Source of the DNA: Enorma burkinafasonensis
GTDB taxonomy: Bacteria > Actinomycetota > Coriobacteriia > Coriobacteriales > Coriobacteriaceae
Assembly (NCBI RefSeq): GCF_902150035.1
Contig: NZ_LR597502.1
Location: 1 to 64,000 of the forward strand
Length of the DNA: 64,000 bases
Direction: 5' to 3'
Part shown: piece after piece, positions 1 to 64,000 of the stretch
Numbering within the stretch: the stretch's first letter is position 1
Layout of the letters: each line of letters opens with the position of its first letter
Program-made: the position numbers and the translations under genes
The notes under the pieces: model-generated
The model's database searches: none
What the model saw: the letters and a program-made list of their open reading frames with translations, nothing else
What the model was told of the DNA's origin: nothing

Positions 1-83
1 CCGGTGTCCCGGGCGATCGAGGCGACGGTCGCCCCGTTCCTCCCGAGCTTTCTGATATCGTCGATCTTGTCCACGCCGATCAT
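1..83 (-). CDS. istA: IS21-like transposase IstA, N-terminal fragment (cut by window edge)
   Basis: Read on the minus strand, an ATG at 83 opens a frame that runs out of the window. The visible 27 residues begin MIGVDKIDDIRKLG and end VASIARDT, the pattern of the helix-turn-helix that opens IstA transposases, which bind the ends of the element and catalyse transposition together with the ATPase IstB. A purine-rich ribosome-binding site (AGAGAGGA) lies just upstream of the ATG. Only the first part of the DNA-binding domain is visible, so the family call rests on that helix and on the tandem repeats next to it. A resolvase or another HTH protein with a similar N-terminus is possible. Confidence 0.55.
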   Translation of the reverse strand, partial: MIGVDKIDDIRKLGRNGATVASIARDT

Positions 84-155
84 TTCCTCTCTGGCCCCCA
101 ATCGTCGTAACCGAAGCAACGACAACGGTAGGCCGAACGGGACGGTCGGCGTGCC

Positions 156-224
156 CGCGCTCAGACCCGAAACTTTTTCGCGCTCATTCCCGAAAGATCA
201 CCGCGCCCAAACCCGCAAGACGGA
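156..224. repeat. Three tandem 23-bp repeats in the IS end
   Basis: Units start at 156, 179 and 202. The first two share CGCGCTCA followed three bases later by CCGAAA; the third reads CGCGCCCA and CCGCAA in the same register. The exact 23-bp period places every unit on the same DNA face after about two helical turns, as expected for an array of transposase-binding sites. Confidence 0.6.
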
Positions 225-238
225 GGCTATCAAACACA

Positions 239-641
239 TTTTTGTTGCGATACATCGGTCATCCGTCCAATTGAGAGCGACTTCCGCTCTTCAAGTTTTG
301 GGCGGCGAGTTCTTCATTCCTGTTTAAACAAACAACTTCAATCATCTTTCGTCATCGTCTATACGTGACTGGATAATCCCTCTATTCAAGACTCGTGAAC
401 TTCTATTCCGATATTTGCAACCGTCATCCATCATTACCGTTGCAAGCGAGTTTAAAGTCAATTTCTGGGATATACGTAATATCTGATGAAGTATGCAGAA
501 CAATCTATTCGATGCATGAATATTGGGAACTATTCATACTTGTTCGTTTTTGGTGCAGTGCTTGTCCGCTGATTCGGACAATATGATTCGTTGAGGTCTA
601 TATCCGCGGTTGGCATGATGAATCTATGAAAGGAGTCGTGA
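239..641. other. AT-rich intergenic region upstream of the beta-glucoside operon
   Basis: About 400 bases with no convincing gene. Short open frames here lack ribosome-binding sites. The DNA is much more AT-rich than the surrounding genes. It contains one clear palindrome (562-581) beside a TATGAT hexamer and ends with the ribosome-binding site of the regulator (AAAGGAG shortly before 642). Confidence 0.6.
562..587 (+). promoter_or_regulatory. Palindrome adjoining a -10-like hexamer (candidate operator/promoter)
   Basis: TTGTCCG and CGGACAA form a perfect 7-bp inverted repeat around a 6-base centre (562-581), followed directly by TATGAT (582-587). The left arm itself looks like a -35 element, but its 14-base distance from TATGAT is short for a sigma-70-type promoter. 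The position suggests an operator for the PTS operon or self-regulation by the downstream regulator. This is inference from position only. Confidence 0.35.
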
Positions 642-2567
642 ATGTCTGACCGCATTATCGCTGTTATCGATTTGCTGCAGCAGGCACATGGCCTCCTCAG
701 GATCAACGAGCTCTCCGCTCAGCTCGGAGTAGGCGATCGGTCGGTAAGGCGCTACATCCAGAAGGCTAACTCCCTGTTGGATGGCTCAGCGAAGATCAAT
801 GCTGTACGACCCGGTCTCTATCAGCTCAAGATCTACGATCAAGATGAGTTCTCCCAAGCGCTCAATCGCGCCAAGCATATCTCGGCTGCGCCGGATTCGC
901 CTGAAGAGCGCGTCTCATATCTGGTAAACGACCTTCTGTCGAGAACCGATTGGGTGACGCTCGATACGCTCGCGCAGATACTCTACGTCTCGCGTCGCAC
1001 GATCTCAACGGACTTGCGCGAGGTCGAGTCCATGCTCGCGCGATTCGATCTCTCATTGGAGAGCCGCCCGTACCGCGGTATCCGTGTGGTCGGGGATGAG
1101 GCACGCAAGCGGCTGTGCCTGTCCAGCATGGCATTTCAGCGCATGATCGATTCGCAGGGCGAGAGCTCTCGCGGCGTCACGGTGGAGAGCATCAAGGACT
1201 GTGTCGATCGAGCGCTCGAGGGCAAGCACCTTGCGTTCAGCGCCATCAACTACCATAACCTCCTGGTGCATATCGCCATTGCGGTCATGCGCATCCGCGC
1301 GCATGCGTATGTGCCGATGGAGGGTACGGACCTCGAACATATCAGGGGTACACGGGCTTATGCGGCTGCGCAGGATGTCGCCGGCGAGCTGACGGTACGC
1401 TTCGATGTCGATCTTCCTTCCGAGGAAATCGCCTATATCGCCCTCCATCTCGCAGGGAAGCAGATGCCTGTCGAGGGGTCCGCCTCGCAGCCTTCGGGCC
1501 CGGATCGGCAGCTTGCCGCGATCTCCGATGAGGTCTGGGATGTTGTTTCCGATATGGTCGATGTCGTCTGGAGCATCTATCAGATCGATTTCCACGATGA
1601 CCTTGAGCTCCGCATGAACCTTGCGCGCCATGTGGCCCCGCTGTCGATCCGCCTGCGTCATCACATGGTCGCGGAGAACCCTCTTACCGACGAGATCCGC
1701 GCGCGCTTCCCGTTGGCGTGGTCCATGGCGGTGGACGCATCGCACGTGCTCGAGCGCCGCTACGGGTCCGAGCTCCAGGCTCCCGAGATCGGCTATCTCG
1801 CGCTCGCGTTCGCGCTCGCCATCGAGCGCTCCGGCAGCGAACCGCCGAAGAAGAGTGTGCTCATCGTTTGCGCCTCCGGTGCCGGGACGGCAAGGCTGCT
1901 CGAGTACCGTTGCCGCAAGGAGTTCGGCGCATATGTCGACTCCATCAGGACGTGCGACGTCAGCCAGGTCGAGCGCATGGACTTTTCCGGCATCGACTAT
2001 GTGTTCACCACGGTCCCGCTCGGGATCGAGGTTCCGGTCCCGGTGCGCGAGGTAAGCGCGTTCCTCGATCCCTCCGATGTCGTCGACATCATCGAGCTGT
2101 TGCGCAGGGACTGTCCCGAAGGTCTGCTGCGGTACTTCCCCCATGAGCTCTTCTTTGGGCATATGGCCGGAGAGTCCAAGGAAGAGGTTCTCAGCGCGCT
2201 GGTCGATAAAGCGATCGAGCATTTCGGGCTCAATGAGGAGTTCCGCGAGCTCGTGTTCGAGCGCGAATCCATCGCCCCGACAGCCTTCGGCAACCGCGTC
2301 GCGCTGCCGCATCCGGCGCGCGCCGTGGCGGGCGTGCCGTTCGTCGCGGTGGGGCTACTCGAGCACTCAATCGCCTGGGGCTCCCATGAGGTACAGGCGG
2401 TCTTCCTCGTCTCGTTTTCCAACGATCCTGGATTCAATCCAGATGAATTCAACGACGGCATTGCCGCCTTGCTCTCAAGCGAGGAGGCGATCGGCCGCCT
2501 CCTCGAAGAGCGAAGCTATGAAACGCTCCAGGCGCTACTCAGCCCAGCTGGGGATGCGCGCCGATAG
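642..2567 (+). CDS. PRD-containing PTS transcriptional regulator (LicR/MtlR type)
   Basis: This 641-residue protein has the order typical of DNA-binding PTS-regulated activators: an N-terminal HTH (about 5-60), a second HTH (about 85-145), two PTS regulation domains (about 175-275 and 290-395), an EIIB-like domain with the phosphorylatable Cys in VLIVCASGAGT (about 405), and a C-terminal EIIA-like domain with the active His in GNRVALPHPAR. In this family PTS phosphorylation sets activity, and the protein activates a neighbouring sugar operon. PRD1 has its usual histidines (NLLVHIA, YIALHLAG). PRD2 keeps the first (NLARHVAP), but the second falls in EIGYLALAFALAIER, where an Ala replaces the usual His. 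The ATG at 642 follows AAAGGAG. It lies directly upstream of the phospho-beta-glucosidase and EIIC genes, so it very probably controls them. Confidence 0.9.
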   Translation: MSDRIIAVIDLLQQAHGLLRINELSAQLGVGDRSVRRYIQKANSLLDGSAKINAVRPGLYQLKIYDQDEFSQALNRAKHISAAPDSPEERVSYLVNDLLSRTDWVTLDTLAQILYVSRRTISTDLREVESMLARFDLSLESRPYRGIRVVGDEARKRLCLSSMAFQRMIDSQGESSRGVTVESIKDCVDRALEGKHLAFSAINYHNLLVHIAIAVMRIRAHAYVPMEGTDLEHIRGTRAYAAAQDVAGELTVRFDVDLPSEEIAYIALHLAGKQMPVEGSASQPSGPDRQLAAISDEVWDVVSDMVDVVWSIYQIDFHDDLELRMNLARHVAPLSIRLRHHMVAENPLTDEIRARFPLAWSMAVDASHVLERRYGSELQAPEIGYLALAFALAIERSGSEPPKKSVLIVCASGAGTARLLEYRCRKEFGAYVDSIRTCDVSQVERMDFSGIDYVFTTVPLGIEVPVPVREVSAFLDPSDVVDIIELLRRDCPEGLLRYFPHELFFGHMAGESKEEVLSALVDKAIEHFGLNEEFRELVFERESIAPTAFGNRVALPHPARAVAGVPFVAVGLLEHSIAWGSHEVQAVFLVSFSNDPGFNPDEFNDGIAALLSSEEAIGRLLEERSYETLQALLSPAGDARR

Positions 2568-2630
2568 GGTATCTCGGCGCCGGGCCCGCGCCAGATCATA
2601 GGTAAGTCCGATGGATTGGAAGGAGAGGAC

Positions 2631-4052
2631 ATGGCGGTAGACAAGAGCTTCCTTTGGGGCGGCGCCACGGCGTCGTATCAATGCGAGGGCGCTTGGGATG
2701 CCGATGGCAAGGTCGAGTCTATTTGGGACTGGTACCTGCACGAGCGCGAACTCCCTGATGCCGATGTGGCATGCGACCACTATCACCGCTTCAGGGAGGA
2801 TATCGCCCTCGCGAAGGCGGGCGGCCACACGGCATACCGCTTCTCGCTCGCTTGGCCGCGCATTATCAGCGACCGCGAGGGCACCGTCAACCCGCGCGGC
2901 ATCGCGTTCTACAACGACCTCATCGACTGCTGCGTCGAGGCGGGCATCGAGCCGTATGTGACGATCTTCCACTGGGACCTTCCCATGTATTGGGAGGAGC
3001 TCGGCGGCTGGACGAATGATGCGACGGCGCTCGCTTTCGAGCACTACGCCCGCGTGTGCTTCGACGCCTTCGGCGACCGCGTACGCTTCTGGGTGACCAT
3101 GAACGAGCCGAAGTGGGTTACGTCGCGCGGCTACATGGGCGGCGATTACCCGCCGTTCCATACGGATGTCCAGGAGTATATCAAGGCCGGTTTCCACATC
3201 ATGCTGGCGAGCGCGCTCGGCGTGAAGGCGTTCCGCGAGGGTGGCTATCCGGGTACGATCGGCATCGTGCACAGCTACACGCCGGTCTACGGCGTCGATG
3301 ATGACATCGAGACCAAGATCGCCGTGCGCTACGCGGACAACTTCAACAACAACTGGGTGCTCGATACCGCCGTGTTCGGCGAGCCGCCCATCGACCTCAT
3401 CGCCGAGCTCGCCAAGAGCTACGACGTCTCGTGCATGAAGCCCGAGTACCTGAAGATCATGCGCGAGAACACCGTCGATTTCCTGGGGCTCAACTACTAC
3501 TCGAGCGCCGACATCAAGAAGTACGAAGAGGGCGAGAGCTGCGTCACCTTCAACACGAAGGGCAAGGGCGGCGGCCGGAGCAAGATCGTCGTCAAGGGTT
3601 GGTTCGAGCAGGTGAACAGCCCTAAGCGTAAGGCGACCGAATGGGGTATGGAGATCAACCCCGAGGGGCTCTACTGGGGTCTCAAGCGCGCATGGAAGAA
3701 GTACCAGGTGCCGATCTTCCTTACCGAGAACGGCATGGGCTGCTACGAGGAGATCGGCGACGAACCGGTAGACGATGCCTACCGCATCGCGTTTCTCCAG
3801 GACCACATCGCGGCGCTGCTCGACGCCATGGACGACGGCGTCGACATGCGCGGGTACTTCGTGTGGTCGCTCATGGACCTCTATTCGTGGATCAGCGGCA
3901 TGGAGAAGCGCTACGGCCTCATCGGCGTGCAGGACGGCACGTTGAAGCGCGTCCCCAAGCGTTCCTATGGCTGGTTCAAGGAGGTAATCGAATCGGGCGG
4001 CGACATCGTCGACCGATCGAAGTACAAGTCGGATGACATGGCAACCGAGTAA
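2631..4052 (+). CDS. 6-phospho-beta-glucosidase (glycoside hydrolase family 1)
   Basis: This 473-residue GH1 enzyme would hydrolyse the phosphorylated disaccharide or aryl-glucoside delivered by the adjacent PTS, giving glucose 6-phosphate and glucose or an aglycone. The acid/base Glu lies in TMNEPKWV and the nucleophile in FLTENGMG. Near the C-terminus SWISGMEKRYG has Ser-Trp where plain beta-glucosidases have Glu-Trp, and the Lys/Tyr that follow fit a phosphate-binding pocket, so 6-phospho substrates are favoured. I placed the start at ATG 2631 because GGAAGGAGAGG lies just upstream; an in-frame TTG at 2616 overlaps that site. The gene is 63 bp after the regulator and 17 bp before EIIC. Whether the natural sugar is cellobiose or another beta-glucoside cannot be read from the sequence. 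Confidence 0.9.
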   Translation: MAVDKSFLWGGATASYQCEGAWDADGKVESIWDWYLHERELPDADVACDHYHRFREDIALAKAGGHTAYRFSLAWPRIISDREGTVNPRGIAFYNDLIDCCVEAGIEPYVTIFHWDLPMYWEELGGWTNDATALAFEHYARVCFDAFGDRVRFWVTMNEPKWVTSRGYMGGDYPPFHTDVQEYIKAGFHIMLASALGVKAFREGGYPGTIGIVHSYTPVYGVDDDIETKIAVRYADNFNNNWVLDTAVFGEPPIDLIAELAKSYDVSCMKPEYLKIMRENTVDFLGLNYYSSADIKKYEEGESCVTFNTKGKGGGRSKIVVKGWFEQVNSPKRKATEWGMEINPEGLYWGLKRAWKKYQVPIFLTENGMGCYEEIGDEPVDDAYRIAFLQDHIAALLDAMDDGVDMRGYFVWSLMDLYSWISGMEKRYGLIGVQDGTLKRVPKRSYGWFKEVIESGGDIVDRSKYKSDDMATE

Positions 4053-4069
4053 CGGAAAGGACGGATCTC

Positions 4070-5374
4070 ATGGCATCGATCAACGAGACGATTGAGCGGA
4101 AGCTTCTGCCGATCGCGAACAAGATGGCCAACTGGCGCTATCTCAAGGCGATTCGCGACTCGTTCCTCACACTCCTGCCCATCACCCTCACGGGTGGCAT
4201 CGCGTCGGTCCTCGGCGCGGCGCCGTTCGCCAAGGAGGAGGCCGAGGGCTTCTTCTATGTGTGGGCGGTGTTCGCCGAGAACGCGAACTTCATCCTCACC
4301 TGGATCAACACCGTGACCATCGGTGCGCTGGCTTTCTACTTCGGCATCGGCATCACGTACTATCTGTGCCGTCACTACAAGATCCACCCGTTCACGCCGC
4401 TACTCGTGAACATCGTGGGTTTCCTCATGCTCGTGGTGGGGCCGCAGACGCTCGGCTGGGACGGCACGATAGCCGACCTGAGCTATATCGGCGGCAAGGG
4501 CCTCATCCCCGCCATGATCATCTCCATCTTCACGGTGGAGGCGTACCGCTTCATGACCGCCAAGAACTTCGGCCGCATCAAGATGCCGCCGAGCGTTCCC
4601 GAGGTCCTGAGTGATACGTTCGCGAACATGGTTCCCTGCATCGTCATCATCCTGGTGTTCTCGCTCGGCTTCGTGCTCTTCCACAGCATGGGCACCACGA
4701 TGGCGGGCTTCCTGTACATGGTCATCGCCCCGTCGTTCGCCGCGTCCGACAATATCGTCTTCCTGACGCTCGTGATCCTCGTCACGCACTTCCTGTTCTT
4801 CTTCGGCATCCATGACACCGCCATCACCGGTTTCGTCGGTCCCATCCGCGAGAGCAACCTCGCCGTGAACGCCGCCGCGCAGCTCGCCGGCGAGCCCCTG
4901 CAGTTCATCTACACCACGCCGTTCTGGGTGTACTTCGTGATCATCGGCGGGTGCGGCAGCGTGCTGGCGCTCGGTATCCTGCTGCTGCGCTCCAAGTCGA
5001 AGATGTGCAAGTACGTTGGCCGCATCGGCATCATCCCGAGCTTCTTCGGCATCAACGAGCCGATCGTCTTCGGCCTGCCTGTCGTGCTGAACCCCATCTT
5101 CTTCATCCCGTTCATGCTCGCCCCGCTGGTGAACGGCATCGCCGCCTACCTGCTCATGAGCGCCGGGATTCTGGAGAAGACGTTCGCGCTCCTCTCGTGG
5201 AACATGCCCAACATCTTCGGTGCGTTCCTCTCCACCATGGACTGGAAGGGTGTGGTCTTCATCATCGTGTTCACAATCGTCGACGCGCTGATCTACTACC
5301 CGTTCTTCAAGGTGTACGAGAAGCAGCAGATCCAGCTCGAAACCGAGGGCGAGGGCGAGGAAGACGATGAGTAA
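4070..5374 (+). CDS. celB: PTS lactose/cellobiose-family EIIC permease
   Basis: This 434-residue integral membrane protein is the sugar-transporting subunit of a lactose/cellobiose-type phosphotransferase system. Hydrophobic segments run through nearly the whole chain, and INEPIVFGLPVVLNP near residue 325-340 is the conserved NEP(I/V)(I/V)FG loop of this EIIC family. The N-terminal ASINETIERKLLPIANKM is the usual amphipathic start, and the C-terminus is a short acidic tail. It works with the separate EIIA and EIIB proteins encoded just downstream; the EIIA start codon overlaps its end by 8 bp. Neighbouring 6-phospho-beta-glucosidase points to a beta-glucoside substrate, but the exact sugar is inferred. 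Confidence 0.9.
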   Translation: MASINETIERKLLPIANKMANWRYLKAIRDSFLTLLPITLTGGIASVLGAAPFAKEEAEGFFYVWAVFAENANFILTWINTVTIGALAFYFGIGITYYLCRHYKIHPFTPLLVNIVGFLMLVVGPQTLGWDGTIADLSYIGGKGLIPAMIISIFTVEAYRFMTAKNFGRIKMPPSVPEVLSDTFANMVPCIVIILVFSLGFVLFHSMGTTMAGFLYMVIAPSFAASDNIVFLTLVILVTHFLFFFGIHDTAITGFVGPIRESNLAVNAAAQLAGEPLQFIYTTPFWVYFVIIGGCGSVLALGILLLRSKSKMCKYVGRIGIIPSFFGINEPIVFGLPVVLNPIFFIPFMLAPLVNGIAAYLLMSAGILEKTFALLSWNMPNIFGAFLSTMDWKGVVFIIVFTIVDALIYYPFFKVYEKQQIQLETEGEGEEDDE

Positions 5375-5705
5375 CGACACGACGATGGACGAGGTCCAGC
5401 TTGCCTGCTTCGACATCATCGCGCACGTGGGCGAGGCCAAGTCGTGCTACATGGAGGCGCTCCGTGCGGCGCGCGCCGGCGAGTTCGACCGCGTCGACGA
5501 GCTCATCCAGAAGGGTTCCGAGCTGTTCGTCGAGGGGCACAACACGCACATGGCGCTCATCCAGCGCGAGGCCGAAACAGGTGACGTCCCTTCGTCCCTC
5601 ATGCTCATGCACGCGGAGTCCCAGCTCATGGATGGAGAGAGCTGCAAGACCTACGTCAAGGAGTTCATCGAGGTCTATCGCGAGCTCAGCGAGCTGAGAT
5701 CCTAG
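5367..5705 (+). CDS. PTS lactose/cellobiose-family EIIA
   Basis: This 112-residue three-helix protein passes phosphate from HPr to EIIB. The conserved block LFVEGHNTHMALIQREAE and the following LMLMHAESQLMD match the family, and His82 aligns with the phosphorylated histidine. In the usual motif HxQDH the Asp binds a metal ion in the trimer core; here the motif reads HAESQ, so both that Asp and the second His are replaced. The start overlaps the end of EIIC by 8 bp, which implies translational coupling. Unlike most related operons, EIIB follows after a 180-bp gap that contains a hairpin. Confidence 0.88.
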   Translation: MSNDTTMDEVQLACFDIIAHVGEAKSCYMEALRAARAGEFDRVDELIQKGSELFVEGHNTHMALIQREAETGDVPSSLMLMHAESQLMDGESCKTYVKEFIEVYRELSELRS

Positions 5706-5745
5706 GCTAACAAGTGCGCCTGCCGCGTCGCTTGCAGGGTATCGT

Positions 5746-5773
5746 GGGCGGCGGTCCCTCCCCACCGCCGCCC
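5746..5773 (+). other. Strong intercistronic hairpin between EIIA and EIIB
   Basis: GGGCGGCGGT (5746-5755) and ACCGCCGCCC (5764-5773) pair perfectly around an 8-base loop. No U-run follows, so it is unlikely to be a simple terminator. It may stabilise or process the operon mRNA, or set the EIIB level independently. The rest of the 180-bp gap shows nothing else. Confidence 0.5.
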
Positions 5774-5885
5774 TGATCCAGGTTTCACGCGACACAGGTC
5801 GCGCGAGTGGGCTCGGGGTCGTTCACCGCGAGCCATGAAGGCGGTCCGACGGAAGTCGTCGGGCACGAGCAAAGGAGTGTTTGCT

Positions 5886-6194
5886 ATGGAAAAGATCATG
5901 CTGGTCTGCAACGGCGGGATGTCGACGAGCATCATGGCCCGCCAGATCCGCGAGGCTTCCGAAGGCCGCTACGAGGTCAAGGCGTACTCCGAGAGCGTCT
6001 ACGCGAACAACCTCGAGGACGACATCAAGGTGATCCTCATCGCCCCGCAGATCCGTTTCCTGGTGGATGACATCCAGAAGATCGCCGGCCCGAATCGCGT
6101 GGTCCAGGCGATCGACATGCAGACCTACGGGCTCATGGACGGCAAGAAGGTCACGAAGCTCATCGACAAGATCTACAAGGAGCACAACCTGTAG
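5886..6194 (+). CDS. PTS lactose/cellobiose-family EIIB
   Basis: This 102-residue protein carries the phosphocysteine loop MLVCNGGMSTSIMA, with the active Cys near residue 8, and has the size of a stand-alone EIIB of the lactose/cellobiose family. It takes phosphate from EIIA and gives it to the sugar bound by EIIC. I chose ATG 5886 because an AAAGGAGT ribosome-binding site precedes it and the P-loop normally begins a few residues from the N-terminus; a start at 5835 would add 17 residues with no counterpart in the family. It is the last gene of the operon, and a strong terminator follows. Confidence 0.92.
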   Translation: MEKIMLVCNGGMSTSIMARQIREASEGRYEVKAYSESVYANNLEDDIKVILIAPQIRFLVDDIQKIAGPNRVVQAIDMQTYGLMDGKKVTKLIDKIYKEHNL

Positions 6195-6277
6195 CGATCG
6201 GTGCCGGCTGCCGCGGCCGATCGCGGCCCGGCGGTCGTCAGGTCGTCCAGCCATCGATCCCGCGTCCATGCGAGCGG

Positions 6278-6309
6278 AAAAGAGCCTTTGGATTTCCAAA
6301 GGCTCTTTT
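6278..6309 (+). terminator. Rho-independent terminator of the PTS operon
   Basis: AAAAGAGCCTTTGG and CCAAAGGCTCTTTT form a perfect 14-bp stem with a 4-base loop; the 3' arm supplies the T-run. The symmetry would let it act on both strands. Confidence 0.9.
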
Positions 6310-6409
6310 GCTATCTAGCGCGCCTGTTGCGTGCGATGGACTATGATACCTAGGCGTTTCCTACCGACATCCGCACTCAAATCGAACTCGTTTTGGTGGT
6401 TTCAACCTG

Positions 6410-7057
6410 ATGGATACCGTTTTCGTCATCGGCACGATAGCTTCGGGCAAGTCGACGGCCGCCCGCTACTTCGAGCGCCTCGGCGCCCGCCGCATCGACC
6501 TCGACCGCTTCGCTAAGGACCTCTACCTTCCGGGCTCCGAGCTCGTGGGCGAGCTGGCCGCTGAATTCGGCGTCGAGGTCATAAGCGAGGACGGCGGCAT
6601 TGACACCAAGCGCCTTGCCGCACGGGCCTTCGGGACCGCGGAATCCACGGTGCGTCTCAACGAGATCGTCCATCCCGTGCTGCGGGAACGCCTGGCGCAG
6701 GTGCTGCTTCCCGTGCCCTGCGCGTCGATGGCCGCTCCCCGCTGCCCGTTCACGGTCGTCGAGGCGTCGGTGCCCGCAGCCGTGCGCGACCTCTTCCCGC
6801 TCGCCGACGAGGTCCTCGCCATCGTCGCCCCGCTCGAGGTGCGCCGTTCGCGCGCGATCGGGCGCGGCATGGACCCTGCGGACTTCGACCGCAGGGCGGC
6901 GCTGCAGCCCTCCGACGAGGGGATCGCGGCCATGGCGACCTCCGTCATCGAGAACACCTTCGAGGACGAGGACGGCTTCACCGGTGCGCTCAGGCGATGG
7001 CTGCTTGCACGCGGCGTCGCGATCGATGCCGACGAGGCGGCGGTGTCCCATGCCTAG
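6410..7057 (+). CDS. coaE: Dephospho-CoA kinase
   Basis: This 215-residue P-loop kinase phosphorylates the 3'-hydroxyl of dephospho-CoA, the last step of coenzyme A synthesis in the cytoplasm. The Walker A motif GTIASGKST lies at residues 8-16, followed by the conserved RIDLDRFAKDLY and, further on, LNEIVHPVLRERL, all typical of CoaE. No clear Shine-Dalgarno site precedes ATG 6410. A TATGAT hexamer at 6342-6347 may belong to its promoter, but I found no matching -35. Its 3' end overlaps the transglycosylase gene by 8 bp, so the two are probably co-translated. Confidence 0.9.
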   Translation: MDTVFVIGTIASGKSTAARYFERLGARRIDLDRFAKDLYLPGSELVGELAAEFGVEVISEDGGIDTKRLAARAFGTAESTVRLNEIVHPVLRERLAQVLLPVPCASMAAPRCPFTVVEASVPAAVRDLFPLADEVLAIVAPLEVRRSRAIGRGMDPADFDRRAALQPSDEGIAAMATSVIENTFEDEDGFTGALRRWLLARGVAIDADEAAVSHA

Positions 7058-7679
7058 CCTTTTGCTCTCGTCGCGTCCGCGCTTCCTCGCCTGGTACCGC
7101 ATGCTGCCCTTGGTGGCGGTGCTTATCTTCGGCGTCTGCGCCTGGGTGTACTCCTATGCCCCGACGCCCTTGCTCGGCTGGATGTACCCCTTGAAGTACG
7201 AGGACTATATCGCCGAGGCCAGCGCCCGCTACGATGTCGACCCCTTCCTTGTCGCGGCGGTCATCGAGGCTGAGTCCAACTGGGATGCCGGCGCGCGCTC
7301 GGCCCGCGGTGCCGAGGGCCTCATGCAGGTGATGCCCGCGACGGCCCGCGATATGGTCGCGCTCGAGTTCGTCGACGGGGAGGCCTACCCGGCAGACGAC
7401 CTCTTCGACCCCCGCGTCAACATCGAGTACGGGTGCGCCTACCTGTCGTATCTGCTCGAATACTTCGACGGGTCGGTCGACCGCGCCATCGCCGCCTACA
7501 ACGGCGGCATGGGCAACGTCGACGAATGGGCCGACGAGGGCACGGCGCTGCACAACGCCATCACGTTCCCCGAGACCCAGGCGTATCTCATACGTGTCAC
7601 CAACGCGCACATGCGCTATCGTGAACTCTACGGGGACCGCTTCGTCCCCGACGGGTCCCGGGGCAGCGCACCCATCTAG
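7050..7679 (+). CDS. Membrane-anchored lytic transglycosylase (SLT domain)
   Basis: This 209-residue protein has one N-terminal membrane segment (about 18-40) and an SLT domain (about 55-190) with the catalytic Glu in IEAESNWD, then GLMQVMP and AYNGGMGNV, the standard family motifs. It cleaves peptidoglycan glycan strands outside the cytoplasmic membrane, forming 1,6-anhydro ends. ATG 7050 lies within the end of coaE (8-bp overlap) and was chosen because the membrane anchor begins there; the open frame extends upstream only as out-of-frame coaE DNA. Size and order resemble the small coaE-linked SLT proteins of related actinobacteria. Confidence 0.88.
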
Positions 7680-7723
7680 GCGGGGCCCGCACACGGTGCC
7701 ATAGATCCAAAAGGAGGGGCTTC

Positions 7724-9967
7724 ATGCCTGCATTCGAGGTCGAACGTGTCGGCGGCGAGCTCAAGCGCTTCGGGCTCACGGGCGATCCCGTCGAGTTCAA
7801 GGTGGAGGCCCCCTACGACCCCGCGGGCGACCAGCCCCAGGCGATCGCCTCCCTCGCCGAGGGCGTGCGCCGCGGCGACCGCTATCAGGTCCTCTTGGGC
7901 GTCACCGGTTCGGGCAAGACCTACACCATGGCCAAGACCATCGAGGCGGTCGGCAAGCCGACGCTCGTCATGGCCCCCAACAAGACCCTCGCCGCCCAGC
8001 TCGCGAGCGAGCTCAAGGAGTTCTTCCCCCATAACGCGGTCGTCTACTTCGTCTCGTACTACGACTACTACCAGCCCGAGGCCTACGTCCCGCAGAGCGA
8101 CACCTACATCGAGAAGGACGCGTCGATCAACGAGGAGGTGGAGATGCTCCGCCACCAGGCGACGGCGCAGCTCTTGAGCCGGCGCGACGTGATCGTGGTG
8201 GCGAGCGTCTCGTGCATCTACGGCATCGGCTCGCCCGAGGACTACGCGGGGCTCGCCCCCAACGTCGACAAGAAGCAGCCGCTCGAGCGCGACGACTTCA
8301 TCCACTCCCTCATCGACATCCAGTACGACCGCAACGACTTCGATCTGGCGCGCGGCACGTTCCGCGTGCGCGGCGACGTGGTGGACGTCTTCCCGCCGTA
8401 CGCCGAGCACCCCCTGCGTTTCGAGTTCTTCGGCGACGAGGTCGAGCTCATCGCCGAGATCGACGAGGTGACGGGCGAGATCCTGCGCGAGTACGAGGCC
8501 ATCCCGGTGTGGCCCGCCTCGCACTACGTGACCGAGAAACCCAAGGTGACCGCGGCGCTCAAGACCATCGAGGAGGAGCTCGAGGCGCGCGTCGCCGAGC
8601 TCAAGGCCTCGGACAAGCTGCTCGAGGCCCAGCGCCTGCAGCAGCGCACCGACTACGACCTCGAGATGCTCGAGACGATGGGGTACTGCAACGGCATCGA
8701 GAACTACTCGCGCCATCTCGATGGGCGCGCGCCCGGCGAGCCGCCCTTCACGCTCATCGACTACTTCCCCAAGGACATGCTCTGCATCATCGACGAGAGC
8801 CACGTGACGGTGCCCCAGATCCGCGGCATGCACGAGGGCGACCGCTCGCGCAAGGTGACGCTTGTGGAGCACGGCTTCCGCCTGCCCTCGGCCCTCGACA
8901 ACCGCCCGCTGCGCTTCGACGAGTTCGAGGCGCGCGTGCCGCAGTTCATCTACGTCTCGGCCACGCCCGGCGACTATGAGCTGCGCGTGAGCCAAAACGA
9001 CGTCGAGCAGATCATCCGCCCCACGGGACTCCTCGACCCCAAGATCGACGTGCGGCCCGTGCGCGGCCAGATCGACGACCTGCTCGACGAGATCCGCGAG
9101 CGCGTGGCGCGCCGCGAGCGCGTGCTCGTGACGACGCTCACCAAGCGCATGGCCGAGGACCTTACCGACCACCTGCTCGACGCGGGCATCAAGGTGAACT
9201 ACATGCACTCGGACACGGCGACGCTCGACCGCGTCGAGATCCTGCGCGACCTGCGCCAGGGCAAGATCGACGTGCTCGTGGGCATCAACCTTCTGCGCGA
9301 GGGGCTCGACCTGCCCGAGGTCTCGCTCGTGGCGATCCTCGATGCCGACAAGGAGGGGTTCCTGCGCAACCGGCGCTCGCTCATCCAGACGATCGGCCGC
9401 GCGGCGCGCAACGCCGACGGCGAGGTGGTCATGTACGCGGACACCGTCACGGACTCCATGCGCGAGGCCATCGACGAGACCAACCGCCGCCGCAAGATCC
9501 AGATGGCGTTCAACGAGGAGCACGGCATCGAGCCAAAGACCGTGCGCAAGGCCATCAACGACATCTCGAGCTTCATCGCCGAGGCCACGGACAACGTGGG
9601 CAAGCGCAGCCGCTCGCGCGGCGACTCGCTCGGCCACGGGGAATTCTTCACACCCGCGGGGGACAGCACCGAGGCGGCGCCCGCCTCGCAGGAGTCCACC
9701 GGCCAGCGCCTCGCCGAGGAGCTGGCGAGCCTGCCGCACGACGAGCTCGTGCGCATCATCCAGACCATGGAGGACGACATGCGCAGCGCCTCCGAGGCCA
9801 TGGACTTCGAGGAGGCGGCGCGCCTGCGCGACGGCATCGTGCACCTCAAGGCCATCGTCGAGGGCACGACCGAGGACGAGGTGATGGAGGCCCTGCGGCG
9901 CACCGCCCGCAAGGGGAGCGTGTTCGGCGGCGGGCGCAAGCGCCAGGGCTGGAAGGGCAAGCACTGA
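7724..9967 (+). CDS. uvrB: UvrABC excinuclease subunit B
   Basis: This 747-residue helicase-like protein is the damage-verifying subunit of nucleotide excision repair. It shows Walker A GVTGSGKT (about residue 64), the beta-hairpin region [12 protein letters not shown], the DESH box in [10 protein letters not shown], and motif VI in [11 protein letters not shown]-terminal UVR motif, [12 protein letters not shown], binds UvrC. It is somewhat longer than the common 660-700 residues; the extra length lies in the low-complexity linker before the UVR motif. The start follows AAAAGGAGGGG. uvrA and uvrC are also in this window, but neither is adjacent. Confidence 0.97.
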
Positions 9968-10144
9968 GGAGGGCCGGCTCCCGGGCGGCGTGCGGTGCGG
10001 ATGCCGCGCCGTCCGCTTTCGACCTCACCTAGGAATGCCGTCTGACCGCGTCCGGAAAGCTATACTAGGCGTATGACATGGCGTGCCGGTGCGGCATGCT
10101 GAACGGGAATCACCCTGTCGGGGAGCGGGGAAGGGGAGGCTGCG

Positions 10145-10765
10145 ATGTCGAGGTTTCTGGACGATTTGGTCTTGGCGCCCGTGGCGCGGGCGATGGCCGT
10201 GGGGGCGGCGGCGCTTCTGATCGCCGTGGGCGCGCCGGGGTGCAGCTCCGAGGGCGTGTCCGCGCAGACGGGCGACGCCCCGGCCGCCGAGGAGCAGCAG
10301 GAGGCCGCGCCCGCCGAGGCGGATCGAACCCCTGAAGCCGGTTCGGATGTCAGTGGTATGAGCTGGATCGAAATCATCGGCGAGGAGCAGCGCGACGATG
10401 ACGGTGTCCTGCTCACCACGCAGGAGCTTGCCGGCTACATAGGTGTTGAGCCATCGGAAATTGCGGTGAATAGCCCTACGCCATTCATTACCTGCATGGA
10501 AGAATGGTCCGATTTCAACGATTTGGATACGGCGGGCAATGATCTTATCGAATACGAGGGTCAAGAAGCGCCTTTTCTGACTACGGGGTTCCGCGCGGAA
10601 AATGGCGTGTATATCAGCATGATGATTGGAATAAGCCCGAATTCCGGCAATTTCGTGCTCCGTCTGAGCGCTCCCGCAGAGACGGACAATTTCTACCTCT
10701 TTGAAGATGACGAAATACCTTCAACGGATATCCTTGCTACGATTGTCGATGAGAATGTTCTCTAA
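10145..10765 (+). CDS. Lipoprotein of unknown function, paralogue 1
   Basis: This 206-residue protein has a lipoprotein signal peptide ending AVGAPGC, with lipidated Cys33, followed by an Ala/Glu-rich linker to about residue 70. The folded part begins SWIEIIGEEQRDDDGVLLT, almost the same as in the next gene, and 206 residues is also the length of that gene's product. I recognise no family. It would be exported and anchored outside the membrane. ATG 10145 follows GGGGAGG. Its second half has lower GC than the surrounding genes. A TATACT hexamer near 10064 is a possible -10 element. Confidence 0.8.
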   Translation: MSRFLDDLVLAPVARAMAVGAAALLIAVGAPGCSSEGVSAQTGDAPAAEEQQEAAPAEADRTPEAGSDVSGMSWIEIIGEEQRDDDGVLLTTQELAGYIGVEPSEIAVNSPTPFITCMEEWSDFNDLDTAGNDLIEYEGQEAPFLTTGFRAENGVYISMMIGISPNSGNFVLRLSAPAETDNFYLFEDDEIPSTDILATIVDENVL

Positions 10766-10838
10766 CGTTTAGAAGCGCACTTGAACGGCGTACCGGTGTG
10801 ATCAATGCCCCATGGGGGATTGAGGGGAGGGGGTTCCG

Positions 10839-11459
10839 ATGTCGAGCTATCTGGATGCGCTCGGTCTGAGGTCGGTTGGACGAGTGCTGGTCGCGGGTGC
10901 CGCGGCGGCGCTCCTCGCGGTCGGCGTGCTGGGGTGCAGTTCCGGCGGTGCTGGCTCGCAGACGGGCGACGCCCCGGCCGCCGAGGACCAGCAGGCGGAA
11001 TCGACTGCCGTGGAGAGCCAGGCCTCCGACGCCGGTGTGGACACCAGCGGCAAGAGCTGGATCGATATCATTGGCGAGGAGCAGCGCGACGATGATGGCA
11101 TCCTGCTCACCATTGACGAGCTGGCGGCATTCATCGAGGCGGATCCGAAGGAGCTCGCTAGCGATTATGCGACCACCGTTTGCTCCCGTATGGAAGAGTG
11201 GGCGGAGTTCAATGACATGGATGTTATAAACTGCGAGGTCGGGCCCTATCAGGGCGATGACATACCCCAGCTCTCTGCCAATTTCTATATGAGCGATGAT
11301 TCCGTGGGAGTTCTCACGGTGGCGGTCGGAATGGACGGTACCTTTATTATCCAGGTGCGTACGACATCGGGAGATGGCGAGCCCTATCGATTCACGTCCG
11401 ACTCCATTCCGGATATCGCTGAGCTTGAACGCCTCATGAAGGACTACGTTATCAGCTAA
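10839..11459 (+). CDS. Lipoprotein of unknown function, paralogue 2
   Basis: A second 206-residue lipoprotein with signal peptide ending AVGVLGC (Cys33), a similar acidic linker with TGDAPAAEDQQAE, and the shared core SWIDIIGEEQRDDDGILLT. The C-terminal halves have diverged much more than the N-terminal halves, so this is an older tandem duplication or one with partial gene conversion of the first half. It is 73 bp after paralogue 1 on the same strand and convergent with accDA, leaving a 71-bp gap in which I see no clear terminator. Function unknown. Confidence 0.8.
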   Translation: MSSYLDALGLRSVGRVLVAGAAAALLAVGVLGCSSGGAGSQTGDAPAAEDQQAESTAVESQASDAGVDTSGKSWIDIIGEEQRDDDGILLTIDELAAFIEADPKELASDYATTVCSRMEEWAEFNDMDVINCEVGPYQGDDIPQLSANFYMSDDSVGVLTVAVGMDGTFIIQVRTTSGDGEPYRFTSDSIPDIAELERLMKDYVIS

Positions 11460-11530
11460 GCTTCAGCCTACTAGTGAGTGCTGTGTATGTGAGTGGGACT
11501 TTAAGACCTGGTGTTAACGTCCTACTTTGT

Positions 11531-13229
11531 TCAGAAGGCGCGGAAACGGGCGTAGCGGGCGGCGAGGAGTTCCTCGGTGGCGAGGGAGCCAAGCTCGTCG
11601 AACGAGGCCGTAGCGAGCCTCACGATGCGGCTCGCGAGCTCTTCGGGACTGCATGCGTCGTCGATGGAGCCCTCCACGATGCCGAGCTCGCAGAGCCGCT
11701 CCGCCGTGAGGCCGAGCGCCTCGGCGGCTTCAGCCGCACGGTCGGTGCTCTTCCACAGGATCGAGGCGCAGCCCTCGGGGCTCACCACGGAATAGGCGGC
11801 ATGGTCGAGCATGTAGACGCGGTCGCCCCCTGCGAGCGCGAGCGCGCCGCCGCTCCCGCCCTCGCCGGTGATGACGCTCACGAGCGGGGTGCGAAGCCCC
11901 GCCATGGTCACCAGGTTCGAGGCGATGGCCTCGCCCTGGCCGCGCTCCTCGGCGCCGATGCCGCAGTAGGCGCCCGCGGTATCGATGAGGCAGAGGACCG
12001 GCCTGCCGAAGCGCTCCGCCTGCCGCATGAGGCGCTCGGCCTTGCGGTAGCCCTCGGGGTGCGCGGAGCCGAAGTTGCGTGCCACGCGCTCCTTCGTGGA
12101 GCGGCCGCGCTCGGTCGCGATGACGGTCACGGCGCGCCCGTCCTTCCAGGCAATGCCGCCCACGATCGCGGGGTCGTCCCCATAGCGCCTGTCGCCGTGC
12201 AGCTCCACGAAGCCGTCGAAGCCGAGCTCGATGAGCTCGAGCCCGGTGGGGTGGTCGGCCGAGCGGGCGGCGCGCACGATATCGTAGGCACCGGCCGGCG
12301 CCTTGCCGCCTTTGCCGCCGCGCTTCACGATCTTGGCGAGGAGCGTGTGGGGCTTGCGCCCGAGCTCGAGACGGTGCGGCGCGTCCTCGGCGGGTGCGCG
12401 GTGCCCGTGGAGCGCGAGCAGCTCGGACAGGGTGGCGGGGACGTCGCGGCGCTCGACGATGCGGTCGATGAAGCCGTGCTCGAGCAGGAACTCGGAGCGC
12501 TGGAACCCGTGGGGCAGGCGCTTGTGCGTCGTCTGCTCCACGACGCGCGGGCCGGCGAAGGCGACGAGCGCCCCGGGCTCGGCGAGGATGATGTCGCCCT
12601 CCATGGCGAAGCTCGCGGTGACACCGCCCGTGGTGGGGTCGGTGAGCAGGGCGATGTAGGGGAGGTGCGCCTCGGCGAGCCGGCGCCGCGCGGCCGAGAC
12701 CTTCGCCATCTGCATGAGCGAGAGCGTGCCCTCCTGCATGCGCGCGCCGCCGGACACGGTGATGCCCACGACGGGAAGCCCCTCGTCGCACGCCCGCTCG
12801 AACGTGCGGCAGATCTTCTCGCCCACGACGGTGCCCATCGAGCCCATCATGAACTCGCCGTCCATGACGAACAGGGCGCACGGCTCGCCGCCGATGCGCG
12901 CGGCACCGCAGACGACCCCCTCGCGCATGCTCGACCCGTCCTTGGCGGCATCGAGCTTCTCCCGGTAGCCGGGGAACGCGAGCGGGTCGGGCGTGGGGAG
13001 GTCACAGAACCATTCCTCGAAGCTCCCCTCGTCCGCGGTGGCGCAGATCCGCTTGCGCGCGGAGAGGCGCAGATGGTGCCCGCAGCGGGGACACACGTCG
13101 AGCGAGCGCTCGAGCAGCTCCTGGTCGATGATGCGGCGGCAGCCCGGGCATTTCACGTAGGCGCGGCGCTGGGGCATCTCGACGGGCACGTCGGTGACGG
13201 GACCCTCGAGTTTGTTGATGGCGATGCGT

Positions 13230-13240
<11 letters not shown>
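11531..13240 (-). CDS. accDA: Fused acetyl-CoA carboxylase carboxyltransferase (AccD-AccA)
   Basis: This 569-residue protein joins the beta (AccD) and alpha (AccA) carboxyltransferase subunits, usually two proteins of about 290 and 315 residues. The N-terminal half has the zinc ribbon Cys31-x2-Cys34 and Cys50-x2-Cys53, then the crotonase-like MGSMGTVVGEKI region. The C-terminal half (from about 300) has the AccA block VITGEGGSGGALALAGGDR. It transfers the carboxyl group from biotin on AccB to acetyl-CoA, making malonyl-CoA. Its ATG at 13240 overlaps the end of accC by 11 bp. It is the last gene of the fatty-acid operon. The AccA part lacks most of the N-terminal helical extension of free AccA, consistent with the fusion. 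Confidence 0.93.
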
Positions 13241-14570
<1,330 letters not shown>

Positions 14571-14595
14571 AGTGGCCTCCCTACCGAGCGGCGTC

Positions 14596-15030
14596 TCAGC
14601 CGGCTGTCCCGTCGCTCGGCATGAGCGCGAACGACATGTCGGCGACGCAGCAGAGCTCGCCGGCGACATGCGCCTCGCCATGGGCGAAGTGGAACGGTCC
14701 GCGCGAGCGCGTGATGCGGCACGTGAGCTCGACGGTGTCGCCGGGGCGGACGGGGTGCTTGAAGCGCACCTTGTCGAGGCTCGTGTAGAAGGGCGTGACG
14801 TCCTTGCCGGCGAGCCCCTCGCCCATGAGCACGCAGCAGTTCTGCGCGAGCATCTCGCACAGGATCACGCCGGGCACCACGGGGTTGCCGGGGAAGTGCC
14901 CCTGGACGAAGAACTCATCGCCCGTGACGGTGATGCGCCCGCGCGCCTCGCCGTCGACCACCTCGGCCTCGTCGAGCAGGAGCATGGGTGCGCGATGGGG
15001 GAGGATCGCCTCGAGTTCCGTGCGGTCCAT
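14596..15030 (-). CDS. fabZ: (3R)-hydroxyacyl-ACP dehydratase
   Basis: This 144-residue hot-dog-fold enzyme removes water from 3-hydroxyacyl-ACP to give trans-2-enoyl-ACP in the elongation cycle. The conserved opening ILPHRAPMLLLDE and catalytic stretch GHFPGNPVVPGVILCEMLAQ (His and Glu) are present. ATG 15030 shares a base with the accB stop (TGATG), which suggests translational coupling; a GTG at 15033 is an alternative. No fabM or fabA homologue is visible, so how unsaturated fatty acids are made is not explained here. Confidence 0.95.
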   Translation of the reverse strand: MDRTELEAILPHRAPMLLLDEAEVVDGEARGRITVTGDEFFVQGHFPGNPVVPGVILCEMLAQNCCVLMGEGLAGKDVTPFYTSLDKVRFKHPVRPGDTVELTCRITRSRGPFHFAHGEAHVAGELCCVADMSFALMPSDGTAG

Positions 15031-15563
15031 CACGCCTCACCCCCTACGGCGTCGGGCTCGATCGCCATGATGCGGGCGCCGAACTCGACCAGGTCGCCGT
15101 CGGCGGCGTCGATGGCCACGACGGTGCCGTCGGCTTCGGCCACGACCTCGTTCATGAGCTTCATGGCCTCGATGATGCAGAGCGTGTCGCCGCGCTTGAC
15201 GTGCGAGCCGAGGGTAACGAACGGCTCGGCCTCGGGCGAGGGGGCGGCGTAGAAGACGCCCACCATGGGCGCGGTGACGGGCACGGCGGTTGCGGTCGCC
15301 GCGGCGCCGCCGTCTGCGGGCGCCTCCGCCACGGGGCGCTCATGCACGGGCGCCGCCGCCTCCGGCGTGCCCGCCGCGGAGGCCGAGGCGGCCTCCGCAA
15401 GGGGGAGCGGGGCCACGATGGTCGCCGCGGGCGCCGGGGGCACCGGGGCCATGCGCTCGAGTTCTATGACGCGGCCGTCCTCCTCTGAGAGCCGGACGCG
15501 GGTGAGGCCGTGGTCCTCCATGAGGGCCGCCACCTCGTTGAGCTTCTGGGAATCGATCTTCAT
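15030..15563 (-). CDS. accB: Biotin carboxyl carrier protein
   Basis: This 177-residue protein carries covalently bound biotin between AccC and AccDA. The C-terminal biotinyl domain has EAMKLMNEV with the biotinylated Lys135. An N-terminal helical part (1-45) is joined by an Ala/Pro-rich flexible linker (about 46-95). The start at 15563 follows GAGGAC in the end of fabF. Confidence 0.95.
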   Translation of the reverse strand: MKIDSQKLNEVAALMEDHGLTRVRLSEEDGRVIELERMAPVPPAPAATIVAPLPLAEAASASAAGTPEAAAPVHERPVAEAPADGGAAATATAVPVTAPMVGVFYAAPSPEAEPFVTLGSHVKRGDTLCIIEAMKLMNEVVAEADGTVVAIDAADGDLVEFGARIMAIEPDAVGGEA

Positions 15564-15565
15564 GG

Positions 15566-16807
15566 TCAGTCCTCGTATGCCTTGAAGGCCAGCGCCGCGT
15601 TGTGCCCGCCGAACCCGAGGTTCGTGGAGAGCGCCCAGCGCACGGGGGCGCTGACGGCGTGGCCGGGTGTGTAGTCCAGGTCGCAGTCGGGGTCGGGGTC
15701 GGCGAGGCCGATCGTCGGCGGGATGGTGCCGTGTTCGAGCGCGAGCGCGCAGACCATGGCCTCGAGCGCTCCGGTGGCGCCGAGCATGTGCCCCGTCATC
15801 GACTTGGTGGACGAGATGTGCGCGGCCCGCGCCGCGTCCTCGCCGAGGGCGCGCTTGAGGCCGAGGGTCTCGGTCTTGTCGTTCAGGGGCGTCGAGGTGC
15901 CGTGCGCGTTGACGTAGAGCCCCTCGGAGGCATCGAGGCCGCTCTCGGCGACGGCGAGCTCGATGGCGCGGGCGATGCCGGCGGCGTCGGGCGCGGGGCT
16001 CGTGATGTGGTAGGCGTCGGCGGTGTTGCCGTAGCCTGCGACCTCGCAGTAGATGTGCGCCCCGCGCGCCAGGGCGTGCTCGAGCTCCTCGAGGACGAGT
16101 ACGCAGGCGCCCTCGCCCATGACGAAGCCGTCGCGGTTCCTGTCGAACGGGCGGCAGGCCGTCGCGGGGTCGGGGTTGCGCGTGAGGGCCTTGCAGTTGG
16201 TGAAGCCGGCGATCGCTTCGGGGATGATGCAGCCCTCCGCGCCGCCCGCGAGGATCGCGTCGGCGTAGCCGTGCTTGATGGCGTGGAACGCCTCGCCCAC
16301 CGTGTGGGCGGAGGTCGCGCAGGCCGTCACCACGGGCAGGGTCGGGCCGGTGAGCTTGTGGCGGATGGACACCTCGCCCGCCGCCATGTTGGCGATCATC
16401 ATGGGGATCATGAAGGGCGGGCAGCGGCGCAGGCCGCGGTCGCGCATGGTGTCGAGGGCTGCGGTGTAGGAGGCCATGCCGCCGATGCCGGACCCCACGT
16501 AGACGCCCACGCGCGTGCGGTCGAGCCCTTCGGCGTCGCCGAGGCCGCTTGCGGCCATCGCCTCGTCGGAGGCGGCGAGCGCGTACTGGACGTTGAGGTC
16601 CTGGTGGCGGACGTCCATCCCCAGGCGCTCGGCGCCGTCGAAGCCCTTGACCTCGGCGCCCACGGTGACCTTGAGGCCGTCCGTGGCGCAGTGGGCGAGC
16701 GGGGCGATGCCGCTGGTGCCGGCGACGAGCGCGTCCCAGGTCTCGGCGGCGGTGTTGCCGACGGGCGAGACGGCGCCCATGCCGGTGATGACGACTCTGT
16801 GTTCCAT
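15566..16807 (-). CDS. fabF: 3-oxoacyl-ACP synthase II
   Basis: This 413-residue condensing enzyme extends acyl-ACP with malonyl-ACP. It opens MEHRVVITGMGAVSPVG and has the nucleophilic Cys in VVTACATSAHT and the two catalytic His in NAHGTSTPLND and TKSMTGHMLGATG. Length and motifs are canonical. It is separated from fabG by 63 bp, the widest gap in the operon apart from the one between fabH and acpP, and has CAAGGAGCAG as its ribosome-binding site. Confidence 0.96.
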   Translation of the reverse strand: MEHRVVITGMGAVSPVGNTAAETWDALVAGTSGIAPLAHCATDGLKVTVGAEVKGFDGAERLGMDVRHQDLNVQYALAASDEAMAASGLGDAEGLDRTRVGVYVGSGIGGMASYTAALDTMRDRGLRRCPPFMIPMMIANMAAGEVSIRHKLTGPTLPVVTACATSAHTVGEAFHAIKHGYADAILAGGAEGCIIPEAIAGFTNCKALTRNPDPATACRPFDRNRDGFVMGEGACVLVLEELEHALARGAHIYCEVAGYGNTADAYHITSPAPDAAGIARAIELAVAESGLDASEGLYVNAHGTSTPLNDKTETLGLKRALGEDAARAAHISSTKSMTGHMLGATGALEAMVCALALEHGTIPPTIGLADPDPDCDLDYTPGHAVSAPVRWALSTNLGFGGHNAALAFKAYED

Positions 16808-16870
16808 CTGTTCTGCTCCTTGTGCGAATCTGGTGCGCGGCGCATCCCGCGCGCGGCGATCTTGCGCCGG

Positions 16871-17620
16871 CTACATCGCCATGCCGCCGTCGACGCGGAT
16901 GACCTCGCCGGTCACGTAGGCGGCGGCGTCGCTTACGAGGAACGACGCGACGGCGGCGACCTCCTCTGCGCTGGCGAGCCGGCCGAGCGGGATCTCGCGC
17001 TCGTAGCGGGCGCGGACCTCCTCGGGCAGGACCGCCGTCATGTCCGTCTCGACGAAGCCGGGCGCGATGGCGTTCACGGTGACGTTGCGCCCGGCGAGCT
17101 CGCGGGCGACGGACTTGGTGAGGCCGATGACGCCGGCTTTGGACGCGGCGTAGTTGGCCTGGCCGGCGTTGCCCATGAGGCCCACGACGGACGTCATGTT
17201 GACGATGCGCCCGCCGCGCTGCCGCATGAACGTGCGCATGAGCGCACGGATCATGTGGTAGCTGCCCTTGAGGTTGACGTCGATCACGCGGTCGAAGTCC
17301 TCCTCGCGCATGCGGGCGACCAGGCCGTCTTTGGTGATGCCGGCGTTGTTGACGAGCGCCCAGATGCCGCCGAAGTCGGCGAGCACGGCGTCGACGCAGG
17401 CGGCGACCTCGTCGGCGTCGCTCACATCGCAGCGGTAGTCGCGCGCCGCGGCACCCGCCTCCTCGACGGCCGCGACGGTCTCGCGCGCCGCCTCGTCGTT
17501 GCCGGCGTAGACGACGGCGATGTCGTAGCCGTCGCGCGCGAGCGCACAGCAGACGGCGCGGCCGATGCCGCGCGAGCCGCCGGTCACGAGGGCGCAGCGG
17601 CGCTGTTCGGTGGTGGCCAT
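16871..17620 (-). CDS. fabG: 3-oxoacyl-ACP reductase
   Basis: This 249-residue short-chain dehydrogenase reduces 3-oxoacyl-ACP with NADPH. It has the cofactor loop TGGSRGIG near the N-terminus, NNAG, and the Ser-Tyr-Lys triad in NMTSVVG and ANYAASKAG. It ends in VIRVDGGMAM, the common FabG terminus. ATG 17620 was selected because an AGGAGG site, lying in the end of fabD, precedes it; the open frame runs further upstream only through fabD DNA. Confidence 0.96.
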   Translation of the reverse strand: MATTEQRRCALVTGGSRGIGRAVCCALARDGYDIAVVYAGNDEAARETVAAVEEAGAAARDYRCDVSDADEVAACVDAVLADFGGIWALVNNAGITKDGLVARMREEDFDRVIDVNLKGSYHMIRALMRTFMRQRGGRIVNMTSVVGLMGNAGQANYAASKAGVIGLTKSVARELAGRNVTVNAIAPGFVETDMTAVLPEEVRARYEREIPLGRLASAEEVAAVASFLVSDAAAYVTGEVIRVDGGMAM

Positions 17621-17625
17621 GAAGA

Positions 17626-18582
17626 TCACGCCTCCTGGTTGGTCGCGGCCGCCCCGAGCTCGGAGAGGACCGCCTCGAGTTGGTCTGGGGTCTCGCACGG
17701 CAGCGCGCGGACGCCCTCGAGCGTGCGCTTCACGAGGCCGGTGAGGGTCTTGCCGGGCCCGACCTCGATGAAGGTGTCGATGCCGCGGCGCTCGAGCTCG
17801 CGGAGCGTCTCGACCCATTGCACGGGGTTCGCGACCTGCTCGGCGAGGAGCTCCGCGCGCTCGGCACCCGCGGCGGGGCCGTCCGGGTAGGCGCGGGCGG
17901 TGCGGTTGGCGATGACGGGGAGCTCAGGCGATGCGGGCTCGCGCCCGTCGGCGAGCAGGTCGGCGAGCGCCGTGGCGGCCTGTGCCATGTAGGGGCTATG
18001 GAAGGCGCCCGACACGGCGACCGGCATGGAGCGCCCGCGCTCGGCCTTGACGAGGGCGTCGAGCCGCTCGAGGGCATCGGGCGTCCCGGCGACGACGGTC
18101 TGCTGGGGGCTGTTGTAGTTCACGGGCCAGGCCTCGCCCGCCTCGCGGGCGAGCTCGCCCACGCGCTCGGCGTCGAGCTTCATGACCGCGCGCATGGCGC
18201 CGGGGTGCCGGCGCGCGGCGTCGGCCATGAGGGCGGCGCGGTGGCAGACGAGCTCGAAGCCCGCCTCGTCGGTGTAGGCGCCGGCGAACGTGAGCGCGGC
18301 CACCTCGCCGAGCGAGAACCCGGCGACCGCCTGGGGCTCGACGCCGCGCTCGACGAGCGCGCGGGCGCAGGCGAGGTCGACCGCGAAGACGCAGGGCTGC
18401 GTGTTCGCGGTGTCGTTAAGCTCATCCTGCGTGCCCTCGAAGCACTGCGCCGAGGTGCCGGGGCGCCGGGCGTCGGCCGCGCCGAAGACCGCGCGTGCCG
18501 CGGGCGACGCGGCCGCGAGCTCGGCGCCCATGCCCGGATGCTGGGCACCCTGGCCGGCGAAGAGGAACGCTACGCCACCCAT
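17626..18582 (-). CDS. fabD: Malonyl-CoA:ACP transacylase
   Basis: This 318-residue enzyme moves malonyl from CoA to ACP. It starts GGVAFLFAGQGAQHPGMG and has the active Ser90 in GFSLGE and the catalytic His in SGAFHSPYM. ATG 18582 lies inside the end of fabK (13-bp overlap). It is followed at 5 bp by fabG, so this stretch is tightly coupled. Confidence 0.95.
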   Translation of the reverse strand: MGGVAFLFAGQGAQHPGMGAELAAASPAARAVFGAADARRPGTSAQCFEGTQDELNDTANTQPCVFAVDLACARALVERGVEPQAVAGFSLGEVAALTFAGAYTDEAGFELVCHRAALMADAARRHPGAMRAVMKLDAERVGELAREAGEAWPVNYNSPQQTVVAGTPDALERLDALVKAERGRSMPVAVSGAFHSPYMAQAATALADLLADGREPASPELPVIANRTARAYPDGPAAGAERAELLAEQVANPVQWVETLRELERRGIDTFIEVGPGKTLTGLVKRTLEGVRALPCETPDQLEAVLSELGAAATNQEA

Positions 18583-19514
18583 GACGGCGCCCCCTTGAGC
18601 AGCCTCTCGGCGCCCTCGACGAGGTCGTCGACGATCTCGCGGGCGGTGGCACGACGGCTGACGAGGCCGGCGATCTGCCCGCACATGAACGAGCCCTCCT
18701 CGTAGTTGCCGTCCTGCGCGGCCTTGCGCAGGGCGCCGGCGCCCATCTGCTCGAGCTCCTCCACCGGCGCACCCTCGTTCTCGCGACGGGCGAACTCGTT
18801 GGTGAAGGGGGTCTTGAGGCAGCGGACGGCGTGCCCGGTGCGCCGGCCGGTGACGATGGTCGAGATGTCCTTGGCCTTGAGCACGCGCTCCTTGTACTCC
18901 TCGGAGACGGTGCACTCCTCGGCCACGAGGAACCGCGTGCCCACCTGGACGCCCTGGGCGCCCAGCATGAAGGCGGCGGCGACCCCGCGCCCGTCGGCGA
19001 TGCCGCCGGCGGCGATGACGGGAATCTTCACGGCATCTGCGACCTGCGGGACGAGCGCCATGGTTGAGGCGTCGCCCACGTGCCCGCCCGACTCGCCGCC
19101 CTCGGCCACGACGGCCGCGGCGCCGGCGCGCTCGACCATGCGGGCGAGGCCCACGGAGGCGCAGACGGGCACGACCTTGATGCCGGCGGCGACCCAGGCC
19201 TTCATGTACTTGGTGGGGTTGCCGGCGCCGGTGACCACGACGGGCACCTGCTCGTCGACGACCACCTGGGCGACCTCGTCGGCGAACGGGCTCATGAGCA
19301 TCACGTTCACGCCGAAGGGCTTGTCGGTCCTCTCGCGAAGCTCGCGGATCTGGCCGCGCAGCCAGTCGGCGTCGGCGTTCATGGCCGCGATGATGCCGAG
19401 GCCGCCCGCCTCGGACACGGCGGCGGCCAGGCTCGCGTCGGCGATCCAGGCCATGCCGCCCTGGAAGACGGGCTTCTCGATCCCCAGGATGTCGCAGATG
19501 GCGGAGCGCAGCAT
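18570..19514 (-). CDS. fabK: FMN-dependent enoyl-ACP reductase II
   Basis: This 314-residue TIM-barrel flavoprotein performs the final reduction of each elongation cycle. It begins ILGIEKPVFQGGMAWIADAS and shows VVTGAGNPTKYM, VVAEGGESGGHVG and VIAAGGIADGRG, the flavin-binding pattern of the FabK/nitronate monooxygenase group. Its place between acpP and fabD supports FabK. Known FabK enzymes resist triclosan, unlike FabI. No FabI is visible in this window, so FabK may be the only enoyl reductase, but that would need the whole genome. Confidence 0.93.
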   Translation of the reverse strand: MLRSAICDILGIEKPVFQGGMAWIADASLAAAVSEAGGLGIIAAMNADADWLRGQIRELRERTDKPFGVNVMLMSPFADEVAQVVVDEQVPVVVTGAGNPTKYMKAWVAAGIKVVPVCASVGLARMVERAGAAAVVAEGGESGGHVGDASTMALVPQVADAVKIPVIAAGGIADGRGVAAAFMLGAQGVQVGTRFLVAEECTVSEEYKERVLKAKDISTIVTGRRTGHAVRCLKTPFTNEFARRENEGAPVEELEQMGAGALRKAAQDGNYEEGSFMCGQIAGLVSRRATAREIVDDLVEGAERLLKGAPSWVA

Positions 19515-19515
19515 C

Positions 19516-19746
19516 CTAGTTCTCCATGAGGGACTCGATGAGCTCGACGAGCTCGCCCACGGTCTCGGGGTTGGACTCGGTCTCGATCTCGATGTCGAAC
19601 TCGTCCTCGCAGGCGATGACGGCCTCGACGGTGGCGAGCGAGTCCAGGCCGGCGTCGGCGAGCTTGGTCTCGGGGGTGAGCTCCATCTCGGTGCCGCCGT
19701 TGTCGCGGATGATGGTGCAAATGCGATCGAAGGTGGTCTCTGCCAT
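19516..19746 (-). CDS. acpP: Acyl carrier protein
   Basis: This 76-residue acidic protein carries growing acyl chains on a phosphopantetheine attached to Ser36 in GLDSLATVE. It ends one base before the fabK start. The usual motif is DSLDxVE or DSLxxVE, and DSLATVE fits the looser form. Ribosome-binding site AAAAGGAG precedes its ATG. Confidence 0.95.
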   Translation of the reverse strand: MAETTFDRICTIIRDNGGTEMELTPETKLADAGLDSLATVEAVIACEDEFDIEIETESNPETVGELVELIESLMEN

Positions 19747-19806
19747 GGTGTTCTCCTTTTCTATCTGCCAAGCGCGGGTGCGCTGTGGTCGCGGTGATGG
19801 GGTGCG

Positions 19807-20769
19807 TCAGCTCCAGCGCATGAGGCACGAGCCGACGTCGAGGCCGGCGCCGAAGCCCACGAGGGCGACGAGCTGGCCGGGGGCGAGGCTTCCCTCGCGC
19901 ACGAGGGCGTCGAGGGTGAGCGGGATGCAGGCGCTCGAGATGTTGCCGGTGGTGCTGAGGGTGCGGGCCACGCGGGCGTCGTCGATCTTGAGCCTCGAGG
20001 AGGCGGCGGCGAGGATGCGCTCGTTCGCCTGGTGGAACACGAAGTGGTCGATGTCGCCGAGCTCGACGCCGGCGTCATCGGCAAGCGCGCGCACGGCGTT
20101 GCAGATCGCGTTCACGCCGAACTTGAAGACGCGCTGCCCCTCCATCGCGAGCACGCTGCGCGCGGCCGCTTGCTCGGGGCAAAACGGCGAGGTGCCGCCG
20201 ACGCCGGGAACCGAGAGCGCCCTAAGGTCGGGGTCGCAGGAGAGCTCGAGCGCCAGCGGGCTCTCGCCCCCGGCCTCGAGCACGCAGGCGGCAGCGCCGT
20301 CGCCGAAGAGCACGCAGGTGGCGCGGTCCTCCCAGTCCAGGAGGCGCGACATCTTCTCGGCGGCGACCACGAGCGCGCGCCGCGCCCGGCCGCGGGCGAG
20401 AAAGCCGTCCGCGACATCGAGGGCGTAGACGAAGCCGGCGCAGGCGGCCGAGATGTCGAACGCGGGGCAGGCCGCCCCGAGCCCGTGCGCGACGGCGCAG
20501 GCCTCGGCGGGCATGAGATGGTCGCCCGAGGTGGTGGAGCACACGATCAGGTCGAGGTCCGCGGCGCGGATGCCGGCGGCCTCGAGGGCGCGCCCGCTCG
20601 CCGCGACCGCGAGCTCGTCGAGCGTCTCGGTCGTGCAGATGCGGCGCTCCCTGATGCCGGTGCGCGTGAAGATCCACTCGTCAGAGGTATCGAGGAAGCG
20701 CGAGAGGTCGTTGTTCGTGACGCTTCGCGCGGGCAGCGCGGAACCGGTGCCGATGATGTGGAAGGACAT
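19807..20769 (-). CDS. fabH: 3-oxoacyl-ACP synthase III
   Basis: This 320-residue enzyme starts fatty-acid synthesis by condensing acyl-CoA with malonyl-ACP. It shows TSDEWIFTRTGIRERR, the nucleophile Cys110 in SAACAGF, the catalytic His in FVFHQANERIL, and Asn in TGNISSACIP. It is the first gene of the operon, with GGAGG before ATG 20769 and candidate operators upstream, so control of the whole pathway probably acts here. Confidence 0.95.
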   Translation of the reverse strand: MSFHIIGTGSALPARSVTNNDLSRFLDTSDEWIFTRTGIRERRICTTETLDELAVAASGRALEAAGIRAADLDLIVCSTTSGDHLMPAEACAVAHGLGAACPAFDISAACAGFVYALDVADGFLARGRARRALVVAAEKMSRLLDWEDRATCVLFGDGAAACVLEAGGESPLALELSCDPDLRALSVPGVGGTSPFCPEQAAARSVLAMEGQRVFKFGVNAICNAVRALADDAGVELGDIDHFVFHQANERILAAASSRLKIDDARVARTLSTTGNISSACIPLTLDALVREGSLAPGQLVALVGFGAGLDVGSCLMRWS

Positions 20770-20796
20770 GATCCTCCAAGTGGCCGTCGTTTGCTA

Positions 20797-20821
20797 TTGA
20801 CGTTTTGACAATAATCGTCAA
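20797..20821 (-). promoter_or_regulatory. TTGAC/GTCAA half-site cluster before fabH (candidate operator and -35)
   Basis: Half-sites TTGAC occur at 20797-20801 and 20805-20809 and GTCAA at 20817-20821, so the last two form an inverted repeat with a 7-base centre. Read on the minus strand, the outer arm gives TTGACG, a good -35 element 47 bp upstream of the fabH start; no convincing -10 follows. A repressor binding here would control the fatty-acid operon. Confidence 0.45.
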
Positions 20822-20902
20822 CCGTATATACGCTAGCAAAGGACGGGGATTTCGCAATCCCGGGCGGGCGCACGCGCTCCCGCCGCCACGGGAAGTCCAT
20901 GT

Positions 20903-20917
20903 TTGACGAATGGTCAA
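20903..20917. promoter_or_regulatory. 15-bp palindrome TTGAC-n5-GTCAA
   Basis: TTGACGAATGGTCAA is a perfect 5-bp inverted repeat with a 5-base centre, about 130 bp upstream of fabH and just beyond the stop of the FAD-dependent gene. It uses the same half-site as the cluster at 20797-20821, which makes a shared regulator likely. The spacing is compatible with a MarR-type or other small dimeric repressor. Confidence 0.4.
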
Positions 20918-20957
20918 TTGCAGGTAGATGGCCTAATCGCGCGGACGGCTCGCGCAG

Positions 20958-22616
20958 CTAGCGGCCCTCGGGCGCGAGGCGGTCGAGCACCGCGCGGGCG
21001 CAGCGGATGCCGTCCGCCGCCGCGCTCATGATGCCGCCCGCGTAGCCCGCGCCCTCGCCGCAGGGGAAGAGGCCCGGCGCGTCGAGCGCCTGGCAGCCCC
21101 GGTCGCGCACGACCGTGACCGGAGAGCTCGAGCGGGTCTCGACGCCGGTCATCACCGCGTCGGCGCGGTCGAAGCCGGCGAGCTTGCGCCCGAGGCGCGG
21201 GATGCCCGCGCGGAGGGTATCGGTGATATGGGAGGGCAGCAGACCGTCGAGGGCGCACCAGGTCACGCCGAGGGGATAGGTGGGCGCGACCGACCCGGGG
21301 CCCTCGCTGGGGCGCCCGGCGATGAAATCGCCCGCGAGCTGCGCCGGGGCGCGGAAGGCCCCGCCGCCCGCCTCGAAGGCGCGCCGCTCGCAGTCGCGCT
21401 GGAGGCGCACCGCGGCGAGCGGGTCGGTGCCGGGCAGGTCCTCGGGCGTGACGTTCACGAGGAGCGCCGAGTTGGCGTTCTCGCCGGCGCGCGCGAAGCG
21501 GCTCGCCCCGTTGGTCACCACGCCGCCCGGCTCGGAGGCCGCGGCGACCACCTCGCCGCCCGGGCACATGCAGAACGAGAAGAGGCTGCGGCCGCCCGGC
21601 AGGTGGTCGACGAGCTTGTAGGGCGCGGCGCCCAGGCTCGGGTGCCCGGCGGCGGCTCCGTACTGGGCGCGGTCGATGGCGGCCTGGGGGTGCTCGATGC
21701 GCACGCCCATGGCGAAGGTCTTGCGCTCGAGGGCGAAGCCGCCCGCGCGCAGAAGCTCGAACACGTCGCGCGCGGAGTGCCCGCAGGCGAGCACGAGCTC
21801 CGAGCAGGGAATGCGTTCGATGCCCGCATCCCCGGGGCCCGAGACGGCGATGGCGCGGATGGCGCCGGCGCGCGGGCGGGCGCGCTCGATCTCGACGAGC
21901 TTGGTGCGGAAGCGCACCTCGCCGCCGAGCTCGCGGATGCGTGCCACGATGTTCTCGACCACGTCGGGCAGGATATCCGACCCGATATGGGGCTTCGCGT
22001 CCCAGAGGATGCAGCGGGGCGCCCCGCAGGCGACGAAGGTCGAGAGGATCTTGCGGTGCGCGGCGTTCTTGGTGCCGGTGGTGAGCTTGCCGTCAGAGAA
22101 GGTGCCCGCGCCGCCGAGGCCGAACTGGATGTTGCACTCGGGGTCGAGCTCGGCGGTCGCGATGAATCGCTCGATGGCGGCGGTGCGCCGCCGCGCGTCG
22201 TCGCCCCGCTCGATGAGCAGCGGCTCCGCGCCCGCCTCGGCGAGCTCGAGCGCGCAGAAGAGCCCCGCGCAGCCCGCGCCGACCACGACGGGGCGCGGAC
22301 GGGGCGCGCAGGCGAGGCGGGGCGCGGCGGGCTCGGCTCTCTCGACGACGCGGACGCGCCGGCGGTCGGCGGGGGCGACCCGTGCGAGCATCTCGGCCTC
22401 GTCGACGCCGCGAGCGAAGGTCACGCGCACGCTCAGGATGAAGTGCACGTCGCTCTTCCTGCGCGCGTCGATGGAGCGGCGGTGGAGCTCGATCGTGGCG
22501 AAGAGGTGGGGCAGGCAGCCGAAGACGCCCATGGCGGCGCGCAGCCCCATGGCGAGGCAGCTCTGCTCGCCCGCGCCCTGGGCGAGCGTGGCGCGGATGT
22601 CCGAGATCTCGATCAT
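20958..22616 (-). CDS. FAD-dependent dehydrogenase-like protein (COG2509 type)
   Basis: This 552-residue protein resembles the uncharacterised FAD-dependent dehydrogenases of COG2509. An N-terminal domain (1-105) precedes the dinucleotide-binding fold with PVVVGAGCAGLFCALELAEAGA (from about 110). Later blocks include FGLGGAGTFSDGKLTTG and, near the end, LFPCGEGAGYAGGIMSAAADG, the FAD-contacting C-terminal motif. The reaction is unknown. The start shares ATGA with the stop of the preceding FAD gene, so the two are translationally coupled. Confidence 0.8.
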   Translation of the reverse strand: MIEISDIRATLAQGAGEQSCLAMGLRAAMGVFGCLPHLFATIELHRRSIDARRKSDVHFILSVRVTFARGVDEAEMLARVAPADRRRVRVVERAEPAAPRLACAPRPRPVVVGAGCAGLFCALELAEAGAEPLLIERGDDARRRTAAIERFIATAELDPECNIQFGLGGAGTFSDGKLTTGTKNAAHRKILSTFVACGAPRCILWDAKPHIGSDILPDVVENIVARIRELGGEVRFRTKLVEIERARPRAGAIRAIAVSGPGDAGIERIPCSELVLACGHSARDVFELLRAGGFALERKTFAMGVRIEHPQAAIDRAQYGAAAGHPSLGAAPYKLVDHLPGGRSLFSFCMCPGGEVVAAASEPGGVVTNGASRFARAGENANSALLVNVTPEDLPGTDPLAAVRLQRDCERRAFEAGGGAFRAPAQLAGDFIAGRPSEGPGSVAPTYPLGVTWCALDGLLPSHITDTLRAGIPRLGRKLAGFDRADAVMTGVETRSSSPVTVVRDRGCQALDAPGLFPCGEGAGYAGGIMSAAADGIRCARAVLDRLAPEGR

Positions 22617-23962
22617 GCGCGCACCTCACCCGATGGCGCCTCGGTGCGCGCGGGCCGGGGCGCCGTCGCGCCGAGTGTCGAGCGCGCCGCCGCCGTTCCC
22701 GCGCGGGTGCCCGAGAGCCACGCCCATGCGAGGTTGAACCCTCCGCAGTCGGCGTCCATGTCGAGTGCCTCGCCGCAGGCGAAGATGCGCCCGCCTGCGG
22801 CAGACGCCACCTCGAGGGTAGCGGTGTCCACGGCCGAGAAGGGGATGCCGCCTCGGTGCACCTGGGCGGATTTGGGCTCGGTCGTGCCGCGCACGCGGAA
22901 GGCGAGGTGCTTTGCGACCTCGGCGCAGCGGTTGCGCACGCCGGCCGCCTCGATGACGGCCTTGCCCAGGTCGGGCGCGAGCACGCCGTCGAACCAGTCG
23001 GAGCGCTTGGGCGCGAACGCCCCCACGACGGCCTCGCGCTCGCGGAGGCGCTGCCTGAGGGCGTCCTCGTCGAGCGCGGGGAACAGGTCGACCTCGATGA
23101 CGTCGCCCGGCTCGATGCGGCGCGAGAGGTTGAAGGCGGCGATGCCCGAGAGGCCGTAGGCGCGGAAGAGGACCTCGCCCCCCTCGCTCCAGAGCGGGAT
23201 GTCGTCGCGGACGAGCGTGAGCCTCACGTCGGCGCGGATGCCGTCGAGGCGCGCGAGCCCGTCCGCGCCGAGCGCGGGGCCCGCGCCCGCCGGGGCGCAG
23301 GCGATGGGGCAGAGTGCGGGGCGCTCCTCGATATGGGGGACACCGAAGAGCTCGGCGGCGGCGCCCGCGCCGCCCCCGGGCGCGAGGACGACGGCCGCCG
23401 CCTCGACGGTGGCCGAGGCCAGGGCGGTCGAGGCGAGGGCGCGGCGGAGCGCCCGCAGGCGCGCGTGCTCGTCGCGGGCGCGGGGCGCGTGGAGGGGAGA
23501 GGTGGGCGCGAGCGCCTCGAGACGCCAGCGGCCGTCCCCGGCATCCCACGAGGCGCGCATGAGCTTCCAGCCGCTCAGCATCTCGATGCCGGCGCGGCGG
23601 CAGGCGCCGAGCAGGGCGTCGCGCACGGACGCGGCGCGCTTGCTCGCCGGGTAGAGGCGGCCGTCCTCGGACGCCGTCCAGATGCCGACCGAGGCGAACC
23701 AGGCGGCGAGCTCCTCCTCGGGATGCTCGCCCATCACGGCCCGCGCGATGACGGGGTGCCGGTAGCGCGCCGGGCGCAGGTTCTCGTTGGAGAGGTTGCA
23801 GCGGCCGTTGCCGGTGGCGAGGATGGGCAGGCCGCACTCGACGTCGCGCTCGACGATGGCGACGCGTGCGCCCGCGCGCGCCGCCGCGAGCGCCGCGGCG
23901 AGCCCCGAGGCCCCGCCGCCGATCACGACGGTGTCGTAGGTTCTCGTCTCCTTGCGGGCCAT
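22613..23962 (-). CDS. BaiN/HI0933-type FAD-binding oxidoreductase
   Basis: This 449-residue flavoprotein belongs to the HI0933/YhiN (BaiN-like, also called aminoacetone oxidase-like) family. It has the N-terminal Rossmann motif VVIGGGASGLAAALAAARAG, the family-specific LATGNGRCNLSNEN, and ends with AGGRIFACGEALDMDADCGG followed by GFNLAWAWLSG. In gut clostridia one relative was reported to act in bile-acid 7-dehydroxylation, but the family is broad and I would not assign that role here. The start at 23962 has AAAGGAGGGGG. It overlaps the following gene by 4 bp. Confidence 0.82.
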   Translation of the reverse strand: MARKETRTYDTVVIGGGASGLAAALAAARAGARVAIVERDVECGLPILATGNGRCNLSNENLRPARYRHPVIARAVMGEHPEEELAAWFASVGIWTASEDGRLYPASKRAASVRDALLGACRRAGIEMLSGWKLMRASWDAGDGRWRLEALAPTSPLHAPRARDEHARLRALRRALASTALASATVEAAAVVLAPGGGAGAAAELFGVPHIEERPALCPIACAPAGAGPALGADGLARLDGIRADVRLTLVRDDIPLWSEGGEVLFRAYGLSGIAAFNLSRRIEPGDVIEVDLFPALDEDALRQRLREREAVVGAFAPKRSDWFDGVLAPDLGKAVIEAAGVRNRCAEVAKHLAFRVRGTTEPKSAQVHRGGIPFSAVDTATLEVASAAGGRIFACGEALDMDADCGGFNLAWAWLSGTRAGTAAARSTLGATAPRPARTEAPSGEVRA

Positions 23963-23983
23963 GTCGCCCCCTCCTTTGCCGTG

Positions 23984-24021
23984 GCACCGCCCGTCACCCG
24001 GGGTCGGGCGGCGGGCGGTGC
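23984..24021 (-). other. GC-rich hairpin between the Mrp gene and the FAD-oxidoreductase gene
   Basis: GCACCGCCCG (23984-23993) and CGGGCGGTGC (24012-24021) are perfect complements around an 18-base loop. On the minus-strand transcript it lies just upstream of the ribosome-binding site of the BaiN-like gene. With no U-run it is more likely an mRNA-stability or translation-control element than a terminator. Confidence 0.4.
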
Positions 24022-24050
24022 GCTCGTCAGACGGTGTCCCGTGCCTTCGC

Positions 24051-24899
24051 TTACGCCCCCTGCTCGGCGTCGCCGGCGGGCTCGTGGGCGGGTACCGCCT
24101 CGACCGCCGCGAGCGCCTCAGGCAGGAAGCCCTGAGGCAGGGCCTCCTCGATGGCGCCGGCGTCGCAGGCGAGGGCGAGCGCGGGGTCGATGGGCACGCG
24201 GCCGAGGACCGGGATGCCGTAGCCCTCCGCCACCTCGTCGAGTTTGCTCGGCCCGAAGACCTCGATCTTCCTGCCGCAGTCGGGGCAGGTGATGTAGCTC
24301 ATGTTCTCGACCACGCCGAGCACGGGCACGTTCATCTTGTCGGCCATGTTCACGGCTTTGGCGACGATCATCGAGACGAGGTCCTGCGGGCTCGTCACCA
24401 CGACGATCCCGTCGACGGGCAGCGACTGGAAGACGGTGAGCGCCACGTCGCCCGTGCCCGGGGGCATGTCGACGAGCAGGTAGTCCAGAGGGCCCCACGA
24501 GGTGTCGCTCCAGAACTGGCGGATGGCGCCGGCGATCACCGGGCCGCGCCAGAGGACCGGGTCGGTCTCGCGCTCGAGCAGCAGGTTCGACGACATCACC
24601 TTGATGCCGGTGCTCGAGATCTCGGGGAGCAGCAGCTTGCCAAGGCCGTGGGCGCGCTTGCCGCTCATGCCCATCATCTTGGGGATGGACGGGCCGGTGA
24701 TGTCGGCGTCCAGGATGCCCACCGTGTGCCCGCGGCGCGAGAGCTCCACGGCGAGCGCCCCCGTGACGAGGGACTTGCCGACGCCGCCCTTGCCCGAGAG
24801 CACGGCGATGACGCGCTTGGTCTCGGACAGGCTGTTCTCCTCGAACTGCGTGGGCGCGCTCTGGCCGCCCGCCGCGTTCGCGTGCTCGCATGTTGCCAT
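24051..24899 (-). CDS. mrp: Mrp/NBP35-family iron-sulfur carrier ATPase
   Basis: This 282-residue P-loop ATPase probably binds and transfers iron-sulfur clusters to apo-proteins in the cytoplasm. It shows the deviant Walker A VLSGKGGVGKSLVTG, the LDADITGPSIPKMMG block, LLVDMPPGTGDVALTVFQ, and a C-terminal ENMSYITCPDCGR whose CxxC binds the cluster at the dimer interface. ATG 24899 follows AAAGGAC; the open frame extends upstream without a good ribosome-binding site. The N-terminus has one Cys (ATCEHANA), which is less than the four-Cys ferredoxin-like N-terminus of eukaryotic NBP35. Confidence 0.9.
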   Translation of the reverse strand: MATCEHANAAGGQSAPTQFEENSLSETKRVIAVLSGKGGVGKSLVTGALAVELSRRGHTVGILDADITGPSIPKMMGMSGKRAHGLGKLLLPEISSTGIKVMSSNLLLERETDPVLWRGPVIAGAIRQFWSDTSWGPLDYLLVDMPPGTGDVALTVFQSLPVDGIVVVTSPQDLVSMIVAKAVNMADKMNVPVLGVVENMSYITCPDCGRKIEVFGPSKLDEVAEGYGIPVLGRVPIDPALALACDAGAIEEALPQGFLPEALAAVEAVPAHEPAGDAEQGA

Positions 24900-25065
24900 G
24901 GGATGTCCTTTCATGCTGAGCCCGGCACCAGCGGCGCCGGGCGCGTGTGTCATGGCTCCATTGTACCCATCTCGCCGCGGGAGGGCGGGGACGCCGCGCA
25001 CCGGCAGGGACGGGGCCGGCCGCGCCGACCGCATGGGCCGGAGGCCGGCTGGCCCGCGCGAGCCC

Positions 25066-27294
25066 TCACATGACGCGCGTGCGCTCGAGCTCCTCCTCCA
25101 TCCAGGCGGTGAGCCGCATCACGGGGCGTCGGCCCGCGATGCCCAGCAGCAGCGCGGGCACGAGGTAGGCGGCGGTGAGGGCGAGCTGGACCGGGTAGTC
25201 CGCGCCCCACAGGCCGAACAGCGCGGCGCGCATGGCGCCCTCGGCGTGCACGAACGGCAGCCACCGGTAGACGTGCTGGAACGCGACGGGGAGCATCTGC
25301 TCGGGGAAGGTGCCGCCCGCGCCCGCCACCTGGACCACCATGAGCACCACGGCGATGGCCTTGCCAACGTCGCCGAAGGAGGCGGTGAGCGCATGGATGA
25401 TGCCCACGAAGGCGAGCGAGGCGACCCAGCACGCCACCAGGAAGAGCGCGGGGTGCGCGCACTGCACCTCGAGGTAGAGCACGTCGCCCGCCCAGATGAG
25501 CGTCGCCTGCAGAAGGCCGATGCCCGCGAAGAGCGCGAGCCGCGCGAGGTAGGCCTGGGTGGTGCTGCAGCCCGTCTCCCGCCGCGCGCGCTCGCTCGGC
25601 AGGGCGCGGACGAGCGCCGCGAGCACCACGCCGCCGATCCAGATGGAGAGCGTGGTGTAGAAGGGCGCCATGGCGGAGCCGTTGTTCTCGACGGGGAAGA
25701 TCGCGGTGCGGTCGAGCGCGACGGGCCGGGAGACGAAGGCCGCGAGCGCGGTGGGACTCGTCGCGAGCACCGCGCGGAGCGCGTCGGCGTCGCCCGCATG
25801 GTCTGCCGCGGCGATGCGCCCGCGCAGGGCCTCGAGACCGTCCGCGCCCTCGTCCAGGCGCTGCGCCGCCTCGCCCAGGGTGCCCTGGACGTCGCCGAGG
25901 CTGCCCGCCGTCGCGGTGAGGGCGCTATCCACGGCGGAAGCCGTCTCGTCGAGGCCCGCGCCCGCGCCCTCGAGCGCGTCCGCCGGCACGCCCACGGCCG
26001 CCGCGAGGTCATCGAGCGTCCCGGTGGCGGCGCCGGTGTAGGCGTCCCGCGCCTGGCCGAGCTCCTCCCGCGCGTCCTCGACGAGCCCCGCGAGCTCGCG
26101 CCGGGCGCCCTCGGCATCGGTCTTCCCCTGCGCGAGGTCGTCCACGGTGCGGCCGATGCCCTCCGAGAGGTCCGTGAGGCTCTCGTTCAGCTTGCCGAGC
26201 CTCCCGGCGAGGCCGTCGAGCGCCTCGGCTGCCGCGGCGACCTTCTGCTGCGCCGTGCCGCCCTCGGGGAGCGCCGCCGCGAGGTCGCGGGCTGCCGCCG
26301 CCTGGTCGGCGACCGCCGCGGCGAGCGAGGACGCCCCCGCGGCCTGGTCGTCGATCGCGGCCTGCGCCTGCGAGAGCGCGCCTTCCAGACCCTCCACCTG
26401 GTCGCCCGCGGCGGCGAAGGCGTCGTCTAAGGCGGCGTCCACGGCGTCCATGCCCGAGGCGGCGCCGTCGAGCGCGCCCGCGACCGACGAGGACGCGCCA
26501 TCGAGCGCCCCGCGCACGCCGCCCAGGTCGCCCGCGGCGTCGCGCAGGGCGTCGTCCGTCCCTGCGAGGGGCTCGAGCGCGGCGCCGAGGGTGCGCGAGC
26601 TGCCCGCGAGCAGGTCCTGCGTCGAGGCGAGGAACCCCGCGAGGGAACGGGCCTGCCCGGCCGCGTCGGCGAGCGATGCCGCCGCGTCGGCGAGCGAGCC
26701 GTCGAGCCCGCGCGCGATGTCGGCGAGACGATCGTCGCCGAGGGCGTCCGCGAGCTCGGTTGCCGCGCCCGCGCCCACGTCGGTCACCGCCTGGGTGAAG
26801 CCCTCGTCGACGGAGCGCTCCACGGCGGCGCCCGCCTTGTCGGTCACGATGGTCGCGATGGCGTTGGCCTTCTCGTTCTGGTAGAAGAGCACCTGCGCCC
26901 GGCGCGGCTGGCCCCCGAAGCCGCTCAGCAGGCAGGCGGAGAAGTCCTCGGGGATCACCACCGCGGCGTAGTAGGCGCCGGAGCGCACGCCCTCGAGCGC
27001 CTCGTCCTTCGAGACCGCGACGTAGCCGATGCTTTCGGACGCGATGAGCTCGGAGACGACCCGGTCGCCGAGGTTCAGGCGCACCGGCACGAGCTCCCCC
27101 TCGTACCCCTCGTCCGCGTTGGCGACCGCGACGGTCACGTTGCGCGTGCTGCCGTAAGGGTCCCAGCTGCCCGCGATGTTGAACCACGCGTAGAACGAGG
27201 GGACGGCGATGATGCCCGCCACGACGACGATGGTCACGGCGTTGGCGCCGAGCTTTCGGATGTCGTGGCGGAGCAGGGCGAGAAGGTGCGTCAA
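25066..27294 (-). CDS. YhgE/Pip-family membrane protein (second of a pair)
   Basis: This 742-residue protein has one N-terminal membrane segment (about 18-38, in AVTIVVVAGIIAVPSFYAW) followed by NIAGSWDPYG, the hallmark of the YhgE/Pip family, a long Ala-rich region with coiled-coil character (about 180-500) outside the membrane, and about five C-terminal membrane segments. Relatives include the Lactococcus phage infection protein and EsaA of type VII secretion; the cellular role is unclear. I take TTG 27294 as start: it overlaps the upstream stop (TTGA), and AAGGAGG lies 7 bases before it. Expression is probably coupled to the first member and controlled by the divergent TetR. Confidence 0.85.
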   Translation of the reverse strand: MTHLLALLRHDIRKLGANAVTIVVVAGIIAVPSFYAWFNIAGSWDPYGSTRNVTVAVANADEGYEGELVPVRLNLGDRVVSELIASESIGYVAVSKDEALEGVRSGAYYAAVVIPEDFSACLLSGFGGQPRRAQVLFYQNEKANAIATIVTDKAGAAVERSVDEGFTQAVTDVGAGAATELADALGDDRLADIARGLDGSLADAAASLADAAGQARSLAGFLASTQDLLAGSSRTLGAALEPLAGTDDALRDAAGDLGGVRGALDGASSSVAGALDGAASGMDAVDAALDDAFAAAGDQVEGLEGALSQAQAAIDDQAAGASSLAAAVADQAAAARDLAAALPEGGTAQQKVAAAAEALDGLAGRLGKLNESLTDLSEGIGRTVDDLAQGKTDAEGARRELAGLVEDAREELGQARDAYTGAATGTLDDLAAAVGVPADALEGAGAGLDETASAVDSALTATAGSLGDVQGTLGEAAQRLDEGADGLEALRGRIAAADHAGDADALRAVLATSPTALAAFVSRPVALDRTAIFPVENNGSAMAPFYTTLSIWIGGVVLAALVRALPSERARRETGCSTTQAYLARLALFAGIGLLQATLIWAGDVLYLEVQCAHPALFLVACWVASLAFVGIIHALTASFGDVGKAIAVVLMVVQVAGAGGTFPEQMLPVAFQHVYRWLPFVHAEGAMRAALFGLWGADYPVQLALTAAYLVPALLLGIAGRRPVMRLTAWMEEELERTRVM

Positions 27295-29879
27295 CGTGAC
27301 CCCTCCTTGCGGGTCCGGTCGATGAGCCCGTGGAGCTCATCGGGCGAGAGGCCGGCGAGCCGCAGGGTGCGGGCGGCCTGGTCGCGCAGGTACTCGATGA
27401 CGATGAGGTAGGCGCTGGCTGCCGCGAGCGACGCGATCCAGCAGATGAGCAGGGCGAAGGTGCGGTGCAGCACGAACATGAGGCCGAGCAGCACCAGGGG
27501 CACCGCGACGAGCGCCGCCACGCCGCGCCGCACAAGGTGCGGGTACGCGCGCTCGAAGCGCCGCGCGCGCAGGGCGGCCTCCTCGCGCAGGCCGGGCTCG
27601 AGCGCGAGCGCCTGCGCGAGGGCGGCGATGCCCGGCCGCGCGCCCTCGAGGTCGTCGCGGTCGCAGAACATGAGGCCGCTCTCGGCGAGGCGGCGGTCGA
27701 AGAGCGCGTTCACGTTGACGAGCCGCTTGCGGGCGATGAGCCCGATCGCGAACGCGGGGACCAGGAAGAGCAGGAGCATGCCGAGGTCATGCGGGTAGTT
27801 GGCCCCGAAGAAGCCGCCGACCGCCTCGCGCATGGCGCCGATCCCGTAGGTGAAGGGCAGCCAGGGCCCGATCGCGCGGAAGAACGGCGGCATCATCTCG
27901 ATGGGATAGGTCCCCGATGCTCCGGGGATCTGGAGCACGACGAGCAGCACGCCGAGGGCCTTGCCGACGTGCTTGAACGCGACGGCGAGCGAGAACACGA
28001 ACGTCACGTAGACGAACGAGGCCACCATGCCCGCGAGCACGTACGCCCAGGGCGCCGTGCACTGGATCCCCAGCAGGATGTCGCCGGTGCAGCAGATGAC
28101 GGCCTGCACCTGGCCGAGCGCCACGAGGAGCAGCCAGCGCGCGAAGAAGGCGCGGCGCGGGGTGAGCTCGCCGGGGCGCAGCCCCTCGCGGTCCACCTCG
28201 AGCTTGTAGATCGCGACGAGCACGAACCCGCCGACCCACAGCGCGAGGTTGGTGTAGAACGGCGCCACGCCGGAGCCGTAGTTCGCCACCGGGAAGACCG
28301 CCTCGGTCGTAAGCTCCACGGGCTGCGCCAGGTAGGAGCCGAACGCGGCGGGGTCGAGCTCGCCGAGCTCGCGCAGGCGGGCGAGCGCCTGGCTCCCGGA
28401 GACGACCGAGAGGTCCCGGGCGAGGCCCTCGAGGTGCCCGGCGTCCTCGCGCAGGCTCGAGGCGCCGTCGGCCGCAGCCGTGCCCGCCTGGTCCAGGACG
28501 GCGTCGAGCCCGTCGATGGTGCCCGCGGCCTGATCCGCCAGGCCGGCGAGCCCCGCCGCCGTCCCGCTCGCGCGCCCGCCGAGGTCGGCGAGGTCGTCGA
28601 GGGCCGCCGAGAGGTCGGGGAGGACCGAGGTCTCGAGGTCGCTCGAGAGGCCGTCGAGCGATGCCGTGCCCGCGGCGATCGCGTCGTTCACCGCGCCCGC
28701 GAGCCCGCTGGCGCTCTCGGCGCCGGCCTTGATGTCATCGGATGCGCCCTCGAGGCGGCCGAGCGCCGCGGTCTGGTCGTCGATGAGGGCCTGGAGCGCG
28801 GCGATCGCGCGGTCGAGCTCGGCGACGATGTCGCCTTGGGCCGTCTGGGCGCCGCCGGCGGGAGCCTCGGCCCCCGCGATCGCGTCGCGCGCGTCCTCGA
28901 GCGCGCCCTTGAGCTGCGACAGCGATTCTGTCGCGGACGCCATCTGCGTGAGGGCGGCGTCCAGGCGGCCCTGCGCCCAGCCCACGTCGCCGGCGATGCG
29001 GCCGACGTCGTAGGACGCCTCGGACGAGAGCTCGGCGAGCGCGCCCGCGCCGCCCTTGAGCGCCTGGGCGAGCGACGCGGCCCCGCCCTGGACCTCTGAC
29101 CGGGCGTCGCCCATGCCCGCGAGGGCGTCGTCGAGCGCGCCGGCGACCGTGCGCGAGGAGCCGGCGAGCCCGTCGAGGGTGGTCGCCGCCGATGCCACGG
29201 CGTCGCGCGCGGCGGAGACGGCGCCCCCGGTGCCGTCGAGGTCGTCGGCGACGTCGCGCAGGAGGCCCGCGGTGTCTTCCAGCGCGCGGGCGGTGCCCGC
29301 GACCGCGTCGTCTCCCCGTTCCGCCGCGTCGCGCGCGCCCTCCGCGATGCGCTCGGACACCGTCTCTCCCGCGACGCGCGCGAACTCCGACGAGATCTGG
29401 GCCTCGAGCGTCGTGGCGCCCGTGTCGGTGACCTTCGGCGCGATGGCGTTCGCCTTCTCGTTAACGTAGTAGGCGATGTGCGCCGGCTCGGTCGCGCCGT
29501 CGAGCACGCCGGCGAGCGTGGCGGTGAAGTCGCGGGGGATGACAAAAGCGGCGTAGTAGGTGCCCGCGCTCACGCCGTCGTCGCCCGCGCGCTCGTCGTC
29601 GACGAACGTCCAGCCGAGCTGGTCGTTCTCCTCGAGGCGCTCGCGAATCATCTCGCCGGCGTTCATCGCGCCCATGCCGGGCAGCTCGGCGCCCTCGTCC
29701 TCAATCACCACGGCGATGGGCACCGTGGAGGTGTTCGCGTAGGGGTCCCAGTTGGCGAGGATGTTGATCCATGCGTAGAGCGAGGGTATGAGGCAGACGC
29801 CGACGGTCACGATGACGGCGACGGGGCGTGCCGCGATGCGGCGCGCGTCGCGGGCGAGGATATGGAACACCGTGTTCAC
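27291..29879 (-). CDS. YhgE/Pip-family membrane protein (first of a pair)
   Basis: This 862-residue protein has the same plan as its partner: an N-terminal membrane helix, NILANWDPYANTSTVPIAV, a long Ala/Asp-rich extracytoplasmic coiled coil (about 170-530) and a C-terminal membrane block. It has an extra tail of about 140 residues after the usual end, with two further membrane segments (around VAALVAVPLVLLGLMFVL). I chose GTG 29879 because GGAAAGGAAG precedes it and the product then begins VNTVFHILARDARRI, the usual family start; ATG 29915 would add 12 residues. Two unequal members side by side suggest they form a complex. Function is not established. Confidence 0.85.
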   Translation of the reverse strand: MNTVFHILARDARRIAARPVAVIVTVGVCLIPSLYAWINILANWDPYANTSTVPIAVVIEDEGAELPGMGAMNAGEMIRERLEENDQLGWTFVDDERAGDDGVSAGTYYAAFVIPRDFTATLAGVLDGATEPAHIAYYVNEKANAIAPKVTDTGATTLEAQISSEFARVAGETVSERIAEGARDAAERGDDAVAGTARALEDTAGLLRDVADDLDGTGGAVSAARDAVASAATTLDGLAGSSRTVAGALDDALAGMGDARSEVQGGAASLAQALKGGAGALAELSSEASYDVGRIAGDVGWAQGRLDAALTQMASATESLSQLKGALEDARDAIAGAEAPAGGAQTAQGDIVAELDRAIAALQALIDDQTAALGRLEGASDDIKAGAESASGLAGAVNDAIAAGTASLDGLSSDLETSVLPDLSAALDDLADLGGRASGTAAGLAGLADQAAGTIDGLDAVLDQAGTAAADGASSLREDAGHLEGLARDLSVVSGSQALARLRELGELDPAAFGSYLAQPVELTTEAVFPVANYGSGVAPFYTNLALWVGGFVLVAIYKLEVDREGLRPGELTPRRAFFARWLLLVALGQVQAVICCTGDILLGIQCTAPWAYVLAGMVASFVYVTFVFSLAVAFKHVGKALGVLLVVLQIPGASGTYPIEMMPPFFRAIGPWLPFTYGIGAMREAVGGFFGANYPHDLGMLLLFLVPAFAIGLIARKRLVNVNALFDRRLAESGLMFCDRDDLEGARPGIAALAQALALEPGLREEAALRARRFERAYPHLVRRGVAALVAVPLVLLGLMFVLHRTFALLICWIASLAAASAYLIVIEYLRDQAARTLRLAGLSPDELHGLIDRTRKEGSR

Positions 29880-29933
29880 GGACGCTTCCTTTCCGGCTGC
29901 AGTGCTTCGGTCCATGCGGTGGCGCCATCATAC

Positions 29934-29952
29934 CCATATATGGAATATTCCA
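29934..29952. promoter_or_regulatory. Overlapping double palindrome between the YhgE pair and tetR
   Basis: CCATATATGG (29934-29943) and TGGAATATTCCA (29941-29952) are both perfect palindromes that share three bases. They lie midway between the divergent YhgE and TetR start codons, next to a minus-strand TATGAT that could be the -10 of the YhgE operon. This is a natural place for the TetR-type repressor to bind and control both directions. Confidence 0.5.
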
Positions 29953-30030
29953 CAGATGTAGATTAAGATGATGTGAGTAAGCAACGAAGAGGGCCCATCT
30001 GTTGCGTAACCCACGAAAGGAGGGCGCGTG

Positions 30031-30666
30031 ATGACCGAACTCCGCCGGGAGGACCGCCGCGTGCGCAGGAGCAGGAAGCTGATCGTGCAGGCGTTCGAGC
30101 GGCTGCTCGGGGAGCGGCCGTACGCCCAGATCACCGTGAGCGCCATCGCGCGCGAGGCCGATATCGACCGCAAGACGTTCTACCAGCACTTCGGGAGCAT
30201 CGACGGCCTCCTCGCGGCACTCGCCGACATGCTGGCGGAGCAGGTCCTGGACCAGGTGGCGGCCGAGCTCGGCGAGGCGGGCGTCGCCCCGGATGGCGAC
30301 CGCGCGCTCCGCGTCTTCTTCCGGGCGCTTGCGGAGCATTTCGAGCAGGGTGCCGCGCGCGACCGGCGCTATGCCGAGCGCATCCCGTTCGACGTGCTCT
30401 ACGGGCACCTGACGCGGGCGTTCGAGCGGCAGATCGTGCGCCGCGGCCTGCTCGACGAGGTTGTGGGGTCCGGCGAGCGCGACGCGTGCCTCGCGTTCAT
30501 CCTGGGCGGGCTCTTCTCGCTCTTCCGGTCGTGGCTTCTCGCGGAGCGCCCCTGTTCGGCGGAGGAGGTCGCGGCGACCGCCTGCACGCTCACCGAGCAC
30601 GGCCTCGCCGGCATGGCGGCGCGCGGCCCGGCCGCGGGCCGCAATCGATCTGCGGGCAGGATATAG
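30031..30666 (+). CDS. TetR/AcrR-family transcriptional regulator
   Basis: This 211-residue protein has a TetR-type HTH at about 20-60, with QITVSAIAREADIDRKTFYQHFGSIDGLL, and a helical ligand-binding domain. It is divergent from the YhgE/Pip pair with a 151-bp gap between starts, and probably represses them through the palindromes at 29934-29952. ATG 30031 is 7 bases after AAAGGAGGG; a GTG at 30028 is possible but too close. The ligand is unknown. Confidence 0.85.
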   Translation: MTELRREDRRVRRSRKLIVQAFERLLGERPYAQITVSAIAREADIDRKTFYQHFGSIDGLLAALADMLAEQVLDQVAAELGEAGVAPDGDRALRVFFRALAEHFEQGAARDRRYAERIPFDVLYGHLTRAFERQIVRRGLLDEVVGSGERDACLAFILGGLFSLFRSWLLAERPCSAEEVAATACTLTEHGLAGMAARGPAAGRNRSAGRI

Positions 30667-30891
30667 CAAGAAAGGGCCCGCGGAAGGCGCCTCTCCTGCT
30701 AAATCGCGCCCGCAGAATCGAACAAGGCTTGGGGTTCCCGTGGTCCGTGCGCGGCGGGCGCGGCGGAGGGCGTGCGCCTGGGGGCGCCTGCGCTAGAATC
30801 GGGGGTTGCGAACATATCCGGGCCCCGCCGCCACCGGGAAACCGCTCCGGTGCGCCGCAGCCGGCAGGGCCCGCAGCCGGAAAGGATAGCC

Positions 30892-33759
<2,868 letters not shown>

Positions 33760-33763
33760 CCCC

Positions 33764-34258
33764 ATGGCCAAGCGCGAGAAGCTCCAGAAGACCAACGCGA
33801 TGCGCGAGCTCGAGCGCGCGGGCATCGCCTTCGAGGTCCGCACCTACGAGGTGGACGAGAGCGACCTGTCCGGCGTGCACGTGGCCGAGCAGCTCGGCGA
33901 GGAACCCGGCCAGGGCTTCAAGACGCTCGTGACCGCGAGCCCCCAGGGCGGCCACGTGGTCTGCTGCATCCCCGTCGCCGAGGAGCTCGACCTCAAGCGG
34001 GCGGCGGCCCAGGCGGGTGAGAAGTCGCTCTCGATGCTCGCCGTGCGCGACCTGCTGCCCGTGACCGGCTACCTGCGCGGCGGCTGCTCGCCCGTGGGCA
34101 TGAAGAAACGCTTCCCCACGATCATCGACGAGAGCTGCCTTATCTGGGACCGCATCTTCATCTCGGGCGGGCGGCGCGGCATCCAGCTCGTGCTCGCGCC
34201 CGAGGACCTCGTGGCCTTCACCGGGGCCACCGTGGCGCCCATCACGCGCGGCGCGTAA
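33764..34258 (+). CDS. ybaK: YbaK/EbsC-type aminoacyl-tRNA deacylase
   Basis: This 164-residue protein matches the bacterial YbaK family, which hydrolyses Cys-tRNA(Pro) made by mistake by prolyl-tRNA synthetase. The conserved Lys is in QGFKTLVTASPQGG, and GGCSPVGMKKRFPTIIDE with RRGIQLVLAPEDL fits the family well. It starts 4 bp after the uvrA stop, so the two are likely cotranscribed; no functional link is known. Confidence 0.9.
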   Translation: MAKREKLQKTNAMRELERAGIAFEVRTYEVDESDLSGVHVAEQLGEEPGQGFKTLVTASPQGGHVVCCIPVAEELDLKRAAAQAGEKSLSMLAVRDLLPVTGYLRGGCSPVGMKKRFPTIIDESCLIWDRIFISGGRRGIQLVLAPEDLVAFTGATVAPITRGA

Positions 34259-34370
34259 GGCGGCCGCCGGGGCCGTCGCGTAAGCCGGCGCTTCAAGCTC
34301 GGGGCCGGCGCGCATCCCACCCCCCGCGGCGTCCCGCGCCCGGCCGTGCCGTGGCTAACGTGTGAAGTGT

Positions 34371-34399
34371 TTAGCCCGGGCGGCGATGGCTGGTATGAT
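34371..34399 (+). promoter_or_regulatory. Candidate promoter for the NlpC/P60 gene
   Basis: TTAGCC (34371-34376) and TATGAT (34394-34399) are separated by exactly 17 bases, 41 bases upstream of the start codon. The -10 is good and the -35 poor. Confidence 0.4.
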
Positions 34400-34439
34400 G
34401 GTGCCCATATCCTAGGCATACCGCTGCGGAAGGATCTAG

Positions 34440-35657
34440 ATGAAGCTCATACACACCAACGCCTTTCTCGCGGGCGGTGCCCGGCGCTGCGTCGCCGCGG
34501 CGCTGGCCGTCACGCTCGGCCTCGGCTGCATCGCGGCCGTTCCCGCACCCATCTACGCAACCGAGAGCGAGGACCTGCAGGCGCAGGTCGACGAGGCGCA
34601 GGAGCGCCTCGGCTCGCTGACCCACCAGCTCGAGGAGGCCCAGGCCCAGGTCGACGCGACCGCCTACGAGCTCGAGGAGACCCAGGCCCGCATCGCCGAG
34701 CTCGAGGACGAGATCGCCGCCAACCAGGAGGAGCTCGCCGCGGCCCAGGGCGACCTTGCCGACCACGTCGCCGACTCCTACAAGACGGGCGGCATCTCGC
34801 TCGTGAGCATCCTGCTGTCGAGCGACTCCTTCAACGACCTCACCTCGCAGCTCTACTACGCCGGCCGCGTCGCCGACGCCGAGAGCGCACAGATCACGAG
34901 CGTGCGCGAGCTCCAGGCCGAGCTCGAGTCGCAGCAGACCGAGCTCACCGACCGCGAGACCGAGCTGACCGAGCTCCTCGACGAGCAGACGCGAAGCCAG
35001 GAGGAGATGGAGGCAGCCACCGCGGAGGCCAACAGCTACTTGAACGGGCTGTCGAGCGAGCTGCAGGAGGCCCTCGAGGCCGAGCGCCAGGCCGCCGCCG
35101 AGGAGGAGCGCCGCCGCGCCGAGGAGGCCGCGCGCCAGGCCCAGGAGGAGCTCGAGCGCCAGGAGCAGGAAGAGCAGCAACAGCAGCAACAGCAGAACCA
35201 GCAGCAGAACCAGGGCTCCACGGCCCCGTCCGGCAACGAGACCGTCACCGTGCCGTCAGGCGGCGGGTCGGGTGGCCTCACCGCGGCCCAGCGCCAGACC
35301 ATCGTGAACGCCGGCATGTCGCAGATCGGCGTCGACTACGCACTCGGCGCCTACCAGCCGGGCGTGCTGCTCGACTGCTCGGGGCTGACCACCTACGCCT
35401 ACGCGCAGGCGGGCATCTCGATCATCCATCAGTCGGGACGCCAGTTCAACACGGTCGTCAACGCGGGCAACCTCAAGACGAGCATGAGCGCGCTCGAGCC
35501 GGGCGACCTCGTGTTCTACGGCCGCCCGAACATCTCGCACGTCGCCATCTACATCGGCGGCGGGCGCATTGTCCACGCGAACGGCTACGGCCGCGGCGTC
35601 ATGACGTCGCGCGTGGACTACAACAGAAACTTCCGCGGCGGCGGGAGCCCGATCTGA
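34440..35657 (+). CDS. Secreted coiled-coil NlpC/P60 peptidoglycan hydrolase
   Basis: This 405-residue protein has a signal peptide (about 1-40, ending near APIYATE), a long coiled coil (about 42-240) resembling the N-terminal domains of PcsB/CwlO-type hydrolases, a Gln-rich linker (about 241-262, with runs of 7 Gln), and a C-terminal NlpC/P60 domain (about 285-405). The catalytic Cys is in LLDCSGLTTYAYAQ and the His in ISHVAIYIGGG. It would cut peptide stems in peptidoglycan, between D-iGlu and the diamino acid or in the cross-bridge. In relatives the coiled coil is the handle for activation by FtsEX. The next genes (ATP-grasp ligase, murJ) also concern the wall. Confidence 0.9.
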   Translation: MKLIHTNAFLAGGARRCVAAALAVTLGLGCIAAVPAPIYATESEDLQAQVDEAQERLGSLTHQLEEAQAQVDATAYELEETQARIAELEDEIAANQEELAAAQGDLADHVADSYKTGGISLVSILLSSDSFNDLTSQLYYAGRVADAESAQITSVRELQAELESQQTELTDRETELTELLDEQTRSQEEMEAATAEANSYLNGLSSELQEALEAERQAAAEEERRRAEEAARQAQEELERQEQEEQQQQQQQNQQQNQGSTAPSGNETVTVPSGGGSGGLTAAQRQTIVNAGMSQIGVDYALGAYQPGVLLDCSGLTTYAYAQAGISIIHQSGRQFNTVVNAGNLKTSMSALEPGDLVFYGRPNISHVAIYIGGGRIVHANGYGRGVMTSRVDYNRNFRGGGSPI

Positions 35658-35728
35658 TCTAGGGGATGGACCTTACGCGGCGGGCACGTGCCCGCCGCAT
35701 CTCGGTATGGGGAAGGACTGGTCGACAC

Positions 35729-36997
35729 ATGCGTGCGTTGCACGATGAGGCGGAGGTGCGCGAGCGCCTCGTGCCGGTGATTCTTGGCGCGGACATCTTG
35801 GGCTACAGCTTCGTGCGGGGGTTCCACGAGACCTACGGGCTCACGTCGATCGTGCTCTCGTCCTCCGACATCAAGATGACGTCGTCGAGCCGCTTCTGCG
35901 ACTACCGCATCATCGAGGGCATCGACGACGAGGAGCGGCTCCTCGCCGAGCTCGCGCACATCGGCACCGAGATCGACGCCGCCGGCAAGACGGGCATCGT
36001 CGTGGGCAGTGGCGACTGGTACGCCCGGATCCTCTCGTCGCACAAGGCGGAGCTCGAGCGCTGGTACCACGTGCCCTACATCGACTTCGACCTTCTGGAC
36101 GAGATCACGCAGAAGGAGCGCTTCTACGACATCTGCGAGGAGCTCGGCATACCGTATCCCCGCACGTGGAAGTTCGACTGCGGCGACCCCAACGCCGAGA
36201 TCTGCGCCGAGCGCTTCACCTACCCGCTCATCGCGAAGCCCTCGAACTCCGCGCGCTACCACTACGCGAAGTTCCCGGGCAAGAAGAAGATCTTCGAGGT
36301 CGAGGACGCCGCCGAGCTCACGCGCATCTTCGGGGCGCTCAAGGACTCGTGCTACGACCGCGAGCTCATCGTCCAGGAGTTCATCCCCGGCGCGGACGAC
36401 GGCCTGCGCACGATCACGATCTACATGAACGCCGACGGCACGCCCGCGATGACGTGCTCGGGGCGCGTGGTGCTGCAGGACCACCACCCGGCTGCCATCG
36501 GCAACCCGGTCTGCATCATGTCCGAGCGCGTCGAGGGCGCCATCGAGGACGCCGTGCGCTTCCTCGAGCACGTGGGCTACCGCGGCTTCGCCAACTTCGA
36601 CGCCAAGCTCGACCCGCGCGACGGGAAGTACAAGTTCTTCGAGGTCAACACCCGCCCGGGGCGGAACACCTTCTACGTGAACCTCGCCGGCGCGAACTTC
36701 GTGAAGCTCATCGTCGACGACTGCGTGCTCGGCCGCACCGCGGAGCGCTTCGACGCCTGCGACCCGTTCCTGTTCGCCTGCGTGCCGCCCTACGTGGTGA
36801 AGCGCACCGTGGAGGAACCCATCTTGCGCGAGCAGGTGCTCGGCATGTACCGCGACGGCCTGGCCGAGTTCCCGCTCTTCTACAAGGCGGACACGCTCTC
36901 CCACCGGTTCTGGTCGGCGATCACCTACTACCACCAGATCTCGAAGTTCAAGCGCTACGTGTGGGATACCGGCGGCAAGCAGGCGTCGGTCGACTGA
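35729..36997 (+). CDS. ATP-grasp carboxylate-amine ligase, probably cell-wall related
   Basis: This protein of about 422 residues has an ATP-grasp fold: YPLIAKPSNSARYHY (nucleotide-binding Lys), ELIVQEFIPGADDG, and the metal-binding FFEVNTRPGRNTFY. Such ligases join a carboxylate to an amine with ATP hydrolysis. It lies between a peptidoglycan hydrolase and the lipid II flippase murJ, so adding a cross-bridge amino acid (as D-aspartate ligase does in enterococci) is an attractive role. Collinsella walls are described as having an aspartate-type bridge, as far as I recall. The start is uncertain: an ATG at 35666 would add an Arg-rich stretch that looks non-coding, so I prefer 35729, although its GGGGAAGGA is rather distant. 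Confidence 0.7.
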   Translation: MRALHDEAEVRERLVPVILGADILGYSFVRGFHETYGLTSIVLSSSDIKMTSSSRFCDYRIIEGIDDEERLLAELAHIGTEIDAAGKTGIVVGSGDWYARILSSHKAELERWYHVPYIDFDLLDEITQKERFYDICEELGIPYPRTWKFDCGDPNAEICAERFTYPLIAKPSNSARYHYAKFPGKKKIFEVEDAAELTRIFGALKDSCYDRELIVQEFIPGADDGLRTITIYMNADGTPAMTCSGRVVLQDHHPAAIGNPVCIMSERVEGAIEDAVRFLEHVGYRGFANFDAKLDPRDGKYKFFEVNTRPGRNTFYVNLAGANFVKLIVDDCVLGRTAERFDACDPFLFACVPPYVVKRTVEEPILREQVLGMYRDGLAEFPLFYKADTLSHRFWSAITYYHQISKFKRYVWDTGGKQASVD

Positions 36998-37087
36998 GGA
37001 CGCTGGGCTGACGCGGGCGCGCCCGGTGCGCCCATGAGGCTGCGGTCGGGGAGGGGCCCCGTCCGCGGCGGGAGGGGGAGATGACGC

Positions 37088-38767
37088 ATGGCTGACGACA
37101 TACGGCTGCGCGGGCGGCATTTCGCCCCTGCGCGCGACGAGGACTTCTCCGGCTCGGGCGACTACGAGAGCGTCGGCCGGTCCGCGAGCCTCATGACCGG
37201 GCTCATCATCGTCTCGCGCGTGACCGGCTTCGTGCGCACGTGGGTCATGGGCATCGCGTTCGGCGTGTCCTACCTCGCCTCGTCCTATAACATCGCCAAC
37301 AACCTGCCCAACATGCTCTACGAGCTCGTCATGGGCGGCATGCTCGTCACGGCGTTTCTGCCGGTCTACCTCGACGCGCGCCGCAACGGCGGGCGCGAGG
37401 CCGCGGATGACTATGTGGGCAACCTCCTCTCGGTCCTGCTCATCGTGCTCGGCGGGGTGTCCGTGCTCGCGATCGCCTTCGCGCCCGGCCTCATCTGGAC
37501 GCAGTCGTTCATGAGCGACGGGTCCGAGATGGACACGGCGGTCTACTTCTTCCGCATCTTCGCCGTCCAGGTGCTCTTCTACGGCCTGGGCTCGGTGTTC
37601 TCGGGTGTGCTCAACGCGCACCGCGACTACTTCTGGAGCAACTTCGCGCCGATCCTGAACAACGCGGTGGTCATCGCGAGCTTCGCGGTGTTCCCGTGGC
37701 TCGAGGGCGTGAACGAGGGGCTCGCCATCACGGTCGTGGCCCTCGGCACCACGGGCGGCGTCTTCGTGCAGATGGCCTGCCAGATCCCCGCGCTCGGCCG
37801 GCACGGCGTGCATCCGCGCTTCCACGTGGACCTCCGCGACCCGCTCCTGCGCAAGACCGTGTCGCTCGGCGTGCCCACGCTCGTGGCGACGCTCTGCACC
37901 TTCGTCACCGCCTCGGTCCAGAACTCCTCGGCGCTCGCGGTGCAGCCCGGCACGGGCGCGTCGGTCATCGCATACGCCCGCCTGTGGTACACCCTGCCCT
38001 ACGCGCTGCTCTCCGTGTCGCTCAACACGGCGCTCTACACCGAGCTCGCGCGCGACGCGGCCCGCGGCGACGACGGCGCGGTGCGCGCCGGCATCTCGCG
38101 CGGCATCGGGCACCAGCTGTTCTTCCTCATCCCGTTCGCGCTCTACCTCATGGTGTTCAGCTTCCCGCTCAACATGATCTACTGCTCGGGCAAGTTCGAC
38201 GTGACGGGCGTGGAGCTCGTGTCGACCTACCTGCGCTACCTCGCGGTCGCGCTGCCGCTCTACGGCGTGTGCATGCTCATGCAGAAGGGCTGCTCGGCGC
38301 TCATGGACATGAAGCCCTATGCGGTGTTCATGACGCTCGGCGCGCTCACGCAGGTGGTGTGGTCGCTCACGCTCGGCGTGGGCCTCGGCGGCGGGATGCC
38401 CTTCATCGCCCTTTCCACCGCGGCCTTCTACGTGGTGGCGAACGCCGGCGCTATGGTCTGGATGCGCCGCCGCCTGCACGGGCTCCAGCTGAGGACCATC
38501 CTGCACGGCGCGGCCTGGGGGCTCGCGCTGGGCGGGGCCCGCCGCGCGGCGGGCGGGCTCGTGCTCTGGCTGCTCGAGGCCCTCGTTCGGCCGCTCGTCA
38601 CCGTGGCCGCCGACGGCGCCGTCGCGACCGCGGGCACCCTCACGACCTTCCTGTACGTCGCCGTGGCCGGCATCGTCTCGCTCGCGGTCACCTTCGTGCC
38701 CGCCGTGGCGCTCAAGCTGCCCGAGGCCTCGATGGTCTCCTCGATCGTCCGGCGCTTCAAGAGGTAG
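37088..38767 (+). CDS. murJ: Lipid II flippase MurJ
   Basis: This 559-residue polytopic membrane protein moves lipid II across the cytoplasmic membrane during peptidoglycan synthesis. It shows IIVSRVTGFVRTWVMGIAFG and NLLPN-like ANNLPNMLYELVMGGML in the first two helices, GLGSVFSGVLNAHRDYFWSNFAPILNN, and about 14 hydrophobic segments, all typical of MurJ/MviN. A hydrophilic N-terminal extension of about 33 residues precedes the first helix. GGGAGGGGGAG is upstream of the ATG. uvrC starts 3 bp after its stop. Confidence 0.93.
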   Translation: MADDIRLRGRHFAPARDEDFSGSGDYESVGRSASLMTGLIIVSRVTGFVRTWVMGIAFGVSYLASSYNIANNLPNMLYELVMGGMLVTAFLPVYLDARRNGGREAADDYVGNLLSVLLIVLGGVSVLAIAFAPGLIWTQSFMSDGSEMDTAVYFFRIFAVQVLFYGLGSVFSGVLNAHRDYFWSNFAPILNNAVVIASFAVFPWLEGVNEGLAITVVALGTTGGVFVQMACQIPALGRHGVHPRFHVDLRDPLLRKTVSLGVPTLVATLCTFVTASVQNSSALAVQPGTGASVIAYARLWYTLPYALLSVSLNTALYTELARDAARGDDGAVRAGISRGIGHQLFFLIPFALYLMVFSFPLNMIYCSGKFDVTGVELVSTYLRYLAVALPLYGVCMLMQKGCSALMDMKPYAVFMTLGALTQVVWSLTLGVGLGGGMPFIALSTAAFYVVANAGAMVWMRRRLHGLQLRTILHGAAWGLALGGARRAAGGLVLWLLEALVRPLVTVAADGAVATAGTLTTFLYVAVAGIVSLAVTFVPAVALKLPEASMVSSIVRRFKR

Positions 38768-38770
38768 CCC

Positions 38771-40699
38771 GTGGACGCGCACGTGGAGCCCACGCTCGCC
38801 GAGCAGGTCGCCCAGGTCCCCACCCAGCCCGGCTGCTACCTGTGGAAGGACGCCGAGGGCACGGTCATCTACGTGGGCAAGGCCAAGAACCTGCGCGCCC
38901 GCATGCGCCAGTACGTCCAGCTCACCGACGACCGCGCCAAGATCCCGCTCATGATGCAGCTCGTGCGGAGCTTCGACTACATCGTGGTCGACACCGAGCA
39001 CGAGGCGCTCGTCCTCGAGCGCGAGCTCATCGGCCAGTACCGGCCGTACTTCAACGTCGACTTCAAGGACGACAAGAGCTATCCCTTCATCGCCATCACG
39101 CGGGGCGACACCTTCCCCGCGATCAAGTACACGCGCGAGCGGCACAAGGCGGGGACGCGCTACTTCGGCCCCTACACCGACAGCCGCGCCGCGCGCGAGA
39201 CCATCGACACGCTACGCAAGGTCATCCCCATCTGCAGCGCCACGTGCGCGGAGTGGAAGCGCACGCGCCGCCTCATCAAGGCGCACGCCGAGGACGAGGA
39301 CATCATCGGCCTCATCTGCGCGCAGCACGGCAGGCCCTGCTTCGACTACCATGTGGGCCGCGGGCCCGGCGTGTGCGTGGGCGCCATCTCACCCGAGGAC
39401 TACGCCAAAAGCGTCCGGCGCGTGGAGCGCTTCCTCGCGGGTAGGCGCGGCGAGGTGGTCGACGAGCTCAGGTCCGAGATGGCCGAGGCCGCCCAGGAGC
39501 TCGATTTCGAGCGCGCGGGCCGCATCAAGCGCCGGCTCGAGGTGATCTCGGGCCTCGACGACCGCCAGCAGGTGGTCTTCCCCTCGAGGATCGACATCGA
39601 TTTGGTGGGCTTCTACCGTGAGGAGACCATCGCGGGCGCCTGCGTGTTCGTGGTGCGCGAGGGCAGGACCGTGCGCAGCTGCGAGTTCATCCTGGACAAG
39701 GGGCTCGACGTGGCCGAGGACGAGCTCGTCTCGGGCTTCATCAAGCGCTACTACGACGAGACCTCGGACATCCCCGCCGAGGTCGACGTGGCCATCGACC
39801 TCGCGGACGCCGAGCTTCTAGGCGAGTGGCTCACCGAGAAGCGCGGGCACGTGTGCCGGCTCCACCGGCCGCAGCGCGGCGAGAAGCGCCACCTGCTCGA
39901 GACCTGCGAGCGCAACGCCCGCCACACCCTCATGCGCTACATGATGCGCACGGGCTACGCCGACGACCGCACCAACCAGGCGCTCCTCGAGCTGGAGAGC
40001 GCGCTCGCGCTGCCCGCGCCGCCGCTGCGCATCGAGTGCTTCGACATCTCGACCATCCACGGCGCCTTCACCGTGGCGTCGATGGTGGTGTTCACCAACG
40101 GCCGCGCGGACAAGGCGCAGTACCGGCGCTTCCGCGTGCGGAGCGTGACCGGCGAGGCGAACGACTTCCTCTCCATGCAGGAGGTGCTCGGCCGCCGCTA
40201 CGCACCCGAGCGCATGGCCGACGAGCGCTTCGGCGCCCGGCCGGACCTGCTGGTGGTCGACGGCGGCAAGCCGCAGCTCACCGCCGCGCTCACGCAGCTC
40301 GAGGAGCTGGGGCTCGACATCCCCGTGTGCGGCCTCGCCAAGGCCGACGAGGAGGTCTTCGTGCCGTGGGACGACACGCCCGTGGTGCTGCCCAACGGCT
40401 CGGCGTCGCTCTACCTCATCAAGCAGGTCCGCGACGAGGCGCACCGCTTCGCGATCACCTTCCACCGCGAGCTGCGCGACAAGGCGATGACCGTGTCGGT
40501 GCTCGACGAAGTGGAGGGCGTGGGGCCCACGCGCAAGAAGGCCATCATGCGGCACTTCGGGTCGATGAAGCGGCTGCGCGCGGCGAGCGTGGAGGACATC
40601 GCCGCGGTGAAGGGCGTCTCGCGCGCCGTCGCGCAGGCGGTGTTCGACACGCTGCGCGCTTGGGACGAGGAGCGCGCCCGGGAGGGGAGCGGGGAGTAG
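38771..40699 (+). CDS. uvrC: UvrABC excinuclease subunit C
   Basis: This 642-residue nuclease makes both incisions in nucleotide excision repair. It has a GIY-YIG domain (GCYLWKDAEGTVIYVGKAKN, about 18-37), a UVR motif that binds UvrB (ELDFERAGRIKRRLE, about 240), an RNase H-like endonuclease domain (FDISTIHGAFTVASMVVF, DLLVVDGGKPQL), and C-terminal helix-hairpin-helix motifs (EVEGVGPTRKKAI, AAVKGVSRAVAQ). The start is GTG 38771. It opens the well-known actinobacterial and Firmicutes order uvrC-rapZ-whiA. Confidence 0.96.
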   Translation: MDAHVEPTLAEQVAQVPTQPGCYLWKDAEGTVIYVGKAKNLRARMRQYVQLTDDRAKIPLMMQLVRSFDYIVVDTEHEALVLERELIGQYRPYFNVDFKDDKSYPFIAITRGDTFPAIKYTRERHKAGTRYFGPYTDSRAARETIDTLRKVIPICSATCAEWKRTRRLIKAHAEDEDIIGLICAQHGRPCFDYHVGRGPGVCVGAISPEDYAKSVRRVERFLAGRRGEVVDELRSEMAEAAQELDFERAGRIKRRLEVISGLDDRQQVVFPSRIDIDLVGFYREETIAGACVFVVREGRTVRSCEFILDKGLDVAEDELVSGFIKRYYDETSDIPAEVDVAIDLADAELLGEWLTEKRGHVCRLHRPQRGEKRHLLETCERNARHTLMRYMMRTGYADDRTNQALLELESALALPAPPLRIECFDISTIHGAFTVASMVVFTNGRADKAQYRRFRVRSVTGEANDFLSMQEVLGRRYAPERMADERFGARPDLLVVDGGKPQLTAALTQLEELGLDIPVCGLAKADEEVFVPWDDTPVVLPNGSASLYLIKQVRDEAHRFAITFHRELRDKAMTVSVLDEVEGVGPTRKKAIMRHFGSMKRLRAASVEDIAAVKGVSRAVAQAVFDTLRAWDEERAREGSGE

Positions 40700-40736
40700 C
40701 CGATTCGGCGGCTCGACATGGCACCCGGTGTACGCT

Positions 40737-40871
40737 CGTTGCGGAATTCGGTGTGAACATCGGCGGCGTGCGCTGAGCCCCGATTGCGCCGACGCTGCTA
40801 CCTGCGGATTCTCTAACGCAAGATTCCCGTATCGGGAGGCACCCCGGTTTCCCACACCGAATACCGCAACG
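40737..40871. repeat. 135-bp element bounded by 19-bp inverted repeats
   Basis: The 19 bases at 40737-40755 (starting CGTTGCGG) and at 40853-40871 are inverted copies with one mismatch. The interior holds a smaller palindrome (TCCCG-TAT-CGGGA) near 40825. The whole lies in the 395-bp gap between uvrC and rapZ, which has no gene. It has no T-run, so it is not a standard terminator; a miniature inverted-repeat element or a long RNA hairpin are both possible. The rest of the gap is GC-rich and shows only a TATACT hexamer near 41045 as a possible -10 for rapZ. Confidence 0.5.
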
Positions 40872-41094
40872 AGTTGCCACGACGTCGCCGAAAAGGCGCC
40901 GCGGCCATCGCTCGCGGCGGCCGAACGCGCCGTGAAGCCCCTCCGCGGCGGGCGAATGGCGGGCGAATGGGTCGCGGAACCGTCCCCGGGCCCGCGGCGG
41001 GCAGCCCCGGGAACCGCCGCCCGCGGCGGGGGCGGCCCGCGGGGTATACTTGAGACCGGACCGGGAACCCGGCACAACCCGGCGAGGAGGAACC

Positions 41095-42036
41095 ATGGCA
41101 GACACCAACCCCCAGGCGATCACGGCGGCGGAGCTCGCCGACCGCGTGCCCGACATCGTGGTCATCACCGGCATGAGCGGCTCGGGCCGCACCCAGGCCA
41201 TGCATGTCTTCGAGGACATGGGCTACTTCTGCATCGACAACCTCCCGCCGAGCCTCGTGCTCCAGCTCGCGCAGCTCGTGGGCATCAACACGGGCGTCGG
41301 CCGCCATCTCGCCGTGACGTGCGACCTGCGCAGTCAGGGGCTCTTCGACGAGCTTTTGGACACCATCCAGACGCTGCGCGACCACGAGATGAGCTGCAAG
41401 GTGGTGTTCCTCGAGGCGTCCGACGAGGTGCTCATCCGGCGCTACAGCGAGAACCGGCGCCGCCACCCGCTCGCCAAGCCCGGCGAGACCACCGCCGACG
41501 CGATCCAGCGCGAGCGCGCGCAGCTCGCCGACGTGCGCGAGCACGCCGACATGATCATCGACACGAGCCGCCTGCGCACGAGCGCCCTGCGCGCCAAGCT
41601 GCACCAGGCGTTCTCGGAGCTCTCGGACGAGCAGCTCATGGAGATCCAGGTGTTCTCGTTCGGTTTCAAGCACGGCATGCCCGTCGAGGCCGACCTCATG
41701 ATCGACGTGCGTTTCCTGCCCAACCCCTTCTACGACCCCGAGATGCGCCGCCTCACCGGCCTCGACGAGAAGGTCGCGCGCTTCGTGCTCGACCACCCCA
41801 ACACCCAGTCGTTCCTGCGCGCATGGTACCAGCTGCTCGACGCGGTGGTGCCGGGCTACATCGCCGAGGGCAAGCCCAAGCTCTCCATCGCGATCGGGTG
41901 CACGGGCGGGCAGCACCGCAGCGTCGCGATCGCCGAGGCGACGGGCCGCTACCTCGAGCGCCGCCAGTACCACGTGAGCATCTCGCACCGCGACCTGCCC
42001 CGGGCCAACATGACGGCGAACGGGGAGGCCCACTAG
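41095..42036 (+). CDS. rapZ: RNase adapter/nucleotide-binding protein RapZ
   Basis: This 313-residue P-loop protein is the RapZ/YvcJ family. In E. coli it binds glucosamine 6-phosphate and guides RNase E to small RNAs; in Gram-positives its role is less defined. It shows ITGMSGSGRTQAMHVFEDMGY, with Arg instead of the usual P-loop Lys (as in other actinobacterial copies I know), then FCIDNLPPSL, SFGFKHGMP and the C-terminal IGCTGGQHRSVAIAE. ATG 41095 follows GAGGAGG. whiA follows directly; the yvcK gene commonly between them is absent. Confidence 0.92.
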   Translation: MADTNPQAITAAELADRVPDIVVITGMSGSGRTQAMHVFEDMGYFCIDNLPPSLVLQLAQLVGINTGVGRHLAVTCDLRSQGLFDELLDTIQTLRDHEMSCKVVFLEASDEVLIRRYSENRRRHPLAKPGETTADAIQRERAQLADVREHADMIIDTSRLRTSALRAKLHQAFSELSDEQLMEIQVFSFGFKHGMPVEADLMIDVRFLPNPFYDPEMRRLTGLDEKVARFVLDHPNTQSFLRAWYQLLDAVVPGYIAEGKPKLSIAIGCTGGQHRSVAIAEATGRYLERRQYHVSISHRDLPRANMTANGEAH

Positions 42037-42071
42037 GGCCCGCCCGCGAATCCGAAAGGGGTTGTGCGTCC

Positions 42072-42995
42072 ATGTCCTATACCGCCGAGGTCCGCGACGA
42101 GCTCTCGCGCTGCGAGCCCGCCTGCGAGTACTGCGACCTCGCCACGCTCGCCGCGCTCGTGCGGGTCTGCGGCACGCTCTCCATCGCGGGGCCCGACCGC
42201 TACCGGCTCACGGTGGCGACCGAGACCGGCGCCGTCGCGCGCACGATGATCAACCTCGCGCACAAGATGCTGAAGCTCAGGACCGAGTTCACGGTGCGCC
42301 GCTCGGTGCTGCACAAGGTGAGGAACTACCTCATCGCCCTGCCCGACCAGCCCGGCCTCGACAAGGCGCTCGTGCTTCTGGGCGTGCTCGATCGGCAGGG
42401 CGGCCTCGTGCAGGGGGTGCCCCGGCACGTGGTCGCGCGCCCGTGCTGCCGGCTCTCGTTCATCCGCGGCGCGCTCATCGCCGGCGGGTTTGTGGCCGAC
42501 CCCCGCGGCGACTTCCACCTCGAGATCGCCGTGCAGGGCGAGCAGTTCGCCCGCGACCTCGCCCGGCTCATGCGCCAGATCGACGTCAACGCCCGGGTGA
42601 ACCGCCGGCGCGGGGCGTTCGCGGTCTACGTGAAGAGCGCCGAGGACGTGCGGCGCCTGCTCGACGCGGTGGGCGCCGAGCGCAGCGTGCGGATCCTGGA
42701 GGACGCGCGCGCGATGAAGTCGGTGAAAAACGACGTGAACCGCAAGGTGAACGCCGAGCTCGCCAACCAGACGCGCAGCGCCGGCGCCGCCCAGCACCAG
42801 CTCGAGCTCATCGCCGAGCTCGAGGAGCGCGGGCTGCGCGCCACGCTCCCGCAGGCGCTTAGGGACTTCTGCGACCTGCGCGAGGCCTACCCGGACCTGT
42901 CGCTGCGCGACCTCGGTGCCATGTGCGACCCGCCGCTCTCAAAGTCCGCGCTCTACCACCGGGTGCTCCGCTTGGAGAAGCTGCTCGAGCGCTAG
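42072..42995 (+). CDS. whiA: DNA-binding regulator WhiA
   Basis: This 307-residue protein has an N-terminal LAGLIDADG-homing-endonuclease-like domain (without nuclease function in this family) and a C-terminal HTH. Marks include CCRLSFIRGALIAGG, the NDVNRKVNAELANQTRSAGAA segment split by positions 225-245, and YPDLSLRDLGAMCDPPLSKSA near the end. In Streptomyces it controls sporulation septation; in non-sporulating Gram-positives it influences division and chromosome segregation. ATG 42072 has AAAGGGG upstream at rather long spacing. It is 35 bp after rapZ, so both are likely one transcript. Confidence 0.93.
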   Translation: MSYTAEVRDELSRCEPACEYCDLATLAALVRVCGTLSIAGPDRYRLTVATETGAVARTMINLAHKMLKLRTEFTVRRSVLHKVRNYLIALPDQPGLDKALVLLGVLDRQGGLVQGVPRHVVARPCCRLSFIRGALIAGGFVADPRGDFHLEIAVQGEQFARDLARLMRQIDVNARVNRRRGAFAVYVKSAEDVRRLLDAVGAERSVRILEDARAMKSVKNDVNRKVNAELANQTRSAGAAQHQLELIAELEERGLRATLPQALRDFCDLREAYPDLSLRDLGAMCDPPLSKSALYHRVLRLEKLLER

Positions 42996-43034
42996 GGGTG
43001 CCGGGCGGGGGTGCCGAGGTGCGCCCTTGAGGCG

Positions 43035-43080
43035 TTGAAGCGCTTCAAACTTCTGTGACCTGCAATTTTAAAACGTTTCA
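43035..43080 (+). promoter_or_regulatory. Two LacI/CcpA-type palindromes upstream of gap
   Basis: TTGAAGCGCTTCAA (43035-43048) is a perfect 14-bp palindrome with a central CG, the form of operators used by LacI/GalR-family proteins, including catabolite-response elements. A weaker relative, TAAAACGTTTCA (43069-43080), follows about three helical turns later. They sit 135-180 bp upstream of the gap start, in the AT-richer leader. Confidence 0.5.
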
Positions 43081-43143
43081 GACGTCAGGTAATCGTCAAA
43101 AAGTGCGCATTGCCGTGCATGGGCAATCGAAAAAAAGGTATAT

Positions 43144-43158
43144 TTGACGAGTGGTTAG
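43144..43158 (+). promoter_or_regulatory. Site resembling the fabH-region palindrome, upstream of gap
   Basis: TTGACGAGTGGTTAG matches the palindrome TTGACGAATGGTCAA at 20903-20917 in 12 of 15 positions. It adjoins a TATATT hexamer (43140-43145) in the gap leader. It may be an imperfect site for the same regulator, or part of a promoter; the resemblance could be chance. Confidence 0.25.
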
Positions 43159-43214
43159 TTTGTGGGCCCGATTGGTGGGGAAGGACCGCCGGGGTCCAAC
43201 GAAAGGAGACACAC

Positions 43215-44240
43215 ATGGCAGTAAAGGTTGCGATTAATGGCTTCGGCCGCATCGGTCGTCTCGCGTTCCGTCAGATGTTCGGTCATGAGGGCTCCGAGAT
43301 CGTCGCCATCAACGACCTCACCTCGCCCGACATGCTCGCGTACCTCCTGAAGTACGACTCGACGCAGGGCAACTACAGCCGTGACCACAAGGTCGAGGCC
43401 GGCGAGAACTCCATCACCGTCGACGGCAAGGAGATCACCATCTACAAGGAGGCCGACGCCAACAACCTCCCGTGGGGCGAGCTCGGTGTCGACGTCGTGC
43501 TCGAGTGCACCGGCTTCTACACCTCCAAGGAGAAGGCCCAGGCCCACATCAACGCAGGCGCCAAGAAGGTCGTCATCTCCGCTCCCGCGGGCAACGACCT
43601 GCCGACGATCGTCTACAACGTCAACCATGAGCAGCTGACGGCCGAGGACAACATCATCTCCGCCGCCTCCTGCACCACCAACTGCCTCGCCCCGATGGCC
43701 AAGGGCCTGAACGACTTCGCGCCCATCGTGTCCGGCATCATGACCACCATCCACGCCTGGACCGGCGACCAGATGCCGCTCGACGGCCCGCAGCGCAAGG
43801 GCAACAAGCGCCGCAGCCGCGCCTGCGCCGTGAACATCGTCCCCAACTCCACCGGTGCCGCCAAGGCCATCGGCCTGGTGCTCCCCGAGCTCAACGGCAA
43901 GCTCATCGGTGCCGCCCAGCGCGTCCCGACGCCCACCGGCTCGCTCACCAACCTCTACGCCGTGGTCGACAAGGAGGTCACCAAGGACGAGGTCAACGCC
44001 GCGATGAAGGCCTACGCCGAGACCATCTCCGAGACCTTCGCCTACAACGAGGACGACATCGTCTCCACCGACATCATCGGCGAGACCCACGGCTCGATCT
44101 TCGACGCCACCCAGACCATGTGCGCCCCGCTCGGCAACGGCCAGACGCTCGTGCAGGTCACCTCGTGGTACGACAACGAGAACTCCTACACCTCGCAGAT
44201 GGTCCGCACCATCAAGTACTTCGAGAAGTTCGTGGCGTAA
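43215..44240 (+). CDS. gap: Glyceraldehyde-3-phosphate dehydrogenase, type I
   Basis: This 341-residue enzyme oxidises and phosphorylates glyceraldehyde 3-phosphate with NAD. It has [14 protein letters not shown] at the N-terminus, the active Cys in [15 protein letters not shown], and the C-terminal [15 protein letters not shown] 43215 follows GAAAGGAGA; an upstream ATG at 43110 would add a basic stretch unlike GAPDH. Codon use is strongly biased to C/G-ending codons, as expected for high expression. It heads gap-pgk-tpiA-gpmI, and the candidate operators upstream suggest sugar-dependent control. Confidence 0.97.
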
Positions 44241-44280
44241 CGCCCGTGCTTCGCGCGGCGCTCATATAGGCGTCTGATGG

Positions 44281-44322
44281 AGGGCGCGGCCCCATGGCGT
44301 GGAACGCGTCGGGTCGCGCCCT
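44281..44322 (+). other. Imperfect hairpin between gap and pgk
   Basis: AGGGCGCG (44281-44288) pairs with CGCGCCCT (44315-44322) around a 26-base loop with partial inner pairing. It could weaken read-through from gap into pgk or protect mRNA ends, consistent with the higher expression usual for gap. There is no long U-run. Confidence 0.3.
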
Positions 44323-44393
44323 TGTCATGAACGGGGGTACCTCGCCCCATGCGGCGCCCCCGAGTCCGAATCGACCCGAAAGGTAGGTCAGCT

Positions 44394-45590
44394 ATGGCTT
44401 TCACCAAGAAGACCGTCCGCGACATCGATGTCGACGGCAAGCGCGTCCTCATGCGCGTCGACTTCAACGTGCCGCTCAAGGACGGCGTCGTGACCGACGA
44501 CACCCGCGTCAAGGCCGCCATCCCCACCATCCAGTACCTGAAGGAGCACAACGCCAAGATCATCCTCATGAGCCACCTCGGCCGCCCGAAGGGCGACGGC
44601 CCGGAGCCCGAGCTCTCGCTCAAGCCGGCCGCCGACAAGCTCGCCGAGCTCACCGGCTATGAGGTCAAGTTCGTCGAGGACACCTACGGCGAGGCCGCCA
44701 AGGCCGCCGTCGACGCCCTCGAGCCGGGCGACATCCTCGTGCTCGAGAACGTCCGCTTCGACAAGCGCGAGAAGAAGAACGACCCCGAGATCGCCAAGAC
44801 CCTCGCCTCCTACGGCGACATCTTCGTGCTCGACGCCTTCGGCACCGCGCACCGCGCCCAGGGCTCCGTGGTGGGCCCCGCCCAGTACCTGCCCGCCGTG
44901 GCCGGCTTCCTGCTCGAGAAGGAGGTCGACACCCTGACCTCGATCTTCGCTGAGCCCGAGCGCCCGTTCGTCGCCATCGTCGGCGGCTCCAAGGTGTCCT
45001 CCAAGATCGGCGTCCTCGACCACCTCATCGACTCCGCCGACACCCTCATCATCGGCGGCGGCATGGCCTACACCTTCTTCCTCGCGCAGGGCATGTCCGT
45101 GGGCATGTCCCTCAAGGAGGAGGACTGGGTCGAGCGCGCCGGCGAGATGCTCAAGAAGGCCGAGGAGAAGGGCGTCAAGATCCTGCTCCCCATCGACAAC
45201 CGCGTCGCCGACCACTTCGGCGAGGACGCCGTGCCCGAGGTCGTGGCCTCCGACGCCATCCCCGATGACCGCGAGGGCATGGACATCGGCCCCAAGACCG
45301 AGGAGCTCTACGCCGAGGCCATCGCCGGCGCCAAGACCGTCTTCTGGAACGGCCCCATGGGCGTCTTCGAGTTCGACAACTTCGCCCACGGCACCCAGGC
45401 GGTCGCCGAGGCCGTCGCGGCGAACACCGACTGCACCTCGATCATCGGCGGCGGCGACTCCGTCGCGGCCGTGAACAAGTTCAACCTGGCCGACAAGATG
45501 TCCTGGATCTCCACGGGTGGCGGCGCCTCCATGGAGCTCGTCGAGGGCAAGGCCCTTCCTGGAGTGGAGGCTCTCAATGACGCAGAGTAA
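44394..45590 (+). CDS. pgk: Phosphoglycerate kinase
   Basis: This 398-residue enzyme makes ATP from 1,3-bisphosphoglycerate. Marks are [27 protein letters not shown], the hinge and nucleotide region [16 protein letters not shown], and [11 protein letters not shown] with the C-terminal [12 protein letters not shown] 44394 follows GAAAGGTAGG. Its last 14 bp overlap tpiA, so translation of the two is coupled. Confidence 0.97.
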
Positions 45591-46356
45591 GCGCACCCGT
45601 CTCATCGCGGGCAACTGGAAGATGAACAACAACCTCGACGAGGCGAGCGCGCTCGCCAAGGAGCTCGTGGCCGCCATGCCCGAGATCCCCGAGGGCGTCG
45701 AGGTGTGCGTCTGCCCGCCGACCGTCGACCTCAAGATCGTGTCCTGCCACGGAGGCATCGCCGACAGCCCGATCAAGCTCGGCGCGCAGAACGTGTACTG
45801 GGAGGAGAAGGGCGCCTACACCGGCGAGACCTCCGTCGACATGCTCAAGTCCGTGCCCGTTGACTACTGCATCATCGGCCACTCCGAGCGCCGCGACTAC
45901 TTCAAGGAGACCGACGAGGACGAGAACAAGAAGGCCAAGGCGCTCATCGCCGGCGGCATCGTCCCGATCTTCTGCTGCGGCGAGTCGCTCGAGACCCGCG
46001 AGGCGGGCGAGCACGTCGCGTTCGTGACCGGCCAGATCAAGGCCGGCCTCGCGGGCGTCGAGATCGCCTCGGGCAATCAGCTTGTCATCGCCTACGAGCC
46101 CATCTGGGCCATCGGCACCGGCAAGACCGCCACGGCCGATGACGCCCAGGAGGTCTGCGGCGCCATCCGCGCGACCCTCGTCGAGATCTTCGGCGAAGAG
46201 ATCGCGAGCGGCATCCGCGTGCTCTACGGCGGCTCCGCCAAGCCCGAGAACATCGCCGGCTTCCTCGAGAAGGAGGACGTCGACGGCGCGCTCGTGGGCG
46301 GCGCCTCCCTCAAGGCCGACAGCTTCTCCGCGATGGTCGAGAAGGCGGGCGAGTAG
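45577..46356 (+). CDS. tpiA: Triose-phosphate isomerase
   Basis: This 259-residue TIM barrel interconverts dihydroxyacetone phosphate and glyceraldehyde 3-phosphate. Catalytic residues are Lys15 in AGNWKMN, His in IIGHSERR and Glu in [12 protein letters not shown]; the phosphate-binding [12 protein letters not shown] is near the end. ATG 45577 is inside pgk. Cys-rich patches (VCVCPP, FCCGES) are slightly unusual but outside the active site. Confidence 0.97.
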
Positions 46357-46359
46357 GTC

Positions 46360-47919
46360 ATGCCCAAGCGTCATCTTCCTGCGCTCCTGGTGATCATGGA
46401 CGGCTTCGGCCTGGCGCCCGCCGGCGACAACAACGCCGTCTGCAAGGCCAAGAAGCCCTTCCTGGACAAGCTCTGGGAGGAGTACCCGCACACCACGCTC
46501 GGCGCCTCGGGCGAGGACGTGGGCCTGCCTGCGGGCCAGATGGGCAACTCCGAGGTCGGGCACCTGAACATCGGTGCCGGCCGCATCGTGTTCCAGGAGC
46601 TCTCCCGCATCAACAACTCCATCGTCGACGGCTCGATCGAGGAGAACCCCACCCTCGCCAAGGCCATGGAGGACGTGGCGGCGCATAACGGCACCGTGCA
46701 CCTGCTGGGCCTCGTCTCGCCGGGCGGCGTGCACTCCATGCAGCGCCACGGCGAGGTGCTCTCGGTGCTCGCGGCCATGCACGGCGTGGAGCGCATCCGC
46801 TTCCACTGCTTCATGGACGGCCGCGACGTGGACCCGCATTCCGGCGCGGGCTACATCGAGACCCTGAAGGAGAACCTCGAGGCGCTCTCCAAGTACACGG
46901 GCGTCGACGCCCGCATCGCCACGGTCTCCGGCCGCTACTGGGCCATGGACCGCGACAACCGCTGGGAGCGCGTCCAGCGCGCCTACGACGTGATCACGCA
47001 GGCGTCCGACGCCGACGTCGACCCCGTCGAGGGCGTCAAGGCCTACTACGAGCGCGACGAGCGCGGCGACGAGTTCGTCGAGCCCTTCGCCTGCCATAGC
47101 GAGGGCGTGCACGACGGCGACGCGATGGTGTTCTTCAACTTCCGTCCCGACCGCGCCCGCGAGATGACCCGCGCCTTCACCGAGCCCGACTTCGACGGGT
47201 TCGAGCGCGCGGTCGCGCCCAAGCTCAGCCACTTCGTCACCATGACGGAGTACGACGACACCTTCAAGAACGTCGAGGTGGCCTTCCCCAAGACCTTCCC
47301 CGAAAACGTGCTCGCCGACGTCATCGCGCAAAACGGGCTCAAGCAGCTCCATACCGCGGAGACCGAGAAGTACGCACACGTCACGTTCTTCCTGAACGGC
47401 GGCGTCGAGGAGCCCAAGGAGGGGGAGGAGCGCGTGCTCGTGCCCAGCCCCAAGGTCGCGACCTACGACCTGCAGCCCGAGATGTCCGAGCCCGAGGTCA
47501 CCGAGAAGCTCGTCGAGGCCATCAACGAGGACCGCGCCGACTTCTACATCGTGAACTACGCGAACTGCGACATGGTGGGCCACACCGGCGTCTTCGACGC
47601 GGCGGTCAAGGCCGTCGAGGCCGTCGACGACGGTCTCTCCAAGGTGATCCCCGCAATCCTCGCCAAGGGCGGCTTCGCGCTCATCACCGCCGACCACGGC
47701 AACGCCGACCACATGTACGACGTGGACGAGGCGGGCGAGAAGCACCCCTTCACCGCCCACACTACCAACCGCGTGCCGTTCATCGTGGTCGACCCGGCCG
47801 CCAAGCTCACCAGCATCGAGGACGGGCGCCTGTCGGACATCGCGCCGACGATGCTCACCCTCGCCGGGCTCGAGCCCTCGGCCGAGATGACCGGTCGCGT
47901 CCTCGCCACCGAGGAGTAA
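46360..47919 (+). CDS. gpmI: Cofactor-independent phosphoglycerate mutase
   Basis: This 519-residue, Mn-dependent, alkaline-phosphatase-superfamily enzyme converts 3- to 2-phosphoglycerate. Marks are LLVIMDGFGLAP (metal ligand Asp14), the phosphorylated Ser64 in GNSEVGHLNIGAGR, HCFMDGRDVDPHSG, YANCDMVGHTG and ITADHGNADHM. It starts 3 bp after tpiA and ends the glycolytic operon before a strong terminator. No eno gene is in the window. Confidence 0.96.
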   Translation: MPKRHLPALLVIMDGFGLAPAGDNNAVCKAKKPFLDKLWEEYPHTTLGASGEDVGLPAGQMGNSEVGHLNIGAGRIVFQELSRINNSIVDGSIEENPTLAKAMEDVAAHNGTVHLLGLVSPGGVHSMQRHGEVLSVLAAMHGVERIRFHCFMDGRDVDPHSGAGYIETLKENLEALSKYTGVDARIATVSGRYWAMDRDNRWERVQRAYDVITQASDADVDPVEGVKAYYERDERGDEFVEPFACHSEGVHDGDAMVFFNFRPDRAREMTRAFTEPDFDGFERAVAPKLSHFVTMTEYDDTFKNVEVAFPKTFPENVLADVIAQNGLKQLHTAETEKYAHVTFFLNGGVEEPKEGEERVLVPSPKVATYDLQPEMSEPEVTEKLVEAINEDRADFYIVNYANCDMVGHTGVFDAAVKAVEAVDDGLSKVIPAILAKGGFALITADHGNADHMYDVDEAGEKHPFTAHTTNRVPFIVVDPAAKLTSIEDGRLSDIAPTMLTLAGLEPSAEMTGRVLATEE

Positions 47920-47950
47920 CCGGGTACCGCCAGCCCATCGGCTGCCATCG

Positions 47951-47986
47951 CGCCCCCTGCCGGAGCCCATCCGGCAGGGGGCGTTT
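47951..47986 (+). terminator. Rho-independent terminator after gpmI
   Basis: CGCCCCCTGCCGG (47951-47963) and its perfect complement (47971-47983) form a 13-bp stem with a 7-base loop, followed by TTT. The tract is short, but the stem is very stable. A run of nine G follows at 47993-48001. Confidence 0.75.
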
Positions 47987-48040
47987 CCGTGCGGGGGGGG
48001 GTTGCCGGTCGGTCTGGGACCTGTCCGCATCGCCGTCCTT

Positions 48041-48139
48041 CATCGAGATACTGCGGAATGGACGGAATCAGCCTCTTGAAGCGCTTTAAATGTCCATATT
48101 CCAGTATCTCGATGTGGGGCACGGGCCCCATCAAGAGGC
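48041..48139 (+). promoter_or_regulatory. Structured region with nested and crossing inverted repeats and a LacI-type palindrome, before secG
   Basis: Within the 367-bp gap between gpmI and secG. Arm A: CATCGAGATACTG (48041-48053) and its perfect complement (48102-48114). Arm B: GCCTCTTGA (48071-48079) and TCAAGAGGC (48131-48139), which crosses arm A, so the two stems are either a pseudoknot or alternatives. A small stem TGGGGC-ACGG-GCCCCA lies at 48115-48130. In the centre, TTGAAGCGCTTTAA (48076-48089) repeats, with one change, the palindrome found before gap (43035). It may be a structured RNA, a protein-binding site, or both. The remainder of the gap (48140-48286) has a TATCAT hexamer at about 48239 as likely secG -10. 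Confidence 0.4.
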
Positions 48140-48286
48140 CCCGAGGCACCCAACCGTGCGTCAGCGTCCCCGAGTGTGTCGACGTTCCGTGCGTCGCGGC
48201 TGCCGAGCGAACGCGCTCGAACCTTCGCGCGGGCTGTGGTATCATACCGCCTGTTAGGCCGACTATCCACTAGCAGGAGCTATACC

Positions 48287-48553
48287 ATGGGTCCGTTCCA
48301 GATCATCATCTTCGTCGTGTGGGCGCTTTCCGCCCTCGCCCTCGTCGCCCTCGTGCTCATGCACTCCGGTAAGGGAACCGGCGTGTCCGACATGATCGCG
48401 AGCTCGCTCTACAACTCCAGCACCGCCACCGGCGTGATGGAGCGCAACCTCGACCGCCTCACCGTGATCGTGGCCGTCATCTTCGCGGTCTGCGTGCTGC
48501 TCTGCATGTTCTTCTTCCCGCAGGGCGGCGTCTACGGCGTCGACTTCCTCTAA
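48287..48553 (+). CDS. secG: Preprotein translocase subunit SecG
   Basis: This 88-residue membrane protein has two hydrophobic helices (about 3-25 and 55-78) joined by the conserved LMHSGKGTGVSDMI, the SecG loop. It assists SecYE and SecA in protein export. ATG 48287 follows GCAGGAG; the frame upstream of it is Arg/Ser-rich and not coding-like. Its place after the glycolytic genes is the standard order in Gram-positive bacteria. Confidence 0.92.
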   Translation: MGPFQIIIFVVWALSALALVALVLMHSGKGTGVSDMIASSLYNSSTATGVMERNLDRLTVIVAVIFAVCVLLCMFFFPQGGVYGVDFL

Positions 48554-48594
48554 GGGGCGGCCCGGCTCTCCGGGCGCATATATCTAGGTTCGAT

Positions 48595-48622
48595 GGGCCG
48601 GTGCGAGAGCGCCGGCCCTTTT
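48595..48622 (+). terminator. Rho-independent terminator after secG
   Basis: GGGCCGGTGC and GCGCCGGCCC pair as a 10-bp stem (one T-G pair) closed by a GAGA tetraloop, followed by TTTT. Confidence 0.8.
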
Positions 48623-48672
48623 GGTAAGCTGATGCGGAAAGATGGCGTCGAGGACGTGAAGAGGGCGGGCGC

Positions 48673-50358
48673 ATGGCCGATATGAGAGAGCGTTCGATGG
48701 ATCGTCGCACCCTGGTCGCGGGGGCGCTCGCGGCGGAGGCGCTCGGCATGCTCTCGGCGTGCGCGTCGCTCGATGGCGTCCAGGGCAGCGACGAGGTGAC
48801 GGTCGAGCAGCCGTTCACGGCAGGGATCGTGCGGCCGCGCTCGATCGACCCCTTCGACGCGGTCGATGACGGGGGCCTCACGGTGGCCCGCCAGCTCTTC
48901 GAGCCGCTGTGCGCCTTCGAGTACGGCACCGGCGAGCTCGTCTGTCGCGCGGCCTCCTCCTATGAGGTGTCCGAGGACGCCCGCACCTTCACCTTCCACC
49001 TGCGCGCTGCGGCCTTCCACAACGGCGACGCGGTCACCTCCGCGGACTTCAAGCGCGCCTGGGAGCGCCTCATCGACCCGGATGCGGCGGTCGCGAAGGA
49101 GCGCGGCGCCTCGCCCCATGCGTACCACCTGTCGCTCGTGGAGGGCTATGACGAGCTGCGCGCGGGCGACGCGCGCGAGCTCGCCGGCATCTCCTGCCCC
49201 GACAACGCGACCCTCGTGGTGACGCTCGCCGCGCCCTATGCGGACTTCCCGACCGTGACGACGCACCCCGCGCTCGCCCCCGTGCCGGCGCTCGCCACAG
49301 ACGACCCCGAGGCCTTCGCCACCCGCCCGGTCGGCAACGGCCCCTTCAGGCTCGAGGGCGACTGGACCGCCGACGTGGGCTCGCTCTCGCTCGCCCGCTT
49401 TGATGAGCACTTCGACTCCGCGGCAGACCTCGCGCGCGTGGTGCTCAGGCTCGAGGCCGACACCGATGCCGCCTACCAGGACTTCCAGACCGGTGAGCTC
49501 GATGTGAGCCCCTGCCCGGTGAACGAGGCGAGCGAGGCGGCGTCGAGCCACGGCCGCTCCGAGGACGGCCGCACCATGACGCTCGGCCAGCGCTTCGTGT
49601 GCGGCCCCGCGCTCGCGACGTATTGCCTCGTCTGCAACACCGCGGCGGGCCCGTGCGCGGACGCCGCGGTGCGCCAGGCTCTCTCGCTCGCCATCGACCG
49701 CACGTACCTCGCCGAGACCGTGTTCAGGGGGACGCGCCTCGCCGCGGACGGGATCATCCCCCCGCCGGTGCCGGGCTACCGCCTGGGAGCCTGGGCCTAC
49801 ACCGCCTTCGACCGTGAGCGCGCCGCGGCGCTGCTGGAGAGCTCCTATCCCCTGGGGACGGACGATACGCGCCCGCTCTCCGTGCGCCTCATGTACCTCG
49901 CGGGCGGCGGCCACGACGACGTGGTGGACGCGGTCGCAGGTGACCTCGAGCGGCTTGGCGTGGCCTGCGTGCCGGAGGCCGAGGACCTCGAGACGTTCCA
50001 AGCGCGCCTCGACGCGGGCGACTTCGACCTGGTGCGCCTCGACTGCACAGCCGAGGTGCCCGTGGCCGAGCGCCTGCTCTTCCCGTGGTTCCACTCGAGC
50101 AGCCGGGAGGGCGCCAACCGCTCCGGCCTCGCCGACGCCCAGATCGACGAGCGGCTCGATGCGGTGCGCTCGACGGTGGACGCGGCCGCGCGCGTGGCCC
50201 TCATCGAGGACGTCGATGCCGAGATAGGCCGCCGGTGTCCGGCCATACCGCTCGTCTTCCACGCCCAGTGCCAGGTGGGCTCGGACCGCGTGGCGTACCT
50301 CACCGTGGACCCCGCGGGTCAGGTGGACTTCGCGGGCGCCGAGCTCGAGGAACGCTAG
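48673..50358 (+). CDS. Peptide-type ABC transporter substrate-binding lipoprotein (orphan)
   Basis: This 561-residue protein belongs to the SBP family 5 (OppA/DppA-like), which captures oligopeptides or similar solutes outside the membrane. The N-terminus has DRRTLVAGALAAEALGML followed by the lipobox LSAC, so it may be exported by Tat as well as lipidated. Family marks are LTVARQLFEPLCAFE, TFTFHLRAAAFHNGDAVTSADFKRAWERL, and AVRQALSLAIDRTYLAE. No permease or ATPase gene of the transporter is adjacent, so it presumably serves one encoded elsewhere or acts in signalling. It lies between the secG terminator and the tRNA gene. Confidence 0.85.
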   Translation: MADMRERSMDRRTLVAGALAAEALGMLSACASLDGVQGSDEVTVEQPFTAGIVRPRSIDPFDAVDDGGLTVARQLFEPLCAFEYGTGELVCRAASSYEVSEDARTFTFHLRAAAFHNGDAVTSADFKRAWERLIDPDAAVAKERGASPHAYHLSLVEGYDELRAGDARELAGISCPDNATLVVTLAAPYADFPTVTTHPALAPVPALATDDPEAFATRPVGNGPFRLEGDWTADVGSLSLARFDEHFDSAADLARVVLRLEADTDAAYQDFQTGELDVSPCPVNEASEAASSHGRSEDGRTMTLGQRFVCGPALATYCLVCNTAAGPCADAAVRQALSLAIDRTYLAETVFRGTRLAADGIIPPPVPGYRLGAWAYTAFDRERAAALLESSYPLGTDDTRPLSVRLMYLAGGGHDDVVDAVAGDLERLGVACVPEAEDLETFQARLDAGDFDLVRLDCTAEVPVAERLLFPWFHSSSREGANRSGLADAQIDERLDAVRSTVDAAARVALIEDVDAEIGRRCPAIPLVFHAQCQVGSDRVAYLTVDPAGQVDFAGAELEER

Positions 50359-50418
50359 GGGAGAGCTGGCCTTTCGTGCCATTGCGCGCCCCGCGGCGGA
50401 TTTTCTCGAAATTACCCC

Positions 50419-50447
50419 TTGCGCATCCCGGGGCATTTGGGTACTAT
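50419..50447 (+). promoter_or_regulatory. Promoter of the tRNA-Leu gene
   Basis: TTGCGC (50419-50424) and TACTAT (50442-50447) are 17 bases apart, and the tRNA begins 16 bases after the -10. Confidence 0.65.
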
Positions 50448-50463
50448 TCTTCTTGCTGCTTTT

Positions 50464-50553
50464 GTCGGAGTGGCGGAATTGGCAGACGCGCTAGCTTGAG
50501 GTGCTAGTGACCACTTTTCGGTCATGCGGGTTCAAGTCCCGCCTCCGACACCA
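50464..50553 (+). tRNA. tRNA-Leu (anticodon GAG), CCA encoded
   Basis: Acceptor arms GTCGGAG (50464-50470) and CTCCGAC (50543-50549) pair fully, with A73 and an encoded CCA (50551-50553). The anticodon loop TTGAGGT is closed by CTAGC/GCTAG. A variable arm (GTGACC...GGTCAT) makes it a class II tRNA, as expected for Leu, and GGTTCAAGTCC is the T-loop region. Confidence 0.95.
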
Positions 50554-50564
50554 CGAACTCTCAG

Positions 50565-50585
50565 AGCCTCTCCGGAGGCTTTTTT
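50565..50585 (+). terminator. Terminator of tRNA-Leu
   Basis: AGCCTC and GAGGCT form a 6-bp stem with a TCCG loop, directly followed by a run of six T. Confidence 0.85.
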
Positions 50586-50642
50586 CTTGCCGATTTGCTC
50601 CGTGAGAAGTGGGCTTATAGGACAGAACCTCCTTGCAGGTAA

Positions 50643-50681
50643 AGATTATCCAAAATAGAATAATGCTGTATAGAATAATCT
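50643..50681 (+). repeat. Short direct and inverted repeats upstream of the ATPase gene
   Basis: ATAGAATAAT occurs at 50655-50664 and 50670-50679 (15-bp period). The outer parts AGATTAT (50643-50649) and ATAATCT (50675-50681) are inverted. The AT-rich segment lies 33 bp before the ATG and may hold the promoter and a binding site. Confidence 0.4.
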
Positions 50682-50713
50682 CTCAGGATAGTTATGCTGC
50701 TGAGGAGGTCGCG

Positions 50714-52129
50714 ATGCGTGCCTTTGTCGATCGAGAGCGAGAACTGCAGACCCTTGAGCGCGAATATGCGCGAGAGGAGGCTTCCTTCGTGGTGGTCTAC
50801 GGTAGGCGCCGTGTGGGAAAGACCGAGCTCATCTCGCGTTTCATTCAGGACAAGCGCGCCCTCTATTACCTTGCGACGGAAGAGCCCGAGCTCCAAAACC
50901 TCGAGAGCTTCCAGGCGGTCGCGGCGGATTTCCTGGGGAGCGACTTGCTGCGCTCCGTGCGCATCTCTCGTTGGGAAGACGTCTTTCGCGAACTCGCCCG
51001 CACGTGCGATGCCGCGCGCGAGCGCGCGGTGATCGTCATCGACGAGTTCCAATACCTCGGCAAGGCGAACCCGGCATACCCCTCGATATTCCAGCGCATC
51101 TGGGACACGATCCTCAAAGACGCGAACGTGATGCTCATTCTTTGCGGCTCGCTCGTCTCGCTCATGAAAGACCAGGTGCTATCCGAAGAAAGCCCTCTGT
51201 ACGGGCGCAGGACGGCGCAGATCCGGATGGGGCAGATTCCGTTTTCGCATTACCGCGAGTTCCTTCCGGGGCATACGACGCGCGCCCTCGTGGAGCACTA
51301 TGCCGTGACCGGCGGCGTGCCCAAGTACATCGAGCTGTTCGAGGACGAGGATGACATCTTCGCCGCGATTTCCGCGAACGTGCTCGATCGCAACGGGTTC
51401 CTCTATGATGAGCCGAACTTCTTGCTCCAGCGTGAAGTGCCCGATATAGGTACGTATTTCGCGCTCATCCGTGCGATCGCGGGCGGCGCGCACCGTCCGA
51501 GCGAGATATCGCGCGCGTTCGGTATGAAGCAGACGAGCCTGAACAAGTATCTCAAGACGCTCATCGATCTGGATGTCTTGCAACGAGAGGTACCGGTTAC
51601 GGAGGGCAACCCCGACAAGAGCAAGAAGAGCCTGTACATCATCAAGGACAACTTCCTGCAGTTCTGGTTCAAATTCGTATTGCCCAACGTAAGCTACCTG
51701 GAGACAGGTCGGACGGCTGCGGTAGAGCGACGCATCCGGGAGCATTTCATCGATAACCACGTTGCGTTTGTGTACGAGGGCGTCTGCCGGGAACGGTTGT
51801 GGGATATGGTCGATTCCGGGGCGTTGGGTTTCGTTCCGGAGCGCGTCGGCCGCTGGTGGTCGGGTGGTGGCGAGATTGATGCCGTCGCCCTAAGTGCCAC
51901 CGAGAAGCGTGTCGTATGGGGCGAGTGCAAGTTCTGGAAGGACCCTGTGGGGGCAAATGTGCTGCGCGATCTTGAGGGCAAGGCGGCGCGCGTCCCATGG
52001 GAGAAGGGCGACCGCACGGAACAGTTCGTGCTCTTCAGCGTGAGCGGGTTTACCAACGGGTTTCGCAAAATCGCAAGCGCCAGGGACAACGTGCTGCTGG
52101 TGGATGATTCGATTGAGGAGGCGTTATGA
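50714..52129 (+). CDS. AAA ATPase with DUF234-like C-terminal domain
   Basis: This 471-residue protein resembles the archaeal-ATPase group common in archaea and anaerobic bacteria. Walker A is YGRRRVGKTEL (about residue 29) and Walker B is AVIVIDEFQYLG. A winged-helix segment follows the ATPase core (around SEISRAFGMKQTSLNKYLK), and the C-terminal part (about 320-471), with GEIDAVALSATEKRVVWGECKFW, looks like a DUF234/PD-(D/E)XK nuclease-like fold. The cellular role is unknown. ATG 50714 follows GAGGAGG; earlier ATGs at 50633 or 50663 lack such a site. It is the first gene after the tRNA and overlaps the next gene by 4 bp. Confidence 0.8.
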   Translation: MRAFVDRERELQTLEREYAREEASFVVVYGRRRVGKTELISRFIQDKRALYYLATEEPELQNLESFQAVAADFLGSDLLRSVRISRWEDVFRELARTCDAARERAVIVIDEFQYLGKANPAYPSIFQRIWDTILKDANVMLILCGSLVSLMKDQVLSEESPLYGRRTAQIRMGQIPFSHYREFLPGHTTRALVEHYAVTGGVPKYIELFEDEDDIFAAISANVLDRNGFLYDEPNFLLQREVPDIGTYFALIRAIAGGAHRPSEISRAFGMKQTSLNKYLKTLIDLDVLQREVPVTEGNPDKSKKSLYIIKDNFLQFWFKFVLPNVSYLETGRTAAVERRIREHFIDNHVAFVYEGVCRERLWDMVDSGALGFVPERVGRWWSGGGEIDAVALSATEKRVVWGECKFWKDPVGANVLRDLEGKAARVPWEKGDRTEQFVLFSVSGFTNGFRKIASARDNVLLVDDSIEEAL

Positions 52130-52851
52130 GCCATCACAGAGTCGATGACCCGGTTCTTTCTTGTTGTTTGTCCCTATGGAACAGGGGGTTTGAAAGAGTG
52201 CGGGACAAGCGGCATGTCGCTAAGCTTGCTGGGTTGATTATCCTATGGGCGGTGACGTTAATCGCCGGCTTGGGCCTTGCGCTCCAGATGTCAATTTGTA
52301 TCGGGAGCGCCGTCCTCTTCCTGGCATTCATCCTTGTGGCGTGTTTGAAGAGCGCGTTGCCGTACGTTTTTGTGCAGCGAGAACCTGATTGGCCTTCTGG
52401 TAAGCAGAAGGCTGCTATGTCTCGATTCATTGCTAGCTTGAAAAGAGAGGGCGGGTTTGAAGCGTCCGATCTATCCAATTTGATTGCTTTGGTGGACAAG
52501 CAGGTGGAATCCATTGACAAGGAACGGAATGATTTACAGATGCTCATGACCGGTGCTTTTGCTACGGGTGTATTCGGAGCAGTTTGTTCCCTGGCTTTGG
52601 ATCTCGACGAGCCAATCGCTTGGGCTTCTATGTGGGAGACCGCTGTGTTAATTCTCGCATTCGGGACGGATTTATTTGTTCTCGGTTCGTTGCTCGCGGA
52701 GTTCCTGCAGCGCTGTGTCATTGAACGCATCTGGATATCCAGATCGGATCTCGGTTCCTGTAGGAGCGCTCTATACCGCGCGGGCCTGAGCTGCTTCGCA
52801 GATTGCTGGATGGAAGGCGAGCGCATCGGTAAGCATGCGAGACACGCCTGA
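52126..52851 (+). CDS. Membrane protein of unknown function
   Basis: This 241-residue protein has about four hydrophobic segments: two adjoining in the N-terminal half (about 30-50 and 55-75) and two in the second half (about 140-160 and 170-195). The loop between the pairs is charged, with a possible amphipathic helix (SDLSNLIALVDKQVESIDKERN). I recognise no family. The start ATG shares ATGA with the stop of the ATPase gene, so the two are probably made together and may interact. Codon use is AT-richer than in the chromosomal backbone, which suggests transfer. Downstream, 52852-53009 holds only the likely toxin-antitoxin promoter. Confidence 0.6.
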   Translation: MSHHRVDDPVLSCCLSLWNRGFERVRDKRHVAKLAGLIILWAVTLIAGLGLALQMSICIGSAVLFLAFILVACLKSALPYVFVQREPDWPSGKQKAAMSRFIASLKREGGFEASDLSNLIALVDKQVESIDKERNDLQMLMTGAFATGVFGAVCSLALDLDEPIAWASMWETAVLILAFGTDLFVLGSLLAEFLQRCVIERIWISRSDLGSCRSALYRAGLSCFADCWMEGERIGKHARHA

Positions 52852-53009
52852 TCGGACTGAATGGCTCAGATCACGCGAGGGATGTTGCGTAGGAAAACGG
52901 GACAATGCAGCGCATATCTCTCTTGTGCTTGAAGCCATCAAGTGGAATGAATCGTTCGATTTGAGTATACAATATATGACAAAGTAGGACATTGTAGTAA
53001 GGAGTATCC

Positions 53010-53294
53010 ATGGCCACCGCAGCTGCGACCGAGTCCATCTCTGCGAAGCTTCGCAAGGACGAGAAGGACCGCTTCACCATGATCTGCGACGAGATCGGTA
53101 CCTCTCCGAGTAACGCGATCCGCATGTTCGTGTCTGCGTTCAACCGCCGCGGCGGCTTCCCATTCGATCCGTCCAATCCGTATGGGTTTAGCCGGGAGAC
53201 GCTTGCCGCGATGGATGATGCGGTGACGGGCAGGAACCTCTCCGGCCCCTATCGCACCGTCAAGGAGGCACTGGCCGCGCTCGACGAGGAGTAG
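53010..53294 (+). CDS. dinJ: Antitoxin of the RelB/DinJ family
   Basis: This 94-residue protein has an N-terminal ribbon-helix-helix (ESISAKLRKDEKDRFTMICDEIGTSPSNAIRMFV), the DNA-binding and dimerisation part of RelB/DinJ antitoxins, and a C-terminal tail expected to wrap around the toxin. It neutralises the following YafQ-type toxin and represses their shared promoter. An AAGGAG site precedes ATG 53010. The region at 52970-52990 has TATAC/ATATAT sequences that may be the promoter and operator. The two genes are 3 bp apart. Confidence 0.9.
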   Translation: MATAAATESISAKLRKDEKDRFTMICDEIGTSPSNAIRMFVSAFNRRGGFPFDPSNPYGFSRETLAAMDDAVTGRNLSGPYRTVKEALAALDEE

Positions 53295-53297
53295 GCC

Positions 53298-53576
53298 ATG
53301 CTGGAGCTGAAGTTCACTGCCAAGTTCAAGAAGGACTACAAGCGCGTGAAGCGGCAGGGCAAGGACCTCTCGAAGCTCGAGCGGATCCTAGAGGCGCTTA
53401 TTCGTGAGGAGGCTCTTCCCGATGCGATGCGTGACCATTCGCTCGGCGGGGCATATCACGGTCATCGCGAGTGCCACATCGAGCCTGACTGGCTGCTTAT
53501 CTATCGTGTGTATGAGGAAGGGCTCGTCCTCATCGCTACACGCACGGGGAGTCATAGTGAGTTGTTGGGGCTGTAG
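53298..53576 (+). CDS. yafQ: mRNA interferase toxin of the YafQ family
   Basis: This 92-residue protein matches YafQ, a ribosome-dependent endoribonuclease. Residues that correspond to the E. coli catalytic set are His47 (DHSLGG), His60 and Asp64 (ECHIEPDWLLIY) and His86 (TGSHSELL), so it should be active. It follows the antitoxin at 3 bp. Its 3' end overlaps the end of the convergent HNH pseudogene by about 40 bp. Confidence 0.93.
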   Translation: MLELKFTAKFKKDYKRVKRQGKDLSKLERILEALIREEALPDAMRDHSLGGAYHGHRECHIEPDWLLIYRVYEEGLVLIATRTGSHSELLGL

Positions 53577-54389
53577 GGGTCGGTAGAGAGCAAAGAGGTT
53601 GTTTCGCGCGGCGCTCGAAGACGCGGTCGTTGTGGTAGTGGATGAAGTCGAGGCTCGGCCAGGTCGACTCGTCGCTGCCTGGCAGGGCGATCTTCCTCCC
53701 GGCGAAGGCGTAGAGCCACTTCTCGTTCGCGGGCGTGTGCGGCACGTGCGAGGAGACCACGACGCGGTAGCGGTCGTCGAGCGTGATGAGGCCGCGGTCG
53801 AAGGCGCGGTCGTGCAGCGCGTTGAGCAGAAGACCGTTCGACGACATGAGGCGCTCGCTCGGCGTGGCCGCCGCCCACGGCTTGATGTGGCTCGCCGTGA
53901 GCAGGGCGGGAATGTCGATGCCCGTGAGACAGCAGGTGCCGCCATAGTTGGAAAGGAGCACGCTGCGGAAGTAGTCCTGGTTGACGCGTGTGCAAACCTG
54001 CTCAACGCGTTCCAGTCCGAGCTGCTGTGGCTGATTGGGGCGAGAAGAACCTGAGGTCTCGATCTCCCCGTCGTAGGAGATTCGGATCCCGATCTGCTCG
54101 AGCTCCACATCGCCTCAAACATGGTCGCGTCCGGATCGGCGAGGTACTCGCTCATCACCTGCGCGTCCATTGCGTCAGCATGGGTAAAGCCGCTGCCCGA
54201 ACGGTTGGGATCACATGCCTTGAGGTTGGCAATCTTGTAGCAAACGGCTGAGACCTTGCGGCTTATCGCCCCTGCGAAGAGCTGAATCTCGGCGTCGCTG
54301 TCATCCCAGTTCTTCCGGGGAAGGGGAGGGCACAGGTAGAAGGCAAGCGCCATGAGGGTCTCTTGGCGTGACCAGTTCCTGCGGGACAT
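53536..54389 (-). pseudogene. HNH endonuclease gene broken by a frameshift
   Basis: The N-terminal part starts at ATG 54389 (after AGGAGG), encoding MSRRNWSRQETLMALAFYL to DATMFEAM. The reading continues in the next frame from about 54110 as VELEQIGIRISYDGE. That second part holds the HNH core: CCLTGIDIPALLTASHIKPW and LLLNALHDRAFDRGLITLDD. At the junction a single missing base (GCGATGTGG; with one more G it reads A-D-V) would restore one frame of about 284 residues. The family includes restriction-like HNH_2 nucleases. Either the gene is inactive here or the base is a sequencing error. The last codons overlap the yafQ gene. Confidence 0.7.
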
Positions 54390-54485
54390 CGCTCCTCCTC
54401 TCATCTGCGTTCAGGATACCAAGAGGAGCCAATTGCTCATAGAGGTCATCTGCTCTTCGGCGGAGCCACCTGTGGAGGTTGCCCT

Positions 54486-55661
54486 CTATTCGTTTGGAAG
54501 AAGATAGAGAGCCTTCGAGTCAGCGGCAATTGCTAGAGGCTTCTCGCGTAGCGAGGCGAGGGACTCGACTCCTTGCTGTAGGGGGAGCACCTCGGGAGAG
54601 CTCATGCTGCGCAGTTGAGCCATGAGGGAATCGGTGATTCCCTCATTGAATTTGCCGATCTCTTCCCCAGCGCCCTTGAGTGCTTCGTCAACGGGGGTTG
54701 CCTCTCCGAGGGGCGTCTGCGAAAGAAATCCGCCGAGCGCTTTACCGGCATCAGCAATGCCACCCAGTACGGCAGAGTCAAGCGAGTTGCGAGCGCCCTC
54801 TTCAACGGCGTTATAGCACTCGGTATAGAGCTCGCGATACGCGAGGCCATGGGCGGAGATTCGCTCGGACACCGAGCGCAGGTAGGCAGCGTCGTTGTTT
54901 CTGCTTAGAAGAGGCTCGAGGAACGATGAGAGGGCGTGGGTGTAGACTGCGAGACGGTATTCAGCAAGATGGTCAACAAGCTCGGAGAGACGAGCCTCTA
55001 CGGATGCCCTTATCTCGATGGGACCTCCGTTGAGCTTTCCTCTGATCTGAGCTCGTTGAAGCGTTGCGATAGCATCAGCCTGTTTTCTGATTTCGAGTAC
55101 CTGTGCGTGCGAGCTCTGCATGAAGGTGTCGTTCGACCAGTTGAAGCGATAGTCCCGAGCAATATCGGCAAGAGCCTGGAGAGCTCCTCGGAGCTCGGCT
55201 TTGTCTCGCTGCTGTAGGTACTCGAACATTTCTTCCTGCGCGCGCTGCATCGAGTCGAGCTTTTGCGACACAACCATGAGAGTGGCGGCCATCATGAGCG
55301 TTACGGGATCAACGACGACGGCGGTAGCCTGCGCAGCCTCGGCAACATGGAGGCGCGCCTGTCCAAAGCCTTTTATTGGATCCCGGAAGGAGCCGAGAAG
55401 CCCGGACCCATCATTGAATGCCTGTAATACAGCGGGAGGTATCGGATTGCCGACGGCGTCAGTGACTGTGAAAAGGACCGGTGCCGCAGCGGAAGCAACA
55501 GCGGGAGCGAGTGCGCTGGCCAGTGAGGATAGCCCCAGTCCAAGAGCTGGCAACCGGTCAAAGGGGATGCAAAGGGCATCATCAGTCTTAACCTCGATGT
55601 CGGTCGGAACGAGGCCGAGGACAAGCTCGTCGGGCTTCTGGATGCTCTTCTTCTCGCACAT
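54486..55661 (-). CDS. Protein of unknown function with hydrophobic and coiled-coil segments
   Basis: This 391-residue protein matches no family I know. After a polar start it has a hydrophobic Ala/Ser-rich stretch (about 42-65), a second hydrophobic stretch (ATAVVVDPVTLMMAATLMVV, about 115-135), then a helical part rich in Gln, Glu and Arg (about 140-260) that may form a coiled coil, and a Gly/Ala segment near 310. ATG 55661 follows GAGAGGTAAATC. It stands alone, divergent from the DUF4268 gene with a 113-bp gap between start codons. Moderate GC and its setting among nuclease and restriction genes make a defence role possible, but this is only by association. Confidence 0.55.
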   Translation of the reverse strand: MCEKKSIQKPDELVLGLVPTDIEVKTDDALCIPFDRLPALGLGLSSLASALAPAVASAAAPVLFTVTDAVGNPIPPAVLQAFNDGSGLLGSFRDPIKGFGQARLHVAEAAQATAVVVDPVTLMMAATLMVVSQKLDSMQRAQEEMFEYLQQRDKAELRGALQALADIARDYRFNWSNDTFMQSSHAQVLEIRKQADAIATLQRAQIRGKLNGGPIEIRASVEARLSELVDHLAEYRLAVYTHALSSFLEPLLSRNNDAAYLRSVSERISAHGLAYRELYTECYNAVEEGARNSLDSAVLGGIADAGKALGGFLSQTPLGEATPVDEALKGAGEEIGKFNEGITDSLMAQLRSMSSPEVLPLQQGVESLASLREKPLAIAADSKALYLLPNE

Positions 55662-55774
55662 GATTTACCTCTCGACCCACTTGATGTTTACGGGATTTTG
55701 CTTGGGTTTCCACGTGACCCGTTATGAGAGAATTATGTCAGAAATCTGAGCTCGCGATATTGAGGGGGCAAAAG

Positions 55775-56737
55775 ATGTCTGCCAAGCTTCCGCTTAGTGA
55801 GATTGAGCAGGTACGACTTCGAGATATATGGCCTAACGAGGCGAACGACTTCACTACGTGGCTTGCTGTTCCAGAAAACCTTTCCAAGCTCGGAAATGCG
55901 TGTGGTATAGAGTTGGAGCCCTACGAAACCGAGAGCGCGGTGGGCACCTTCTCAGTGGATATCTTTGCTCGAGAACTTGATACCGAGCGACCAGTTGTCA
56001 TCGAGAATCAATTGGAGGACACCAATCACGACCATCTTGGCAAGCTCATAACGTACGCGGCTGGCAAGGACGCTGGCATCATCATCTGGGTTGTTAAGAG
56101 GGCCCGCGGTCCGCATCGCAAGGCAATCGAGTGGCTAAACAATCACACAGTTGGGAGCTATGCGTTCTTCCTGGTTGAAGTCGAGGCCTGGCGAATCGAT
56201 CAATCTAATCCAGCAGTTGTGTTCAAGGTCGTTGAGTCTCCAAATGATTGGGCGCGAGATGAGAAGGGCAAGACAGGCCTCACTCAAACTGAACGTGCGG
56301 CGTTCGAATATTGGCAGACGTACTATGAGCTGGCCAGCTCAGATGCCTACGGTGACTCCGACGAGCTGTTGCCAGATGCAAGCAAGAAGCTCTGGATAAA
56401 ACTTAACGTCGGATCTGCGAAGTACTTCCTTGCTGTTCAGATTTACTCTCAATATAAGAGGGTGAGCGTTGAGGTTCGTATGACGGACGACGCGTTCTCT
56501 TCCTTCATCAACGCGCACATTGACGAACTCATGTTGGCGCTGGGCCAAGACTATGATGAATATGAGACGCGGAAAGAGAACAAGGGGATTGTCTTTCATA
56601 AGACCGGCTGCGACGTGGTGAATGGGCCTCGCGAGAAATGGCCAGAGTATATCGGCTGGCAGCGAGATAAGCTTGGCAAACTATATGCTGTGGTGGGCAA
56701 GCTTGAGGCTGAATTCGAACAGGGGAGCACGTCGTGA
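55775..56737 (+). CDS. DUF4268 protein with PD-(D/E)XK nuclease-like N-terminus
   Basis: This 320-residue protein has an N-terminal part with VGTFSVDIFARELDTERP followed by VVIENQLEDTNHDHLGK, the D...ExQ pattern of the PD-(D/E)XK nuclease fold, and a C-terminal DUF4268 domain (about 190-320) ending in REKWPEYIGWQRDKLGKLYA. Such proteins are often found near restriction systems; the reaction is not known. I chose ATG 55775 after GAGGGGG; the upstream ATG at 55724 lacks a site. The next gene starts within its stop codon (GTGA), so the pair is coupled. It points toward the silent hsdS cassette. Confidence 0.75.
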   Translation: MSAKLPLSEIEQVRLRDIWPNEANDFTTWLAVPENLSKLGNACGIELEPYETESAVGTFSVDIFARELDTERPVVIENQLEDTNHDHLGKLITYAAGKDAGIIIWVVKRARGPHRKAIEWLNNHTVGSYAFFLVEVEAWRIDQSNPAVVFKVVESPNDWARDEKGKTGLTQTERAAFEYWQTYYELASSDAYGDSDELLPDASKKLWIKLNVGSAKYFLAVQIYSQYKRVSVEVRMTDDAFSSFINAHIDELMLALGQDYDEYETRKENKGIVFHKTGCDVVNGPREKWPEYIGWQRDKLGKLYAVVGKLEAEFEQGSTS

Positions 56738-57402
56738 GCAAAGGCGTCATCTACATCCTCACCAACCCGAGCTTCCCGCAATACGTGAAGATTGGTTACG
56801 CGAGCAACCTGCAGCGTAGGCTCCATGAGCTCAACCGCTCCGAGGCGCTCCCGTACGCGTTTCGGGCATACGCGACCTACGATGTCGACCACAAGCTGAC
56901 GGATAAGGCGCTCCACGAGCTCATCGACCAGCTGAATCCCGACCTTCGCACCATCGAGACCTTCAATGGGAAGACCCGTACCAAGGAGTTCTTCGAGATG
57001 TCTCCCGAGGATGCCTATGCCATCCTTGAGGCCATCGCCCGCATCTCGGGAACGGAGGGCAGGCTCCATCGCGTCACTCCCACTGGCGGGCAGATTGAAG
57101 AGGAGCGCGAGGCGGAGGAGGCCCGCCATGATGCAGAGACTGGAAGGCGAACTCGCTTCCGCTTCTCTATGGTTGGCATCAAGCCTGGCGAGAAAGTGGT
57201 TTTCGCAAACGACCCATCAAAGGTGGCGATCGTTGTTGACGACACGCGCGTCGAGTACAAAGGCGTAACTACTTCGCTCTCTGCACTGGCCAAGGAGTTC
57301 CTGGGCCGCAATAGCGGGGTGCAGGGGCCGCTTCACTTTACTTACGAAGGGGAGCGTCTCTCTGAGAGAAGACTTCGCATGGAGGACGAGAAGAAACTCT
57401 GA
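56734..57402 (+). CDS. GIY-YIG/T5orf172-type nuclease-domain protein
   Basis: This 222-residue protein opens GVIYILTNPSFPQYVKIGYA, the GIY-YIG pattern in the T5orf172/MUG113 form, with the fold running to about residue 110 (TKEFFEMSPEDAYAIL). The C-terminal third (about 140-222), with TRFRFSMVGIKPGEKVVF and a final PLHFTYEGERLSERR, resembles small domains fused to restriction methylases (RAMA-like), which may recognise modified DNA. The start is GTG 56734, overlapping the DUF4268 stop. With its partner it could be a small defence or DNA-processing module. It lies 28 bp before the silent hsdS cassette. Confidence 0.75.
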   Translation: MSKGVIYILTNPSFPQYVKIGYASNLQRRLHELNRSEALPYAFRAYATYDVDHKLTDKALHELIDQLNPDLRTIETFNGKTRTKEFFEMSPEDAYAILEAIARISGTEGRLHRVTPTGGQIEEEREAEEARHDAETGRRTRFRFSMVGIKPGEKVVFANDPSKVAIVVDDTRVEYKGVTTSLSALAKEFLGRNSGVQGPLHFTYEGERLSERRLRMEDEKKL

Positions 57403-57430
57403 TTGTCTGTGTTACCCAGTTTTCTGCTAC

Positions 57431-58831
57431 ATGAGAAGATGCTGGCGATTAGCTGGCGAGTCATTCATCTACACCGCTTCCGATGGGTCGCCCTATGAGA
57501 AGCGCGTGGACGCCAAGGGGCGCGTGCTGAGCGACGAGAGCATCGCGGACGAGGTGCCGTTCGAGCTGCCCGAGGGGTGGTGCTGGGCGAGACTGGAAAG
57601 CGTAATTGACATCGCTTCCAACCTTGTTAACCCAAGAGAATATGAAACCGTCGCGCACGTTGCTCCGGACAACATAGAAAAAGGAACTGGTAAGCTCCTA
57701 GATTGTAGAACGGTTCTTGAGGATAGCGTAAAGAGCAGTAATCACCGCTTCTCATCTGGACAGATTCTCTATTCAAAGATTCGGCCTGCGCTAAAAAAAG
57801 CTGCTATTGCCCCGTTTGACGGCCTCTGTAGTGCAGACATGTATCCACTCGATTCCCATCTGGACACCTCATTTACTCTAATCCTTGTGCTCAGCGACAT
57901 GTTCACCCGTCAAGTGCTCAAAGGTGACACACGCGTCAAGATGCCCAAGACCAATCAGAAAGCGCTACGCGTTGTTCTATTGCCTATTCCGCCCCTCGCC
58001 GAGCAGCGCCGCATCGCGGAGCGCGTCTCCGAGCTCATGCGCCTCGTGGACGCGTACGGCGAGCTGGAGGACGCCCGCGAGGAACTGGACGCGGCCCTGC
58101 CGGACCGCCTGCGCAGGTCCGTCCTCCAGGAGGCCGTCCGGGGCCGCCTGGTGCCCCAGGACCCCTCGGACGAGCCCGCGGGCGAGCTGCTCGGGCGCAT
58201 CCGCGCCGAGCGCCGCGCGCTCGCCGCCGAGGGGAAGGCGAAGCTGCCAAAGGGCGGCGACTCCGTCATCTTCACCGGTTCCGATGGCCGCCGCTATGAG
58301 AAGCGCGTGGACGCGAAGGGACGGGAGCCCGAGCCGGTGTGCATCGAGAGCGAGATCCCCTTCGAGATCCCGGAAGGCTGGGAGTGGACGAGGCTCGGCA
58401 CTGTCTTTTCAATGCAGGCTGGAAAAAACATCAAGGCGTCCGATATTTTAGATAATAAGTCCGTGGAAGCTCTGTATCCGTGCTTTGGTGGGAATGGGAT
58501 TCGAGGATTTGTCTCCAAACCCAATGTCAGCGGAGACCATCCGCTAATTGGGCGACAGGGAGCACTTTGCGGAAATGTTCAGAGAGCAACTGGCGCGTTT
58601 TATGCCACCGAGCACGCTGTTGTTGTTACTACGTTTGCAAGTACGAATGTCGCTTGGGCATGCATGTTCTTAAAAGCGCTTAACTTGAATCAGTACGCAA
58701 CAGCAACAGCCCAGCCCGGTCTTGCGATTTCGAAGCTATGTGAGGTCCTCATTCCATTTCCACCTCTTATGGAGCAGACCCGCATCGTGACCGCCTTAGA
58801 AACGACGTTGGACGTATTCACCAATCAATAG
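57431..58831 (+). CDS. Silent, 5'-truncated type I specificity cassette (hsdS')
   Basis: The frame encodes two target recognition domains (TRD) and the central conserved region of a type I HsdS, but not its first 55 residues. Similarity to the active hsdS starts abruptly at base 57458 (ESFIYTASDG). Before it there is no ribosome-binding site, and the preceding 9 codons are unrelated, so the cassette is probably not translated as it stands. Order: conserved segment (57458-57591), TRD1 (57592-57988), central conserved region (57989-58387), TRD2 (58388-58790), then a short tail. Both TRDs differ from those of the active gene. The 3' end overlaps the convergent recombinase gene by 14 bp. It serves as a donor for DNA inversion. 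Confidence 0.85.
   Translation: MRRCWRLAGESFIYTASDGSPYEKRVDAKGRVLSDESIADEVPFELPEGWCWARLESVIDIASNLVNPREYETVAHVAPDNIEKGTGKLLDCRTVLEDSVKSSNHRFSSGQILYSKIRPALKKAAIAPFDGLCSADMYPLDSHLDTSFTLILVLSDMFTRQVLKGDTRVKMPKTNQKALRVVLLPIPPLAEQRRIAERVSELMRLVDAYGELEDAREELDAALPDRLRRSVLQEAVRGRLVPQDPSDEPAGELLGRIRAERRALAAEGKAKLPKGGDSVIFTGSDGRRYEKRVDAKGREPEPVCIESEIPFEIPEGWEWTRLGTVFSMQAGKNIKASDILDNKSVEALYPCFGGNGIRGFVSKPNVSGDHPLIGRQGALCGNVQRATGAFYATEHAVVVTTFASTNVAWACMFLKALNLNQYATATAQPGLAISKLCEVLIPFPPLMEQTRIVTALETTLDVFTNQ
57458..57591 (+). repeat. Inverted repeat IR1, copy in silent hsdS
   Basis: 134 bp that match the reverse complement of 60958-61091 at 133 positions; the only difference is GAGGGG versus GAGAGG near the end. 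It encodes the conserved segment ESFIYTASDG to WCWAR. Confidence 0.9.
57989..58387 (+). repeat. Inverted repeat IR2, copy in silent hsdS
   Basis: 399 bp aligning without gaps to the reverse complement of 60126-60524, with scattered substitutions. It encodes the central conserved helices and linker of HsdS. Confidence 0.85.
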
Positions 58832-59621
58832 TTGCATCGACTGCGGCGCGCTGTTCGGACGCGGTGCGCCGCAGGTAGATTCGAGTCGTCTCGAGGCTCT
58901 CGTGTCCCATGAGATCAGCCAAGAAAGCAATGTCAGGGTTCCTCTCTATAAAGTTCTTCGCGAAGCGATGACGAAAGGAATGCGGGTACACCACATCTTG
59001 ATCAATGCCGTACCTGGCGGCGCACCGCTTCAAGCCGAGCGAAAGTCCTCTCGCTGTCATGGGCACACTACCTTTCGACGTGAAGATGTAGCCATTCACC
59101 TTCCCAGATTGCATGAACCATTCAATAGCATCCCGCTGCAAACTCATCGGGATATAGATGCGCCTTAGCTTCTGTCCCTTCGATACCAAGTCAAGGTAGC
59201 CGCTGAGCACTGATTCAACAGTAAACTGTCGCAGCTCGCTGATGCGGGCGCCGGTTCCTGCCAGGAACCGGATTACGAAATGCCAGAACAGGTCGCCGTC
59301 ACGTTTCAGCGAATCTCGCAATAGCTCGTAGTCACTTTGGCTAATTACGTTATCAAGATAGGGCTTCTGCTGCACACGCAGGCTCTTCAGGCGCATTCCA
59401 TCGTATCCGACGAAATCGAGATAGCTGTTAATCGCAGTGATTCTAAGGTTTACGGTCTTCGCGGCGTAACGCGAAGCGAGCCAGTCCTTGTGTGCGAGCA
59501 ACGCTTCATTAGAAAGCCCGTCGCACATCCTGCTCTCAAGCTGCTTTGCAGCATAGAGGTAAGACGCAACCGTATGGTTTGAAAACCCGCAATCGAATAG
59601 ATGGGCTTTGAAATCCTCCAT
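58818..59621 (-). CDS. Tyrosine recombinase within the hsdS inversion locus
   Basis: This 267-residue phage-integrase-family enzyme has the full catalytic set: Arg126 (TGARISEL), probably Lys148 (SKGQKLR), His214 and Arg217 (PHSFRHRF), His240 (LMGHESLETT) and nucleophile Tyr249 (TRIYLRRT). An N-terminal SAM-like core-binding domain covers about 1-85. It lies between two oppositely oriented hsdS copies, like CreX/PsrA-type enzymes that invert hsdS cassettes in streptococci and other gut bacteria, so its likely job is recombination at the shared hsdS repeats. ATG 59621 follows AAAGGGG, but start codon and site are part of a hairpin (59612-59652). It lies inside the predicted inverting segment. 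Confidence 0.9.
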   Translation of the reverse strand: MEDFKAHLFDCGFSNHTVASYLYAAKQLESRMCDGLSNEALLAHKDWLASRYAAKTVNLRITAINSYLDFVGYDGMRLKSLRVQQKPYLDNVISQSDYELLRDSLKRDGDLFWHFVIRFLAGTGARISELRQFTVESVLSGYLDLVSKGQKLRRIYIPMSLQRDAIEWFMQSGKVNGYIFTSKGSVPMTARGLSLGLKRCAARYGIDQDVVYPHSFRHRFAKNFIERNPDIAFLADLMGHESLETTRIYLRRTASEQRAAVDATIDW

Positions 59622-59652
59622 GATTGACCCCTTTCATCAGTCATGGAGGATT
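59612..59652 (-). promoter_or_regulatory. Hairpin covering the recombinase start codon
   Basis: AATCCTCCATGA (59612-59623) and TCATGGAGGATT (59641-59652) are perfect 12-bp inverted repeats with 17 bases between. On the recombinase mRNA the start codon is in the 3' arm and AAAGGGG in the loop, so folding would limit translation. As DNA it might also be a protein-binding site. Confidence 0.55.
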
Positions 59653-59654
59653 GT

Positions 59655-61256
59655 CTACTCAAGAGCGCCCAGCAGAGTGTTAGCTCGATCCATTATTCGT
59701 TTCTGTTCTTTTGCCGGGGGAACTGCGAACAGCAACCTGTCGAGTGCCCTGGCGGATAAGTGCTTTACGGTCGTTTTGCTCGTCTGCTTCCAAATCTGGT
59801 TGAGATACCAGTTGATTGTAAAACTGACGTAATCACGGTCCACTGTTTCACTGAGATAACGGAAGCAGCAAACTCGCTGGTTCAGCAGGGCATCTGGACC
59901 TCTCCATCGCTTACAGATGAACTCCCCGTCCATTCCGACGAGGTCGTCACCCGAGCGAATTAGGTACTCTTCCGACCACTCTCCCGAATAATTTACAGTT
60001 GTATGTACGAGATCACCAGAATTTACATCACGAATACGGATGAGCCCAATAGATTCATCCGTTACGAACTTCGAAGAGTCTGCCGCAAAGCCGTACTGGA
60101 CAGGAACGACTTGAGTAAATCGTGCCCACGCCCAGCCCTCCGGGATCTCGAAGGGGATCTCGTCCTCGATGCACGCCGGCTCGGACTCGCGTCCCTTGGC
60201 GTCCACGCGCTTCTCATAGCGGCGGCCATCGGAACCGGTGAAGATCACCGAGTCGCCGCCCTTGGGGAGCTTCACCTTCCCCTCGGCGGCGAGCGCGCGG
60301 CGCTTTGCACGGATGCGCCCGAGCAGCTCGCTCGCGGGCTCATCCGAGGGGTCCTGGGGCGCCAGACGGCCCCGGACGGCCTCCTGGAGGACGGACCTGC
60401 GCAGGCGGTCCGGCAGGGCCGCGTCCAGCCCCTCGCGGGCGTCCTCCAGCTCGTCGTAAGCCTCCACGAGGGGCATGAGCTCGGAGACGCGCCCCGCGAT
60501 GCGGCGCTGCTCTGCGAGGGGCGGGAGGGGATATAGAAACGCCTGAAAATCTCTTGCCGCAAGATTCGGCTGAGCAGTTCCATTGTTATATCGTTTTATT
60601 TCTTGTGTAGTAACTGGAGAGTCGAACAGCAACTCGATGTATTGAGTGAGTACTAAGTCAGAATTGATAGGACGGACGATCACCAGAGAAGATGCAATGG
60701 CACCGCGCTCAAATGGAAATACGCCGTGCTTTCCCAATGAACCTCTTATGCAGAAAACAGAATCACCCTGCTCGAGCTTGCCTGCCCGCAAGGCTCGATA
60801 CTGGCCTTCGCTTAAGTAGAGCATTTTATTATCTGTAACCCGCCCGTCCTCAATATTGAGAGCGCTGACAAAAGGAATGCCCGAGTCATGTAGTTTTGAC
60901 TTTGCGGGATAACTCTTACCCCTATCCCCATTTAAGAGCATGGATATCGATTCAAGCCTCGCCCAGCACCACCTCTCGGGCAGCTCGAACGGCACCTCGT
61001 CCGCGATGCTCTCGTCGCTCAGCACGCGCCCCTTGGCGTCCACGCGCTTCTCATAGGGCGACCCATCGGAAGCGGTGTAGATGAATGACTCCCCGTTCTT
61101 GGGGAACTTCGCCTTCCCCTCGGCGACGAGGCGATGCTTCTCCTCGCGGATGCGCTCAAGCAGAACGCTCGCGGGCTCGTCGTCGGGATCCTGCGGCACG
61201 AGCTTGCCTTCGACCGCCATCTGGAGTATCGAGTTCTTGAGATCCTTCGCCTTCAT
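59655..61256 (-). CDS. hsdS: Type I restriction-modification specificity subunit (expressed copy)
   Basis: This 533-residue protein directs methylation and cleavage by the HsdM/HsdR complex. It begins KAKDLKNSILQMAVEGKLVPQ, a conserved segment repeated in the middle as RLRRSVLQEAVRGRLAPQ, so the chain has the usual two-fold pattern: conserved N-terminus (1-99), TRD1 (about 100-244), central region (245-377), TRD2 (378-about 500). The ATG at 61256 directly follows the hsdM stop, so it is the copy in the expressed position. Residues 56-99 and 245-377 are encoded in the inverted repeats shared with the silent cassette, and the TRDs between are unlike those of that cassette. Confidence 0.93.
   Translation of the reverse strand: MKAKDLKNSILQMAVEGKLVPQDPDDEPASVLLERIREEKHRLVAEGKAKFPKNGESFIYTASDGSPYEKRVDAKGRVLSDESIADEVPFELPERWCWARLESISMLLNGDRGKSYPAKSKLHDSGIPFVSALNIEDGRVTDNKMLYLSEGQYRALRAGKLEQGDSVFCIRGSLGKHGVFPFERGAIASSLVIVRPINSDLVLTQYIELLFDSPVTTQEIKRYNNGTAQPNLAARDFQAFLYPLPPLAEQRRIAGRVSELMPLVEAYDELEDAREGLDAALPDRLRRSVLQEAVRGRLAPQDPSDEPASELLGRIRAKRRALAAEGKVKLPKGGDSVIFTGSDGRRYEKRVDAKGRESEPACIEDEIPFEIPEGWAWARFTQVVPVQYGFAADSSKFVTDESIGLIRIRDVNSGDLVHTTVNYSGEWSEEYLIRSGDDLVGMDGEFICKRWRGPDALLNQRVCCFRYLSETVDRDYVSFTINWYLNQIWKQTSKTTVKHLSARALDRLLFAVPPAKEQKRIMDRANTLLGALE
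60126..60524 (-). repeat. Inverted repeat IR2, copy in expressed hsdS
   Basis: Partner of 57989-58387 in inverted orientation, 399 bp, no gaps. Recombination between the two copies would exchange TRD2. Confidence 0.85.
60958..61091 (-). repeat. Inverted repeat IR1, copy in expressed hsdS
   Basis: Partner of 57458-57591 in inverted orientation, 133 of 134 identical. Recombination between the copies would exchange both TRDs and turn the recombinase gene around. Confidence 0.9.
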
Positions 61257-62735
61257 CTACGCCTCAATTCCCAGAATCTTACAGATTTGTGCAAGCTTCT
61301 GGTCGATTTCCGCATCGAGTCTCGCACGCTCTTCTTTGTAGTTCCGGATAAGCTCGTCCGGCGGCAGAATCTCCTCCTCCTCGTGAGGGTACCCACACAG
61401 GTCAAGGTTGAAGTTGCCGCTTCTCAGCTCGTCGACGGTGTAGAACTTAGCCTTAGGGTTGCCTTCAACGACGATTTCATGGCGGTCGTCCCACCACGCC
61501 TTTGCGTTGTCGAAGTGCTCAAGCCTGATTGGCTTGGTCTTTGAGAAGTGCTTGTGGCCCTCGGGCATGTCCATGCGGTAGAACCAGACTCCTTCGGAGG
61601 GGCTCGTGTTCTCGAAGAAGAGGATGTTGGTGGTGATGCTCGTGTAGGGGGCGAAGACGCTTTGTGGCATACGCACGATGGTGTGCAGATTCATCTCCTC
61701 CAGAAGGCGGCGCTTGATTTCCACCTTGGCGGCATCTTGGCCGAAGAGGAAGCCGTCGGGGATGATGACCGCCGCACGACCGCCCTTCTTGAGGCGGTAG
61801 AGGATGAGTCCTAGGAACAGGTCAGCCGTCTCAGAGCTGCGCAGTGCTGTGGGAAAGTTGTTCTGGATCGACGCGCTCTCTGATCCTCCGTAAGGTGGAT
61901 TCATGAGGACAACATCGAACTGTCCGTCTTGCTTGTGTCGCCACTCGCGTACGTCGCTCTCAAGGGAGTTGTCGTGGAAGATCTCCGGGTTGTCGATGTC
62001 GTGCAGGAGCATGTTGGTGACGCATAGCAGATAGGGCAGCTGTTTCTTTTCAACGCCGTAGATAGAGTGCGTGTAGAGCTCCTGGTCGGCCGGCGTTTTC
62101 ACCTGCTCCGCGAGAATCTTGAGTGCGCTCGTGAGGAAACCTCCGGTGCCACAGGCGAAGTCGGCGACGCGCTCACCGAGCCTCGGAGCGAGCGCCTGCG
62201 CCATGAAGTCCGTGACGGCGCGCGGTGTGTAGAACTCGCCCGCGTTGCCAGCCGATTGGAGATCCTTGAGGATTGTTTCGTAGATCTCGCCGAAGGCGTG
62301 GCGCTCCTTGTACTCGGTGAAGTCCACGGCGTTATCTATCTCGTTGACTACCTGGCGCAGGAGGATGCCGTCCTTCATATAGTTGTTTGCGTCGGTGAAG
62401 GCCGCCTTTACCACGACTTGCCGTAGAGGAGCGTTGGGCGAGAGCTCGAGATTGGGCAGCGTCTTGAACAGGTCGTTGTTCACGAAGTCGAGAAGCGCAT
62501 CGCCGGTGAGGGCCTTGCCGTCCTTATGGTCTACCGCCCAGCTGTGCCACCGCAGTCTCTCGGGGATGATCGACTCATAGGAGTCGTCGTGGAACTCCCA
62601 CTCTTCCTCCTTGGCATCGTAGATTTTGAGAAAGAACAGCCAAGTCATCTGTTCGATGCGCTGGGCGTCGCCGTTGATGCCTGCATCCTTGCGCATGATG
62701 TTCTGAAGGGTCTTAACAAGAGTTCCGAGGGCCAT
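61257..62735 (-). CDS. hsdM: Type I restriction-modification DNA methyltransferase subunit
   Basis: This 492-residue N6-adenine methyltransferase has the N-terminal HsdM helical domain (GTLVKTLQNIMRKDAGINGD), SAM motif ADFACGTGGFLTSAL, and catalytic NPPY in VLMNPPYGG (Asn279). With two HsdM and one HsdS it methylates the target adenine, and with HsdR it restricts unmodified DNA. Its stop directly adjoins the hsdS start. It lies 18 bp downstream of hsdR, so R-M-S form one operon. Confidence 0.95.
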   Translation of the reverse strand: MALGTLVKTLQNIMRKDAGINGDAQRIEQMTWLFFLKIYDAKEEEWEFHDDSYESIIPERLRWHSWAVDHKDGKALTGDALLDFVNNDLFKTLPNLELSPNAPLRQVVVKAAFTDANNYMKDGILLRQVVNEIDNAVDFTEYKERHAFGEIYETILKDLQSAGNAGEFYTPRAVTDFMAQALAPRLGERVADFACGTGGFLTSALKILAEQVKTPADQELYTHSIYGVEKKQLPYLLCVTNMLLHDIDNPEIFHDNSLESDVREWRHKQDGQFDVVLMNPPYGGSESASIQNNFPTALRSSETADLFLGLILYRLKKGGRAAVIIPDGFLFGQDAAKVEIKRRLLEEMNLHTIVRMPQSVFAPYTSITTNILFFENTSPSEGVWFYRMDMPEGHKHFSKTKPIRLEHFDNAKAWWDDRHEIVVEGNPKAKFYTVDELRSGNFNLDLCGYPHEEEEILPPDELIRNYKEERARLDAEIDQKLAQICKILGIEA

Positions 62736-62753
62736 GTAGCGCTCTGCCTTTCG

Positions 62754-64000
62754 CTATGCGACGTAGAGCTCGTTCTCGAGCTTGCGGGTCGCCTGAATGT
62801 ATTCCTGTTTTCCGCCAAACGCCTTGACGATCTTCATCGGGCTCCCGAAGCGGCGGAACTCCTCCAAGTCGAGCACGCGGGTGTCGTCGAGATCAACAAG
62901 GTTGGAGGTCGCGAACTTGTCGAGAAGCGTCTCAAGGACCTCGCGAGCCACTCCCGAGTACTCGTAGAGGATGCCTTTTTTCTTGACGTTGTTTGCGCGC
63001 TCGCTCCGGGTGAGCGGCTTCTGGTCGTAGGCGATGTGACAGATGAGGTCGAAGTCGCTCATCTGGTCCTGCCCGGACTCTCGGCGCAGCTCATCGAGAA
63101 AGACGCCGTGGGCGCGCAGCTCGTCGATGATGGCCTGCTTCCGGTCCTCGGCGCTCCATGCGACGAGGAAGTGATCGAGGGTGTCAAACTCGCCGAGAAT
63201 GTTTTTACGCGTGTAGTCCTTTAAGCTCTCCGTCACGAGCTGGCCGTCGGAGGAATAGTATTCCACACGCTCTGAAACGATATGGACATCCACGCCGTGG
63301 ACGTGATACTTGATGCGTTTCTTCTCGGCATCGCCGCCCGGGCCGTCGGGCCAATCGGGAGGTGGCGTCACGTCGGGAGGGGAGTCGGGTTTATCCTCAT
63401 CGGGTACCATGGGCCCGTCGGGCGCCGGCTCGAAGATCACGGCGGGTTCCCCGTCGAAGTCGGGGTCGGCGAAGAGGCGCGACGCATCTCGGAAGTCGAG
63501 GATGGTGAAATAGCGCTTATCGTATTCCTCACATATGCGCGTGCCACGTCCGACAATCTGCTTGAACTCGGTCATGCCGTGCTCGCCGAACTTGTTGTCG
63601 AGCACGACGACCTTGCACGTCTTGCAGTTCACGCCCGTGGTGAGGAGCTTGGAGGTGGTGACGATGGTCGGGAACCGCTCGTCGGGGCCAATGAAGTTGT
63701 CGAGCTGTGCCTTGCCCTCTTTGTCGTCCCCCGTGATTTTCATCACGTAGGTCGGGTGGTCCTTGACGATGTCGGCGTTCTCGTTGACGAGCGCCCTGCG
63801 CATGTTCTCTGCATGCTCGATGTCAACGCAGAACACGATGGTCTTTGCGTAGCGGTCGGTTTCCTTGAGGAACTGCGTGATCTTCTTGGCAACCTGCTCG
63901 TTTCTCTCCTTGATGACGATCTCGCTGTCGAAGTCCTGCTTCTCATAGACCCGGTCGGGAAGCTCCTCGCCCCGGTCGTCGATCTTTCCGGCTTCGGGGC
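62754..64000 (-). CDS. hsdR: Type I restriction endonuclease subunit, EcoEI-like (C-terminal part; 5' end beyond window)
   Basis: About 415 residues of the C-terminal half are visible; the frame is open to the window edge. It holds the second helicase domain (KTIVFCVDIEHAENMRRAL, VTTSKLLTTGVNCKT, motif VI QIVGRGTRI) and then a Pro/Asp-rich linker and a helical C-terminal domain like that of EcoEI R. The enzyme translocates DNA using ATP and cuts at distance when the target is unmethylated. The DEAD box and nuclease domain would lie beyond 64000, so I cannot judge if the gene is intact. Confidence 0.92.
   Translation of the reverse strand, partial: PEAGKIDDRGEELPDRVYEKQDFDSEIVIKERNEQVAKKITQFLKETDRYAKTIVFCVDIEHAENMRRALVNENADIVKDHPTYVMKITGDDKEGKAQLDNFIGPDERFPTIVTTSKLLTTGVNCKTCKVVVLDNKFGEHGMTEFKQIVGRGTRICEEYDKRYFTILDFRDASRLFADPDFDGEPAVIFEPAPDGPMVPDEDKPDSPPDVTPPPDWPDGPGGDAEKKRIKYHVHGVDVHIVSERVEYYSSDGQLVTESLKDYTRKNILGEFDTLDHFLVAWSAEDRKQAIIDELRAHGVFLDELRRESGQDQMSDFDLICHIAYDQKPLTRSERANNVKKKGILYEYSGVAREVLETLLDKFATSNLVDLDDTRVLDLEEFRRFGSPMKIVKAFGGKQEYIQATRKLENELYVA

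Follow-up and report, generated by a model that had tools for sequence, protein, structure and literature searches.

A predicted GIY-YIG–RAMA gene and a DUF4268 gene beside a variable type I restriction-modification locus of Enorma burkinafasonensis: probably two separate nuclease cargoes of defence loci

Introduction

Do two overlapping genes beside a variable type I restriction-modification (R-M) locus form one defence system, serve that locus, or stand together by chance? This question was raised by the window, that is, the whole stretch of 64,000 nucleotides of Enorma burkinafasonensis DNA that was analysed, in which the gene of a DUF4268 protein (protein 1) overlaps that of a GIY-YIG protein (protein 2, hereafter GIY). 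The initial annotation had proposed either a separate two-gene defence module or an accessory that reads the methylation of the variable R-M system. The results favour another explanation: the two genes are probably independent single-gene nuclease cargoes of R-M or defence loci that came together here by chance, with GIY as a second-line accessory. Both families are already catalogued anti-phage candidates, and PDC families are single-gene candidates obtained through "guilt by embedding", mostly without experimental validation (PMC12988326). The papers cited are drawn on here through excerpts.

Results

The gene pair and the neighbouring locus

The two overlapping reading frames that had been annotated were recovered with the same coordinates and strand. 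Both genes were assigned by their reading frames and family matches.

55775..56737, forward strand: DUF4268 protein, 320 aa (PADLOC PDC-S11)
56734..57402, forward strand: T5orf172-type GIY-YIG protein with a predicted C-terminal RAMA domain, 222 aa (PADLOC PDC-S57)

The DUF4268 gene stops with TGA at 56735-56737 and the GIY gene starts with GTG at 56734-56736, so that the overlap reads GTGA. A purine-rich stretch resembling a ribosome site lies upstream of each of the two starts, and the scan for promoters and terminators gave a signal at chance level. Downstream of the pair, the following features were located.

57431..58831, forward strand: hsdS-like reading frame, a silent cassette without the N-terminal part of hsdS1, with two Methylase_S stretches
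57455..57598, no strand: outer inverted-repeat arm, pairing with 60951-61094 (144 nt, 97%)
57975-58387 and 60126-60538: inner inverted-repeat arms (413 nt, 92%)
58818..59621, reverse strand: tyrosine recombinase between the two hsdS copies (Pfam Phage_integrase, 6e-23)
59655..61256, reverse strand: hsdS1
61257..62735, reverse strand: hsdM (Pfam N6_Mtase, 1e-66)
62754..63998, reverse strand: hsdR-like reading frame that runs past the window, assigned by position and reading

The inverted repeats (413 and 144 nt) pair the silent hsdS-like frame with hsdS1, and the closest arm begins 53 nt past the GIY stop codon. Since hsdS1, hsdM and hsdR are on the strand opposite to the DUF4268–GIY pair, the pair lies beside the locus and not within its operon. 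Just beyond the window end, a weak match to another type I HsdR was found (E 2.5e-4).

Domains and folds of the two proteins

The domains were placed as follows.

55823..56218, forward strand: N-terminal PD-(D/E)XK-like domain of the DUF4268 protein, residues 17-148 (AF2 model md205221c96ec; NucS/EndoMS)
56306..56701, forward strand: DUF4268 domain proper (Pfam residues 178-309, VIA-align)
56734..57036, forward strand: GIY-YIG nuclease domain, residues 1-101 (Pfam; Slx1 fold, Z 6.7)
57148..57393, forward strand: predicted RAMA domain, residues 139-220 (model likeness to CcrM and MPND; weak Pfam)

The GIY protein matched Pfam T5orf172 at 7e-14 (52.6 bits against a cut-off of 20) and PADLOC PDC-S57 at 1.2e-97 over residues 1-220 of 222. 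Alignment A2 was made from the window protein and 70 of 79 GIY proteins, with nine omitted as long, short or near-duplicate, and T5orf172 was matched by all 71 sequences. The GIY-YIG catalytic motif comprises Tyr, Arg and Glu. These correspond to Y7, R29 and E85, which were conserved in 71/71 sequences, as were K19, G21 and H61; K19 replaces the tyrosine of YIG and gives KIG. In the AF2 model (pLDDT 86.9, 71 sequences), the N-terminus resembled the Slx1 GIY-YIG domain, and residues 139-220 resembled the CcrM C-terminal domain (6pbd; Z 10.9, rmsd 2.2, 80 residues) and the RAMA domain of MPND (7ydt; Z 8.1 over 79 residues). The Foldseek RAMA matches had probabilities of 1.00 and 0.95, with E values of only 0.02 and 0.17. 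At E up to 1, Pfam RAMA was matched weakly by 5 of the 71 sequences (best 2.5e-4) and DUF2924 by 27 (best 6e-9); the window protein itself matched neither at this threshold. The model thus bears out the RAMA-like C-terminal part of the initial annotation, with which the sequence agrees weakly.

The DUF4268 protein matched PADLOC PDC-S11 over its full length (3e-93) and Pfam DUF4268 at residues 178-309 (4.6e-7). In its AF2 model (pLDDT 89.4, 54 sequences), residues 17-148 resembled NucS (2vld) and EndoMS (5gke) with Z 11.7 each; further matches were PaqCI (Z 8.1) and MspJI (Z 7.9). D62, E77, N78 and Q79 were invariant in all 54 sequences. Of the D...E-x-K triad, D62 and E77 are invariant, and the third position is Gln in 54/54. 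The model supports a PD-(D/E)XK fold with Gln where Lys is usual. The C-terminal half resembled the YbjN or type III secretion chaperone fold at Z 7-8, a likeness within the tool's "common" range that may be due to chance. Of 58 listed viral DUF4268 proteins, 50 entered alignment A6. Neither DUF262 nor DUF1524 was among the Pfam matches of the two proteins, and the PDB sequence search with both alignments gave nothing useful. At the level of fold, the earlier view of both proteins as DNA-acting enzymes is upheld; the putative catalytic residues are retained throughout the homologues aligned (54/54 and 71/71).

Pairing of the two genes

The GIY loci of the species-genome collection were the best 80 of 433 relatives, a selection biased to close kin. 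DUF4268 adjoined GIY in two of these 80 loci, L041 and L100, in addition to the window. In the sister locus L041, gene order and the GTGA overlap are kept within DNA that is 91% identical to window positions 53612-57393, and in the distant L100 the order is reversed, with DUF4268 downstream of GIY. In L112, DUF4268 is two genes from GIY on the other strand. The remaining 78 of the best 80 have GIY without adjacent DUF4268, a few of them being cut by contig ends. Seen from DUF4268, whose relatives occur in genomes, plasmids and viral contigs, GIY was found near none of 88 loci: 18 genome loci (drawn from 23 non-own places) viewed within five genes, and 70 viral-contig loci viewed within three genes, where L160-L229 repeat the contigs of L029-L036. 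Moreover, a DUF4268 match was absent from the genomes of L042 and of L040, a metagenome assembly that carries a 98% identical GIY.

Occurrence across genomes was also counted. Protein-1 relatives were found in 19 of 396 genomes sampled from the phylum, and the same sample gave one strong match to protein 2 (in its own genome) and three weak partial ones; within the family, protein 2 was present in 3 of 65 genomes. At E 1e-20, 391 sampled genomes of the class of L047 yielded 11 with GIY and 22 with DUF4268 (nine with the C-terminal part only). None of the 391 carried both, a count that says little alone, since chance would yield only about 0.6 such genomes or fewer.

A dedicated two-gene module, acting as a complex or as sensor and effector, is thus quite improbable. 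It would explain the overlap kept in L041 and the adjacency of the two families in L100. Against it stand the 78 GIY loci (among the best 80 of 433), the 88 DUF4268 loci, the genomes of L040 and L042 and, as a weak point, the count of zero in 391 genomes. An obligate pairing is rejected on the neighbourhood counts, to which the genome count is too small to add much, and the conserved pairing for which the neighbourhoods were surveyed was not found. All four families of L041 (Eco57I methylase, T5orf172-helicase, GIY and DUF4268) recur together in L100, a hint that more than chance lies behind the pairing. Because GIY is missing from the surroundings of DUF4268 loci, some of which place DUF4268 beside type I genes, each gene looks like a cargo in its own right.

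Association with R-M loci

The association with hsd loci, also put forward for survey by the initial annotation, was evident and reaches well beyond the window. Reading frames were called with our own greedy procedure, and the R-M HMMs started from sequences of the window, L037, L040 and L041 and were then iterated over these frames. There were 79 usable genome loci, the best 80 of 433 without L053, whose GIY overlaps the next reading frame; hsdM lies directly downstream of GIY there. Among these loci, which are not independent of each other, R-M genes made up 39 of 113 close co-directional GIY neighbours and 9 of 351 distant genes at more than 4.5 kb (Fisher 1e-18, odds ratio 20). By these crude HMMs, an R-M or methylase-motif gene was present in the same-strand run of 41 out of 82 loci (79 genome, 3 plasmid) and none in that of the other 41.

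The position of GIY varied: the gene was seen at hsdM-hsdS and hsdS-hsdR junctions, ahead of hsdM, behind hsdR and inside Eco57I operons, and a Phocaeicola plasmid record has it between hsdR and hsdM. The gap to a co-directional gene was at most 30 nt upstream in 31 of the 73 loci with an upstream neighbour and downstream in 34 of the 77 with a downstream one, out of 79 of the best 80. Among 74 close neighbours left unlabelled by the HMMs, PADLOC and Pfam identified type III restriction enzymes (2), a type III methylase, one EcoRI-type and one N6_N4-type methylase, Fic (3), PDC-S04 (3) and DUF4268 (2). The C5-methylase motif did not discriminate, being found in 0/77 close reading frames of at least 200 aa and 0/173 distant ones. 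The distant genes, 74 of 110 sampled ones having entered the PADLOC scan, also include many other defence genes. GIY loci as a whole are defence islands, and part of the R-M association may therefore be plain clustering of defence genes.

In the class sample, 5 of 11 GIY loci had a direct R-M neighbour (L269, L270, L271, L274 and L275), and L047 had none; this sample is not independent of L040-L119, as genome G447 holds L047 and the contigs of L270 and L095 are equally long. A search of 50,697 phage records with the GIY protein gave no match at E 1e-5, and the single-sequence scan of viral contigs with protein 2 gave nothing; the alignment-based pattern scan of viral contigs gave seven GIY loci, in two of which (L280 and L282) GIY follows an hsdM-hsdS-hsdR set. 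DUF4268 was directly beside a type I gene in at least 7 of the 70 viral-contig loci (L160, L162, L179, L185, L186, L220 and L222). The association with R-M genes is hence supported for each gene separately.

Probable exchange of GIY between R-M systems

Five close GIY copies, 79-98% identical, lie beside differing R-M systems. Their partners are either HsdM and HsdS proteins, whose aligned parts are 27-69% and 23-44% identical respectively (for one HsdS pair only 16 residues were aligned, at 31%), or an Eco57I system. In L040 (Atopobiaceae), a 98% identical GIY precedes hsdM-hsdS-hsdR. In L041 (Olsenella), a 96% identical copy behind DUF4268 heads an Eco57I-methylase/helicase operon in which the genes overlap by 4 nt at three out of the four junctions; the second methylase half matches Pfam Eco57I (2e-12) and the first half does not, and the helicase matches T5orf172 at E 0.0019, just under the Pfam cut-off. 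The two other copies come from genomes of the window's own family: that of L141 (90%) lies between hsdS and hsdR, and that of L142 (79%) is next to radC, close to an hsd locus that contains hsdS pieces and a recombinase.

Around GIY, the DNA match to L040 comprises the reading frame alone (56734-57392), and the homology to L041 and to L040 stops at the GIY 3' end in both cases. There is a second match, 168 nt long and 87.5% identical to window 54254-54421, which in L040 is 2.6 kb upstream in the same orientation; L040 and the window may accordingly share one chromosomal site at which GIY has different surrounding genes.

The GIY copies are under purifying selection, with a dN/dS of about 0.05 (0.04-0.07 in 8 of 10 pairs, the other two giving no dS and dS being saturated in some); one DUF4268 pair gave 0.20. 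In a quick tree of 75 GIY proteins, 37 of which bore a context label (type I, Eco57I or large methylase), the R-M context changes at least six times, many forks being poorly supported. Furthermore, the type I operon family of L141 has varying contents at its hsdS-hsdR junction: nothing in L261, GIY in L141, Fic and a YhcG nuclease in L260, and a Schlafen-type gene in L263; hsdR is 72% identical between L261 and L141. GIY is one of several interchangeable passengers.

GIY as a fixed part of an Eco57I/T5orf172-helicase system was also considered and rejected. A GIY match was found in none of the 10 helicase-matching genomes among the 65 family genomes, including the four closest (69-74% identity), and seven GIY-free operons of this kind were viewed (L286-L292).

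Discussion

Competing explanations for GIY

It is highly improbable that GIY serves the variable type I system next to it by reading that system's methylation, as the initial annotation had suggested. GIY adjoins an invertible hsdS locus, and the neighbourhood of L142 is similar, with hsdS pieces and a recombinase; however, GIY lies outside the segment bounded by the inverted repeats, and near-identical copies stand beside unrelated R-M systems that have another HsdS or, where the sister pair heads the L041 operon, an Eco57I methylase instead. As the partners change between copies, GIY is probably not a reader of the local methylation. A more general target is N6-methyladenine (6mA), with RAMA as its reader in a type IV nuclease. 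The modelled RAMA fold agrees with this, fusions of GIY-YIG and RAMA have been proposed as possible 6mA-dependent enzymes, and the wH-GIY-YIG enzymes tested in the same study were 6mA-dependent (PMC11037411). GIY nevertheless shares its operons with predicted adenine methylases that differ in specificity, and cleavage at 6mA would hit a host that carries them, which makes a general 6mA nuclease unlikely. This argument would not apply to a specific sequence context or to hypermodified bases. Furthermore, the RAMA domain of MPND had no 6mA preference in one study, as opposed to an earlier report (PMC9963953).

A different possibility is that GIY is a free-standing gene for a homing-type endonuclease, which uses R-M loci to its own ends and takes no part in host defence. 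The GIY-YIG/T5orf172 domain, the L040 match that covers the reading frame and nothing flanking, the 3' breakpoint common to L041 and L040, and the optional presence of GIY at otherwise similar operons all fit; a paper dealing with phage nuclease genes that lie at exchange boundaries names T5orf172 82 times (PMC10448857). The strong association with R-M genes, the tight spacing at varying operon positions, the lack of a match among 50,697 phage records and the small number of viral-contig copies, seven in all with two of them behind hsdR (L280 and L282), make a homing gene distinctly unlikely. Its second domain points the same way, as RAMA is not known as a homing DNA-binding domain. A further, rather doubtful candidate is an R-M-agnostic guard nuclease, which would sense something common to adenine-type R-M systems and not a methylated sequence, for example DNA that the R-M motor translocates or stalls, or an R-M complex that a phage inhibitor has blocked. 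If so, one gene would serve type I, type III and Eco57I/helicase systems alike.

The preferred mechanism

The explanation by two independent cargoes remains the probable one. From folds, conserved residues and gene neighbourhoods, we infer nuclease activity, an anti-phage role and second-line action for the proteins. The RAMA domain would bind DNA and the GIY-YIG domain would cut or nick it. The gene may pass whole from one adenine-type R-M operon to another, unrelated one, and its product would most likely form a second line against DNA that the R-M enzyme has failed to stop. The DUF4268 protein would be a separate NucS-like PD-(D/E)XK nuclease with a similar lifestyle, coupled to GIY in this lineage. 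GIY-YIG nucleases also occur as selfish elements, an observation that counts against the reading as an accessory nuclease.

Relation to known systems

Precedents exist for extra nucleases in type I loci. TgvAB of Vibrio cholerae, a type IV system whose genes are embedded within a type I operon, restricts hypermodified phages (PMC11411939). As for GIY, extra nuclease genes are carried by a type I operon there, whereas TgvAB consists of DUF262/DUF1524 (GmrSD) proteins that form an obligate pair. PrrC of EcoprrI, an RNase embedded in a type IC locus and active when R-M is inhibited, is a cargo of an hsd operon and a precedent for an embedded second-line enzyme (PMC12707154). It is an anticodon nuclease, in contrast to the window proteins, whose Pfam matches include none of its domains.

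By model, the GIY protein has the same architecture as the two-domain GIY-YIG-RAMA fusions of PMC11037411, and by its full-length match it belongs to the PADLOC family PDC-S57. In the excerpt of that paper, however, the fusions receive one sentence, as a future subject, and their treatment there mentions neither embedding in R-M loci nor exchange between R-M types. Within the literature searched, PDC-S57 was not found mentioned together with GIY-YIG, PDC-S11 or guilt by embedding. The kind of gene is itself known; what is added is the GIY-RAMA fold, the swapping between R-M systems and the argument from the 6mA conflict. Structural content is thereby given to two unnamed candidates, PDC-S57 being read as GIY-YIG plus RAMA and PDC-S11 as a nuclease of NucS-like fold. 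The occurrence of one near-identical nuclease next to R-M systems that differ in specificity also constitutes a natural experiment, through which 6mA reading by RAMA and the question of host sparing become directly testable.

The NucS motif is E-x-K. The DUF4268 protein shares the catalytic-domain fold of NucS/EndoMS but has E-x-Q, another second domain and 16-18% identity. Some type IV restriction enzymes of the GmrSD family likewise carry DUF4268 as an additional domain (PMC4619093), and protein 1 has this domain in common with them; unlike them, it carries a NucS-like domain and matches neither DUF262 nor DUF1524. The window copy belongs to PDC-S11 and differs in being coupled to a PDC-S57 gene. 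According to the excerpts, PDC-S11 has been recorded in Streptococcus suis (PMC12813430) and in 10 strains of P. aeruginosa, 90% of them phage-resistant, a weak correlation (PMC10855318).

Recurrence of the Pair and the Eco57I/Helicase Operon

An operon of an Eco57I-type methylase and a helicase was found in L041 (8660-14042), the sister locus in which it is headed by the same DUF4268-GIY pair, and also in the GIY-containing loci L042, L049, L100 and L105. The methylase was frequently split, and the helicase carried a weak T5orf172 match at its N-terminus. This restriction-modification operon occurred with GIY-RAMA in some lineages and without it in others (L286-L292). Among 80 loci, the best 80 of 433 relatives, L100 was the one distant locus in which the pair recurred, and there the four families of L041 were present in a changed order (452-6802: Eco57I methylase, T5orf172-helicase, GIY-RAMA and DUF4268).

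Neighboring Genes and Possible Exchange at the Site

The genes surrounding the pair in the window were as follows.

50633-52129, (+), ATPase_2/DUF234 protein
53010-53576, (+), RelB/YafQ-type toxin-antitoxin pair (Pfam RelB 3e-9, YafQ_toxin 5e-34)
53388-54404 and 53536-54108, both (-), HNH gene, apparently split over two frames
54486-55661, (-), 391-aa protein
57455-61094, two hsdS genes in inverted orientation with a tyrosine recombinase between them

The 391-aa protein had no match in the Pfam scan; its gene was kept beside the pair in L041, in divergent orientation, and is a possible further component of the island. The HNH gene, which seems to be divided between its two frames, is a relative of phosphorothioate-dependent restriction enzymes; it matched NCBIfam PT-DNA_restrict at 5e-21, over the C-terminal half only and under the model's cut-off. 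L040, whose GIY is 98% identical, shares a short matching stretch with the window upstream of GIY (5-172 versus 54254-54421), which suggests that L040 represents the same chromosomal site, with other genes replacing DUF4268 and the 391-aa gene.

In one type I family within the Coriobacteriaceae (L260-L265), the junction between hsdS and hsdR is a cargo slot of varying content: it was either empty or held Fic plus YhcG, a Schlafen-type gene, or small ORFs.

The RelB/YafQ-type pair shares the island with the DUF4268-GIY pair. The ATPase_2/DUF234 protein had a C-terminal Mrr_cat match (2e-4), barely over Pfam's cut-off. The type I specificity locus looks invertible, and its inverted repeats measured 413 nt (92%) and 144 nt (97%).
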